Assembly: GCA_014904985.1 (NCBI GenBank)
Contig: MU128979.1
Location: forward strand, 186,813 to 250,812
From: Hydnum rufescens UP504
Lineage: Eukaryota; Basidiomycota; Agaricomycetes; Cantharellales; Hydnaceae
DNA length: 64,000 nucleotides
Direction: 5' to 3'
Both the position numbers and the translations under genes were made by a program. Within the stretch, counting starts at the first letter, position 1, and the number at the start of each line of letters is the position of its first letter. Positions 1 through 64,000 of this stretch are shown here, piece by piece. Under the pieces are notes generated by a model, which was not told the DNA's origin, made no database searches, and was given only the letters and a program-made list of their open reading frames with translations.

Positions 1-1669
1 AACTCACAGTGTTCCTCCAGGAGGAATGACCACCACTTCCCAGGTGACATTCTCCAGGCATTCCTCAATGGATTTTTCACCCTCAAGATGTGGGGCCAAA
101 CTGAAAGATAGACTGTCTTTGCATAGGACAAAGACTTTATACCCATCAGCATGGACATGCTGGTGCAGAGACTGCTGGCATCAATGTGGGGTGTGTGGAT
201 GCACCCAGATAAGGTTAGCATCCCCCATGATTTAGTCTTGGGAGGAATGCTCTCCATAATTGCTTTGGGATGGGTGACAGTGGAGTCATGACTCATCTTG
301 TCATCTATTCTCTTTGCATATTCCAGATCTGATAGCTTGCACCTCTGTTGTACCACAATATATTGCCGATGCTGATGTCCCCATGGACCAATCCCAATTT
401 TCAAAGAAGTTGCAAAGCTGCATTGCCAGAACATTGAGAATCATGGCGTGAATAACAAGGGGAAAACTCACCAGTGATAATGTGAGTGAGAGCCTTCATT
501 ACATCATGAAGGCTCAGGACAAGATTGATTGTAACTCCCTTTTCCTCAAAAATGATCTGGTAGTGTGTCTTGCATGAGTACATCAAGTCCAGGTGTGGGA
601 CATGGAGCTGGCTCGGCTCATGAAGGCCTTGCAAGTCCTTGCAAGCTGGAGGCAACTTTATGTTTTGAGTCTATCACTAGTCTCTTGTACAACTCAAACA
701 TGCTATCTTGAGTAGTGTTCAATTGGTGCATGAGATCCTGAGTATTGTCTGCAACACCAGGCTTCATCAAGACATCTCTGTGACAGACAGTAGGAAGAAA
801 TACCTTTTCACAAGCTTTTTATCCTTCTTGTCTGCCTATGTCCGAGTCATGACTCACTGCCAGTACACTCTTGTAGGCCAAGGAATGGTTGTGATCAGGG
901 GCCATGCTGATCCTCCAGATCTAGTGGGCCAGGTCTCATGATCAAGATCAGTTGGCCATCGACAGACAGAGTGAGAAAATCTGATATCATCAATGTGGCA
1001 TGCATATGCATGGCAAAGAATAATAACCATGCAATGCTCGACCACATCCCAGAAGTCCTTCATGCAAAAGATTATTCAACAACTCCTACCTCTGACCATG
1101 GGGGTAGAAGCCACATGCTCTGAGTGATTCCCATGGAATGTTTCTATAATCAGGACCCTAAAAGACTTTGTAAAGTGATGATATTGGATCATCATGAGTT
1201 GGATCAGAAAGTTGGTAGTTTACTTGGAATCATTTGAGATCAGAGCTTGGAACAAAGACTGGTTAGAGTGGCCAGACTTTTCGCCTCAAACAATTCTAAA
1301 TAAATTATAGGGATGGGATATTGAACTTGAAATCCAAGAAATGACATGACCCAAGCCAATAGAGGTGGAAAATCCACTTGACCAAATATGATGATTATGG
1401 TTTTGAGCAATCCCTGAGATATTCCTAAGGCATCAACCTAAAATATTTACATATACCACTAATATACCTTATTTTAGGGCCTTTCCAATGCCCATAAATT
1501 ACCTTTCAATGCTCTGATATAGCACATCCTTTGAGAGCTTACTCACTTCCCCTGTTCTTTCAATTTTTGTGTATAGCACCATTGAATATCACTTCAGATA
1601 TGTTCACTCATCAACAGGATTCCCTATTTTTCCACTGGCAGTTCCCAATTGAAACTGTTTTGACCAGCC
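1..1669. other. CG-poor decayed sequence left of the KDZ element
   Basis: This stretch is almost free of CG dinucleotides and has no long convincing gene. Short plus-strand open stretches (708-941 and parts of 1-350) read like protein but are broken by TGA and TAG codons, as expected for a decayed coding region. It probably belongs to the same old gene that resumes at 17437. I do not recognise a family. Confidence 0.4.
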
Positions 1670-1861
1670 TTGATCAGACCCACTGCCCCAGAATCAGCTG
1701 CATGCAAAGTGCTGAAGACAGGACCTTTCAACTTTATTTTTGTTGCTTCACTCTCCTGCATGCTCTGCTCAACATTGGATCTTAATCTTATCCCTGAAAA
1801 CATTCATGTTTGGGCTGCACTTGCCAGTCATTTCTCCAATGAATCACAAGCAGCCAACTTT
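1670..1861 (+). pseudogene. 5' part of decayed gene interrupted by the KDZ element
   Basis: A plus-strand open frame runs into the left edge of the 15.6-kb transposon and ends in codons for SQAANF within the target duplication. On the far side (17437 onward) the same frame resumes after ANF with MHSAASVLAGALAGVVWQ. Taking out the transposon plus one copy of the 8-bp duplication leaves one open frame across the join, so both pieces were once one exon. The family is not recognised. The sequence is CG-poor and therefore looks much older than the insertion. Confidence 0.55.
1854..1861. repeat. left target-site duplication of the KDZ composite element (CCAACTTT)
   Basis: CCAACTTT occurs immediately outside the left inverted repeat and again at 17437-17444 immediately outside the right one. 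Eight base pairs is the duplication length I recall for Zisupton-type KDZ transposons. The base before it (G) also matches on both sides, but choosing 8 bp makes the two terminal repeats equal in length. Confidence 0.85.
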
Positions 1862-1881
1862 CAGGCTGGTCTGCCACTTTT
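1862..1881 (+). repeat. left terminal inverted repeat of KDZ element
   Basis: It starts CAGGCTGGTCTGCCAC and pairs with the reverse complement of 17417-17436, which starts CACCTTGGTCTGCCAC. Seventeen of 20 positions match. Weaker similarity continues inward (shared GGTAGAAAAAT-like and AGGCCCA-like strings). Confidence 0.85.
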
Positions 1882-1941
1882 ATTATCAATGAAAGGTAGA
1901 AAAATGGGGCAGAATAGGTACCTATGGAGGCCCATAGATAG

Positions 1942-2064
1942 TTGGGCCCAACATCAGCCTAAAGATCAATAATTGTAGCAGCATGAGAAGCTTTTGGGTC
2001 CACTTGGGCCCAAATTTAGGTTCAAGTTCATCAACTCGGAAAATAGTGTGAGACTTGGGCCCAA
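1942..2064. repeat. left subterminal TTGGGCCCAA cluster
   Basis: The 10-bp palindrome TTGGGCCCAA occurs at 1942-1951, 2004-2013 and 2055-2064. The right end has one perfect copy (17337-17346) and two TTGAGCCCAA variants (17273-17282, 17293-17302). Symmetrical subterminal motifs are typical transposase-binding sites; that role is inferred. Confidence 0.6.
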
Positions 2065-2152
2065 CTTGGGTAGCTTACAAGGCACTTAGTTGAAGTTACT
2101 AGCATTTATCTTTACTATGTCGTACATGTTCATCCCCCCTACTCTAAGTCTA

Positions 2153-5100
2153 ATCCAAGAAGTCACTGGTCCCTATGACATGATCCAAGTCATTTACTAA
2201 GTCCGCATCATCAGTCTCTCCCGCTGGCTCCAATTCCATGTTATCTTCATCATCCGAGCTTGCATCACCATCATCAATACTAACCCGACTTCGATTCTCC
2301 TGCTGGCCCTGCCTACATGCCCAGGCACAATGGATTGGGGGTGGCTCCAAAATATCTTTCCAATCAGCCACACCAGCAGGGGCAGGAATCCCCAGTAAGT
2401 CCCATTCCCAAGTCTTCATCCAATCATAGAGAATGCGAAGTCGAAGAAGTGCAAAGAATGCAACTTCATCATCTTTAGGAATTGATAATTCCATGAGCGT
2501 AGATGAATTGGATTTAAACCTGTAGTACATACCTTTGCTGAACTCAAAGACTCGTCATACCGCCTCATAGTCATTCAGAAGCCATAGACGAAGGTTTGAG
2601 TGCTCCCGTTCACATCGGAAAAGCTCTTCCTGACAGCTCTTAACCTCCTGAGCAGCCCGTATCCCATCCTGAACCTCTGTATCTGAGAGCCATAGTGGAA
2701 CCTTCCCTCCCTCGAAGTCTGCCATGTCTGCATTTTGCCATATGTCCTGATCAACATCCAACTTGTATAATCCCTCTATCGACAGCTCCGGGGGAACATA
2801 GGCATCCCTCTTCACACCATTCTTTCCCCGTTCCCTTAGCATATCCTTCCGCAAGGCATTGTACTTGTTCAGTGTCACATCAATGCCTGGTGCTCGGTGC
2901 TTCACAGCCTTTTCGACATGCGCCTTGGTTTTCTGGTCTTCATTCCTATTAGTTTCTGAGATCCAGACTTTGACAATAACGAATGACATACCCATGGCCT
3001 GACTGGTGTGGGCACACTCTAAGTTGGCAAGCTCAAACTTTCGTGCATGAAGCTTCTTGAGCAACTGGTCTTGAAGAACTCGTATATTGAGTTGAAGGTT
3101 GATCCACTTGTCTTTCTTGAGACTAGCCAGTCGGTCTGCAGATGTGCGATCTTGAAGTCGAAGAGCCTTTATCTTCTTGGCAATGTTCTCTCTCTTCAAG
3201 GCGTGATATTGAGTCCTTGGCAATCCAAACCCTCTCCTTCCACTCCTTGTGCAAGCTTTGACCTCCGACACTATCATCCCTCACTAAGCCTCCTAACTCC
3301 TTCGAAAGCATCACCAAGATCCCCCGCTGCGATTCCAATGCCCCCTCAAGCGCTAATATTTGCTCAATCGCCCACGTCCCTTTTGTTCGCGATTGCCCTA
3401 CAAGACTTGACATTAGCATTATTCTCAATCCCACAATAAGGGAGCTACTTACGGTCAACCGATTTAGTTTGGAACTCACGTTGTTCCTTGAACTGGGCCA
3501 GCAGTCCATCTAAGTCCAACTGATGAGGACATGCATCCACAACTGCCAACGCCTCATTAAGACGCTCATTAGCTCGATGGACTTGATCTCGCAACCATTT
3601 GCCCATCCCAGCCTGCTTCATCTCATGGATGTACTCCACCTGATGATCCAAAATGAAAAGGCATCAGGTGATGCTGTCGTAAAGTTCATATATCAATGAC
3701 AATGAGATGTCTTGTTAAACCATGTAGCACACCCCAGTGACCCTGAGACCTGGGATTAACTTTCGGAGCTTCGCTCCAAAACCGTTCGCATCCCTCCCCA
3801 TCCGACAAGCCCCATAGCTCAGCCTTTCGAGGGTGGTACCAAAGCTGGCATGCCCACTGGTGACCATAAGCATGGAAGATAGAGACCGCAAACACAAGTC
3901 GATGGAAAAATTGGGGCATGAAATCCCATTTCTGGAGGGTGCGATGCAGTTGGCACCCGATGTTGTAGAGAATCCCAACTCTCCAATGGCCCGGCAATGA
4001 GTTCATCAAGGCAGATATGAGCACGAAAGCGTAGAACTGTTTTTCGCCTGCAGTTTTTAAATTTGCCAACAATAGAGGACGGTCGTGGTGACAAAGCATT
4101 GCCATGACACCCGTTGAGTCAAAAAAAGTCGAGGAGGCCTTGATCTGGTCACCGTCGGCCGCAATGAATGAATCTCGACATGCATCGTATGTCGCATTTG
4201 GCAAATTCATTCCAGGCTCAATCTCAGTAGCCCTGCCTCCGTCCATCAAGTCGGCTTCAGTTGTCTCCATCTCCTTGGCCTTTCGCTTATCCCCTGACTT
4301 TGGTCTGGAGGGGCGTACGGCCTCAACCCTTTCCTCCCACACCCGGATCTGCGATTCACTAAGGAAGATAGTCCGTGGCAAAGTGACTTCAGGGTCTAGA
4401 GACCTGGCCTGGCCTTTGTACTCCTGTCTTTGGTCTCTGTCCCGATTCCGCTTCAACTGGAAGTTTGCATCCAGACACACAATGAGATCCACACTCGTGT
4501 TCCCAGCATCCATATTAAGGCCACCAAAACAGAGGGGACAAGCACGTCGAAGGTAGGTGGCGGAACACTCTCATGGGTGGGAGACGGGACTACTGTTGGA
4601 GGTAGAGATGTCGCCGTGGGAAGTAGAGGAATCAGTAGAACTACTATCCTGCATCGCAGTAGGTCCCGTGGACGTCTGCGCATTTGGGTACTTGCGCATG
4701 TGGACAGGTGACTTTTCATCAAGCGCAATTGTCCTACAGGATCTTGTTCCCCTGATATCATCAGTGATCCTATCCATCTCTCCATCCACAAGCTGTATCA
4801 GGACTTGATACTGCGCCAGGGCAGCGGCAAACCATCGCCACAAGGAATCTCCAGTTGAAAATTCGTGACCATGATTCTTGAGGTATTTCGTGATGGTCGC
4901 TGCCCACGCTCTTTCATTTGGTGCAGAATGGACAAACAATATCGAGACTAACTCCAGCATATCCAAGCTCACAGCAAGCGTAGGATATACTGGAGCGCAT
5001 GGGAAATAGCCGATTTCCATGAGCTGCTCTGGTGCCGAACGGGAGTGGTTGCAAAGCAAGAGTTCAATATTGTAGAGGGCTATATAATCTACTGTAAGTC

Positions 5101-5478
5101 AAGGCATCATAACAGATGGGGGAAGCGATATGCATACCTTCGATCGAGACACACACAACCTTCAGAGTCCTGTGATGCATCATGCAGGAGCATACATTGA
5201 CAATCCCGCACTCCGGGAAACTTGGCAATCGGTGTGATGACGCCTGCTCACGCTTCCAACACATAAACAGTCTTATGAGAATCGGTAGAACCGTCTGGCT
5301 CCAGCGTGCGGCTTGTGCATGTTTCCGCCTGGCATGCCTCGACTCTTTTGTTACAACGTGGATATGCGGGTCGGGAGCCAGCCAAGGCTTGTAATCAAGA
5401 TTAAGCTGGTATTGTGCAACAAACTCTGACGGAGTAGCACTACGGATGTCAAAGGAAAGTGCTGTATCTGATTGAGAG
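2153..5478 (-). pseudogene. KDZ (Kyakuja-Dileera-Zisupton) transposase, CxC type, inactivated
   Basis: This would be the DDE-type transposase that excises and inserts the element. Reading right to left: an exon above 5138 with a basic segment and the CSC (CxC) motif near 5190; an intron at 5092-5137; then the APEQLMEIGYFPCAP and LAVSLDMLEL stretch; CPLCFGG; the first acidic site in IVCLDANFQLKR; HAYGHQWACQLWYHP; and GLSDGEGCERFW with the glutamate. The C-terminus (3509-2153) is coiled-coil-like and spread over three further exons, with an intron near 2530-2568. Two defects are visible: an in-frame TGA at 4571-4573 just before the CPLCFGG segment, and the normally conserved Asp of LYDIGCQ changed to Asn (codon 3962-3964). 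Both are C-to-T changes at former CpG sites. A small frame change in a GA run near 3190-3200 is also possible. The start codon and the small first exon upstream of 5430 are not resolved. Confidence 0.9.
5092..5137 (-). other. intron in KDZ transposase gene
   Basis: On the minus strand this 46-nt piece starts GTATGC and ends TTACAG. Removing it joins the CVSIE frame to VDYIALYNIELLLCNH, which restores the expected KDZ protein order. Confidence 0.8.
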
Positions 5479-5649
5479 GCTGAAGGTTCTCATGAGAACA
5501 CAAATCCGGAAGGGCCTTGTGCGACAACTTCAGCTTTTGGGTATTTTGCTCGACTTCGACTGCAAATATTTCTTCATGGGACCTGGCGATGTGATGGGCA
5601 ATTTCGACAAACCGCCGATTATTATACGAGTTTGGAGGATTCGGCAAGT

Positions 5650-5860
5650 ATGTCAGACAGGATACCGAACGTCGGTGCAAAGCGATGTGCAGCACTGAAC
5701 TTGACGATTGTTGTGTGAAGAAAAAACACGTCAGACAGGATACCGAGCATCGGTACAAAGCGATGCCCAGCACTGAACTCAACGGTTTTTTTTTTTCACA
5801 AAACACATGTCAGATAGGATACCTCAGCGTCGGATTGACCCGATGTCCAGCACTGACCTT
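5650..5860. repeat. 79-bp tandem repeat, three copies, inside KDZ element
   Basis: Copies begin near 5650, 5729 and 5807, each with GTCAGAYAGGATACC, then TCGG, CGATG and CCAGCACTGA. The second copy ends in a long T run. The array sits just upstream of the transposase gene on its coding strand, so it may be part of the promoter or a subterminal binding array. Confidence 0.75.
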
Positions 5861-6380
5861 GACAATATTTTGACACAGGGTATGAGACAAATACCGAACG
5901 CAAGCGAAAAACCTTTGATTCAGGGCAAGACAGATGGCGAACATCAGGAAAAACCGACATCCACCGCCTTAGGACTTACGGAGGCTCTAAAAAAAGTCAG
6001 ATTAGACTTGAGGCGTCAGACCAAACCGATCCGACAATATTTTGACACAGGGTATGAGACAAATACTGAGCGCAAGCGAAAAGCCTTCGATTCGGGGTAA
6101 GAAAGGCGCTGAATGTCAGGAAAAACTGACGTCCACCGCCTTAGGACTTACTGAGGCTCTAAAAAAAGTCAGATTAGACTTGAGGCAGTCAGACCAAACT
6201 GATCAGACAATATTTTGATGCAGGGTATGAGACAAATACTGAGCACAAGCGAAAAAGCCTTCGATTTGGGGTAAGAAAGGTGCCAAACGTCAGGAAAAAC
6301 CGATGTCCACCGCCTTAGGACTTACTGAGGCTCTAAAAAAAAGGCCGGAGTGGACTTGAGGCGTCAGAGTGAACCGATCT
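5861..6380. repeat. 172-bp tandem repeat, three copies, inside KDZ element
   Basis: GACAATATTTTGAYRCAGGG starts at 5861, 6033 and 6206, giving units of 172 and 173 bp. Every unit also holds CCACCGCCTTAGGACTTA followed by an A-rich run and GACTTGAGGC. The array lies between the divergent transposase gene (minus) and the GRF gene (plus), so it sits in their shared upstream region. Confidence 0.9.
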
Positions 6381-6553
6381 CTATTTCGAGAAAACTCCAG
6401 CAACCCACTATCATCATCTACCTTGTTAGGTGTCGATCCGACTCAACTTCTAGCATCGTTTACACCCACGAGCCTCGGTCAGCCCAGGTTGTCGACCCGC
6501 ATTGATGTCCAGTGCGTTTTCCGGCTGTCTTTCATCACGTTAATTTTGTGACA

Positions 6554-7276
6554 ATGCTACGCAAAGACTCCGTCCTCTATGTAGACAGGGAATTCATCTG
6601 CCATTGTGCAGAGAACCCCCTATGTCGTAAGTACAATCCGGAACTTCTTGATATAGCTGACTTATCGCTTCAATTGATTGTCATCGATAACCGACGACAA
6701 TTGGACTATATAGCCTTGGCGGTATGCTCTAGATCCTCTAATAACAACGGGAGATGGTTCTGGAGGTGTGAAAGGGCACACTTTGGACATGGGGGGTGCC
6801 GTTTTTGGTGTCAGTCTCAGCCAATTTTCGTTCTTCTAAGTACTCAAACTGATGATTCACAGTGTGGTCTGATCACTACAGTCCTCAACCCCCATCCAAT
6901 CCGGCCCACCCACCGGCGAGCCGCATGCAGCAGCCTTCATTGACAACTCAGATTCTCTCGTCTCCTTCCACTCAAGCGACCTTGTCTTGCTTCTCTCAAA
7001 CACCCTCATCTCTTCCCACCCAAGTGCGTTTCGACTTCTGTCATGGAGATGGCTGGACGAATCACATTGTTGGAACTGGAGCTTCATGATATGGAAAATG
7101 CGCTGTGTGCGATAATGAGAGAGAAGGAAGCAGGGGAGAAGAGATTGCAGGAAATGGAGGAGGCTCTTCACACAATGACCAAGGCAAAGGACGCATCGGA
7201 AGCCAAACTCAATCACTTCCTGGCCGACCTCTCCTTCCTAGTCCAGCGCATGAGTAATGTCGGCAATATTGAATGA
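6554..7276 (+). CDS. GRF-type zinc finger / coiled-coil protein, 174 aa, intact
   Basis: Four exons (6554-6626, 6714-6809, 6863-7023, 7082-7276) with three GT-AG introns give 525 nt, or 174 codons plus stop, with no disruption. The N-terminus carries a GRF zinc finger: CHCAENPLC, then NNNGRWFWRC and GGCRFW, matching the family pattern of spaced Cys residues with a GRxF core. A Pro/Ser/Thr-rich linker (about residues 60-110) follows, then a Glu/Lys-rich heptad region (about 110-165) likely to form a coiled coil. GRF fingers bind single-stranded DNA or nucleic acid in APE2, TOP3A and NEIL3-type proteins. A small free-standing GRF protein with a dimerising tail inside a DNA transposon could serve as an accessory DNA-binding factor; that role is inference. 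It is the only cargo gene without a premature stop. ATG 6554 is chosen because it directly precedes the finger. Confidence 0.75.
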
Positions 7277-7819
7277 ACTTGTAATTTTTGTCGCCGTCAT
7301 TCTCTTAATTGAAATATGTTACTGCATCGATATCAATAGTCAAATGTGTGTTATGTGTATTAATGGGATGCTTGAGAATGAAAATGATTAAGGGCTAGTA
7401 CAAAAAAAAAACACAATCTTCGAGGAAGTGCCCACACCAATGTGCCTCCATATATGGAGGTATATTATTGCACACGGTTGCTGGCAGCCCATCCATCTGC
7501 ACATCAGCTTGCGCCGTGCCCCCCTCCACGGCCACGTTGCCCATCTTTGCCATGTTCCCCGCCCCCCACTCCTGGCACCAGATAAATCGACCCCCATATT
7601 GTCTATGGTTGTAGGACTAACGCCGAGTTTTCCATTTTCGATTCAGCAATGTTTCTTGTGAGGGGCATCGGGGGACAGGGATTCCTCTGTTGCAGATCAT
7701 TTTGAGTTAGCCACATCCACCCAAACATACCACAGCTCTGGCATGGGTGGACGACTTGTGATTGAATGCGCAGGAGACCAGGGCTGGGGGAGATTTCCAA
7801 ACGAACGAATTAGCACTAT
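7277..7819. other. region between GRF gene and 142-aa gene
   Basis: It holds the 3' ends of the two convergent genes. A minus-strand open frame at 7603-7800 may be a further exon or read-through tail of the 7820-8374 gene, but I could not join it cleanly. Nothing else is supported. Confidence 0.3.
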
Positions 7820-8374
7820 TCATTTCTCTGCCATGGTGACGAAGTCGAATTCGGTTCTCTTCTTCAGCTTGTGGCCTGTCCACTGACTCCATATGTTGCT
7901 CTGGCCCAATTTTTCGAAGCCTAGATGACAGTATTAACACAGTAAGCACAGTAAATGGATATTACAGTAGTGGAAATACATACCTAGCCCCTGCAACTTG
8001 ACAGGAGACTTGGCCTGGCACCTCTGGACAAAGGTGACGTGGGTCACCGAGCCTATGGTGACCTCGTGTTTCCCAACGAAAGTTCAAAGGGCCCACTCGA
8101 AGTCTTCGTCGGCTACTAGAAGGACGATTGCCGAGCTCTGTGTTGAATCAAATCCATTTATTTGATGTGCAGTTTGGGAACGAGAAAATAGATTACATAC
8201 CTCATTTCGACCATAAATCTCAGTGACCTGGACTCGAGCTGCAGTGAGCCAGGCAATAAGATAAACAATCCCAAAATTAAACATATTTGTCGAATCATGC
8301 TTCCAACTGAGAGTCTTGAAGGCACCCTGCACACCAAGAATGCCAGAGGCCACCAGGTATTTGTCAGAAGACAT
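7820..8374 (-). pseudogene. unknown cargo protein, 142 aa, one internal stop
   Basis: Three exons (8374-8201, 8137-7984, 7920-7820) separated by two 63-nt introns (8138-8200 and 7921-7983, both GTATGT...AG) total 429 nt, an exact multiple of three, which supports the model. The protein begins MSSDKYLVASG, has a hydrophobic segment FGIVYLIAWLTAA that could be buried strand/helix or membrane-associated, and ends in a Lys-rich stretch. The frame is broken by TGA at 8084-8086 (between EWAL and TFVG), explained by one CGA to TGA change. I recognise no family. The neighbours are the GRF gene (convergent) and a 1.9-kb gene-free gap. Confidence 0.5.
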
Positions 8375-10248
8375 GGGATGTATGGGTTATCGAACTCCGA
8401 AACAATGTTTGTGGCTAGGCTTCCCTCCAGACAAAGACACCAACAGTGAGAGATAAACTCACTACTAGCGCTTCTAATCAATCCCGCTTAATGGCCTTAG
8501 GACTTTCGTTTCGATGATCGGAGACTGCCGGGATTCAGGTGCCAGTAGTAACAAGTCACACAGCCATCACATGGATGAAACCAACCTTCACTCAGTTGCT
8601 ATTACTGAGGAAAGGGACCCCGCGGCCAAATCCGGTAGGCATATCGTGACTCTGGATAGACATTCGTGTGGACATTCCATTAACAGAGACCCACACTAAG
8701 TAAGAAAATATCTCACAATTTCCCAAAAATCTCAAAAAATCCCAAACAATCCCCCAATCCCCCCAATGCGGGTACTGTAGACTGTACTTCCATACTTACC
8801 ATTTTCCAGACATTACTTCTTCCTTATTTTGTGCCCCCATTCAATTAGTTCCTCAATAGGACCCCAATCTTCTCCCATGCATATACTGTTCCATACCAGT
8901 ACCTTCTCAAAGATAGTGCCATTATGGAATGGACTAGGTGCCAGATTGTCACAGATTTTGAGACCCCCTGAACCAAGCCTCACTGGTAATTTTTATGTCC
9001 CATCTTCAACCCCCTGAACCTATATTCAAAATAGGACATTTGTTTGAGTCCCCTGGGACCATACAGTTTGCCTCATTTCCAAGGTACTGTCCTCATTTGA
9101 GTTCAAACCCAGTTCAAACTAGTTCACAAGGGAGACACAAATACAGTATGAGCAAGGGGCCCAATACAGTATCACCCTTCCAAGGCATCCTGATGTCTTT
9201 TTCTAAGATCCATCAGGGCTATCTGGCCTAGATGATTGAGATATTTGGATGCATCCTATCTCATGTCTCAATATATGCATGCCAACTGAACTTCAGCAAC
9301 ACTGCATGATAAAAGGCATTGATATTCACTCTGAATTACAGAAGCATCACACTTGTTTGCAACTACTTTGATGACATAGGAGGTTTCACAGTAGCAAAAC
9401 TGGAGCAAAACTAAGACAAAATGAAAAACACCACTGGAAACAGAACTGGTGAGTTTTGGAAAAACAGGTGCAAAACTGCCAATTTTGTCTTTCACCTCCA
9501 GAGGCTAAAAGAGAAAAATTCAAAAAACTAGGCAGGCACCATCATTTCCCCCTTCTCAAACTCTGCTCCAGTTACATATTGCATTTCAGCCAGGTTGCCA
9601 TAACCCTCCTTATGATGACAAAGCATGATTCACCCTCTGCTTGGGTTACTTGTATGCCAGTTCTGGGCACACAAAACTGAGTAGAAACCACAGATCACAA
9701 CTCAAGCAAAACTGAGTCCAGTTTTGCATCAGTTTTATGACAGTTTTTTCTACTATGAAGTACACTCATGCTAGCCATTAAATCTAAGAATTTAAGATGG
9801 AATTTTGGATGGAAGGAGTTACAGTTCATGGCAGTCGGGACTGACTTTGTCGGCAAGCACCGAGGGCAAGTAGCAGAACCTTTTGCACTTCGTTTGGCAA
9901 CAAGATTATGGTGACGAGTCAATCCACGGAAATTCGGTCTGACGGCCAGTCCGATGACGGGCGGTGCAATTCCTCTCAAGGATCGCGTCACCGTCTCACT
10001 GGAGATTGTCCTGCCGACTGTCCCAGCACCATAGTCCAAGCCATGACTTGGACTACCGATGGTGTACTTGTACCTGCCCCACTGCCGTCTGGACTGGCCG
10101 ACTGGGCTACTCTTGATAGAGGAGACCTTTGTCAGTGCGTTCTTTTTGCTATTCGTAAGCATTTACAGCTTAAAATGATTCAAACAAACAGTACTGACTT
10201 TAACCTCCAGGTGGGTCTCCAAGAAATCAGTCCCATTGTTATGATTGA
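8375..10248. other. non-coding gap in KDZ element, with a CG-poor patch
   Basis: No convincing gene. From about 8700 to 9790 the base use changes: CG nearly disappears and the motif CAAAACTG/CAGTTTT recurs (9400-9760), including a near-palindrome at about 9709-9728. CG-rich DNA resumes at about 9830. The patch could be an older or differently methylated insertion nested in the element. Similar 15-18 nt strings near both edges (around 8777 and 9760, inverted) hint at inverted ends, but I could not find a convincing target duplication. Upstream exons of the 10249 gene may lie at 9830-10248. Confidence 0.4.
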
Positions 10249-13200
10249 CATGAATGGTCACTAATCTATACAAACTCCTGCCGCCAATTCCAATTCCTTG
10301 GCCATTGGGACCACGGGAACACCACAAATGACTGCTACGTGCTTAATCAATATCCCCCACCTGCAGACGATATTGTTCATGAACGTCCACGCATTCATTC
10401 GACCGACTTCTGTCATGTTCCCGTCACATACAACAAAGCAGCCCCATATCGACCCTATATCCAACAACTTCCCACGGATCCCCTGCCATTCTCTTCAGAA
10501 TTTTTAGTGAAACATGGCAATGAGCTTGTCATTGAGGCATCTTATCTTCACAATGTTGAGGAGTTCTTCGAGGCCAACAGGAAACTCTACCTGGGGTGGA
10601 GGAAGGTGGTCAATTCGCTTGGTATCACCATGCCATGCCCTAGTATTCGTCTACCAAAGGGCATCTCCGAAATCCTATCCGATACTTGTCTACCTACCTC
10701 GTGTCTGAAATCCCACTCTTTTCACAACCCTGTTAGCAACGTTCTACAGTGTGCATACAAATGGGGCGGGTTGGCCCATCTATTGGCTCGTCGATGTATC
10801 CGGCATATTGCCTGCACATTTGGAGCATCTCCTCCTCACCTGGGCGTTGACGAGAGCCTCATTGGGGCAATTTTTGCATATCCGATAACATCCCAGGAAG
10901 ACGCAGAGTGGTTAGAGGAATTGCTTGGAGATGGGGTCCCTGTCTTTGGTGTAGTTGAGGGCGCATCTCAGTTATGCGCTTCAGCAATCCCTGAGTTGCC
11001 CATTCCCCCTATACTCGAGCCGCCAGTGATAACCTTGCCAATAGTGCGGCATCTTGTGTATGTGGAACAATGCCCAACCCATGTCAAGCATCCAGATCCC
11101 TGGTTAGTCCAACCCAAAAGAGAATCTACCAGAGTTGGAGAGTCTTTGGATGGCCAGCTGCTAAGGGCACTCTTCCCTGACCCCACTTCGACGAACCTAG
11201 TCCCTGGGATGCTCACGAAAATCAGAAGAATCCTTGGAAATAGGCAATTTCCCCCAAGTGCCACTGAAGTCAAAGACCTAAGCCAAGACTATGGTTTGGA
11301 ATCTTTCCCTGGCATGGATGGGTTGTCTCTTCGAGATGATGTTGCTTCAGAGCCCAGGTCTTCAGTGTCGGAACCGGGCGACAAGTTTCGGGTTGAGGCT
11401 GAGGGGCCTCACGATTTTCTGGATGCTGAGGACTATGAGAGTGATGGTACAGATCGTGGAGGGTGGCCAGAGATGATGGACTTGGCTTAGCATTCCGGTG
11501 AATCTGACAGTGCATTCGAGAAACGACAAGCCAAGAAGCAAAAAGAGGAGGAAGAGGCAAATAAATCCATCCAGGAGGCAAGAGAATTACTCAATAGGGC
11601 GTACAATGGCGACAAAGAAGCAGAGCGCGGGGTTGTCGAGCATATCAAGGCTGAGGCTGGCAGGAAGCCAGGCAAGTGGTCAGTTGGCAACAAAGCCCCC
11701 CCCACAACTGCAGGCGTATTATATCTTCGAGACCATTGGACGAATAAGAAGAGCATCCTCTCCAATGAAAAGAAGCGCAATAAGAGACTTCGCAGGCAAT
11801 TCGAAGAGATCAAGGGAGATGATGCGCAGAAGAGAGATGTGCGCAATTCTTCTCCTGGTCCCAATTCTGGGAGTCAAGTACGGCTACAGTCCGCCCTTTC
11901 TCCCAGCAGTTGTCTTCCCCGCCATCCTCGCTCTCACTCTCGCTCTCCCCCCTTGGTCATTCATCCTCCTCGTCGCTTTCACTCCCATTCTGCCTCTCGC
12001 TCTCGCCCTGCGGCCATTCGTCCTCCTCGCCATCGCTCTCCCTCTCATTCCCCTTCTCGCTCTCGCCCCCGGCCGCTCGTTCTCGCCATGGCTCTCGCTC
12101 CCGTTCTCCCTCTCACTCTCGCCCTGTTGCCGGTCGTTCTCCTCACCGTCGCTCTCACTCCCATTCCCCTTCCCACTCTCGTCCTTTGGCTATTCGTTCT
12201 CACCATCGATCTGACTCCCAGGCCTCCAATTCTCATGTTTCGCCTGCTCCTCCCCGCCGTCGTTCTCGTTCCCACTCTCCCACTCATTCTCGTCCTTCAT
12301 CTGCTCATGATGCTCATCATCACCCTCCCTTATCTTCCAGAAATCGATCTACAAGCCCCCCTCCCTGTTGTCAATCTCCTCCGGTTGCACAAGAAGTTAT
12401 TGCCCAAAGAGGAGCCATTGGACAGAAAGAGACTCCCCCAGGAGTCCCTCCGGATCGATTTTCCCGCCGTCTGTCTCCTTGTCCATCTCTCAATTCTCGT
12501 TCTTTCACTGCCACAACATCCTCAGCTACTGTCTCGAGAGTCGGCAGGCCAATACCAACAGGCCCATGAGCATTTCTGCCCCCAAATCCCAGACTGATAC
12601 TGACGGGCCTGCAAACTGATCGACATGTACCAGTTGCAGTGGGTGTATGGTATGTGGTGGAGTGCAAGCCGGTATCAAAAGACAGTGCATTGATTTGGCT
12701 GAATGAGTTTGAGGGTCAAGGACTGTTGGGGGTTCGGTGCACGAGGCGTAAACAGGCAGCCGATTCTCCATTCCAAGCATGTCTCTACTTCAAAAACTTG
12801 TCTCTGCAAGACAATGTCCTTCGCTGTGTGACAAAGGAGATGAATGCTCAAAACCTTCAGTTCGTGAATGCAGCAACGTTGGATACGGTTCCCACCCCCT
12901 ACACTGCCAAGGTGGATTTGTTGTACATTGAGGAGGCATATGCACATGCCCGTAATGAGCAAGAGCTTGCATCCTTACTCTCTTGTGCCCCACCACCTGT
13001 CCTCACACAAGAGGACTTCAAGGCTGAGATTCTTGATTACGTATTGCACCCTCCATGGCTTCTGACGAATCGTGCTCAATTTCCTCTGGCAGACCTTGAG
13101 AGCCGGAGGAGAAAGATGCACGTCTTCGACTTCACCACACCATGGCTGACAGAGAAGATCAGTGTCGGCACTCCACCACTTGGGCTGATTCAGTTTGCAT

Positions 13201-13502
13201 TACTGATTCGCAGCAATATTCGGCGTGGCTTCAAAAAAGTGTTTATTGTATCAGTTTGGCCCTCCAACGGTCCAATGAATGATTGGATACGGCAGATTTC
13301 TAGGTGGGCAGAAGCAGACAGACACAATTTCCAGGAGCATTTGGAGATTCGCGAGTGTTTCGGTTTCACCCTTCATGGATCTTGGAGAGTGGTGTCGGAG
13401 AAAGGTCTTAAAGAACCTCATTTCTTGAAGGACCCTCATGAAGATGAGCCTGGAATGAAGAATACACGTATCCCGCTGTCGTCATTCAACATTCCATCTT
13501 AG
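10249..13502 (+). pseudogene. large unknown cargo gene with SR-rich repeat region, decayed
   Basis: One long plus-strand frame can be followed for about 1,080 codons: an N-terminal globular part (10249-11480; motifs such as GWRKVVNSLG, CIRHIACTFG, GDGVPVFGV), a charged Lys/Glu region (11491-11830), an Arg/Ser-rich repeat tract (about 11930-12400), and a C-terminal globular part (12573-13502; KKVFIVSVWPSNGPMNDW, GFTLHGSWRVV). It is interrupted by TAG at 11488-11490, a frame change at the C run 12066-12070, and TGA at 12567-12569. Reading frames continue cleanly on each side of these points. The TGA fits CGA to TGA; the TAG fits CAG to TAG. No start codon is identified; earlier exons may lie upstream. 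The architecture reminds me of a large uncharacterised gene family in Agaricomycete genomes, but I cannot name it. SR tracts usually mediate RNA-processing contacts; function here is unknown. Confidence 0.65.
11925..12310 (+). repeat. about 57-60-bp minisatellite encoding Ser/Arg-His repeats
   Basis: Six to seven imperfect units share TCGCTCTCACTCYC followed by a CCATTCGTYCTC-like segment. In the coding frame they give SRSRPxxIRPPRHRSxSHSP-type repeats. The frame switches at a C5 run (12066-12070), so upstream and downstream units are read in different frames. Confidence 0.75.
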
Positions 13503-14158
13503 ATCCGTCATTCTTATGTTGATTTGCTTCACAAGTGTATTTCCCTTTGTAGTGTATGAATGACACTGACTCCGGCATTTGCCGTTCCTTCTTGCGGTGG
13601 CACTGAACTTGGTGGTATCGGAGAACCTGCTCTTGTAGCATTTGCCTGGCAGCACATGGTAACTTGAAGAGTCTCTGATATACCCGGTATACACGAGGCA
13701 TATTCGTCTTTCCCCACCTCTGTACGTGTTTTGTGTGTCTTCATTGTTCATACACCTCTTGCGTGGAGGCCTGTGCAGCCTCCGCGTGTGTTGGCAATTC
13801 TAACGATCTTTCTATTTCCTTCCTCATTTTTTGTTAGATGTATGTTTTTTTCTCTTGTGCAGGAGGACTTGTGCCGGTCTCTGCCCACCCTGTCATAGGT
13901 AGAGGCCGTGCACCCTCCCTGCGCTCCCTTGGCAGTTACGACACCAACTTTAACTTTTTTTGGAATACACAGTGCCTCGTCACTGGGAACTATCGAGGTT
14001 TCGATATCTCACTTGTCTGAGCGTTCGATATCTCTGGCCACTTGCCCTGTGACGTGACCCGACTTATTCCAACTCATCGCATAAGAAGGGAAGGCTACAG
14101 GGGATCTGAAGAGCACTCCCAATAGTTCTTTTCTCATTCTCTAGCCAGATCCCTTATT
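13503..14158. other. intergenic spacer between the two large cargo genes
   Basis: T-rich in its middle part (about 13800-13860) with no supported gene. It presumably holds the terminator of the 10249 gene and the promoter of the 14159 gene; no clear TATA box was found. Confidence 0.3.
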
Positions 14159-17155
14159 ATGCCCGCGACTTGTTCTAATAAGGCTGAAGTGCCCTCAGCA
14201 CTCTCAGCAAAGACCCGTTCTTCTAAGGCCAAGTCAACGAGTGCCTCTTCGGGGCCCAAATCATGAAATGCTTCATCATCCAAGTCCAAGGTATCAAACA
14301 CGTCATCATCCAAGTCTAAGGTGGCAAGCACCCGATCATCCCAGTCCAAATCAGTAACCGCCCCTTCGTCTAAATCTCCTTGAGTCCCGCAGGGAGCTTT
14401 GGCTTCGACTTCTATGGCATCCACTCCCAATAGAGGTCACATCTTGTTGGTTGAGCTACCTCCTCGAGTCCTTCATACTCAGTCGCTGAGTAGGCCACTA
14501 CCTTCGCTCGCTCCCCCTTCTATGTCTGGAGTCCAACCTGCTCGGAATGTCCCCTTGCTCCCTGCGATCCATTCACCCGTCACATCTGCCAGGGCAGATC
14601 ACGCCCTTACTTCACGTGATGTAGTAGCATTGCTTGATCATGCCCATACCCTCATCAAACAGCTCCCTTCCAGTGTGCCTGAGCGGGATGCTAATGAATG
14701 TGGTGTGACCTGTCTGTGGGATGCCAATCACCCAGAGGATATCCCGGCTGCATTTGGGGGCGGTGGGGCAGATTGCGATGAGGACTGGGAAGAACTAGAT
14801 CCAGTACTGAATCGCGTTCTCCATGTGGACATACCAATGAATGCAGTAGTCGACGGAATCAGACACGGCTCCAGTGGTACACTAGGGATTGTAGAAGGCC
14901 TTGCATTCTTCGTTGAGAAACGCAGTCTGAATCCTGTCTATTTTGGGACAAAAATGGAATGTCTTGTAGAAGCTTTGGAACTACGAATAAAGTGAGAGAT
15001 GATCCTAAACCCACACATACATCTAACTTGGTATCTGATGCCCTTATCACCTTTTGCACCAGGTCAGAGACTCGCATGAATCCCACTCAAGACCTACGTT
15101 CCCCACCGCCTCTAAACTCTCATATGGACTCGCTTCCAGATTGGCAGCATGAGCCTGCTGCCAATGACAGGCAGCAGACATCGTTATCGCTAAAACCCTC
15201 CACTGAGGAATATAACCAGCATCCACTGGATCCTCGTGAAGGATCGGATAGCGATACTCAACCTTCACCTGGGCATTTTTCTCGACGAGTTCTTCGTTTG
15301 CGTGCCTTGGATGAAGAAGATGAAGACGAAGAAGATATTGTGAGGCATTCTCGGTGGGGAAAGCAAGTTTCTTTTGCCCGCAACGACAATGAGGATGATG
15401 AGGATGACATATCCAAAGTGGATGAGAGCCTTTTCGTGGATGGAAATGTTGCGAATGTGCAGTTTACCAAACGCAAACTCCGCAATGAGGAAATCAAGGA
15501 GGTGATGGACATGTTTCACAACTTCATGGAGGACAAGCTCAAACCATGTGCGACTTGCCTCGGTCGATCTGTCTCGCAATTGATGAAAATTGGTAACGGG
15601 GAAATGTCAACACCAGAGTGCCGACGTGGGGGTAATGCATGGAATGCATTTCTAAAAAATCTCAAAGGTTCATATTGTTTATCCTTCTATGTATAATTAT
15701 ATCCTTACACAGTAGTACGTTGTAGACAAAAACAAGTATGTTTCACATGATCATGCAAGGAAGGAGTACGAACTCCTAAAATCCAACATGGGCGGGTCCG
15801 ACTCCGAAATGTGGACAGCAGAGGTGGAGCAGCTCAGGTCAGAGCACAGTGGGAAGAAAGCTGAGGCGGGAAAGAAGCTAGGGCAGTCAGGAGGGGATGT
15901 TGTGAAGTTGATGGAATCGGCGCAACGACGATGGAATGCAGATGGAAAGGCACTTTTGAACTCTGGTATCCACACATTCTACATCATGATATCTGACTGT
16001 GCAGCATCCGCGGCTGCCCATGGTCGAAATACTGCCACCATGAACTCACCTCAAATGGAGTCGTGGTACAAATCTAACTTCGACCCAACCGAACACCTTG
16101 CAAACGTGTATAAATACATTCTCACTGAGCAGATGCGCCAAAATGAAGTCGATGCTTTTGAAGAAAGGTGTTCACAAAACCGATGATTGGCAGAGACCCA
16201 TGACATGCATAAGACTAAGGCAGCCTGCGCGCAAAGGATGCGGAAGCTCTTGGATCGTTACATGCTGCTGAAGGTGAAGACGACGAAGTGGATGGAGATC
16301 CTGAGGCTGTTGCGGATTAACAGAGTCCGGATGGAGGGTCTTCCAACCGTGGAAGAATTCCCGCTGTTAGGAAGCTGGATCTCAGACAAGTACCGCACAT
16401 TGCATTGGAGCAAGATGTACGAGGCCTTCAATCGTTCTGCTGGGTGCCAGATCCGGATTGAAGAACTTCCCGAATCCACGTCTGACGTTGATGAGGCCCT
16501 GTTGCCCATCATGATTGATCATCGTGGGCGAGTTCAGCACACCATTGGCAGTGTGGATAAGGCAATCGATTCAAAAGACTGGTCCATTGGTGCGGCGGTA
16601 AAGGATCCCACTCCAGAAGGTGGACAAGAGGCCAAAGAATCTGTAGGGAAGAGGAAGAGGCCTGGTGTAGAGGGAGGTGTAGGCGTGATTGGGAGCAGGG
16701 ATGCTGAGGGACTTCATGAGGGTGGGGCAGGTGATGTTGAAGATGTTGGGCAGAGATGGAAGAAAAAGAAGAATGGCCCAAAATCATCTGCGACAATCCC
16801 TGACAATGCCGACAACTTGCCAAGCCCGGTTCCACTCAACTTCCCACAGGATCCAGGATTGAGCACCAAAGGACCTTCCAATCACACAGCACCAATCGGA
16901 TATGGTTCGGAACTATCACCACCAATTGATACTCTCTCTATGCATTCAATGTCTTTGACCCCTTTCTCATTCGACCTCAGTGGCGGACCACTAGCAGGTT
17001 TGGAGGCCATGGGCCATGACCTTACACAGCAGCCCAGTGATTTTTTCCAGCAACCTGGCGTGGCCCCACTCCCTCCTCTCCACTCGAACTTCGTGGGCCA
17101 ATTCCCTCCTGGATTGCAAGACCCAAATGCAGGAGGATTTCTTCAACTATGGTGA
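14159..17155 (+). pseudogene. large unknown cargo gene, transcription-factor-like composition, decayed
   Basis: ATG 14159 opens a frame that continues to 17155 with introns at 14992-15062 (71 nt) and 15668-15726 (59 nt). Order: Ser/Lys-rich N-terminus with a three-fold SSKSK-type repeat of about 39 bp (14265-14360), a Pro/Ser region, an acidic run (DEEDEDEED, about 15310), a conserved-looking helical block (EIKEVMDMFHNFMEDKLKP to NAWNAFLKNLK), a second block (HTFYIMISDCAASAAAHGR), basic patches KRKRPG and RWKKKKNG that resemble nuclear localisation signals, and a Pro/Gln/Leu-rich tail. TGA stops interrupt it at 14264-14266, 14381-14383 and 16184-16186, all explained by CGA to TGA, and one base appears lost near 15779 (KEYELL/KSNM join). 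The NAWNAFLKNLK block resembles an HMG-box-like start but is too weak to assign. Family unknown to me. Confidence 0.6.
14992..15062 (+). other. intron 1 of the 14159 cargo gene
   Basis: It starts GTGAGA and ends TGCACCAG. Removing it joins ELRIK to SETRMNPTQ in frame. Confidence 0.8.
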
Positions 17156-17436
17156 CTTGTAGCTATCATTGATTTGTCGTAGTATATAATACATATAATA
17201 TGGATTTGTCAACAGTAGTCCTGGCTGATCTGGGCGAGTATGATGAGGATGATGCTGCCAAGTCCCTAAGGATTGAGCCCAAATAAACCCAAGTTGAGCC
17301 CAAAAGAGATATGGAACCGGGGATCAAAGAGCCTGGTTGGGCCCAATTGGGTTCTTATGGGCTTGGGCCTTCTTAGGTAGAAAAAATGCCTCATTTTTCA
17401 GCCTAAGGTAGGTGAAAAAAGTGGCAGACCAAGGTG
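17156..17436. repeat. right subterminal region and terminal inverted repeat of KDZ element
   Basis: After the last cargo stop codon comes a short AT-rich stretch, then the subterminal motif (17273-17346) and the right inverted repeat (17417-17436, ending GTGGCAGACCAAGGTG). The neighbouring duplication CCAACTTT is at 17437-17444. Confidence 0.8.
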
Positions 17437-18053
17437 CCAACTTTATGCATTCAGCTGCTTCTGTCTTAGCTGGTGCATTGGCTGGGGTGGTCTGGCAGTG
17501 CCAAACCACTCTGGAACTGTTTCAACTACCCCACACCATGTTTGTGGATGCAGTACTCCATCACTCTTTGCAGTTTCCCATAACTGATGGAGGCAAAAAG
17601 ATGCTTCATGTGGCAAGCTCTACCATGGTTGAATGGCTGAAGTAGATTCCAGAGCTCTCTGATTCCAGTGCTGTTGACCTCGGATTGGCTTCCCTCCCTG
17701 GGAGTACTGATCCAACAGTCTCTGGTTGGAAACCAGAGGCCAAGGCATCAACTCTCTTCCATGTGGCAGTCACAGTGATGTTTGTCATTGACTCAATCTT
17801 TTTCCAACTTGCCAGCCTGTCTCCATCAAGCACTCTTCCTTCACTCCACCCTCTTTACCATACACCTGAGGTTGCCTCATCCCTTCCTCATTACCTTCTG
17901 CAGTTATGTTCCTGGCTGCTGCACTGGGAGGATCATATTATCCAGGAGAGCGATGTTAAGCAAGAGCACCCTGGCTCTATTGCCCTTGATGTTTCATCTC
18001 TTCCTGTAGCTGATGTGCTGCTCCAACTTTGTACCCATAAAGTCAGTTGGTGA
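17437..18053 (+). pseudogene. 3' part of gene interrupted by the KDZ element
   Basis: It continues the frame of 1670-1861 after the insertion. It reads MHSAASVLAGALAGVVWQ onward, passes a single TAG at 17643-17645 (CAG to TAG would explain it) and continues to 18053. The sequence is CG-poor with many TG/CA. No family recognised. Further exons of the same gene probably lie at 18190-22047. Confidence 0.5.
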
Positions 18054-18189
18054 TGGGGTAAAGTGCTCCAGAATGCTGGGTCTGTCGCCATGGGACTCTG
18101 CCTTCTCTATGGTTTTGTGCATCTTTGCTTCCTATGTTTTAGTCTCATTCCACTCTGACATATGTATTGATCTATTGCTCCTGTAGGGT

Positions 18190-21100
18190 GATTTTAGTGT
18201 AGCAACCCCAGAGATGAAGCTAGAAGCTCATTGTTCTGTGGCCCTGGCCTCTGCTGTCAGTCCCATCATTGTTCTCATCCCTGGAATCATGCTATCCAAA
18301 TGTTGAGAATATTCCTGCACAGAGTATCACATGGTGAGTTTCCCATCCTCTGTTGTCACCACCTGTGTTCACTTTTTTGTTTGCAGTTCTGGCAGTTTGG
18401 TCAGTCCCCTTGGGTTGCTCATGGTAATGACACACATACATCCTTTGTGGAATCTTCACTCTGGAAAGCATTGATTCCTTTCATGGTGGGAATTCATATC
18501 TCCAAACCCCCTCTGATGGCTGAAACTAGTACCTCTCCCTCAACCCCTCACCATGTTGACCTCCATTGCTTTCACCAAGAAGTTCTGAACATACTGCAGG
18601 ACATTCCTCACCAAGCTGGTTCTGATTCCCAATCTGTGCCTGCCACACCCATGCCCACAGGGACCAAAGGTCCCTGGCATAAAATACTCCCTCCTGTACC
18701 AGCTGTGCAGGAATTGCTTCATTATCATGAAGGTCAGCACCCCCTTTTCCTTTTCCTGATCTTCTGTGTCTGACTCGAATTCACCTCACCTGCCATGCTA
18801 GAAAATTCACAACTTCACAAATGACTTGCTCAACTTGAGCAAGTTATGAGGCAGCAAAAAGTTCTTATCTCTCTTCAAGCATCTCCCTCTTTGACCTGTC
18901 CCAATGTTCCTTCCATGAATGATGAGGGCACAGCTCTGCCTATTCACTTACTGCCAGTACCTGACACCCTTTATTCAAGAGAAGGTTTATCTTGTATGGG
19001 GGTCCCTCCCAAGGAACAAGTGCCTTCTCCTGGATCTCCAGATCCACCCTCCCTGAATACAGTGGGGTTCTCCATTGCTGCTTCTGGATCTGGAGATGTT
19101 GGTCCTCCTCACATTGTGGCTGATGAACATCAGTCCCCTGCTCCAACCTTGCTCCCACTGCCCAACCCACATGCTCTCTCTCCTCATTCTGATCAACCTA
19201 CATCAATGGATGTGGATTCTCTCCCTGATGCTGTCCCCCCAGATGCTGGCATGGATATCAATCAAGACATCACTCCAGATCCTGTCAGCATCCATACTCC
19301 ATGCTCTCATTTATCTAGTCCCTTGTCCTTGCCTCCCACCTTATTGCCCCCACCAACTTGTGCCTGTTTCCATATCTTGCCTGAATTTGAGCAAGGCTGT
19401 GGGCATGAGAATGACCATACTGAACAGCTTGATGCTGATCATATTGCCTACCTTGCTCAACTCTTTCAGGCCCTCGATCAGTATCTCCCCCCGAGTGATG
19501 ACACCTATTTTCCTACATCCCCCCTTGCCTGGAGTTATGAGATATTGGGTGTATTGGAAGATGAGGATGAGGGGATTGATGGCAACATAAAATGCTGGTT
19601 CATGTCCAGCTATCAGGATCAGCATGCATTGGCACTGCATGATGTCTCTCTTGTTTGCCAGGAGGAAGCTGCCACCACAGCTTCCAAATATGGCCTGTCT
19701 TGGGCACATTCTCTTGACATGTCTGTCTTCTGGGCATGTGGGGAAAGATCTCAGGAGCTTATCAAGGCCCTTTGATCTGCCTTTATCATGCTGAGGTCTG
19801 AGAGCTGCAGCATCATGCAAATAGCTTTGTTTCGGACAGCTTTTCTGAACTGTGCCAAGAACACATTCATCCATAAAGGTCTAGAGGTTGCATCCATCCC
19901 TCTATTTGCATGTGTACCCTGTTTCTCTCTCAGGTGCCTCAATTTCATCATTGTTCTATCACTGAGCTTCTCCCACAATGAAGAAACTTGTGGCTGATAC
20001 CAGTCTCCCTTCCCTTCCCTTTTCCCCTCATCAGCCTCTTGTCTCAGTGAAATTGATGTCCACCCATGTGCCATCTTTTGGATCCAAGCAAAAACACAAA
20101 GGCTCTGCCTCTGCCAGTTCTTCTAGGGCATTGGAGAAGGTCCAGACCAAGACAGATGACCTTGATGATGGGGCTGGCCTCAATACAGCTGAGGACATTC
20201 TATGCCAATCTGGTGTTGAGGTATGGCTGTCATTGCTCTTGCTCACTGCATGTCTGCTTTAGTAAGGATTCTCTCATTCAGAATGACACTGATGTTCATT
20301 ACCATGAGCCTCTTTCTGACTTTACTCCCAATGATGGGGACACAGTGAGTGACTGAATGTTGCAATAATTACACCCTATTTTCACCCTGAATTTTGACAT
20401 TCTTAGCTTCTGCATGAAGAATTTACATGGCCTGTCTGGCACCTCAATTCCACCACTGAGAGTGTGACTCTTGAGTACTTCATGTTCCATATGCCCATCC
20501 TGAAGAGTGAGAAGGTGAGATCATCTTTTTGTCTTGGTCTCTTGCATTTCTCCCACATCACTCAAATATTTCTTGGCCTCTCACCTCCTTTCAGGATAAA
20601 CATGATGAAGATTCTGACTTGCCTGACAACAAGAAATGTCCATCACTCTGGCATGACTGGAAGGAGCTATTTGTGTTGATGGAGACCTGTCGAAAAGAAT
20701 GCCTCTCAGCCACACTTTCTTTGTGTGCTTCCTCCTATGCTCCAGATGCTCTGGATAAGCCAGCTGCAGTTGAAGCATTTAGGGCACCAGGCCTTACTCT
20801 ACCTCATGCCTCCCTCTGCTGTCTGATTTGATCCCTTCCTTGGTTCCTGATACTCTTCTGCAGAAACCTGAGAGCCTGGTCCCTGTCCATGGTGAGTACT
20901 GATGGTGCAGTCTTCTCCAATCTGCTCAGCACCATTTTCAGTGCTGAATGAGTGGGTCTGCAACAAATCTGCTGTCATCAAGATGGCTACACTCCAGGAA
21001 GTGATCAACAAGAGTCATCTGCCGCTGCATCATCCCTTGAATGTCTTGTCAATTCCTCTGACAAGTCTATTGTACACCTCAATGCTGGAAAAGTATGCTC

Positions 21101-22047
21101 TGTTCTCTCCTCTGCCTCTTGCTATGCTCACATTGTTCTCCTTCCTTCCAAGGCACTTGGATTCTGATACTTTTAGTTGGAATTCAACATGTACCCATCC
21201 AGAAGCCGATTGTGGCCAATGTTCCCCCCAAGACAAAATGGTGGGGGATGCTGACACTCTCTGGGGCCATCCACACCCCCCATATTGATGCAGATGGGCT
21301 GTGCACCACAATGCATCTACATGTGTGGCTACAAGGTCTTTGTAGTCTGCACAGACCCCCTCCCTTTCTCACCTTCAGGTGCTGGCTGCCCTGATTGGAC
21401 AATTGAAGATTGTCTGAAGAATTCACCATGGGAGGTGATTGTAATCCCTCCAGGGGGTATTCTGTAAGTTGGCACTCTGCCTCTCTCCCTTTCTTGCCAG
21501 TCCCTTAGCACACCACTCACCTTTGTGGGTTGCCAGTTCTCTACCTGCTGGCACAATGGATTTTGCATTTACCCCAGAGTTGGCTGGCAGCCAGACCCAT
21601 GGAGCTGTAGTGTGTGGAAGCAATTTCTACTGTTGGTCTCATCTTGCCAACACACTCCACACCCTTTGTGCACTACATCTGACAGGCCATGCAATCACTA
21701 ATGCTGAACACCATGCCAAGTGGTCACTCCTGGCTCAAATGATGTTGGATGTCTCCTGGGACTTGGAGATGGGATGCAATCTTGAACATCAACCTCAAGA
21801 TGTTGCCACACTCTTGGTTCTTATCCTCTGCCATCAATATTTTGGGATTGACTCCAAGGCAGATGTGACACTCATCACTTGCATGCAACTTGCAGTGATT
21901 CATGCCCAAGCTGTCCTTGAGAATGTGAAGGCTCATGCCCCTGACATTTATCAGTCATGGCAAGTCCAAAATTCACAGTTGTCAGAGTGGATTGATATAG
22001 AAGATGATCAGACCAAGTTGGAGAGGGAAAGAAGGATCACACTGTGA
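18190..22047 (+). pseudogene. decayed multi-exon gene, unrecognised, Pro/Ser-rich middle
   Basis: Successive plus-strand open stretches (18231-18773, 18846-19775, 20050-20262, 20464-20830, 21469-22047) with similar composition and short gaps resemble exons of one large gene, probably the downstream part of the gene hit by the KDZ element. The 18846-19775 piece (309 codons) is rich in Pro, Ser and acidic residues and ends in a more globular part. The last piece (192 codons, ending 22047) has an acidic end (DIEDDQTKLERER). CG is nearly absent. I recognise no domain, and splice sites were not all resolved. Confidence 0.4.
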
Positions 22048-22472
22048 TACCCTCCCCTACACTATTCTTGTACTCATTCTCTTTTTGTTTCATGTTCTGT
22101 CATCCATGTATACATGTTCCTTCCCACATGCTTGTTGCCTCAATCATGATCTTTTGCTGTGAATCTCAAGGTGGCCCAGCACAATGATCTTGTCATTGTT
22201 GATGATGATGACATCAAGTATCAGAGTCTTCTAACTTGCTGTGGTCTCACTAGTCTCACAGGCTGTCATAGAAAATCCAGTGTTTTACACTTTTCTCACT
22301 GATGTAATAGTTGAAATTGGTCATGTTGATAGTCTCCCAGTGCCACTGTATCACCTGCTTGATGCATTTCAAATGGGACTCTCTCTGTTGGGCCCACAGT
22401 GACCTATAAGTCATCTATCAGTGTAAGTGCAATGCATACAGGCTGGATCCTGGAGCTGCATGGTATCATCCT

Positions 22473-22700
22473 TGGGTCAGTTGGACAACCACAGTCTAGG
22501 AGTGCTGGGTGGAACTGCCACTCAAAAGTGGTGGTAAGAGCCCAGCACTGCAGGGACTGCCCAACCTGAGCCCTTGGCGGCCAGGGACCTGGGTGGAACT
22601 GCCACCTAGTGGTGGTGGTAAAGGTCCCAGGTGTGACTCCATCAGGGTGGATGGTTGGTCATCCATTTCAAGTGATGACAAGACAATGACATACCTCACT
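22473..22700 (+). repeat. interspersed hairpin-rich repeat, copy 1
   Basis: It begins near GTCAGTTGGACAACCACAG and contains GTGGAACTGCCAC twice, plus ACCTGGG...CCCAGGT inverted arms around GTGGTGGTGGTAAAGG. Related copies are at 22907-23135 and at 54184-54357 joined to 55255-55320. Nature unknown; the inner self-complementary parts suggest a structured or foldback unit. Confidence 0.75.
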
Positions 22701-22906
22701 TGTCCTTAGAAATAGGTTGACAGGACAACAAGAGGCATGTGTCAAGATACCTGGGAGAGACTAAAACAATACTTACTTACATGCTGGATTTGCTCCCAGG
22801 CTCATCAACATCAGGCATGACTTATCATATGTAGCCTAAAGCACTCAAGCTTGTCAGGTAATTCAAGACTCTCAAGGTTTGTCAAGAGGGAAAGAGGGTT
22901 GACATG

Positions 22907-23135
22907 TCAGTTGACCACAGTTCAGGAGCATTGGGTGGAACTGCCACTTGATAGTGGTGGTAAGGGCCCAGTGCTGCCCAGACTGCCCAGCCCAAACCCT
23001 TGGAAGTCAGGGACCTGGGTGGAACTGCCACCAAGTGGTGGTGGTAAAGGTCCCAGGTATGACCCCATCAGGTTGGATGGTTGGTTGTCCACTTCAAGGT
23101 GTGATGAGACAAAGATGCACCTTGTACTTTGTCCC
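22907..23135 (+). repeat. interspersed hairpin-rich repeat, copy 2
   Basis: Same order of motifs as the copy at 22473, in the same orientation about 434 bp downstream. It ends in GGATGGTTGGTTGTCCACTT and GATGAGACAAAG. Confidence 0.75.
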
Positions 23136-26106
23136 TAGAGAGATTTGAAGACACAGCTAATAAACCCTCTGATGAGCCAGTGTGATTAGATGTGATGTCC
23201 CCAATGCTCAGTCAATTCTTCCTCACCATCATTGGATTGACATCATGGCTGGGCCAGGACCAGATCATGGGAGAACAGGGCATTGCAACATTATTAGAGA
23301 TCCCACCCCCCCTCCTAGAACCCCTACATCAGGATGAGATGCTTGTCCACAGCATGACACATGGAGGTAGGGTGCAAGACTGCCACAAGTGTAGGGACCA
23401 TGAGCAGGAAAAGCCTCAGGCACTCTCCCAGAACACTCTCTTTAGTGGACTGCAATATCCTGGGCCAGCTTGCTAACAGCAGGTCAATCTGGGCAGGCTT
23501 GACCATTGCCCCAACAAGAACCAAAGGATTGGGGTAGCAGCAGCTACTTCAACCTATCAGATTTCCTCTTCCATGTCCAATAGAGAGGCAGAGTAAACTC
23601 AAGTGTTTGCTGATGGTGCAGGTGCCCAACACTTAGCATCAGAGTCAGTCCTGGAGTAGAGCCAGCACAGTCAAGGAATTACCCAAAACCTGCACAGATG
23701 TCACCAAAGTCTCAATAGCTCTCTGCTCATTACTGTTTCTATCAGGAAATGCTGAGACATGTGACTGAGAGCATCATTGTGGTCATTGGGGCCCTTCAGG
23801 GTGACTATGCAATGCATTTCAAGATGGACTTGAGTCCTTGCTCCAAGTCTTCATCATCAGACTGTTTCAGCTGGAAGATAATAATTGCAGTACCATTGTA
23901 TTCTCTGTCTGGGGTGAAAATCTCTATGTCTATCACTGAGATGAAATTGCTGTGGATGAGAAATATAATGATTGCATAACTTGTAGTAACCCCACTTGTA
24001 TAAATACAGAAGATATAATGCACCCACTGAGTCAAGCAGTTTCTTTGGTACCTGATTGTCTGGAGTGCCATGGGAGTGAGCCAGATTCTATGAGAGGAAT
24101 GGACAAGCAGATGAGGTGGTTTGCATACAGGAGTGAGTGAAGACTTAGTTTGACAGCATCCCCAGAATTGTTGTTGTTGTCACCATGAATTCTGAACTTG
24201 GGATTAAACCCTTTTATATTGACACATGCTCTCATTGACAGACAACACCCCCTGTATGCCCCTTTATTCCAATTCCACTTATAGAGACAAGACAAATCTG
24301 ACTGCCAATTCTACTGTAGACTCATCATGTGCCACACAAGCATCCTGGTTTATTGTTTCAGAAAGATGGCTCACCCCTGCATCCTCTCATACTGTGAGCA
24401 ATCAACATTTAATAAGAGGGGAATGCCCTGTTGATGTTGCAAAGGAAGAAAACTTATTTGACAGGACATTGGTGCAAATGAAAGTGCTCTTGCATTGTGG
24501 GCTTTAGGGGGAGTCCAATGCACTGGTGTGTCATTACTCAAAATATTGAGGGAATGCTATGTACTGATGGGCATGCATCTAGATCCTAATAGCTCCTATA
24601 CTCTATCCTTTGATCAATCCATTCTGTCTGTCTCTGCATGTGCATGTGATATCATGCCAGGGGTGTGTTTGGATCTCCAACTGGGTTGCCACTCTTTTGG
24701 AGCAATTCAAGCTAAAAAAAAAAAAACCAAGAATATGGCAGGAATGTTCAGTATAATGAATAGTCCATGTACTCTACACATATTCCCCCAACATATGCAT
24801 GATTTGGCAAATTGTGATCAATAGAAGCAGCTGAATCTACTATCTAATTGAGTCTTGTTCTCACTCTTCTAGTGCTTTCAGTGGGGATGTTCACATATTC
24901 TATCTATTACATGGCTATATACTCTGTATCCACCTGTGGGAATGCTTGTGACCTCAATGTTTGCATGCTTTTAAATGCTGGCAATTGCCAGTGTTGAGTT
25001 GCTCAATGATTCAGGGGTTCATTCATTGAGATTACAGTATGTGATTGTCAGACATCGACAACTTTGCATCACTTGGATATGGCAGAATTCAAAGCACTCA
25101 AGATCATTTCAAGAACCCTGCATGCTGGGAACTCATGCTGCCATCATCACAGGTATGCTTGATGTCTTTTATTTGTGTTGCATGCAACTCAGAGCACTTT
25201 TCTTTGTCCAAAATAATCCTTGGGTCTTCAAGGACTTTGTCCAAGTTGACAGATGGGGATGACTCAACATATTCAGATAATGACAAACCTGTGGGATTGA
25301 TACAGGGTACCTTGTGCAAAGATAAGTGTGTCACTATTAGGTTCTTCTCTCTGAGTCTACTAAGATCTTTAAGCAGATTCATGGACTTTGCATGTTGTGG
25401 ATGGAAAATTGTTGCATCTTCAACATCAATGTATGTATAGTGTAAATGGGATCTTGTCATGAGATTGGGTGGCCTTGATATGTCATTGTGTGAAATCCAG
25501 GTGAGTAGCCCACAGGGCAAGTCTTTTCTGGCAAGTTGCTGAATGCCTGTACAATGACTGTACAGAACTTGCCACTGGAGTCTATCCAGGTGTACTCTGA
25601 GTGTCTGCCTCAAGCTCTTGCCACTGGAACATGATTGTTTACATAACCTGAGATGACTTCAGTGACTTCCACCCACTTGAGATTTAGTCTTGGGGTATCA
25701 AACATGAATTTTAGTGCAGATTGCTTAATGCCAATCCCCAGCTAACCCTATCAAGCTGGAATTCCAGTCTGTGCATATTTAGCTCATCTGGCCTAATAGT
25801 TGAACTAGTCACTTAAGTGGCACATGTCTCAGGGCTTGAGCTAATGGCCACCTGGGTGGGGGCAGGAAATTCTGTCATGCAAAATCTGGCTGAACCTATG
25901 GTTGAAATAGCACTGTACTGTATCATTTTGACCAATGGTTCATCAAATGAGGATTGAGTCCAAGTCATAATTCACTGGTCCCTTCTACCCAAACAAAACT
26001 GTATTGCCAAATGCACACCTGAATGATACTCCAAAGAATTGGTCCAAGGGAAGGGAAGGAAAAGAATATTGAAGGGGGACAAAATCCATTCAAGAATGGA
26101 ACTACT
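23136..26106. other. CG-poor region without a supported gene
   Basis: Several open stretches exist on both strands (for example 24495-24824 plus and 25104-25613 minus, 169 codons), but they overlap antisense frames, have no recognisable motif and no splice logic. A short A run lies at 24714-24726. I see no transposon ends here. Confidence 0.3.
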
Positions 26107-26370
26107 CTATCTTTTCATCTCCCTTGTAATGAAGTCAGAAATAGTGGAACCACTAATGTCATGAATCTCCTTAATGGCATGTTCCATGGCTTCAAGAGAT
26201 TGATGGAATTTGAGGTTCTCCTGCTCAAGCTGGTAGTTTGTTTCAGTGAGGCATCTATTATTCTCTTCAACTTGAATGTGAGCAGCTTCCAGCATGGCAA
26301 CCAGGATGGTGGGTGGGAGGCAGCCAAGGGATGTCTGTTCATTGGTGGAATGGGATGGGGTACCCTGCAC
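26107..26370 (-). pseudogene. short coiled-coil open frame, possible gene fragment
   Basis: The minus frame has a heptad-like stretch (LEAAHIQVEENNRCL, then LEQENLKFHQSLEAMEHAIKE) typical of a coiled coil, ending in DFITREMKR. No partner exons were found. Similar coiled-coil tails occur in fungal repeat genes; function unknown. Confidence 0.3.
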
Positions 26371-26715
26371 ATGAGTTGCTAAGGTAAGAAACTTAGCATC
26401 AGTGATTCACACCTGGCACTAGAAAGGGCATCTATCTTACTCATTTGCAAGACCCAAGATGGGTGCTGGGAGTGTGTGTGTGTGAATCTCAATTTATAGA
26501 CTGAAAACAGGCTGCTCCTGAAAGGTGCCAAGGGCAGTGGGCTTCCCCAAGACAAGTATCATACATGAGGTCACATGAACAGTCTGTAGCAGTCATATTG
26601 GATATCCCCATATCAGTGCCTGACTCTATTGGCATAAACCTGGTCCCACTTAGGGTGATAGGCCCAGATTCTCACTGGATTCCTTACTGGTATTACCCAG
26701 CTACCACCACCCTGG

Positions 26716-28562
26716 TATAGAAGGATTGGCAGCTCTGATGACTGTCAAATCAAACTCTGGTCCAGCCAGTGTGTAGATGGGAGACTGTATTTCTGTTGTT
26801 ATTCAATGGGCTGGTTCACTCTGATGGTTGATCACTCTCTAACAAGTTGTGAACAGTATTTAGTAGGGATAAAATTGTGGTATGGACTAGCTATAGTCAA
26901 TGATATATCATGAGATGCTTGTGAAAAGCTTATATGTGTTGTGTTGGATTGTTTACTGATATTTGTGTGTATCTATTTGTGTCCTCCTAGTCAAAATGTG
27001 GATTCTTAAGAGAGTTCTAGACCAGTGTAAGCTTGTTTAGTGTGTTAATGTGTTCTGCTTCTGACTTGGCTTTGTTATTACTTACTTTTCCTTGGATGTC
27101 CAGCAACTCTAACCTTAGGTCCTGCAACTATCCTTGGCTTAGTATCTTGCATAGAGGGCTTCCAGTGACTTGGTATAAACTACCTTGATATGATTAGCTC
27201 CAGATGGCTTTAGAGCAGTACTCTTTCAGATGCAAGCAGATTTGTAGACAGTAGTGTATTCCAGTAGAGAGGGGATGGGGATACAGGAAAATCCAGCTTT
27301 TATACCTTCCAAGGTGGCTGTGTTTAGAGAGAAATGAGCAAATCTATGTAAGAACAATAGGGTGGCAGTAGGTGACTTCATAATTAGAACAATAACTTGG
27401 CTTTGTATTACTTACTTTTCCTTGGATGTCCAGCAAACTCTTAACCTTAGGCCTGCAACTATCCTTGGCTTAGTATCTTGCATAGAGGGCTTCCAGTGAC
27501 TTGGTATAAACTACCTTGTATATGACTTAGCTCCAGATGGCTTTAGATCAGTACTCTTTTCAGATGCAAGCAGATTTGTAGACAGTAGTGTATTCCAGTA
27601 GAGAGGAGATGGGGGATACAGGAAAATCTACCAGCTTTTATACCTTTCCAAGGTGGCTGTGTTTAGAGAGAAATGACTCACTCATATGTGAGTCATATGT
27701 AAGAACAATAGGGTTGCAAGGTAGGTGAGTCATTCATAATTAGAACAATAGGGTTGCTAAGAAGGTGTTATCTTTCATAAAGTGGTTGCAAGGAAGGTGA
27801 GTCATTCATAAACAGAACAATAGGGTTGTCAAGGAGGTGTTATCTTTCATATCTGTGAGGTTCTAGAAGTTATTTGTGGCAATGGGAGATGAAATCAAAG
27901 GATATTTCTGAGTTCTTGGAGATTAATTTGTTTGTAGTCCAGTGGTTAAGATGTTTTTGTTATTGGTTAATAATAGGAACAAGTGCATAAGGTGGGGTTT
28001 GATGATGCAGAGACAGCAGTTTGTATCCATAATAGGCGTGCTCAGTATCATTAGATGCATATTTTTAATAGCTTTCTGGTTGCAGTGGTTCTGAGCAGAT
28101 TGGATGTGAACTGATGGAGAAATTCATAAAATACTGATGGGTGTTGATTCTAATAGTAATGTCATTCTGTAGAGTGCAGTTTTGATCTGTTCTTTGTGTT
28201 GCTGGTACCATTAGATGTGTATTTTTAATATATTTCTTGGCACAGTGGTTCTGGGGGGATGGGTGAAAACTGACAGAGAATTCATTTTATACTGAAAATT
28301 CCAGATTTTTACTGTAAAATCAGTCTGGAGAGTGAAATATTGGTCTGTCTGACTTGTCTTTGGTACTGTTTGAAAGGTATGAATCATAGCTTTCCAACTG
28401 TTACATGGGTGTATGTTTCTGATCAAAACTGAGGGAGTTATCAAATGAATTTGGTTTCTGTGCATAGCCATAATTAATTTCATGATTGGTCATGTGATCA
28501 TCCAAAGGCTGGAAGTGGTGTGATTTTGCATTTTCTGATACTGAATGTTTTTATCTTCCACA
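26716..28562 (-). mobile_element. LTR-A copy A2 (solo LTR-like), 4-bp duplication CTGG
   Basis: In its own direction (minus) the unit starts TGTGGAAGATAAAAAC (28562) and ends CTTCTATA (26716). CTGG flanks both sides (26712-26715, 28563-28566). It is one of five near-complete members (also 44329-47171, 55498-57181, 57365-58922, 61354-62970). It is longer than the others because it holds an internal tandem duplication of about 331 bp. No protein is encoded. A promoter-like TATAAAAG and a splice-donor-like GTAAG downstream are shared by the family. CG sites have nearly all turned into TG or CA, so this copy is old. Confidence 0.7.
27064..27745. repeat. 331-bp tandem duplication inside LTR-A copy A2
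   Basis: ACTTGGCTTTGTTATTACTT starts at 27064 and a close match at 27395. The two units run in parallel through the TTCCTTGGATGTCCAGCAA, TTGCATAGAGGGCTTCCAG and GATGCAAGCAGATTTGTAG landmarks. Other family members have one unit only. Confidence 0.8.
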
Positions 28563-28729
28563 CTGGCCATACCCAGTGTGCCAGTTTGTGTACACATGAT
28601 CCCTGTAATTTACATAAGAGTTGAATCCTAGTGGTAACATCCAGGTGGAGTGTGATATGCAAATCAGCAACAGAGTTAATTCAAGGACTACATGAATTGG
28701 TAGTGGAGAAACCTGGTTCCCAAAATATT

Positions 28730-28815
28730 CCCCAGGTAGGGATTTGAACCCATGCCTCATCAGGTAAAACCCAAATTAGCACAGGTGGATGTTACCACTA
28801 TACCACTGCTCACCC
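28730..28815 (-). other. tRNA-like sequence (tRNA-derived SINE head or tRNA relic)
   Basis: On the minus strand, GTGGTATAGTGGTAACATCC fits a pol III A box and GGTTCAAATCCC fits a B box; the CG expected in GGTTCGA has become CA. The spacing is that of a tRNA with a long middle. A good acceptor stem was not found, so it is more likely a relic or SINE head than a working tRNA gene. Confidence 0.45.
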
Positions 28816-29339
28816 TGGGGGTGCTGGGAGTATGGGATGGAGAAGCAAGTTGGGTGATGGGACAATTATTACCAGACCACACTATGGATCAGGTCAGAAT
28901 CTCTGTGTAAAGATGAGCTATACAGGCATACAGAAGAAATTGCAGTGTGTTGAGTTTCTGAAGTTCAAGCAACCCCAAAATGCACAGCCAGGATTTTGTG
29001 AGTCAAGCCCACTGAATTGATGGATGGCTGTTCAAAGGCAATAAATGGGAGTTTTGGTTATTTATGGCCCAAACAGAGTCACCAGCAACATCCCCAGGAC
29101 AGTTGCAGAGGAATATCACCATTCAGGGAAAGGAAAACCATTTTTCCTTGAATCTCAGCATGGTCAGGTGTCAAGCTGCTGGGGGACAAAGTGATTTGCA
29201 TTCCCTTAAGGTGCTGATGATTGAATGGGATAGGATAATCCTAGGATATCCTAGGACCAGCATTTGGAACATTTGGTTCTGGTGCCTGCCACCTATATAA
29301 GGTGTGAGTTTTTTGTGCTCACACCAAGTAAGCCCAGTA
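28816..29339. other. gene-free CG-poor stretch
   Basis: Nothing specific is supported. It lies between the tRNA-like sequence and the 170-bp satellite. Confidence 0.3.
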
Positions 29340-30090
29340 TTTATCCCACCATATCTCATGCATGCCACAAGGTGGTTGCTCAGCTTGCACACCATGAATA
29401 TGGTTGAGGCTGTTTGGGGTCCTAATTGCCTACTTACACCTACTTACTCTGTCCTGTTACCAGGGGTTGACATGTCATACTGGATCCCCTCCTCTCAACA
29501 GTGAGTCTTTCCTGCACCACCATGTCTCATGGGTGTCATAAGGCAAGTTTCTCATTTGGGCACCATGAACATGGATGGGTTCTCATAACTGTCCAGCAGC
29601 AACTGACTATGGTGGGTGTCAGCACTATACCAAGCCCTGTATCATGACTGAAAGGTGAGCTATTCCCACTAATGAGATCTCATGCATGCTGCAAGGCAGC
29701 CACCCAGCTTGTGCACCATGAATATGTCAAGCATCTTATCTGCCTTCAACATGCTCATCTGCATATCCTTTCTGACAAGCTGTTAATCATATTGGGTCAT
29801 TTTCCATCACTTATCAAAGGTGAGGGAAGTGTAGCAACCTCTCCCCATGTCTCTCATGCATGTTGCAAGGCATGTTGAGTGGCTTGTGCACCATGAATAT
29901 GATAGGGGCCTCATGCCCCTTTGACAACACATATTGATGACACTTAATCCCATGATAGGTATGGTGTTATCATGATTGGATCCTGGCACTCAGCTGGTGA
30001 GTGGCACCCTGTACTTGTTCCTGATGCCTCATGTGTGCCACAAGGCCATCATGTGGCTTGCACACCATGAGCATTGCAAGGCCTTAGACT
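29340..30090 (+). repeat. satellite-like array, five diverged units of about 170 bp
   Basis: The landmark TCTCATGCATGCCACAAGG followed by GCTTGCACACCATGAATATG recurs at about 29349, 29518, 29675, 29848 and 30025, spaced 157-177 bp apart. The units have diverged mainly by CG-type transitions. Confidence 0.8.
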
Positions 30091-30304
30091 TGAGCAAGTA
30101 CTAATAGTGTTCTTGAATGTTGCAACAGATGTATTTCCAGGCCCCCCTCCCCACCTGATAACTTTGACATCCTCGATAATGTGACCAAACACCTATACTC
30201 AGCTGCATACTACTGATCAGATGGAACCTTCATGATGGCCACTGAGTGATGGGACATAAACACCAGACCACCCTCGAACAAGAGATACCACAGAGCTGAA
30301 TGCC

Positions 30305-30775
30305 TTGCAGTTCAATGCACCCATGTCTTCACTGACTTGGGAGGATGAGGCCCCTACCATGGAGACCCTGGGAAACACTTCAAGGAGTGACACAGACACA
30401 GATAACTGGTGGGACCAACTACCTATGCTGCCAGCCCCCCCTACAGTCAGGTATTCCGAACCAGCACCCACTGGCACCACTACTGCACCTCATATGATGC
30501 CACAAAACCAACAGAGGGACCCTCATACAGGGTCTAACCATGTCCCAGGGATACTGGAGGAGGATAGACACTGGCAACCCAGGGAGGAGATCCCACATGT
30601 CGACCTAAAGAAGTCTCATGATGATCTGACATGTCCAGACAGCCCCATTTACCAGACTGCTGGCCTTATCCTCAGGAACCATCGTACAATGAAATTGAAA
30701 ACCAACACAACCTCCTGCCATGAGCCATGGACAGGTACTACTCAGCCAGGTCCAACCAGATGGACCCCTCTTTGA
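30305..30775 (+). pseudogene. unrecognised open frame, possible retroelement coding end
   Basis: A 156-codon hydrophilic frame rich in Pro, Thr, Asp and His. It is followed downstream by further broken frame and then a purine/G run at 31085-31095 (GACTGGGGGG) directly before TGTTAGTGG, which looks like the polypurine tract and LTR start of a Copia-type element. No reverse transcriptase or gag motif is seen, so the assignment is tentative. Confidence 0.25.
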
Positions 30776-31672
30776 CACATCGAACCCCCCTGCCTTCCCA
30801 TCCCCAAGTAGTGGGCACATGTACCCTTCATAAATGCTGTGGATGGGTCCTGGCAAGAAGCCCCCATAATTCAGCTGGGCTCTTTTACCTCTAGACTGGA
30901 TCGACTCCACCCTCACAACAGAACATGAACTAGAGATGGCATGCACATGGATCCAGTGGAGCCCAAAGCACATGCCATATGCTCAGAAGCATGTAGGGAC
31001 CAACACCGAAGTTCTTATGATAGCGACAGAAGACTCATACCTGAATGATCAATGGGGATATTCTACCGATGATAGAGTCATGTCCCACCAGACTGGGGGG
31101 CATTGTTAGTGGTATATGAGTCCAGTAGGCATCTGGCCCAATTATCATTCTACCTATAGACATGCAATGTACCTCATTCCTTCCTCCTAGCTTTCCTTTC
31201 CTTTTGTCTCCTCTTAAAACTGACCAGTGGAAAGCTTCTCCATGGGAGTTTGGTGCTGCCCAGTTGTAGCTAGATTCAACTATGTTTACATAATCAACTC
31301 AGATAGCTAGCCACAGGAATACCTAAAATGCATCTTTTTCGAACTCTCACTCAGGCTGTCACCTGCAGTGTGCTGAAACAGTACACTATAGGCCTCTGCA
31401 CTGTGTGACCCTACTGTTGACATAGTCTCATTACTTACAACATGGTTTACACCACAGAAGTAGACTTTCAACCTGGCCTGATGACCAAACCTTCCCTAAA
31501 CCCAGACCATCAAGGCCATGTGAGTCCAGACTGAAGGAAGTAATGGCCTGAAGCCTAGTCCTGAGCCCCTGCCAGGCCTACTTCATCATTCCAGGCTTAA
31601 TCCAGACACTACCAAATTAACAACTGGTTTGTACCTCCACACTCTGTTCTCTTCACAAGGTTCTTTATTTCA

Positions 31673-31855
31673 CAAGCTAGTTCATATCACCTTCCTATTC
31701 TCCACTGAACACCACACACATCTTGCCAGAGAGTGAGGAACCATTGAAGTGAACCAACCCAACAAATAACAACAGAAATACAGTCTCCCATCTACACACT
31801 GGGTGAACCAGATGTTGATTTGGAAGTCATTGGAGCTCCCAATCCTTCTCCTATA
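31673..31855 (+). repeat. LTR-A fragment (3' end only)
   Basis: It matches the last about 180 bp of the LTR-A copy at 61354-62970, including ACAGTCTCCCATCTACACAC and the terminal CTATA. The left part of the element is missing. Confidence 0.75.
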
Positions 31856-32032
31856 CCATATCAAGTCTCTTTGGGAATCAGTCTGCTCCCTCCATTTCTC
31901 CCATGTATGTGTCCCTCAGACCTTATGTAATCCTCACTCCAGGAACTCCTCATCAATTGTATCAAGGACTTCTCTTTTGTACCTGATCTGATTATTGAAT
32001 CATCCCTTTGAACAATGAACAACCATTAACAA

Positions 32033-32245
32033 TTAGAGTTGCTGGACATTCAAGGAAAAGTGAGTAAAAAGAAAGTTCAAGTTACATTCTATGATCCACC
32101 CAACACCATAACATCTTGTCAGAGAGTAATTACCCATCAGAGTGAACCAGCCCATTGAATAAACAGAAATAGAGTCTCCCATCTTCAACCTGGCTGAACC
32201 AGGTTTTGATTTCACAGTCATTGGAGTCCCAATCCTTCTTCTATA
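32033..32245 (+). repeat. LTR-A fragment (internally deleted 3' part)
   Basis: It starts in TTGCTGGACAT-type sequence (here AGAGTTGCTGGACATTCAAG) with the family's splice-donor-like GTGAGT and jumps to the terminal CTTCTTCTATA, missing the middle. Confidence 0.7.
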
Positions 32246-32425
32246 GCATACACTCCATGATGCCTAGATTGAGTTGTATTGAGAGCTATTCAATAATAAT
32301 AGGACCTATATCAGACATTTCCAACAGTGGTGTAACCCCAGATGAAGATGAGCAGTGTATTGACATGCTGAATAGCATCAGGAAAATCACAAGTTGCCTT
32401 GAAGATGCTGAAGGCAGGACAGTGC

Positions 32426-33578
32426 ATGACAGTTATGGTTGCCATGGTCAGGTTTTGGTCTCATTTTGCCCAATTTGGGCAAAACCTAAACCTGACCAGG
32501 TTCCAAAATCACCTATGAAGGCAAAACCTGAACCTGACCTGAGGTTTTGTTCCATTCAGGTCAGGTTCAGGTTTAAACCCAGTTTAAACCTGAAACATGA
32601 GGTGTTAATTTGGTAGTATCTGAATTAAGGAATGGGGAGGAACTGAGAGGTGGAGGTTCCAGATCCAAGGGAGTAGTCCAGTCTGTGGGACTAAGGCCAT
32701 TCTGCCTAGCCTTGCAGGCTAGGAGCTCTTGGAGGGATGGAGTTTCTATACCCATGAGGGCAGAGTAAGAAGACTTAGTCATAGGACTGGGGGTTGCACA
32801 GTGTGTAGTGCATAATCAACAAGTCTGTGACTTCATGAGCTGGACAGTTGATGATGGTAGAAAAGATACATTACCCAGGCATTGCCATGGCTCTTTCCAT
32901 ACAAGCAGTATGACTAAGGAAGGCTATGTAAAGAAAAGGGGCAATTCCAAGGGCAGCACCAAACTCCTCTGTGAGGAGAAGCTTTCCACTGGTTTGGATT
33001 TAGAAAGCTATGGTAAACCTGTTTAAAAGAATGAAGTCATCTCATGGCTTAAGGGATCTATAACACCACTAACATGAGGTATGGGAGAAGCCAATTTCAG
33101 GGGGTACTACACAATATCTAGACCCTCTGCTCAAGTCTCTGCCTCTGCCACTCCCTCTTTAGATCCACATCTCCTTCCTAACCCCCTTTCACTTCAATTT
33201 ATTGCTCACACATCTTCTGGAGATGATATTTAGTCCCTACTTCTGTCATGTGACTTGTGACCTGCACCAATTACCTCATTTGATTGCTGAGTCATGTGAC
33301 TCCTGACTCCAGAACTATAGTCACATGTGTAAATTGCCAGATTTGGTGGCAGAATAATGGTCAATGTACATGGAATGGAACCTACCCCTATCTTTCAGGT
33401 CCAGGTTTAAACCTGGTTTGATACCAGTTTTTGGATTCAGGGCAAGGGAAATACCTGAACATGACCTGAGGAAAATGAAATGCAACCTGACCCCAATGGA
33501 ACCTGACCTGGGTCAGGTTCAGGTTTAAACTCAGGTTCCACAGGTTTAAACCTGAACCACAGCATCCATAATGACAGT
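32426..33578. mobile_element. hAT-like non-autonomous element, copy 1 (1137 bp) with 8-bp TSD ATGACAGT
   Basis: The element proper is 32434-33570. Its ends are TATGGTTGCCATGGTCAGG and, inverted, TATGGATGCTGTGGTTCAGG. ATGACAGT flanks both sides perfectly (32426-32433 and 33571-33578). Subterminal regions are packed with AACCTGAACCTGACC and GGTTTAAACC motifs. There is no coding capacity. Eight-bp duplications with short ends and subterminal motif clusters fit the hAT superfamily. A second, internally shorter copy is at 49441-50113 in the opposite orientation. Confidence 0.85.
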
Positions 33579-34755
33579 AAGTCCTTCAGAAATGTGTGAA
33601 GAACCTTCTTCCACTTCTGAAGTATTGGAAGTACTGGAAGATTAATTACATAAGCCATTAATAGGGATTCTTACATAAGCAGTGATATAGGGAATAAGCT
33701 ATTAAGAGAGAAATGTTACATATGCAGCGCCTACATAAGCATGCAATATGTATGGGGGGATTTTCTTGAAACAACCTCAAGGTCTAAAGGTCTGTGTGCA
33801 GGTTTGAATCTCAGTTGTGGGATGTTTGAGTGACATTGTTAGTGTCATTACAGCAGCATTAGACATTGATGTGATTTCACCTACTGATCAACCAAGCAGC
33901 ATACCAAGGAGATCATCATCATTAGATCTGTTCCCAGCCTCCACCTCAAGCTCTGTTTCAGCTTCCCCAACCTCTCCTGCTGCCTTGATAAGATTACTGT
34001 TCCCATGTAGAAGGCCATACCAAACATAGTAGATAGCCATCTCATCAATAGAGTAGGTGTCCCTTCCCAGTGAATTGGGATCCTGAGGAGTGACTGAGTG
34101 ACTGCATAGTGGTGAGGAAGGTGACCAGCAAGATTGTATAACCATTTTCCTTCATGTTTGAAGGTCCCATTGGGGTCAATGGGTGGAAACATGAAACTAC
34201 TTGGCAGAATTCACTGACATTCACAGGGGGTGTGGACTTGTTTCTATGGGGGAAATAGAAAAATAGGGAGACAAATGTCTGCTGCTGCCTTCCAGCCAGT
34301 CTGTTGCAACAGATGCCTGCAATTGGGGAATCAGTCATGGAACACCACTCTGGACATTGATACTCACCATACTGGAGGGAAAACAAATGCAAGGTACTGT
34401 GGTACAATGTCTTGGGTTTCATTGGGGAACCAAGGGGTTGGTCTTGTTGTGTCCAGTGACACTATAGCACTTTGAGACATGGAATGTGGCCCACACTAAC
34501 AGGTTGTTAATGCATAGGACATTTCACCTGGCATTGCTGGTGTTCTGGACACATAGGTGTTCCATTTGTGGTGATCTGGATGGTGGTGTCTCAGCTCCTA
34601 AATCTGGCCTTAGTATGACATGTATTGAAGAAGGAACTAGCACAGACCTTGGTGTTACATAAAACTGAAGGAAAGTTCCTGTCCACCATTCAAAAGAGAT
34701 CAAGTTGGTGGTTAATAAAGACATCTGAGGACAGGAACAAATAATCAGGGGTCTA
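33579..34755. other. CG-poor stretch with unassigned open frames
   Basis: Open stretches at 33817-34029 (plus) and 33881-34422 (minus) overlap each other and have no recognised motif. At 33650-33740 several TTACATAA motifs occur (see findings). No gene is supported. Confidence 0.3.
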
Positions 34756-34833
34756 TTGAAATAATTTTTGGCAGGCTTAGCCACTATATTATGTGCATAA
34801 TATAGTGGCTAACCCTGCCAAAGGTTATCTCAA
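34756..34833. repeat. foldback: 38-bp inverted arms
   Basis: 34756-34793 (TTGAAATAATTTTTGGCAGG...TATTATG) pairs with 34796-34833; the inner 15 bp (AGCCACTATATTATG) are perfect and the outer part has a few mismatches. The loop is 2 bp. Confidence 0.85.
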
Positions 34834-34901
34834 CATAATTATAGATCCAGATATTCTAATATGAGCTCTGGATCTATGATTCTGTTGAAATAACCTTTGG
34901 C
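34817..34901. repeat. second foldback sharing an arm with the first
   Basis: GCCAAAGGTTATCTCAACA at 34817 is matched in inverted orientation by TGTTGAAATAACCTTTGGC ending at 34901, with ATAGATCCAGA paired inside. The family arm therefore occurs three times in 150 bp, as in a MITE that inserted into itself. Confidence 0.8.
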
Positions 34902-37900
34902 AGGGTCACAAAGTTTGCAAAGATGCATTTGAGAACTCATCCTGTATGTTCTGGAGGGATTTGTGAAAGGCCCTACTGAGATCATTCTGGAAGACTGTGA
35001 GGCACTGAAGGACCTTGAAAAAATGATCTTGAGACATGACACCATGGGAGTCCCAGGTGACTGCAGGGAGAGCCTGTCCACAAATTATTGCCTGCTTAAG
35101 GACTGGATATGAATGCCTGAGAAGTATGGAAATACTACATAATGCTTATGAAATGTAATTACATAAGCATACATTCTATTACCATATATGGAATTGTTAT
35201 GCAATCAATTATGTAGTTATATTATATAATATTTCCATATATGGTCCATGCCTTGTATCTAGAAATGTTGAGGTTTGGTACCTGATTGGTAGGGCTGCCT
35301 CCATAGAGGCTTTGAATGTCTACCCCTGCTTATTGAAGACATACTATGGTCTGGTAAGGTAGGTTTTCATAGTCTAATGGTCTGATGCATAGAGGTTTTC
35401 TCCTGATGTTCAGAAGAAAACAAGAGCAAGCTGAGCAACAGAGTCTAGACTTAGTCTTAAGTAAATGACAAGGAACTGGTTCTCACTACTGAGATAGGCA
35501 TATGAATCAAGGACTGGATATAGGGGTTGAGAGAGTGTGGAAAGTTCTGGTGAAAGAGGTGAATGGTTAAGAGGTTGATGAATAGGGGCAAGAGCATGAG
35601 AAGGGTGTGAAGTCAATCAAGAACTTAGGTAAGACTTGTTACAGGTTACTAAGGGCTTAAATCTTCTTGTATACTCAAGACTTACCTCTTGATGAGCTGT
35701 GCTAGACTTATTTATGCTAGACTGAAGCTGCTGAGGGCTTGGTCTTCCAATATTTATGAAGTTAGATTTCTCCTTTTCTACTGTAAAACTTTGTCTAGTG
35801 TCTAGGTGATCTAAGTGGGTGAAGAATGGAGGAATTTTTAGGGAGCTGCCTCTGAATTTCTTGCTTTCTACCTAAGATTCCCCCTCCTTTTATGCCTGAC
35901 AGAGAGCCCCTATTGAAAAGCATTCCCCTCTCTGGTTATAGAAGGACAGGGAATGATCCTTTTGTTCTATCCTAAAAATAATATATGATGCATATGCCCT
36001 ATTGTTCTACCTAAAAATATTGTATGACTCACATGTTCTTGAAGGGCACAGCCTATGTTCTAAAACAGTGTAGCCCTGGAATGGCTCTGGAACCTGTGTT
36101 TTAGAAGAGTTCAGCATCTCCTAATGGTGTTGCCATGGCATCTTTATGAGGTCTAATGTTAGGGTTGCTATGGGCCTGAAGGTCTCCTTGGATATTGAAT
36201 GCTATTTACAGATTAAAGGGGCTCTTAAGTCACAAGACTAGCCTCACCAGGACAGCTAATTATATGTCTATGCTGCCCAGCTCTACTAGTGTGGCTGTCC
36301 AGTAGGACTTGGAGCTGAAATAGTCCAAATCACATTTCTTTGACCCAGACATACTTGACTTCTACAAGTGGCACAGACTGTTTATCTCAGTCCCTCATGA
36401 TCACTGGATTTTTGCAAGGCTCTTGGTTTTTTGAATGAATGGAGACTTTCATTGTCTCAAAAATGTGGACTACATGTAAGTATCAAGGTTGTGGTTGTGC
36501 AAGCTTCTAACAAAGATAGCTCTCTGACACTTCCCAAGGTCTACTTTGTCATCTACCACAAGACATAGAAAAACACTCAGAAAAAAACCCTTTGACTTAG
36601 AGTCAGAATTGTCATGGGATGACTGTGCCTTGTGACTATCACTCTCATTGGTGTCAGCCTCATTGTCATTGGCAGTTGTAGGTGGTTCTGAAGTAATGTC
36701 TCCTTGGTTGAAGCAAAACTTGATGGCAATGATTTGCACCTTGATAAGAGTGTGAGGAGATGCTGTAACATCATTGGTAAACCAGCCCTTATCACCAGTG
36801 TGATACTGAAAGTAGGGTTATCAATATCAAGCCTATTAATAAGGTGGGTGTAGATGGATGGAATCAGGATAGTGTAAGGGTGCTGTCTCATCTCTGCTCT
36901 GCACAGACCTTTTTGGATGTGGGCTTTGTGGGGTTTCTTGGGAATCATCAATGTTATCACTGCAGTGGCTGCTGATGTCCAGCTCTTTTGCTAGTATTAG
37001 TTTCTCACCTGCTGTGAAGGAATATCTTGCTAGTATCAGAAAATGTGAGTTTGGAAGTGCTCTGACCTTAGACCTTGATCAGCAATATGTTGGAGTGTTT
37101 AGGGTTACCTTGTCTCACTGCTGCCCAAAGATGTCAAGGAAACTCAGTTGAAATGTTTCTGTACATATAAAATAAAAAGTTTTCTACATGCCAAGAAATA
37201 TGCTTATGTAACCAATATTTGTAATCAAAAACTCGGACTCAAAAATATGACTAAGCAAAGGATATGACTCAGCCTGATTTAGTCATCCAAACATCCCACA
37301 ACTGTGCCATTCCAAACATCACACAGCCTAAGTGCAGTAAATGCACACAGACATCCAAAAATACATATAAAGAATTAAGTTTTGTCATTCTAGGTAGTGA
37401 ATCAGATGTAGACTCCCCTCAAAATAAAGTAGTTACAGACAAGAAATTGAAGTGGCCCAGTAACTGAAAAGCATACTCAGAGCAACAACAACAAGTTGTA
37501 GATAGTTGTGGGACCCTCAGTGTAAGAGTTGCTAGGCATCTAAGCCTTGAATCATATGACAATAAGTCCAAGCTTATAAAGTTTTAAATCAGAAGTTAGC
37601 CTCCAAAGTTTCAATTTGACAATCATGATACAGTTAGCCTAGCTAGAAGCTAGAGTCAGAACTATTGCCTCATAACAGAGTCATCAACAATATTTCTATA
37701 CTGGTAAGATAGTTAACCCACTGAGACTGACCTGAGCCCCTCCCATATCTTTCCCATTCCCCATCCTTATAACCTTAGCCAACATCCAGTGGTGTTAGTA
37801 ATTTCTGCAGAGCTATAAATCATCTTTACACCATTCTTGGCACACCCTTGGGACTTATGTATCACTGGCAAATGAGAGACAGAGGGGGGAATGTGTTATG

Positions 37901-38610
37901 GGGTGCAGTTTTGGGGCTGTTTAAGTGCTGGGACAGACATATGTTGGTAGTTAGTTTGTAGATACCTGTTTATACCAATACAGTGGCATTTCAATTCCCT
38001 TTAATACCTGTGGGATACACATATTGATTTTTCACTATTTGTATCTCATCTCCAACCCCAGATCTTCTCACACATCCTTTGGAAGAGCTTCTATTGGCAT
38101 GTGTTATCATATGCAAGCAGGTTGGGCAATAGTACAGCAGTTGGTCATTAATGGTGTTGGGCTGGACTATAAGTATTCCTCATTTGACCTTAGCTTCAGA
38201 GGGCTTGCTGGAAGGAATACTTCATTCCAGCATGACATCATGAAATGGTCCATGCCCCTATATTCTTTTGATGGTAACCAGAAGTGGATGGGCCAGCAAT
38301 ATGGTATGTAGATAGCATCAGTGTTGATTATGATGTTGTTTGAATAGTCAGGGACACAGAATATGTTATTGAGGGTGATGACACATTGGATATTTGTGGT
38401 ATGATTTCAGTTAGGGTTTATGTCTGGAGTGTGGTTGGGAGTGCCTACCCCAATATTAGGGTTTGATCAGTTACATAATAATATGCTTATGTAATATTTC
38501 CATATGTGGAGATATTAAATAATTTATCTGTCTAACTACATAAGCTACTATATATGGCAATGTTACATAAGATGCCATATATGGCAGATGACATAAGCCA
38601 CCATTGATAC
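34902..38610. other. CG-poor repeat-rich region without supported gene
   Basis: TTACATAA-rich patches occur at about 35130-35245 and 38465-38600. A minus-strand open frame (36470-36960) and plus frames at 37264-37467 and 38024-38311 have no recognisable motif. GAGGGGGGAATGTGTTATGG near 37885 resembles a polypurine tract next to an LTR start, but no partner was found. Confidence 0.3.
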
Positions 38611-38826
38611 AAGGAGGCCATCCAATCTGATGATTCTGACAAATGGTTGGAGGCTGCCCAAGTTGAGTACAAGGCCATAATGGACAACAACACCTGCAAC
38701 CAGGTCCCATGTCCAAAAGATCAGAAAGCAGTTGGCTCTCAATGGGTTTTCAAGATCAAAGAAAATGGAGATGGCTCTATTGAGAGGTATGAGGCCCAAC
38801 TTGTTGCCCAGGGTTTCTCCCAAAAC
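38611..38826 (+). pseudogene. Ty1/Copia reverse transcriptase fragment
   Basis: The frame reads KEAIQSDDSDKWLEAAQ, then EYKAIMDNNTCNQVP, then GSQWVFKIKENGDGSIERYE and LVAQGFSQ, the N-terminal block of the Copia RVT_2 reverse transcriptase. It stops there, before the active-site motif, so it is a short relic. A TTACATAA-rich patch lies directly upstream. Confidence 0.9.
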
Positions 38827-41214
38827 CCCACCTTCATTATACTGTGTTATGAGTTGTACTTGTAACCTAATCATGTGACCTATCCACTACATATGTGCCA
38901 CATACTTCCCTTCACCCTGCTCAATAATCACCTTGGTAATTCCTCCCCAATCTTTAGTATATAAGTAGCTACCTCATGTATCCTCACCTCTTTAGAAGAT
39001 TGAGAATATATATCATTTGATTGACTTTCACCTCATCATCCTTCTCATTCCCTCATATTGAATCTCATTGAGAATTTGGTCCTCCCTGCTCTGCTCCTCT
39101 TGCTTGTGACCTTATGTAACCCTTGTGCTGCAAACTCCCTCATCAATCATATTTAGGGGACCTTAGAGGTATGGCATTGAAAAGTGATTGACTTTGGGCA
39201 ACATCCAGATGCAAACCCAAGAACTCAGCTCACCTGGCAACATGGTGGCAGATCAAGATGGCATTATATACATAAGAAATTAAAAGTTACTGTGTTTGTT
39301 GTTATAGTGCAGCAGGTGACATGCCAACATGCCAGAAGTTGGTGTACTTTTTTTGCATTGCCCTGGTTCGAAACCTATGTAAGTCAAGAGATCAAGTTAA
39401 GTGCCCAACCCAATGCTCTTGCAGGAAGTAGGCAGGATGTTGAGGAAGTCTCCTTTTAGCATATTCCAGGTGTTATATTGATTACTCATTCATCCCCCAT
39501 ATGAACCACCCTTGTGTGCATGAGAGGTCAGAGATAATCCACTCCTGTGCATGTTATGGGCCTAAATGCTGTATTCACAAACTTAAATGCCCCTCACCTT
39601 GGGCCAGCATTGAGTTGCTGTGCCAAATTTCCAGTCCCTACTTCCAGATGGGGTCTAAAGTCCAAAACCCTTGGAAATTTGCACATAATCTTGGCAATCT
39701 CTGAGGAATATGACTGAGTTTGATAATCACCACAGAGCCAGATGGGGGTTTCAAAACCCTATGGGGGGGGGGCCTCTGTGAATTACTTGTGGAGGCACTT
39801 CGGGAAGTGCCAGACAATCTCTTTGATGGCTGAATCATACTTTGTGCTGTCAAGAATGCCTTGCATGGGAATGAGGACACTTCTGGACTCTGAGCCCAAG
39901 ACATCTCATGCTGCTCTCAAGCAGTACCTACCATTGTTCATTTTCCTTGATCTTATTCAAATCTCTCCCTGCACCATATATGCTCAGAAATCCCCAGATG
40001 CTGTGAACAGTATGGATGATTATGCAGATGTGCAACTTTCTCATAAATCCCTAGACCCTATCACTAATTTTATCATCTAGTTCCTGGTGCTCATTCTGGG
40101 ACTCTGACCTGAGGATTCTGTCATAGCATTGACCAGGGTGGGAACATATAAGGTTGAGTGGGACTTCTATGTCTCCCTGTATCAGTGTCCACATTTGTCT
40201 ACAGATGAAATCAACTTGATGCATATGTCTGATTGCCCCAATTTTATCTATAATGATTACCATCATATCCGCTCTAGATTTTTCTCAGCCCCCTTTTCAC
40301 CCAAACTATGTGAGCAACTGGTGAATAAAAATCATTCCCTCATTTCCACACTTTGAAAAGAGCACAACTCTCTTGGGTATTGTGGGCATATTGAAAAATT
40401 CCACCCACCTCCTTGGCTGGTTGAATCCATAGTTGATTATCAGAAAACCTCATCAGATATCTTCACTACCACTCCTCCTTCACTGCAAATGACCTGTGAC
40501 CATGACCCAGGCTTGAAAGGAAAGCAATGACAAAGCTCCATATGTCAACCTTTCAATGTGGCACCCAAACCACCCTCCCTGAAATGAAAGCAACTAGGAA
40601 TGAGTCCATTCACCCCTATTGACCCTTCACTCCTCTCATCTTCACACTCAATGGACCTGACCCCAGATATTGAGATCATCCCTCCACCACCACCATCAGC
40701 CCCTCCTGAATCTTCTGAGACCCCAGCCATTGAATCATCCCAGGAGCCCCACAACTCTGAGATAGTCAATGCAGACTGCCCACCTTTCCACTTTCCCACA
40801 TCTGCACACTTAGGGGTGGATATGGATGAGGGGAAGGAAGTAAAATATGATGAGAATGGGGAGCCATACTTAGTAGCTGCTGTAAGAGGAGCTGCTCCTT
40901 GGGCCATTAACAGCAGCTACAGGAAGCTATGGGATAGAGTTCCAGAGCAGCTACAATAGTATTAACAGCCTGTGAGCAGCTCCAATACTGCCTTAAAGCA
41001 GCTGCAATACACAGATTGCTGCACTGCAGGAGCTCCAATGGACAATAAAATGAGGCTCCATAAGCTACCCTAGGATCAGACCCTGTGAGCAGCCTCTGTT
41101 GGCATTGTGGTTACTTAGCAGTCTGAGACCTCTTAGGTCCCTTCCTGTGTAATGGAAGCCAGCCTAAGAGGTCCACAGTAGTGCCCCTATTGTGAATTCC
41201 AATGCATTTCCTAG
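38827..41214. other. CG-poor region with unassigned decayed frames
   Basis: Plus-strand open stretches at 39742-40080, 40129-40356 and 40600-40959 may be pieces of a decayed gene (the last is Pro/Ser/Glu-rich and ends RKLWDRVPEQLQ), but no family is recognised. A G run lies at 39764-39772. Confidence 0.3.
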
Positions 41215-42235
41215 CTTAAAAAGTGTGTCCAGGTCATAAAGTCATTGACTGAGCTTTCAGGGTGGTCTTATGATGACAAGGATGGATGTACTGATGTGGA
41301 GCAGGGTGTCTGGATGCATACATTAAGGTGTGTCTTTGAGTGTGTTCTTTTGAGCAATTAGTGAAGTAACCTGACCCTTTTTTCAGCAACACCTGAAAGC
41401 CAAACCATTCCAAAACAAGGGGTGGCCCTTGTACAAACTTTTCAATGAGATTTTCACCAAAGTTACTGCCAATGGACATGGTGCTTTCCAACCTAATGCA
41501 AGTCAGCCAAGGAAGACAGACAAGCTGACTGGGGACCCACCTGTGGATAGGGGGGAATATACTCATGAAGGTGATGTTACTGGAGATGGAATTAGTGAGT
41601 CTGAAGATGAGGACAAGGTAAGTATATGAGACTGATGTAATATGGACAAAGATCTCATCTATGGACCAAGTCCAGCCAATCTTGTGGACACTAACCCCCC
41701 TGTGTGACTTCCCTGTGAAGCAAATGGTCAGTATGGTGACATCTGAGGACTTGATTGCATCCACAACCCCTGTGCAGCCATTGACACACTCAGTGTTGTC
41801 CCCAAGTCTTGATGACCCACTGAATCACCATAAGTGCACCACACCAAGTGCTGCCATAATGAGGATGGCCAAAGCAGTATCCTCTGTGGCTGAGGCTATT
41901 GACAGTGACTTGCCTCAGAATCAGCTCTCACCACAATCCAAGCACCATATGGATGCAATCATGCAACTCCAATCCCTAGACAATAATCTCAAGGTTGATG
42001 ACATGGTGACTATGACCACAGTTTTCCAAGATATCAAGGCTTCAGATACATATATCATTCTCAGCAAACCAGGAATGCAGCCTGAGATCCATCATGCATG
42101 GGTTCAAAAAATGCTTGCAAAGGCATGCCCATCACCTCTGCACACTCTGGATCAAAGTTCACAGTATTCAGGTGTGGCAAGAGGGCAGATTGATTTCTTG
42201 GATGGGGCTGAGGGTACTGCTTTGACATCCAATTG
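41215..42235 (+). pseudogene. Myb/SANT-like DNA-binding partner protein of PIF/Harbinger element
   Basis: Three pieces follow the order of the fungal Harbinger second ORF: 41215-41335 (VIKSLTELSGWSYDDKDG...VWMH), 41386-41620 (KAKPFQNKGWPLYKLFNEI, then TANGHGAFQPNA and an acidic end), and 41661-42235 (MRMAKAVSSVAEAI, AIMQLQSLDNNL, MQPEIHHAWVQKML). Introns end at about 41385 (TTTTTTCAG) and begin at 41621 (GTAAGT). In this superfamily the Myb-like protein binds element ends and helps bring the transposase into the nucleus. It is convergent with the transposase at 42465-43800. The first helices are not found and a start codon is missing. Confidence 0.65.
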
Positions 42236-42464
42236 CAATTTTGGGGAATTTCATTCTCATAACCTTTTCCCCCCTGGAATTTCCTGCCCTTACATATACT
42301 TCTGCATTCATCTATGCAGCAAAACATCCCCTTCTGATTTAACTTAACTTTCCTCCATGCCTGCCATCTTCACTGGGCATACTTTCTTTATTCCTTTGTT
42401 TAGTGCTACACTTTACACCCAAGGTCCAAACTACCCACAACACTGTTGATTACTTGATTCCTAT

Positions 42465-43800
42465 CTACAATAATCCTGCTGCTATACTGCATGATTGGTG
42501 GAGGCACTGATTTGCCAATAGCTCCCAGTAGTCCACCCACATCACATCAGAAATTGTGTTATGGGTGTGTTCTGCTCTATGCTTCTCAGCAGATGAGATC
42601 TCAGATATGCCCATGACAAGATTTTCATCCCATACATCAACCATGACATCTCCATCATCATTATAAAGGGTACCAATTGGATTATCAAAGTTGTGCATTT
42701 CATTTGGGTCATGTATGCAAATGAAATTGTGCAGCATGCAAAGAGCTGTGACAATTTCAGCTTGTGTGCAGAATGAGTACCTGGGAGCAAGGAGGGCAAC
42801 TCTTTTGGAGTGGTAGGGCTTCAGTAGATAAAAATTGGAGATGAATGGACACTAAACTAGAAAACTATGCCTCACCAATTAGATGTGTACTCCCATTCTC
42901 TCAAATGGTACTGCACCCCACAGTAGGGCACAAGCAAGGCATCACATGATGGAAATCCAGGATCAGCAAGGTAATACTTCCCTGCTTGTATTCCAAGATC
43001 ATTCTGCCTCACATCAGTCCACAGTCTTGAGTCTGATGCTGATCCTTCCCAGCCAGACATGACATAGATAAATTGCATGTCAAAGGAACATGCTGCAAGC
43101 ACATTCTGTGATACACCACCCTTCCAATTACAGTATCACACCTGATCTGAAGCAGTTGCAGCTGCTGGAATATGGGTTCCATCCACAGCTCCCAATGCAT
43201 TGTGAAAAAAGGGGAAGAATTTTGGATTATTCTAGATAGTACTTGAGGTTGGAGTATTGGTGTTTGGAAGGTGGACATAGGCATTGTAGAAGTGACCATC
43301 ATCACCAGATAGAGCATGTAAAATAGAGTGGAAGTACCTAGGAACCAATGAGCTCTATTTTTCTCAAGCCAGGGGGGGGGGGTGATTACATACTTTGAAA
43401 TGGTGTCATTGCTTCACTGAAACTGCTCCTCAATTTGATGAACCAGAAGACCAGTCACACAGGAGTACAAGAAAATGGCAACTTGTTCCTCTACTGTGAC
43501 ATACTTTGAGTCTCCAACTGAACTTGGCCTCTGGAGGACCTTCACAAGGTGCCAGAAGACATGTTTCTGCATCCCCAACTGGGTGCATATGTGATCAGGA
43601 TGCCCCTCAAGTAGCTCATTCCTTGTGAGGATAGAGGTGTGGTATGGGAGTCTTTCTATGTAGTGGGAATTATATAGTGTTAATAAAGATTGTAGTGCTT
43701 GAAGGGTGGTGAGGATGGCAGCATCTCACAGTTGTCACCTCTGCTGTACCCTGAGAGTTATAAGACTGGCTTGAGTGTGTAGAGGGGCCATCTGTGTCAA
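42465..43800 (-). pseudogene. PIF/Harbinger DDE transposase, decayed
   Basis: Right to left: an N-terminal block with RNELLEGHPDHICTQLGMQK, VTVEEQVAIFLYSCVTG and SNDTISK; an intron at about 43337-43391 (GTATGT...CCTAG); then YFHSILHALSGDDG; the first catalytic Asp in NALGAVDGTHI; LAACSFDMQFIYVMSGWEGSASDSRLW with the second Asp; KYYLADPGFPS; PYCGVQYHLREW; and finally ALCMLHNFI. In-frame stops include TGA inside the FQ*SND motif (CGA to TGA explains it). The RNxxERxFGxLK-type block that carries the catalytic Glu is missing between the HLREW and ALCMLHNFI segments, so this copy cannot be active. Family assignment rests on motif order. Confidence 0.8.
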
Positions 43801-44328
43801 CACCATGCACTCATAATCAGAGAATATATACACTCAGACAAAATGTTCATTGGAGAGATAGCAGCAGTAGCCCTGCTCAATTCTGCTTACATTGTCTCAA
43901 CAAATAACTTTTGTGGAGAGTCTTGGCATGGCTAATCAGATTTCCCAACCCCAAAAGTAGAAAATTTGGTGGCTAGAAATGAGCAGAACAGAAAAGTTGG
44001 ATATTCTACTTCCAACCAATCTGTCAGGATGGTGCCTGATATCATCCAAGTCCTTGGGCCATCCCTAGTCACAGGGTTCAGAGTGACCACATCTTGAGCA
44101 TGAACCACACCAATGCTGAACCTGGGCTTCCTGATCCTGCTGCTCATGGTCACAGGCATTATCTTGATGATGACCTTGATTTTATGGACTACATAGCCTT
44201 CCAGAACCCATATTCTCAAACTGGTTTCTCTCATTACTCTGACTCTGAGGTCCCAGGCATGCTAGGTGACAATTCTGTCCCAACTGAGGTGCCAAGAACC
44301 CAGAATTATGTGTCCAAGCCAGATCTGT
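43801..44328. other. gene-free stretch between Harbinger transposase and LTR-A copy A5
   Basis: An open stretch at 44094-44333 is not recognised. No Harbinger terminal repeats were identified here. Confidence 0.3.
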
Positions 44329-47171
44329 TATAGAAGAAGGATTGGGAGCTCCAATGACTGTCAAATCAAACTATGGTTCAGCCAGTGTGTAGATGGGAGA
44401 CTGTATTTCTGTTGTTATTCAATGGGCTGGTTTGCTCTGATGGTTGATCACTCTCTAACAAGTTGTGTATGGTATTCAGCAGAGGATAATGTTGTGGTAT
44501 GGACTAGCTATAGTCAATGATATATTGTGAGATGCTTGTGAAAGGCTTATGTGTGTTGTGTTGGATCATTTACTGCTATTTGTGTGTATCTATTTGTGTC
44601 CTCCTAGTTAAAATGCAGATTCTAAAGAGAGTTCTAGACTAGTTTAAGCTTGAATCAGTGTGTAATGTGTTTCTTTCTTCTTCTGACTTGACTTTTGTTA
44701 TTACTCACCTTTCCTTGGATGTCCAGCAACTTTAACCTTAGGTCTTGCAACTATCCTTGGCTTAGTATCTTGCATAGAGGGCTTCCAGTGACTTAGTCTT
44801 AACAACCTTGTATATGACTTAGCTCCAGATGGCTTTAGATCAGTACTCTCTTTAGATGCAAGCAGATTTGTAGACAGTAGTATATTCCCAGTAGTGAGGA
44901 GATGGGGGGATACAGGAAAATCTACCAGCTTTTATACCTTTCCAAGGTGGCTGTGTTTAGAGAGAAATGACTCACTCATATGTGAGTCATATGTAAGAAC
45001 AATAGGGTTGCTAAGGTGTTATCTTTCATAAAGTGGTTGCAAGGACAGTGAGTCATTCATAAACAGAACAATAGGGTTGTCAAGGAGGTGCTATCTTTCA
45101 TATCTGTGAGGTTCTAGAAGTTATTTGTGGCAATGGGAGATGAAATCAATGGATATTTCCAAGTTCTTGGAGATTAATCTGAGCCTAGTCCAGTGGTTAA
45201 GGTGTTTTTGTTACTGGTTAATAATAGGAACAAATGCATGGGGTGGGATTCAATGCAGAGACAGCAGTTTGTATCTGTAATAGGCATGCTCAGTATCATC
45301 CAATGCAGATCTTTAACAGCTTTCTGGTCGCAGTGGTTCTGAGCAGATTGGATGTGAACTGATGGAGAAATTTGTAAAATACTGATGAGTGTTGATTCTG
45401 ATAGTAATATCATTCTGTAGAGTGCAGTTTTGATCTGTTCTTCATGTTGCTAGTACCACTAGATGCAGATTTTCAACATCTTTCTAGGTGTGGTGGTTCC
45501 AAGAGGATTGGACACAAACTGATGGGGAAATTCATTTTATACTGGAAATTCCAGACTTTGATAGTAAAATCAGTCTGGAGAGTGCAGTTTTGGTCTGTTG
45601 TAAGTGGGAAACAGAGGGTTGAATCCAACTACTGTCTGTGATATGGAAATGAGGATGAAGAGAGGGGATCACAGGGTCAATCTGGGTGTTCAGGTCCTTG
45701 AAAAGGAGTGGTCTTCAGGTGGGGGAAATGTACTGCTCTGATAGAGACTATCTAAACAGTGAATGAATGGATCAAATCACACACTAAGTCCTCCTCTTGA
45801 GAACCTATCAAAACGCATGATAAGTAGTGCTTGTGTTGTGGAGTTTACCCTTGGACCAGTGGCAGTTTGTTAAGCCTTCAAAACTGGGGATGAGGGGAAA
45901 GACAATGGAAATTCACATCTCCTGCACTTAATATACATCACGAAGAAATGCTGTGGTAACCAGCGGAAAGGTGGAATTAAGGCAAAAATTATGAAAAAGG
46001 AATCAAGTCAAAAGCTTCAAAACCGAAGGAGATATTCAATTAACAAGTCAGAATAAGAGAATATGGCTTAACCAAGGTATTCCTCCTCTCCTACTGAACA
46101 GAATCCCTTGGGAAAAGTGTAACTGTTCACCCTAGACATACCCTCCATCAGACATAGCATACCAGAACCATAATTGCCTTTAGTAATCAGAAAAGCAGAG
46201 GTAAAAGTGAAATGAGACATGGGGAGACTAAATTACAGAAAACTGAGTTCTAATCCACTCATTTTTCCCTTGGTACCATTCGATGCAGATTTTCAGTGTC
46301 TTTCCAGGGGTGGTTGTTACTAACGAATTGGATCAAAACTAGTGGAGATATTCATGAAATACTGAAGGATAGTGTGGATCATGAGGTAAAATCGACCTGG
46401 AGGATGCAGTTCGGATCTGATAAATGAGTGTGTGGTACCGTTAGATAGGTATTGATCGTAGCTTTCTGAGCGCTATTTTGCTGAGTCGATCCGATCAAAA
46501 ATGAGGGAGATATTTGCGAAATACTCCTTGAGAGTATTGGAATAGCCCCTCTTTGACATGTGACTAATCCATGAGTTGGATCCAAAGGATTAGGCAATCT
46601 GGATTATATAATTGGGACTCGTATATTGCCCTTGAGTCAATGGCACAGATCACTAGGTTGAGCATCAATGAAGGGGGCAAGTTGAATTGCCAAAGCCACA
46701 ATTGGCTGGACTCAAGGTAAATACAAAATCAGGTGGTCTGTTGAAGACCCAGAGGTGGACAAATAATTGTCTCATATACAAGGTGAAGGAGAAGCGAGTG
46801 GGCCACAGTTTTGAAAGAAGGGAATCCATGCTATTTAAGAATAAAAGGAATGACAAGAGATGAAAGGGGTGGAATTGAATATATTGGATTCATTTGAGGA
46901 GGTAGTTGGGCAGTGATACAAATTCTATGTGGTGGGGATTTATCCCTCCAACACCATTCAACTTGTGTTTGGTATTGTTTGAAAGGTGTGAATTGTAGCT
47001 TTCCAAGCATTATATGGGTGTATGTTTCTGATCAAAACTGAGGGAGTTATAGAATGAATTCAGTTTGTGTGCATAGCCATAATTGATTTCATAATTGGTC
47101 ATGTGATCATCCAAAGGCTGGAAGTGGTGTGATTTCGCATTTTCTGATACTGGATGTTTTTATCTTCCACA
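44329..47171 (-). mobile_element. LTR-A copy A5, interrupted by LTR-B
   Basis: In its own direction (minus) it starts TGTGGAAGATAAAAAC at 47171 and ends CTTCTATA at 44329. The family sequence is continuous at 44329-45598 and 46954-47171; the piece between is a nested element. Most CG sites are decayed. The flanks CTGT and CCAG do not match, so its own duplication is not recognised. Confidence 0.7.
45599..46953 (-). mobile_element. LTR-B solo copy nested in LTR-A copy A5
   Basis: In its own direction it starts TGTTGGAGGGATAAATCCC (46953) and ends CCCACTTACA (45599), a TG...CA LTR of 1355 bp. The flanking tetranucleotides are CTGT on the left and CCAT on the right. Both derive from CCGT by one deamination each, on opposite strands, and other LTR-A copies show CTGT or CCAT at the same point. 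It contains two or more copies of the same sub-repeat of about 160 bp that LTR-A has. Confidence 0.65.
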
Positions 47172-47765
47172 CCAGCTGTGGCTTACAAAAAATGGGAGTG
47201 ATTGGAGCTCTGGAAGTGCCCCAATTGGAGGGGGTATGTCAGTGAACCTTGAAAATATTATGGAAACTCTCACACTGGAGTCATGAATCTGAAATTTTGG
47301 GGGATGTCATAAATGTATTTGGATGATCCATGGGTGAATTGAATTTCTAGGGCCATTGCATGGATGGAAGGCTCTGGGGAGGAAATTGTTGTTTTGGGGG
47401 GAGTGCTGTGGAGCAGTGCCTAAATGGAGTCCAGTTAGGCTAATATTTGGCATGTGTACTCCCTATATATGTGCTAGACTAGTGGTATAATATCAGAGCC
47501 ACCCCTGCTCTACATTTTATGTAATTCCCTGTTTGACCTTCCTCCCCCTCCCTCTCAATTTCAACCACTTCCACACATCCAATGCATTCTATTTTTGGAT
47601 ATAGTCAGGGTCATACTAATAAAAGCTTATTCCATGTATTTTAGGCCTGAGGTGGAGTGGCTCACATTCATGGTAGGGTTTTGTTCCCATTTTTCTTGCC
47701 AAGGGAGTGGCATGCCTAAAAGTAAACAAAAAAGCTGATTTTTGGGACATATGTAGTTCATCATA
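47172..47765. other. gene-free stretch
   Basis: G/T-rich, CG-poor, no supported gene or repeat end. Confidence 0.25.
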
Positions 47766-48330
47766 TGGCCATACCCCATGTAAAATTCCAAGTCCATATC
47801 CTGTCTGTAGAGGGAGTAAATTAATTTTCAATGTTCAAACTTGTTTGGCCCATAACTCCATAACTACTGGCCAGGTATGGCTGAAATTTGGATATGAGTT
47901 TCACCTAAGCAGCTTCCAATCATGTACTGATTTTCAAAGTGATCTGCACAGTGGTTCTTTTCCAGAAATTTCTGGTGGTTCTGGTACCCCCTGTCCAGTT
48001 CACTGCCTTAACCTGGATGGATTGGGATAATTTTTGGCACATAATTAGTACACTATATTTTTATGCTCCCTGTAAATTCTCAAGTCCCCAGCTATTCTAT
48101 GGGAGGTGAAAACCAATTTTCAATATCCAAACTTGCTTGCCTCATATCTCAATACCTAATGCATGGATTTGGCTGAAATTTTAATATGGTTTGTGGCTAG
48201 AGAGTCTCTAATAATGTGCCAAATTTCAGACCCATCTGCTCAGTGCTTAGATTTTGGCAACATCCAGTGGTTCCAGAGCTGTTCTTCCTGCCCTCATTGT
48301 TTCAGGGATTAACCATTGGCCCTGGGCCTG
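47766..48330 (+). repeat. two diverged tandem units of about 292 bp
   Basis: AATTTTCAATGTTCAAACTTG...CATAACTCCATAACTACT...TGGCTGAAATTTGGATATG near 47822-47900 is repeated as CAATTTTCAATATCCAAACTTG...CATATCTCAATACCTAAT...TGGCTGAAATTTTAATATG near 48113-48190. The family is unknown. Confidence 0.6.
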
Positions 48331-48689
48331 ATTTTTCACTTTATCAGGGTCCCCAGGGGTCCATCCATCCCAGGCACCTCCCCCTGGTCCTGGGCCCCCA
48401 TTGGGCTGGATGCCTAAATATTGTTTGGATGTACTTCATTTAATTTCTGCATTTTGGTATGTTTTTAAGATAGGATACATGTATTATGTAACTGGATACA
48501 ATTTAGGAATAATTACATAATATTTGTACTAAACTCAGACCCAAGTCACCTGCCTAGACATGCCTAGACTTGCTTTGGCACACAATTAGACACCTCCTGG
48601 TAATGGTCAACCTGTTTTAATTTATCCACTAGTAGACACACTGCATACTAAGCCCTCATGGACACACCAGACTCTAATGAGATATAGCA

Positions 48690-48965
48690 AGCTCTAGACA
48701 TAACTAGACACAGCTGATTTAGTCATGCCTAAATCAACTGCAGGGTGTCCATCAAGTCATTGTAAAACCCCTGGAGCAGCACCTGACTCTACACATCACT
48801 AGACATCACTGATTTAGGCATGTTTAAATCAACCCTGGATAGGCTTCTTCAATTCAAAGTCAATAATTAAGCTCTAGACATCATTAGACACAACTGATTT
48901 AGGCATGCCTAAATCAACCCCAGAATGCCTATCAAATAGTTAAAAAGCCTGGGAGCAGCACCTGC
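48690..48965 (+). repeat. three short tandem units with perfect 20-bp palindrome
   Basis: Units starting near 48693, 48788 and 48871 share CTCTAGACATNAYTAGACA and end in GGAGCAGCACCTG. GATTTAGGCATGCCTAAATC at 48896-48915 is a perfect palindrome; the other units carry one- or two-base variants. Confidence 0.75.
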
Positions 48966-49174
48966 AGTGTGCACAGATAGGCACACCTATTATAGGGACT
49001 TAAAATTTTTCATCTTTTGAACACCTTTAGACACTGCCTAGACATGCCTATATAAAAACCACCTCTTAGGTCATATCCCAATGCAACCAGAACCCACCTG
49101 AGAGGTACCTTTTTGAGGGTGGGTTATGTGCCTTCATGTGCTATGAACATTTTCATCTCAAACCACTGCTGTAT

Positions 49175-49325
49175 GCCATATATGGCAATATTATGTAATA
49201 TAATTACATAAGCTATTACATAATATTACTATATGTGGCAATATCCCAGTTGAAATATTACCATATATGGAACTATTACATAATCAATTATATAATAATC
49301 TTATGTAATCCTGCCCTATATGGTG
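49175..49325. repeat. TTACATAA-rich palindromic patch
   Basis: TTATGTAATA, TTACATAA and CCATATATGG recur in inverted pairs. It is related to the patches at about 33650-33740, 35130-35245, 38465-38600 and the palindrome at 54682-54861. Confidence 0.6.
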
Positions 49326-49349
49326 TCTTCCCAATATAGTAGCAATATT

Positions 49350-50340
49350 CAGGGTTGTTCATGGCCCAATTCATGGGTCCAGGGGTCAGACCCAAGGGTT
49401 TGGGGGTCAGACCCATGGGTCTAGGGGTCAAACCCATGGGTACAGATGCTGTGGTTCAGGTTTAAACCTGTGGAACCTGAGTTTAAACCTGAACCTGACC
49501 CAGGTCAGGTTCCATTGGGGTCAGGTTTCATTTCATTTTCTTCAGGTCAGGTTCAGGTTTTGCCCTTGCCCTGAATCCAAAAACTGGTCTCAAACCAGGT
49601 TTAAACCTGAACCTGAAAGGTAGGGTGTAGGTTCCATTCCATGTAAATTGACCACTATTCTGGCACCAAATCTGGCAATTTACACATGTGACTATAGTTC
49701 TGGAGTCAGAAGTCACATGACTTGGCCATCAAATGAGGTAATTGGTGCAGGTCACAAGTCACATGACAGAATGTAGTGACTAAATACCATCTCCAGAAGA
49801 TGTGTGAGCAGTAAATTGAAGTGAAAGGGCTTAGGAAGGAGATGTGGATCTAAAGCAGGATGTAATGGGAGTGGCAGAGGCAGAGACTTGAGCAGAGGGT
49901 GTAGATATTCTGTAGTACCCCCTGAAATGTTGGCTTCCCTCATACCTCAGGTTTCAGGTTTAAACCAGGTTTAAACCTGAACCTGACCTGAATGAGACCA
50001 AACCTCAGGTCAGGTTCAGGTTTTGCCCTCATGGGTGATTTTGGAACCTGGTCAGGTTTAGGTTTTACCCAAATTGGGCAAAACCTGACCAACACCTGAC
50101 TGTGGCAACCATACCCATGGGTCTAGAGGTCAGACCCATGGGTCTAGGGGTTAGCCCCATGGGTCCAATGCCCAACTCATGAGTCTGATGGTCCAACTCA
50201 TGAGTCCAGGAGTCAAACCCATGGGTGTAATGCTCTAACTCATGGGTCAGCAGGTCCCACCCCTGAGTGGGATGCCTCAACCCATGAGTTTTATTGTCAA
50301 TACCCTGCCCTGACCATGCCCAACCCATGGTTTAGCACTG
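49350..50340 (+). repeat. ACCCATGGGTC minisatellite, split by a hAT-like insertion
   Basis: Units of about 25 bp of the type GGTCAGACCCATGGGTCTAG run from 49350 to 49440 and resume at 50114-50340, where some become CTCATGAGTC. The two blocks were one array before the 673-bp element inserted. Confidence 0.8.
49433..50121. mobile_element. hAT-like non-autonomous element, copy 2 (673 bp) with 8-bp TSD CCCATGGG
   Basis: The element proper is 49441-50113, in inverted orientation relative to 32434-33570. CCCATGGG is duplicated at 49433-49440 and 50114-50121; because the target array itself contains this octamer, the duplication is slightly less decisive than in copy 1. It shares terminal ATGCTGTGGTTCAGG, GTTTAAACCTG motifs and the inner region around 49640-49930 with copy 1 but lacks part of its middle. 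Confidence 0.8.
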
Positions 50341-50522
50341 TCCCCTCATGGGTCTGTGATAGGTCAAGGGACCCTTTGGGTCCTCTCCTATGCAGTAAAA
50401 GCTGACCCAAAGGGTGTCTAATCTATCTGCCTGGGCTGGACATCATGCATCCATACCTGCAGACCTACCTGAAATGTTAAGAGAGTGGATGTGTGATAAG
50501 AGTATGACTATGCTGGCTTACT

Positions 50523-50888
50523 TTGGTCAGGAGGTTTCTTGTTTGTGTCCTTGAATGTTTTCTGGAATCCTGCCCAGGCAGACAGTGCTCTCTTGTCTTT
50601 GAAAAACATACCAAGAGTGAGCCAGACTTGGGAAATGGGGAGATTCATGTGAGAGGCCATAGCCTCAACCTGGCAGTCCAGATTGTCAGTGAGGTCCAGT
50701 ATTTCATCCTCCTCAAGTCAGCCAGGTGTGGACTTGGGGATAATGCTATGATCATCTCTGGCAATGATCATACTACCATTGATCCCACTGCCATCAATTC
50801 CACTGCTGTTGATTCCACCACCACCAATTCCACCACCATTGATTCCACCATCATGGTCATAGTCATCATCATCATCATTGATGAATAG
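50523..50888 (+). pseudogene. possible hAT transposase relic with short repeat tail
   Basis: The frame contains EIHVRGHSLNLAVQ, which resembles the CxAHxLNLAVQ motif of hAT transposases with the Cys lost, followed by a repeat-encoded tail (TIDPTAINSTAVDSTTTN) from a 15-18-bp tandem array at about 50770-50850. No dimerisation domain is seen. Weak call. Confidence 0.3.
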
Positions 50889-52878
50889 TTGGCTCTTGAT
50901 CACCTGACACTTGGGTTTGAGAGATTGCTGACTCTGCAATATCTGATTGTTGTTGTTGTGGGCAGCATCACTTGGGTTGTCATGGCAATCACCAATTACA
51001 GCTGAACTGTTTGCACTGGGAGGCTCTGTTCAATGTTCTGGGCATGGGGAGGGTCTTTCCAGTGCCAGGAAATCATCTTCATTTGCTCTGTTCTCTTTGT
51101 CTGCTCCATTGTCAGAAACATACTCTGGTTCACCCAAGTGTTCCATACCTAGATCTGAATCACTCTCAGTGATTTCACCATCCCTATCAACAGCAAATAG
51201 ATGTCCCATCACCCCCTGACTAAGTGGAACCAGGGGTGGCACATGGTCAGACTTCAACTGTAGTGGTTGGAAGGTGTTGGTATTGGTATCATGGGTGCTG
51301 GAGACTGAGGTTGTGTGCAGCCTATGTTGAGTCTTGCTCTGGAGGACACCAGTGCTCTCCTATGAAAACAAGTCAAAAAAACAAATAATAAATTCAAGGA
51401 AATACACACATATTGCTTCTTGAATAAAGTGTATGCAGCTTCTGCCATGGAAATGAGGTTTTCAACCCATTTGAGCATTGGACCATCACCAGGGATCCTG
51501 GCAAGGACCCTCTCAAAGTCATTGGCAATTGCAATGGCATGTTTTCCATGGCCCCATAAGACTGAGCCATCCATCTCAGTTGCACTTTTAATGGAGGATA
51601 GTTGGCCTCTGATTGAAGGTGCAGAACAAATCTTGAACACTTCAAGACACCTCTCTCATGTTGTGTTCTGAATGCTGGCATGGGTCCCAAAGATGTTAGC
51701 AAGAGAGTCATGGTAGAACACTTGGATATCATCTTTGTTCAGGTTGTCTTCAAAAGGTTGTCCAAATACAAAGTCATATTCTGAAGCCTCCAGAAGCTGC
51801 ATTGGAAGGTTCATGAGGAGTTGGCAGAGGAGAGTGATTTGAGGGTTTCTGGAAGGGGAAGTTGGTGCATTCTGATGTTCTTTGCAAGGTTGAAGGACAG
51901 ACTATGTATGTGGCAAAGGGGGGCTCTCAGGTCTGATATCATGATCCATGGATGCCATCTTCTGCTCTAGATGAACAGCAGTGGGTTCCATCTGTGTTTG
52001 AAGAGTGAGTCTAGAAATATGCCATCAAAAATTTGTTCTCAGCTCATTCATGGTGGTGATGCCATTTGGCCCTTCCAGGGTGTCTGTTGCTGTCTTTCAT
52101 TGAGCATCTTTCTTTAAAACATTAACATATATCAGCATAGAGTGCTTATTCTCAGTATGGAATATTGAAAACCCTCACCAATGTGTTTTTCAAGCCAGTC
52201 AAATTCTTGTGGGGACATTTTGCAGGGATAGACATCTCTTTGTTGGCATCATCCATTGTCTTGGAACTCCTCATCAGTATGTTGGTTGCAGGATGTTATT
52301 GTTATTGGTGTTAGAAGACCTCGGGCTCCTTCCACTTAGCTGCCCTTTGTGCAGAGTGGGTTTACTGCTCTGTTCTATCTTATGAAGCACTGTCACCATA
52401 CACAGGGCAGCTGCATCCAACCTCAGGTGATAGTCTGATTCTTTCTAGCTGCCTCACAAATTGGCTGTTGCCACTGAAATGAAAGTAGCAGTTAGTTGTG
52501 TGTCTCCCATATAAGGGGAAAAATGGACATTAAACATCGACCACATGTGTTGGTGGAAATCACTTTGTATACTGCATTGGGGTGCCAACAGGGAATAGCT
52601 AGGCACCTAGGGTGGTCCATTTACAAGGGTTATAATTTATGTCATTTAGCTAGTCTCCAGTTCTGATGACTCCCATTAGACTCATATCTCAACCTTTATA
52701 TATAGGGGCCATGGAGTTGAATCAATATAATGATTCAACACTGGGATTAGCTGAGCTCAGAAAAGCAGTGAAAAGTGCCCAATTGCTGGTGACAAACCCA
52801 CAGCACAAAAAGAGGTATAAAAATAAACAAGACAAAACAGTCACTATATATGTGATAATGGATATTTATGAGAAAAAA
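50889..52878. other. CG-poor region, unassigned decayed frames
   Basis: Minus-strand stretches 51030-51257 (acidic, Glu/Asp/Ser-rich) and 51254-51640 (ATEMDGSVLWGHGKHAIAIAN) may be exons of an old unrecognised gene. No splice model was confirmed. Confidence 0.3.
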
Positions 52879-52879
52879 T

Positions 52880-54215
52880 CAGTGAATAAAGAGGAGATGA
52901 GCCCAATATGAAGCACCTGTATCTCTCACATGGACTTTGGGGTACATATGACATTGCATAGAGGCTTTTTTCAGGGCATGAAAGTTTCTTATGATCCATG
53001 TCACTGTTTTGAAACACTCTGCCACTCTAGGAAGGTCACCAGGACTACGTAAAGCTAAAATTTCCTTATTTGGGTAGGTGTATTTGCTGTCCTGCAGGTT
53101 TGGATTGATATGGGCATGCAGGGTATTCAGTACTGAGATACATATGTGGTCTGCCTCCAATTTGATAATTTTTCCATAATTTTCTGAGCATAAGAAATTT
53201 GTGTCATGATATTGATAGTAGAGGCAACTTCACTGTATTTTGAAACCAGCCTGGTCTGGCAGAATAATTCCCAGATTTTGTTTTCTCAGAAAATCATGAA
53301 AAAATCATGAAACTGTAGGCAGGGTATATATATATCCCAGCATCAAATATCCTGCATACCTGTAGTGATCCAAAGCCACAGGATAGCAGATATACTGAGC
53401 CAAATAAGGAAATTTCAGTCCTCAGTAGTCCTGGTCGACCCAGATGTCCTTTAGTACAAGAGGGTCGCCCTTCTCCTTTCCACCTTCATTGACTTTGATG
53501 CCTTCAAAAATATGAGTCAGTCAACCTTGAAGTGGCTCCACACCAAAGGACGAGACAATCTTTCTGGTGTGGAACCTCCATGGTTTCTTGCTGTCATGGG
53601 GGTGAACCATAATGATGAATTGTATCAGATCCCCTGGTGCATGCATTGCAGTAGGATTGAAGCCTAGGGATCTCCTGTGAGCAAATGCAAAGGCAGCAAA
53701 CAACTCAACAAGCGGGTTGGGTTCCTAAATACAGCTCTGGGCATAAAATTACTTGGAAATACAAGCATATGTACTGAAATGAAGTTAAATGGCTCACTGA
53801 CAACAACAGAAGACCAACAACAGAGCCATACACTGGTTGTGGCATTTTCAATTGTCAACCCATATGTTGCTCAGCAACACAGATCGTCTCTCATGATGTG
53901 CTGCATACTCCAGATACACTTCAGCACATCCTAGGGTGAATCATCAGTATCCCATAGCATCTCAGAATCCCAGAAGAATACTTGCATCATCCAATTCATC
54001 CATTCTGTCATCCTCCCATTTGTATTCACACAAGAGAGCCATGTCCACCCACAATATAACCATTTCATTGAACTTGTCCTTGAGCAACAGATAGCTGTTG
54101 GGCATGGTGGTGTTGGACCTGGCAGTTGATGTCAGTGCCTTTATGTTTGGGCAGTTGATACCAGGCAAGGGGGAAGTCTCCCAGTCAGTTGGACAACTGC
54201 AGTCCAGGAGCACCA
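52880..54215 (-). pseudogene. FunK1-type fungal protein kinase pseudogene
   Basis: On the minus strand the pieces appear in the order known for the FunK1 family: an acidic lead segment (VDMALLCEYKWEDDRMDEL); the TIENATTSVWLCCWSSVVVSEPFNFIS block; RRSLGFNPTA; HTRKIVSSFGVEPLQG; LVLKDIWVDQD, corresponding to the kinase N-lobe entry; then after a degenerate gap a stretch resembling the YxIVxKE...SLxxVFxxL region (52880-53160). Frames shift between blocks and stops occur, for example after QDY. The catalytic HRD and DFG motifs were not found. These kinases are greatly expanded in Agaricomycetes and some are signalling kinases, but this copy is dead. Confidence 0.6.
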
Positions 54216-54357
54216 GGTGGAACTGCCACTTGAAGGTGGTGGTAAGGGCCCAGTGCTACCCAGACTGCCCAACCCAAACCCTCGAAGTTGGGGACCTGGG
54301 TGGAACTGCCACATAGTGGTGGTGGTAAAGGTCCCAGGTACAACCCCATCAGGTTGG
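54184..54357 (+). repeat. interspersed hairpin-rich repeat, copy 3 (left half)
   Basis: It carries GTCAGTTGGACAACTGCAG, GTGGAACTGCCAC twice and GGTCCCAGGT as in the 22473 copy, then breaks off after AGGTTGG. Its right half resumes at 55255, after an inserted element. Confidence 0.8.
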
Positions 54358-54681
54358 CAGGCCATCCTGTAAACTGGATATATCAAACATGATATCCTAC
54401 CAGGTAAATTCATACATCAAGCTGGTATAGTACCACATACCATTGTCATATATCCATACCACAGATGATATATCATAACTGAAGGTGGTAGTGATGCATC
54501 ATGTATGGTAACATAATGTATTATATAATCAATATTATGTAAGCACCCATAAAAGGCAATACACCATAAGTAGCTCCTTACATAACTTATTTCTATATTT
54601 GAATATATTACATAATCACTTCCATATTTGGCCATATTACATAAGCATATTTCCTTATTTGGAGTATTACATAATTAGTTC

Positions 54682-54861
54682 TATATTGGGCCATATTACA
54701 TAATTAGTTCTATATTGGGCCATATTACATAATTATTTCTATATTAGGAAGTATTATGTAATATTTCCAAATATGGAAATATTACATAATACTTCCTAAT
54801 ATAGAAATAATTATGTAATATGGCCCAATATAGAACTAATTATGTAATATGGCCCAATATA
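54682..54861. repeat. perfect palindrome with 88-bp arms and 4-bp loop
   Basis: 54682-54769 and 54774-54861 are exact reverse complements, made of TTACATAA/TTATGTAA units with TTCTATATTGGGCC spacers. A less perfect continuation extends on both sides. Confidence 0.9.
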
Positions 54862-54978
54862 AAAATAATTATGTAACATGTCCCAATAAGGAAATAATTA
54901 TGTAATACACAAATAATTATGTAATACTTCAAATAAGGAAATATTACATAACTTTTTTTTAAATTATAATTCATTAAA

Positions 54979-54992
54979 CCCTAACCCTAACC
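54979..54992. repeat. short telomere-like tract (CCCTAA)2
   Basis: CCCTAACCCTAACC, followed by degenerate CCCTAACCCCCAACCCC-type sequence to about 55080. Too short to show a telomere or a healed break. Confidence 0.5.
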
Positions 54993-55254
54993 TTACTGGG
55001 CATGAGGGTAAACATTCCCAACCCACCCCAGGCAATCCCAACCCTAACCCCCAACCCCAACCACCAACCGTCCCCAACCACCAACATTATTACTATATTT
55101 GGCATACCAGGGATGATATATTTACCAGGCTGATACATATCCTCATAACTGGTAATTTGATGTATCATGCCATGGTGGTAAGATATCAGGTTCATACATG
55201 AATATTCATGGTAACTTACCACAAAATGATACATGGAGCTTACTGCTACTGGTG

Positions 55255-55320
55255 AGGTTGGATGGTTTGTTGTCCATTACAACTTGTGATGAGACATGAC
55301 ACAAATACAACACACCTCCA
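55255..55320 (+). repeat. interspersed hairpin-rich repeat, copy 3 (right half)
   Basis: AGGTTGGATGGTTTGTTGTCC and GTGATGAGACATGA continue the unit interrupted at 54357. Confidence 0.75.
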
Positions 55321-55497
55321 TGATGTAACAGTGGGCAGTGGAGCAAAAGTGCACAGTGATCATGTGAAGCAGAAGCAAAGACAGCAATTTGTGTCAGTAA
55401 CTGTAACCATTGTTGTCTTTGGCAACACTGGATGCAATCCAGAAACTCAGCCCAACAAGGAATTGGCTCGGTCTTTGCTGTAGACTGTTTTTGCTGC

Positions 55498-57181
55498 TGT
55501 GGAAGATAAAAACATCCAGTATCAGAAAATGTGAAATTACACTACTTCCAGCCATTGGACAATCACATGACCGATTATGAGATTAATTATGGCTACACAC
55601 AGAAACCAAATTCATTTTATAACTCCGTCAGTTTTGATCGGAGAGGTATGCCCATATAATGCTTAGAAAGCTATGATTCACACCTTTCGAATGGTACCAA
55701 ACACAAGTTGAATGGACCAAAACTGCACTCTCCAGGCCAATTTTACTATTAAAATCCAGGATTTCCAGTAAAAAACGAATACCTCTGTCAGTTCACATTC
55801 AATCCTCTCAGAACAACTGCGCCTAGAAAGATATAAAAAATCCGCATCCAACAGTACCAAGCACATGAAGAACAGATCAAAATTGAACTCTACAGAATGA
55901 TATTACTATCAGAATCAACACCCATCAGTAAAAACGAATTTCTCTGTCAGTTCGCATCCAATCTGCTCGGAACCACCGCGCCCAGAAAGCTGTTAAAAAT
56001 CCACATCGAATGGTACCAAGCACACCTATTACGGATACAAACTGCTGTCTCTGCATCAAATCCCACACCATGCACTTGTTCCTTTTATTAACCAGTAACA
56101 AAAAACACCTTAACCACTGGACTATGCTCAGATTAATCTCCAGAACCCAGAGATGTCCTTTAATTTTGCTTCCCATGAGCCCCAAAACACATCACAAGAC
56201 CAGTGACATCATGCTCCAACCACTCCACAAGCTCAGCAAATTAGTGACATCATTCCCTTTATGAATCCTTTTGTTCTCTTTATGAATGACATCACTATGA
56301 CTTCACTATGACATCACACTCTATGGATGACTCAGCTATGACTGCATTATGACATCATTTCTTTATTACTCTTTTGTTCTACTCCACTATGACTCCCCCA
56401 TGACATCACTATGATCTCATAGCTTTATTACTCTTTTGTTCTTGCTCCATGCACAGCCACCTTCAGATAGGTATATAAGCTAGCAGATTTTCTTGTTCCC
56501 CCCATCTCCTCACTCTGGAAATCAACCACTGTCAACTACTGTCTACCATTCTGCTTAATATCTAAAGAACTGTCTATCTAAAGCCATCTGGAGCTAAGTC
56601 ATCTTCAAGGTTGTTGAGACCAAGCTACTGGAAGCCATCTACGCGAAATACTGAAGCCAAGGATAGTTGCAGAACCTAAGGTTAGAGTTGCTGGACATCC
56701 AAGGAAAAGGTAAGCATAATGAAATACGAGTCAGGAAAGAAGATTGAAGCATACTAACCAAACTAACCAAGCACTGACCATTCTATAGCCCACAGATATC
56801 CGCATTTTGACTAGGAGGATGTAAACAAGGACACACAAATATCAGTAAACAGACAAACACAACACGAACACGTATAAGTCTTTCCATAAGCACCCCAGAT
56901 GTATAAGCCTTCTTATAAGCATCCTCCACATATAAGCCTTTCTATAAGCATTCCATACAACATATAAGCCTTCCTATAAGCATCTACGATATATCATTGA
57001 CTATTGCTAGTCCATATCACATTCCATTCTCCAATAAACACATACATATCTTGCAGAGAGTGATCAACCATTGAAGCAAACCAACCCATTTGAATAAACA
57101 GAAACACAGTCTCCTATCTACACACTGGCTGAACCAGATTTTGATTTGACAGTCATCAGAGCTCCCAACCCTTCTTCTATA
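55498..57181 (+). mobile_element. LTR-A copy A1, 4-bp duplication CTGC
   Basis: It starts TGTGGAAGATAAAAAC and ends CTTCTTCTATA, with CTGC on both sides (55494-55497, 57182-57185). Many CG sites remain, so it is younger than copies A2 and A5. It contains tandem sub-repeats of about 160 bp (55600-56060), a TATA box (56472-56479), a downstream splice-donor-like GTAAGC (about 56709) and AATAAA at 57093. No coding region, as expected for a solo LTR or a non-coding LTR-type element. The end is CTATA rather than the usual CA in all copies. Confidence 0.75.
56472..56479 (+). promoter_or_regulatory. TATA box of LTR-A copy A1
   Basis: TATATAAG, at the position of TATAAAAG in copy A4 (62306-62313), followed in both by a conserved CTCACTCTGGAAATCA-like leader and a GTAAG/GTGAG donor. 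Conservation between copies supports a shared promoter. Confidence 0.5.
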
Positions 57182-57364
57182 CTGCCCACTTCTGAACACC
57201 CGCAACCCCATCTGCCCTGCCAAACTTCCTTACCTAGCTATCCCCATCCCTGCTTGCAACCTCATTACTGTCACCTCACATAGTTAGGTACAGTAAACCA
57301 CTCTCAGTGCATTCCATGCCTATGCGGGATACAAATCAGATTGTCTCTCTCTCTGAAGACCTGC

Positions 57365-58922
57365 TATAGAAGAAGGGTTAGGAACTCCGATGACTGTCAA
57401 ATCAAACTCTGGTTCAGCCAGTGTGTAGATGGGAGACTGTATTTCTGTTTTTATGCAATGGGCTGGTTCACTCTGATGGTTGATCACTCTCTAACAAGTT
57501 GTGTATGGTATTCAGTGGAGGATAAGATTGTGGTATGGACTAGCTATAGTCAATGATGTATTGAGGGATGCTTGTGGAAGGCTTATACATGTTGTATTGA
57601 ACTGTTTACTGCTATTTGTGTGTACCTATTTGTGTCCTCCTGGTCAAAATGTGGATTCTAAAGAGGGCTCTAGACTAGTTTAAGCTTGATTTAGTATGTC
57701 AATGTGTTTCTTTCTTCTTCTGACTTAACTTTGTTATCACTCACCTTTCCTTGGATGTCCAGCAACTCTAACCTTAGGTCCTGCAACTATCCTTGGCTCA
57801 GTATTTCGCATAGAGGGCTTCCAGTGACTTAGTCTTTAACAACCTTGCATATGACTTAGCTCCAGATGGCTTTTAGATTAGTACTCTCTTCAGATGCAAG
57901 CAGATTTGTAGACAGTAGTATATTCCAGTAGTGAGAAGATGGGGGATACAGGAAAATCTACCAGCTTTTATACCTTTCTGAAGGTGGCTGTGTTTAAAGA
58001 ATATGACTCATTCCTAGGTGAGTCATATGTGAGAACAATAGGGTTGTCAAGGAGGTGAGTCATTCATAAAGTGGTTGCAAAGAAGGTGAGTCATTCATAA
58101 ACAGAACAAAAGGGTTGCTAAGAAGGTGTTATCTTTCATAAAGTGGTTGCAAGGAGGGTGAGTCATTCATAAACAGAACAAAAGGGTAGTCAAGGGAGTG
58201 TTATCTTTCTTATCTGTGAGGTTCTAGAAGTTATTTGTGGCAATGGGAGATGAAATCAAAGGATATTTCTGAGTTCTTGGAGATTAATTTGTTTGTAGTC
58301 CAGTGGTTAAGATGTTTTTGTTGCTGGTTGATAATGGGGACAAGTGCATGGGATGGGATTTGATGCAGAAACAACAGTTTACATCCGTAATAGACGTTCT
58401 TGGTATCATTCGATGCGGATTTTTAACAGCTTTCTGGGCACGGTGGTTCCGAGCAGATCCAGTGTAAACTGACAGAGAAATTCGTTTTTTACTGATGGGT
58501 GTTGATTCTGACAGTAATATTGTTCTGTAGAGTTCAGTTTTGATCTGTTCTTTGCGTGCTCAGTACCGTTGGATGCGGATTTTTTATATCTTTCCAGGCG
58601 TGGTTGTTCCGAGAGGATTGGATGCGAACTGACGGAGAAATTCGTTTTTTACTGAAAATACCGGATTTTGACAGTAATATTGGTCTGGAGAGTGCATTTC
58701 TGGTCTGTTCGACTTGTGTTTGGTACCGTTCGAAAGGTGTGAATCGTAGCTTTCTAAGCGTTATATGGGCGTACCTCTCCGATCAAAACTGACGGAGTTA
58801 TAGAACGAATTCGATTTCTGCATGTAGCCGTAATTAATTTCGTAATTGGTCATGTGATTGTCCAAAGGCTGGGAGTGGTGTCATTTCGCGTTTTCTGATA
58901 CTGGATGTTTTTATCTTCCACA
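57365..58922 (-). mobile_element. LTR-A copy A3, tail to tail with A1
   Basis: In its own direction (minus) it starts TGTGGAAGATAAAAAC at 58922 and ends CTTCTATA at 57365. CG is still frequent, e.g. GGTACCGTTCGAAAGG and CTGACGGAG at about 58720-58800. It faces A1 with a 183-bp spacer. Flanks CTGC/CCGT do not match cleanly; its start abuts an LTR-B fragment. Confidence 0.75.
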
Positions 58923-59230
58923 CCGTTCGTTTTGCCCTTGGTACTGTTCGATGAGCAGTTTTAACAGCTTTCAGGGTGTGGTACTCGCGAATGAATCTGA
59001 TAAGAATTGGCTTTGAAAATCAAGAAATACTCCTTCAGAGTATGAATCATGGAAAGATATTGTTACAGGGACCACAGTTTTGGTCCGATAGTTTTGTGTT
59101 TGGTACTGTTCAATAGGTACAATGTTTATCTTTCTGGGCCCAGTTGTTTCGAGTCGATCTGATCAAAACTGACAGAGGAATTCGAAAAATACTCCTTTAG
59201 AGTGACATAATCCATTTTTGAATCATGTGA
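58385..59230. repeat. imperfect tandem sub-repeats of about 155-215 bp
   Basis: The landmark GGTACCGTTCGATGCGG, then CAGCTTTCT, CCGAG and AACTGACGGAG recurs at about 58403, 58561, 58721, 58936 and 59099. The last two belong to the adjoining LTR-B fragment, showing that both LTR families share this internal unit. Confidence 0.7.
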
Positions 59231-59473
59231 CGGGTCCGTGGGTCCAGAATGAAGGCCAGGCACAGTCCGCATCATTACATAATCACAATTCTTCGCCCTT
59301 AAGGCAAAGGAACAATGTGGAATGGTGGGTTTCGGATGTGTAGAATTTGGATTGTTTCTCCAGTGAATGACAATGTGAAAATTAAGGATCAGATGGACAA
59401 TCAATTCATTTGTTTGGTTGGAAAATCGGCCTCGGATAGTGTTTCTATGGTGTAGGGATTTATCCCTCCAACA
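58926..59473 (-). repeat. LTR-B fragment
   Basis: It matches the start side of the LTR-B copy at 46258-46953, including GTAGGGATTTATCCCTCCAA at its right end. It is cut at the left by LTR-A copy A3. Confidence 0.65.
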
Positions 59474-60261
59474 CCACAACTCACACTACCTGGCACTATG
59501 TGTAGGAGAATTTGGTGTATTCTATCCCGACATCGAAAATGACACCGATCACTTCTATTATGCCTACTTAAGCCAAATCCGAATCAAGGACCTCAGTTCA
59601 GATGGTCACCTTCTTGTTTGAATCCACCTCATCCTCGTAGTATTTGGCGAAATGGATGACAAGTGCCCATACCCATACTTCACCCACACAATCCCCATCA
59701 TCATTTGATCCTCTATGAAATAAAACACCACCTCTGCCTGCACCCTGATGACATTGATGTATGAGAAGATGACAGCAAAATATGAGTGGAAGCAACCCTG
59801 CTGATCAATGAAGGAATCCGAATCCATGGAAAGCCTAAGTGAAATTAAAATGGACACATGGTCATTGGTCTATGGATGCAAAAGTGACATAAAAGCAAAT
59901 CGAACGACTATCCTCAAGGCACGAATCAAAAAGTGTTGACCATGCCATTGGAACTTCACACAATTATATATCGGCAATTCAATTACCCATACCCTGAACC
60001 ATTCACCCATCTCAAACCCCACATGATTATCCGCTATTATCCAAATCCCCAAGTTGCATTTGATGGCATTATAAAGACAAAAAGAGTCAAATGGACAACA
60101 TATGAGTTTGGAGAACCACATGATAATCAACCCTCAATACGCCATGATCTCAAAATCAAATTTGCTCTTCTCCTCCGTGTTCCAGAAAACATGATTGTGC
60201 CCCATCAAACCTTCTCCACAGATGCTCTTGACCTCCACCCTAACAATATCATCCAAAGTGG
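59474..60261 (+). pseudogene. unrecognised gene fragment cut by a TIR element
   Basis: Two plus-strand stretches read like protein: 59474-59621 (LCVGEFGVFYPDIENDTDHF, LSQIRIKDLSSDG) and 59933-60261 (IYRQFNYPYPEPFTHLKPHM, IIRYYPNPQ, HDLKIKFALLLRVPENMIVP). The second runs without stop to the edge of the element at 60262. A stop follows the first stretch at 59619-59621. I do not recognise the family. Confidence 0.4.
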
Positions 60262-60411
60262 CAGGCCACCTTGTAGTCTAGATGTATCAAATATGGTAAG
60301 TTACCATAGTTAATTGATATATCAACATGGTAACTTGCCACAGTGGTAACTTACCATAACTGATACATCAGATATGTACAGCCCCTAATGCTTCAAAAGA
60401 AATGTTGCATT

Positions 60412-60497
60412 TGGTAGGGTTTGAACCTGCATCCCCTTAACAGGGATGTGTAACCAGACTCAAAGTGCCATTTTAACCATTAGGCTAGCACCACCCT
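60412..60497 (-). other. tRNA-Ser-like sequence in left TIR
   Basis: On the minus strand: A-box-like TAGCCTAATGGTTAAAATGG, a TGA at the anticodon position, a variable-arm-like ATCCC...GGGGAT hairpin, and B-box-like GGTTCAAACCC (CG lost). The long variable arm marks a class II (Ser/Leu) tRNA. Probably a relic or SINE trapped in the TIR. Confidence 0.5.
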
Positions 60498-60672
60498 ATG
60501 ACACAACCTCTAATTAGTGCTATAATATCCACTTTTTGTGATTATGTAAGCAAAAAATTAATTGTAGCCCTGGTCCCCCTGAGTATGGTGGCAGTGACAA
60601 AACCTGTGTAGGTGCCTTAGCTGTGGAGAAAAATGCAAAATACTTTCCCAGACACGAGTCTTTTTGTAATTT

Positions 60673-60905
60673 AAAAAAAAAAAAAACTCCAACCATCCAA
60701 CCTCCAACCTCCAACCTCCAACCTCCAACCCCCAACCACCTAACCACCCAACCCCATACCATACCATACCATATCATACCATACCATACCATACCATACC
60801 ATACCATAACCATGATATCCTCCATCCCATACCCCCATACCCAACCAACTCCAACCCCATACCATACCCCACACCCCTTCCTAACCCCATACCACCCATA
60901 CACAC
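60673..60905. repeat. A run plus CCAACCT and CCATA microsatellites
   Basis: A14 at 60673-60686, CCAACCT repeats at about 60693-60735, CCATA repeats at 60754-60810, then degenerate C/A-rich repeats. This is the spacer between the inverted arms. Confidence 0.9.
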
Positions 60906-61018
60906 CTTACACACCCCCCATGCCCCATACCATCCACCACTTATGTTGATCCAATAATATTTTCTAAGTCCACAAGTCAGTGAGGGTACTTATAGAACTC
61001 ATAAGAGGAAGTTTCATA

Positions 61019-61105
61019 GAGGGTGGTGTGCCCTAGTGGTTAAAGTGCACCTTGAGGCTGCTGACAAATCCCTGTTGTGGGGATGCAGGTTCAAATCTCA
61101 CAAAG
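61019..61105 (+). other. tRNA-Ser-like sequence in right TIR
   Basis: TGCCCTAGTGGTTAAAGTGC (A box and D arm, GTGC/GCAC stem), ACCTTGAGG (TGA at the anticodon position), ATCCCTGTTGTGGGGAT (long variable arm) and GGTTCAAATCTC (B box). Acceptor and T stems pair poorly, so I do not call it a functional tRNA gene. Confidence 0.5.
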
Positions 61106-61353
61106 TACAACATTTCTTTTGAACCACAGGGGCTGTGTCTGATGTATCAGTTATGGTAAGTTACCACTGTGGCAAGTTACCATGTTGATGTATCAATTAA
61201 CTGTGGTAACTTACCACAGTTGATATATCAACACTACAGCCTGTGGTGGACATGGTGGTTCTACATGAGGAGGCATGATCAGAGCTCAATCATATAACTG
61301 TGGAAAAAGGCAAACAACATTGCAAGGGGCTGCAATTAAAAGTGTTCACCATC

Positions 61354-62970
61354 TGTGGAAGATAAAAACATCCAGTATCAGAAAACATGAAATCACACCA
61401 CTCCCAGCTTTGGACAATCACATGACCAATTACAAAATCAATTACAGCTATGTGTGGAAATCGAATTCATTCTATAACTCTGTCAGTTTTGATCAGAGAG
61501 GTACGCCCATATAACGCTTAGAAAGCTATGATTCACACCTTTCGAACGGTACTAAACACAAGTTGAACAGACCAAAACTGCACTCTCCAGGCCAATTTTA
61601 CTACCAAAATCTGGGATTTCCAGTAAAAAATGAATTTCTCCACCAGTTCACATTCAATCCTCTCGGAACAACTGTGCCTAGAAAGATATAAAAAATCCAC
61701 ATCCAACAGTACCAAGCGCGTGAAGAACAGATCAAAACTGAACTCTACAGAACAATATTACTATCAGAATCAACACCCATCAGTAAAAAATGAATTTCTC
61801 TGTCAGTTTACACCAGATCTGCTTGGAACCACCGCACCCAGAAAGCTGTTAAAAATCCACATCGAATGATACCAAGAGTGTCTATAATGGATGCAAACTG
61901 CTGTTTCTGCATCAAATCCCATCCCATGCACTTGTCCCCATTATCAACCAACAACAAAACACCTTAACCATTGGACTATGCTCAAATTAATCTCCAAAAC
62001 CTGGAGATATCCTTTCATTTCGCCTCCAGAATGCTCCACATGGTCAGTGACCTCATGCTCCAAGCATTCCACATGCTCAGCAAATTGGTGACATCACCCC
62101 CCCTCATGATTCCTTTTGTTCTCCTTATGAATGACATCACTATGACATCACCCCTCATGATTCCTTTTGTTCTCCTTATGCATGACTCAGCTATGACTGC
62201 ATTATTACATCATCTTGTTATTTTTCTTTTGTTCTCACCTATGACTCACATATGACTCACCCATGGGGGAGTCATATTTCTTAAACACAGCCACCTTCAG
62301 AAAGGTATAAAAGCTGGTAGATTTCCTGTATCCCCACACAATCATCTCCTCTCTGGAAATCATCACTGTCAACCACTGTCAACTTTTCTGCTTGCCTCTA
62401 AAGAACAGTCTATCTATAAGCCATCTGGAGCTAAGTCATCTTCAAGGTTGTTGAGACAAAGCCACTGGAAGCCCTCTACACAAATGACTAAAGCCAAGGA
62501 TAGTTGCAGGACCTAAGGTTAGAGTTGCTGGACATCCAAGGAAAAGTGAGCATAACGAAATATGTATCAGGTTCTGAAGAAAGAAGAAAGAAACATACTA
62601 ACAAGACTAACCAAGCACTGACCAGTATATAACCCATAGATATCTGCATTTTGACCAGGAGAACATAAACAAGAATACACAAATATCAGTAAACAGACCA
62701 ACACAACACAAACAACATATAAGCCTTTCCACAAGCATCCCCTACATATAAGCCTTTCTACAAGCATCCCAAACGATATATCATTGACTACAGCTAGTCC
62801 ATATCCCTTCCTATTCTCCACTGAACACCATACACATCTTGCAGAGTGTGATCAACCATTGAAGCAAACCAGCCCAATGAATAACAACAGAAATACAGTC
62901 TCCCATCTACACACTGGCTGAACCAGATTTTGATTTGACAGTCATTGGAGCTACCAACCCTTCTTCTATA
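61354..62970 (+). mobile_element. LTR-A copy A4, directly next to Tc1 transposase
   Basis: It starts TGTGGAAGATAAAAAC and ends CTTCTTCTATA (1617 bp), same orientation as A1. Flanks CATC/CTGG do not match. It contains TATAAAAG (62306-62313). Its CG content is intermediate. Its right end touches the Tc1 frame, whose N-terminal helix-turn-helix is missing, so this insertion probably split that transposase. Confidence 0.75.
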
Positions 62971-63852
62971 CTGGTCCAAACACTGCCCCCATGTTTCCAA
63001 GTCCTCTGGTGGTCATCCATCAAAGCTTTCCCCCACTGATGTCTGCCATGCCATCCATCTTATCCACACTGGGAAGGCTACCACTGCCACCCAAGTTGCC
63101 CATTCCCTCCAATCCATCACCAACCAGTCACTCTCCAATGAACCAGTTCACTGCCATCTGAAGAGTGCTGGTTTAAAGGCTGTGGTGAAGAAGAAATGCC
63201 CCCTGCTCTCCCAGCACCACAAGCATGAGAGATTGGACTTTTCCCTAAGCCATAAGGACTGGACTGTGGATGACTGGAAGCATGTTGTGTGGTCTGATGA
63301 GACCAAAATTAATCACCTGGGCTCTGATGGGCAAAAATGGTGTGGAAAAAGGCTGGGGAGGGCCTCTCTGATGATCTGGTGGAAGGGACTCTGAAGTTTG
63401 GTGGTGGTTCCTTGATGATGTGGGGGTGTATGACATGGGAGGGGCCTGGATATGCATGCAAGATTGATGGCAAGATGGATGCCAACCTCTACTGCCAAAT
63501 TCTGGAGGATGAACTCCAAGGATCCCTTGAATTTTACAACAAATCACCTGGTGATGTGGTTTTCCAGTAGGACAATGACCCCAAACACACCAGCAAAATG
63601 GCCCAAGCCTGGTTCAAAGACCATGGTTTCAATGTCATGAAGTGGCCTGCCCAGTCCCCAGACCTCAATCCAATTGAACACCTCTGGCATCACACAAAAA
63701 CAAAGCTTGGAGGATATGAAGAACCCCCCAAAGGCATCCATGAGCTATGGGAGTGAGTAGAGGCAGAGTGGGAGAAGATTGAAGCAGGGGTGTGTCAAAA
63801 TTTGATAGAAAGTATGCCTAGGAGTGTCAGAGTTTGTCTGTTTCCCGGTTAA
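62971..63852 (+). pseudogene. Tc1/mariner transposase, N-terminally cut, decayed
   Basis: This is a DDE transposase of the Tc1 group. Visible in order: a linker SKSSGGHPSKLSPTD, a second helix-turn-helix (GKATTATQVAHSL), HKDWTVDDWKHVVWSDETK with the first Asp, LVEGTLKFGGGSLMMWG, the DNDPKHTS motif with the second Asp, and SPDLNPIEHLW with the third acidic site. Defects: a frame change near the A runs at 63335-63355, TAG at 63568-63570 directly before DND (CAG to TAG), TGA at 63754-63756 in LWE*VE (CGA to TGA), and loss of the first helix-turn-helix at the LTR-A junction. The 54 bp left of the LTR (61300-61353) may hold part of the missing N-terminus. Confidence 0.9.
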
Positions 63853-64000
63853 TTCCGGATTTGTTTCCAGTTTGTTTCCAGTTTTGGTTCTGGCCTGTTT
63901 CTGATTTGCCCCCATCTCCATTTCATTCCCCCTTCATTTCCACATTTCCTTTACTTCCAGTTCCCACACACTTACCCCTGGCCCTGTCCCTGTCCCCTCC
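63853..64000. other. T/C-rich tail at window edge
   Basis: Pyrimidine-rich sequence after the transposase stop codon; the right terminal repeat of the Tc1 element was not recognised inside the window. Confidence 0.4.

Follow-up and report, generated by a model that had tools for sequence, protein, structure and literature searches.

A multi-gene KDZ-superfamily transposon of Hydnum rufescens and its conserved D-E gene pair

Kyakuja-Dileera-Zisupton (KDZ) DNA transposons are known mainly for their transposase and for a link with TET/JBP genes. A 15.6-kb KDZ element of the hedgehog mushroom, Hydnum rufescens, located in the 64,000-nucleotide stretch of DNA analysed here (the window), holds a transposase and four further genes, and raises the question of whether these genes move as one unit and whether the companions of the transposase are parts of the element or passengers. 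A first-pass annotation had described it as a composite transposon with a new cargo set.

Ends and copies of the element

The element occupies positions 1862..17436 (15,575 bp, no strand assigned). It is flanked by the target duplication CCAACTTT, whose left (1854..1861) and right (17437..17444) copies are 8/8 identical. The left terminal inverted repeat (TIR), CAGGCTGGTCTGCCACTTTT (1862..1881, plus strand), has an identical start in 8/8 close left-end copies, and the right one (17417..17436, minus strand), the reverse complement of CACCTTGGTCTGCCACTTTT, matches it at 17/20 positions, so that both the inverted ends and the perfect duplication of the annotation are confirmed. The inverted arms reach 68 nt at 72% identity, and CA..TG ends are present. 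The subterminal palindromes that had also been noticed correspond to exact copies of TTGGGCCCAA, three on the left (at 1942, 2004 and 2055, within 1942..2064) and one on the right (17337..17346). None of the four is more than about 200 bp away from an end, and no exact copy is found in window positions 17437-64000. When up to one mismatch is allowed the element contains six, all of them subterminal; 200 mononucleotide shuffles of it averaged 0.5 and reached 3 at most.

The transposase matches Pfam PF18758 with an E-value of 5.7e-52 (177 bits vs a cut-off of 26.6), and this domain, together with the TIRs and the 8-bp duplications, places the element in the KDZ superfamily. Zisupton and a Dileera family (PMC12730594), as well as Cryptococcus KDZ1 (PMC12810828), are described with duplications of 8 bp. 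The element thus resembles basidiomycete KDZ transposons in its transposase, inverted ends and 8-bp duplications, and has a candidate cysteine cluster that scores close to threshold, but differs from them in its four companion genes (GRF-like, F, D and E) and in having no TET/JBP match. It is also longer than Cryptococcus KDZ1-3, for which PMC12810828 gives about 9-11 kb; the window element measures 15.6 kb, and paired ends of a sister lineage lie 17.6-31.7 kb apart. A Kyakuja assignment was considered and rejected: Kyakuja elements are described in PMC12730594 as having 7-bp duplications, CA..TG ends and no TIR, and only the CA..TG ends agree with the window element, which shows a 17/20 TIR and is one of four elements with 8-bp duplications, one other having 7 bp (on contig C50).

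A second full-length copy, C130:95580-111833, has the same ends and gene order and about 97% identity to the window copy over 15.6 kb, and it is flanked by its own perfect 8-bp duplication, CTCTCATC, different from CCAACTTT. The expectation that further insertions would share ends and gene order is borne out by this copy, and the genes do travel as one mobile module. Two further copies bounded by both ends show duplications of 7 bp (C50) and 6/8 (C142). Four copies were seen with both ends, two of which have internal gaps or deletions, and none of the four encloses the transposase alone, the arrangement that would have spoken against cargo membership. These end searches scored the best 40 of 48 and the best 40 of 51 candidates, and copies of one family do not amount to independent events. 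The repeat-rich region, as well as insertions or rearrangements in C142 and in C130:139000-158500, could suggest that insertions nested by accident between end-like repeats of unrelated origin produced the apparent unit. This can be given hardly any probability: several copies carry perfect duplications together with the same two ends and internal order, and the C130 copy with its own duplication refutes it. Nor is the label of composite transposon appropriate, as a structure of two complete smaller elements around cargo was rejected on the finding that, among the listed inverted repeats, only short inverted arms, none longer than 68 nt, link the ends; the window element is a single unit bounded by ends that belong to it.

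A genome search with the joined flanks found no direct empty site for the window insertion. Joined with one copy of the duplication, the flanks form a single open frame of 131 aa; apart from distant paralogs (31%) on C240 and C38, which span the site, this frame has no other match. Among the short elements proposed from end pairs, the sole one with its ends read (C33, 1464 bp) has no duplication.

Genes of the window copy

The transposase gene (2150..5489, minus strand) is in several pieces, with PF18758 at 3686-4570 and the putative cysteine-cluster part on its 5' side; this cluster, read across two joined pieces, scores 26.3 bits for CxC1 (cut-off 26.9) and 25.0 for CxC2 (cut-off 27). Three copies of a direct repeat of about 172 bp (5861..6379, no strand assigned) separate it from a gene for a zinc-finger and coiled-coil protein (6554..7276, plus strand; exon borders placed by eye), whose frame is broken in the window copy and which is present in five other loci of the family. 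We take its zinc-finger motif to be GRF-like, and a Pfam scan of the gene rendered no GRF match. Gene F (8084..8386, minus strand), modelled as one frame of 100 aa, encodes a small conserved protein and is probably the 142-aa unknown of the annotation. All four further genes that had been proposed are present, with several of their frames broken and the GRF label lacking a Pfam match.

Gene D (9908..13502, plus strand), with relatives P0001 and P0002, comprises an N-terminal domain, a middle part rich in SR/RS dipeptides and a conserved C-terminal domain; P0001 served as the guide for placing, by eye, its start and its first exon, which spans 9908 to about 10,140. The C130 copy has an open frame of 1099 codons, with respect to which the window copy, with frame changes, shows one near 12070. 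Gene E (14159..17155, plus strand; exons 14159-14991, 15063-15667 and 15726-17155), with relatives P0003-P0012, has two introns whose splice sites are identical in 8/8 copies, and in-frame stops at 14264, 14381 and 16184 in the window. Its product has a basic stretch in the C-terminal third and would be mostly helical according to a low-confidence model of a relative. The Pfam scan detected no domain in D, E or their relatives, and a PDB sequence search with D and E gave no meaningful match. Structure models were computed for one relative of D (P0002 first, 3 rows) and one of E (P0014 first, 23 rows); their mean pLDDT values were 36.7 and 44.2, respectively, and both were unusable. With several genes broken, the window copy is presumably inactive on its own.

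Related elements and genome-wide D-E pairs

The left ends of the sister KDZ lineage are 82% alike to those of the window family over 90 bp, and eight large elements of 17.6-31.7 kb can be delimited by ends paired by position; one further pair (C71:168394-204248) was discarded because it joins two different elements. Of three sister elements that were read, two are flanked by perfect 8-bp duplications, on C26 (GGTGAGTC) and on C5 (GCCAAACA), and the one on C42 has no target duplication. The sister element on C86 encodes KDZ, GRF-like, F, D and E genes, with 38-63% amino-acid identity to the window family where measured; its F relative is 49% identical and its GRF-like relative 59% over 22 residues, whereas E exon 3 finds no match in it beyond its start. 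The differences between the window family and C86 at codon positions 1/2/3 are 0.43/0.36/0.56 for D, 0.37/0.24/0.62 for F, 0.38/0.28/0.63, 0.47/0.39/0.61 and 0.31/0.15/0.48 for exon 1, exon 2 and the start of exon 3 of E, and 0.27/0.20/0.48 and 0.37/0.34/0.58 for two pieces of KDZ. Third positions are thus the most variable in the transposase and its companions alike, a pattern typical of kept coding genes, in a test that has no formal null and whose contrast is weak for D, for exon 2 of E and for the second of the KDZ pieces. A third lineage is represented by a locus on C1 that holds KDZ, D-like (27%, 86.7 bits) and E-like genes in the order of the window; this locus contains an assembly gap and rendered no clean termini in the end scan.

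The neighbourhoods of the genes were surveyed with 42 of 47 rows for D, 30 of 119 for E and 20 of 21 for F, together with all 40 left and all 40 right ends; E was looked for within 25 kb downstream of D, and F within 3.5 kb on its upstream side. The KDZ column of this survey is incomplete because 23 hand-picked KDZ rows were used. For 20 of the 30 E rows a right end was located at a distance of 1.4-2.6 kb from the match, and four of 29 D loci (C122, C432, C484 and C78) have no F, E, end or KDZ match among the rows used.

Apart from this survey, 67 of the 119 E rows (identity up to 39%, outside the own and sister families) constitute a set of distant E-like loci. At 35 of them E is preceded, at a distance of 1.3-2.9 kb, by a D-like gene in the same orientation, other arrangements being found twice; for 32 loci the 5 kb upstream show no same-strand D-like gene. 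This comparison counted 126 of 141 D-like rows, 15 fragments of listed loci being excluded. A scored KDZ match lies within 20 kb of 11 of the 35 pairs, 9 of them arranged as in the window; a shortened KDZ list served for the arrangement, and the list of 150 names the same 11 pairs. In these 9 pairs, as in 23 of 34 KDZ-linked D-like loci, the nearest KDZ within 20 kb is upstream on the opposite strand. No listed KDZ match falls within 20 kb of the remaining 24 pairs or of 74 of 108 D-like loci (18 of the 126 rows, from the own and sister families, being excluded, and 150 of 154 KDZ rows being listed). For the distant E-like loci as a whole, 18/67 are near a listed KDZ (up to 20 kb), vs a uniform expectation of 9.5% and 3/29 in a Plavaka control, which represents a mild enrichment. 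The candidates scored were 150 of 584 for KDZ, 115 of 310 for E, 140 of 253 for D-like genes and 42 of 457 in one further search. The annotation's view of a new cargo set particular to this element is not supported, since the sister lineage has relatives of all four companion genes, and D-like and E-like genes accompany each other at many additional loci, some of which are linked to KDZ.

Possible roles of the companion genes

The four companions of the transposase look like part of a standard gene complement of KDZ elements in H. rufescens, and we interpret the D-E pair as an old element-encoded module with a putative function. Since D-E relatives stand side by side at dozens of loci, about one third of them near KDZ, we somewhat favour the interpretation of a multi-gene KDZ-superfamily DNA transposon in which D and E, a long-conserved pair, are likely element-encoded transposition helpers rather than accidental cargo. 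The helper role is deduced rather than read from a domain, because D and E have no Pfam domain and the models of their relatives are too poor. It is quite improbable that the four companions are host genes taken up as passive cargo; a transposition domain is recognised in neither D nor E, as would befit passengers, but the same genes are present in the diverged sister lineage, D and E also in the third, and the codon-position pattern of the companions resembles that of the transposase.

As helpers, D and E would act in an element predicted to move by cut and paste. The KDZ transposase would recognise CAGGCTGGTC-type ends, excise the element and insert it at an 8-bp staggered cut, and D and/or E, by analogy, may bind the subterminal TTGGGCCCAA sites or element RNA and aid transposase assembly. 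Accessory proteins assist the transposase in CACTA and MuDR elements, and CACTA, MuDR and Harbinger share with the Hydnum element the combination of a transposase, an element-encoded accessory protein and subterminal repeats; their transposases are, however, unrelated, and no Pfam match ties D or E to those partners.

A second possible role concerns TET/JBP. As the annotation had indicated, no TET/JBP match lies inside the element, and such a gene was discarded as its cargo; in the genome no match exceeds the cut-off, the single one (C5:56001) being below it and outside the window element. The TET-plus Kyakuja/Zisupton elements of mushrooms (PMC12730594) also have an extra gene beside the KDZ transposase, but the Hydnum element differs from them in having no TET/JBP match. 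D and E, with the GRF-like gene, could therefore form an anti-silencing module against CpG methylation or its mutation that replaces the TET/JBP of other KDZ elements. At least 154 KDZ matches among the scored candidates, vs one TET/JBP match below the cut-off, would agree with this, as would the strong CpG hypermutation of the copies, under which escape would pay. It is nevertheless unlikely: the compared copies are heavily mutated at CpG, so that protection by D/E, if any, fails, and no enzyme domain is seen by Pfam in D or E. A combination of both roles, in which KDZ transposons would be multi-subunit machines with the ancient D-E pair as a standing partner in this mushroom lineage, acting alongside the transposase on the subterminal TTGGGCCCAA sites while replacing TET/JBP against host CpG methylation and mutation, is a tentative proposal that we regard as rather doubtful. 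The finding that a KDZ-rich genome without TET/JBP above the cut-off has a different conserved companion set turns the further needs of KDZ transposons into a testable question.

The copies themselves are decaying through CpG hypermutation, as is shown by the comparison in which 387 of 802 CpG sites differ, vs 26 of 13,956 other columns; no RIP-like tracts were seen in a strand-run test. The literature is conflicting on CpG-specific hypermutation in mushrooms: according to one paper it is not detected in Agaricomycotina, and two others report it. The copies described here provide a clean record of it in a mushroom.

The element and its copies

The element at positions 1862-17436 of the window (15,575 bp) has terminal inverted ends identical at 17 of 20 bases and is flanked at both by perfect copies of the target duplication CCAACTTT. 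Its transposase matches KDZ (PF18758, E 5.7e-52). The element holds four exact TTGGGCCCAA, none farther than about 200 bp from one of its ends, and window 17437-64000 has no such copy. The ends, duplication, palindromes, KDZ transposase and four further genes noted in the first-pass annotation are borne out. The transposase would cut at the element ends and insert via an 8-bp staggered cut, with the duplications as its visible outcome. The insertion interrupts an open frame (window 1664-1861 and 17437-17640), which is readable over 131 codons when the flanks are joined with one copy of the duplication; distant paralogs of this frame, at contigs C240 and C38 of the same genome, both span the insertion site.

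Downstream of the transposase lie a coiled-coil gene, putatively GRF-like by its motif and with no Pfam match to a GRF domain reported, a small gene on the minus strand (F) and two large genes on the plus strand (D and E). The two introns that divide E into three exons have unchanged donor and acceptor sites across all eight copies. In the C130 copy, D reads open over 1099 codons; its N-terminal domain is common to two protein relatives (P0001 and P0002), its middle part is rich in RS/SR dipeptides, and its C-terminal domain has relatives in genes of many distant loci. Stops or frame changes disrupt the window copies of the GRF-like gene, D and E. Three direct repeats of about 172 bp (window 5861-6379) lie in the interval from the transposase to the GRF-like gene.

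In the assembly examined (63.2 Mb, 539 contigs), the left end has eight near-identical copies and the right end eight copies at 97-100%, plus weaker matches. Both ends are present in four copies: that of the window (C71), with an 8/8 duplication; that of C130, of 16,254 bp, with the full gene order and its own 8/8 duplication, CTCTCATC; that of C50, interrupted by an assembly gap and flanked by a 7-bp duplication; and that of C142, whose duplication agrees at 6/8 and which carries an internal deletion as well as an insertion flanked by an LTR-like, 634-bp direct repeat pair. No opposite end was found for the single-ended copies, several of which reach contig ends, gaps or rearrangements. The window element is one mobile unit: the earlier proposal that its genes travel together as a mobile module agrees with the shared ends and gene order of the C130 copy, and none of the four two-ended copies encloses the transposase alone, part of what the first-pass annotation had named as evidence to the contrary. 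A stretch of 674 bp in the C130 copy (within C130:94580-112833), missing in the window copy, is possibly a small inserted element; its junction lies near window 5111, and C50 and C142 contain stretches related to it. The copy at C130:139000-158546 is rearranged, with D segments present repeatedly, and another KDZ match (157889-158683) lies just past its left end.

Companion genes in related lineages

A sister lineage is defined by left ends of about 82% identity over 90 bp. When ends were paired by position, eight large sister elements (17.6-31.7 kb) and six short ones (0.9-1.5 kb) emerged. Junctions were read in three of the large ones, with perfect 8-bp duplications in C26 (24.5 kb) and C5 (24.8 kb) and no target duplication at those read in C42. 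The sister element of C86 encodes KDZ, the GRF-like protein (in inverted orientation with respect to the window), F, D and E, and its right end was not found within 2 kb beyond E. The C86 translation contains 782 of the 866 12-mers of P0010, a protein of strain UP504. Between the window and the sister lineage, divergence by codon position is greatest at the third and smallest at the second in each of D, E, F and KDZ, with the weakest contrast in D, in exon 2 of E and in one piece of KDZ; taken descriptively, this pattern is as expected of genes kept under selection. On these sequence comparisons, the companion genes of the KDZ element are old. Among 29 merged D loci, F lies divergently within 3.5 kb upstream in 12 and E within 25 kb downstream in 19, and four are without an F, E, end or KDZ match among the rows used; the right end is 1.4-2.6 kb distant in 20 of 30 E rows. 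The short end-bounded stretches (C239, C225, C101, C33, C1:383341-384678 and C166) are probably non-autonomous elements; at C33, the only one with ends read, no duplication was found.

A third, more distant lineage is found at a locus of C1, where a KDZ gene shows stretches of 42% and 48% identity. Past an assembly gap there follow a relative of the D C-terminal part (27% over 311 residues, 86.7 bits) and then one of E, so that the order and orientation of the window are retained. Repeats of the GGGGCCCA type lie near both sides of this element (L051-L053; C1:39163-39403 and 53321-53448): they are numerous on the left, the right has three GGGCCC, and they resemble the window's subterminal GGGCCC palindromes. 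Genome-wide, 35 of 67 distant E-like loci are preceded, at a distance of 1.3-2.9 kb, by a D-like gene of the same strand, and two have one within 5 kb in another arrangement, with about 0.5% expected by uniform chance. Once the window and sister lineages are set aside, 34 of 108 D-like loci have a listed KDZ match within 20 kb; in 23 of these the nearest KDZ shows the window arrangement, upstream and on the other strand, with 25% expected at random (binomial p 2e-7, same-family copies not being independent). Eleven of the 35 D-E pairs have a listed KDZ match within 20 kb, nine in the window arrangement. Since KDZ matches come from 150 of 584 candidates, those scored, little can be read from a locus that lacks a KDZ match nearby, and the proximity of distant E-like loci to KDZ (18/67 within 20 kb, with 9.5% expected under uniformity and 3/29 for a Plavaka control) is weak evidence. 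Apart from Hydnum, E relatives came only from sources with no species label, in a search that relied on shared words and a capped set of candidates and does not show E to be confined to this genus.

Possible role of D and E

The conservation, fixed order and codon pattern of D and E argue for their usefulness to the element, and from these sequence features we infer that they probably serve as transposition helpers. The SR-rich D, and E through its basic stretch, would suit nucleic-acid binding, for which the subterminal palindromes would be natural candidate sites. The main rival is an anti-silencing role of the pair. Pfam, a PDB sequence search and structure prediction gave no domain or usable structure model backing either role.

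Passages of PMC12730594 describe a link between KDZ and TET/JBP in other mushrooms, whereas in H. rufescens it is absent or nearly so, with one TET/JBP match genome-wide, below cut-off, and 154 KDZ matches from those candidates that were scored. No companion pair like D-E was found described in the titles and abstract openings listed for the KDZ, Kyakuja/Dileera/Zisupton or H. rufescens transposable-element literature, the comparison including passages of PMC12810828 and PMC7641404.

CpG hypermutation

The window and C130 copies differ at 387 of 802 CpG sites, versus 26 of 13,956 other columns, with no TCG preference and no strand tracts seen. Judged by its non-CpG sites, the insertion is thus young, and mutation is under way at its CpG sites. 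The direct repeat pair of C142 differs at 11/40 CpG sites and 0/553 other columns. Among third-lineage E copies, L044 differs from L046 at 89/147 CpG sites and 3/2556 others, and from L045 at 22/148 and 2/2555. H. rufescens UP504 belongs to the Cantharellales, as does Rhizoctonia solani. Hypermutation is stated as undetected in Agaricomycotina in a passage of PMC12730594; passages of the pair PMC4014442 and PMC6980582 report the CpG-biased form in R. solani AG8 and Tricholoma matsutake, so that the present case is a strong example, not the first. The CpG observed/expected ratio is 0.61 in the element and 0.07 over window 17437-64000. No Rfam match at gathering score was obtained anywhere in the window. 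The stretch 17437-64000 is nearly without long frames: a single open frame, at 18825-19775, reaches 260 codons or more.
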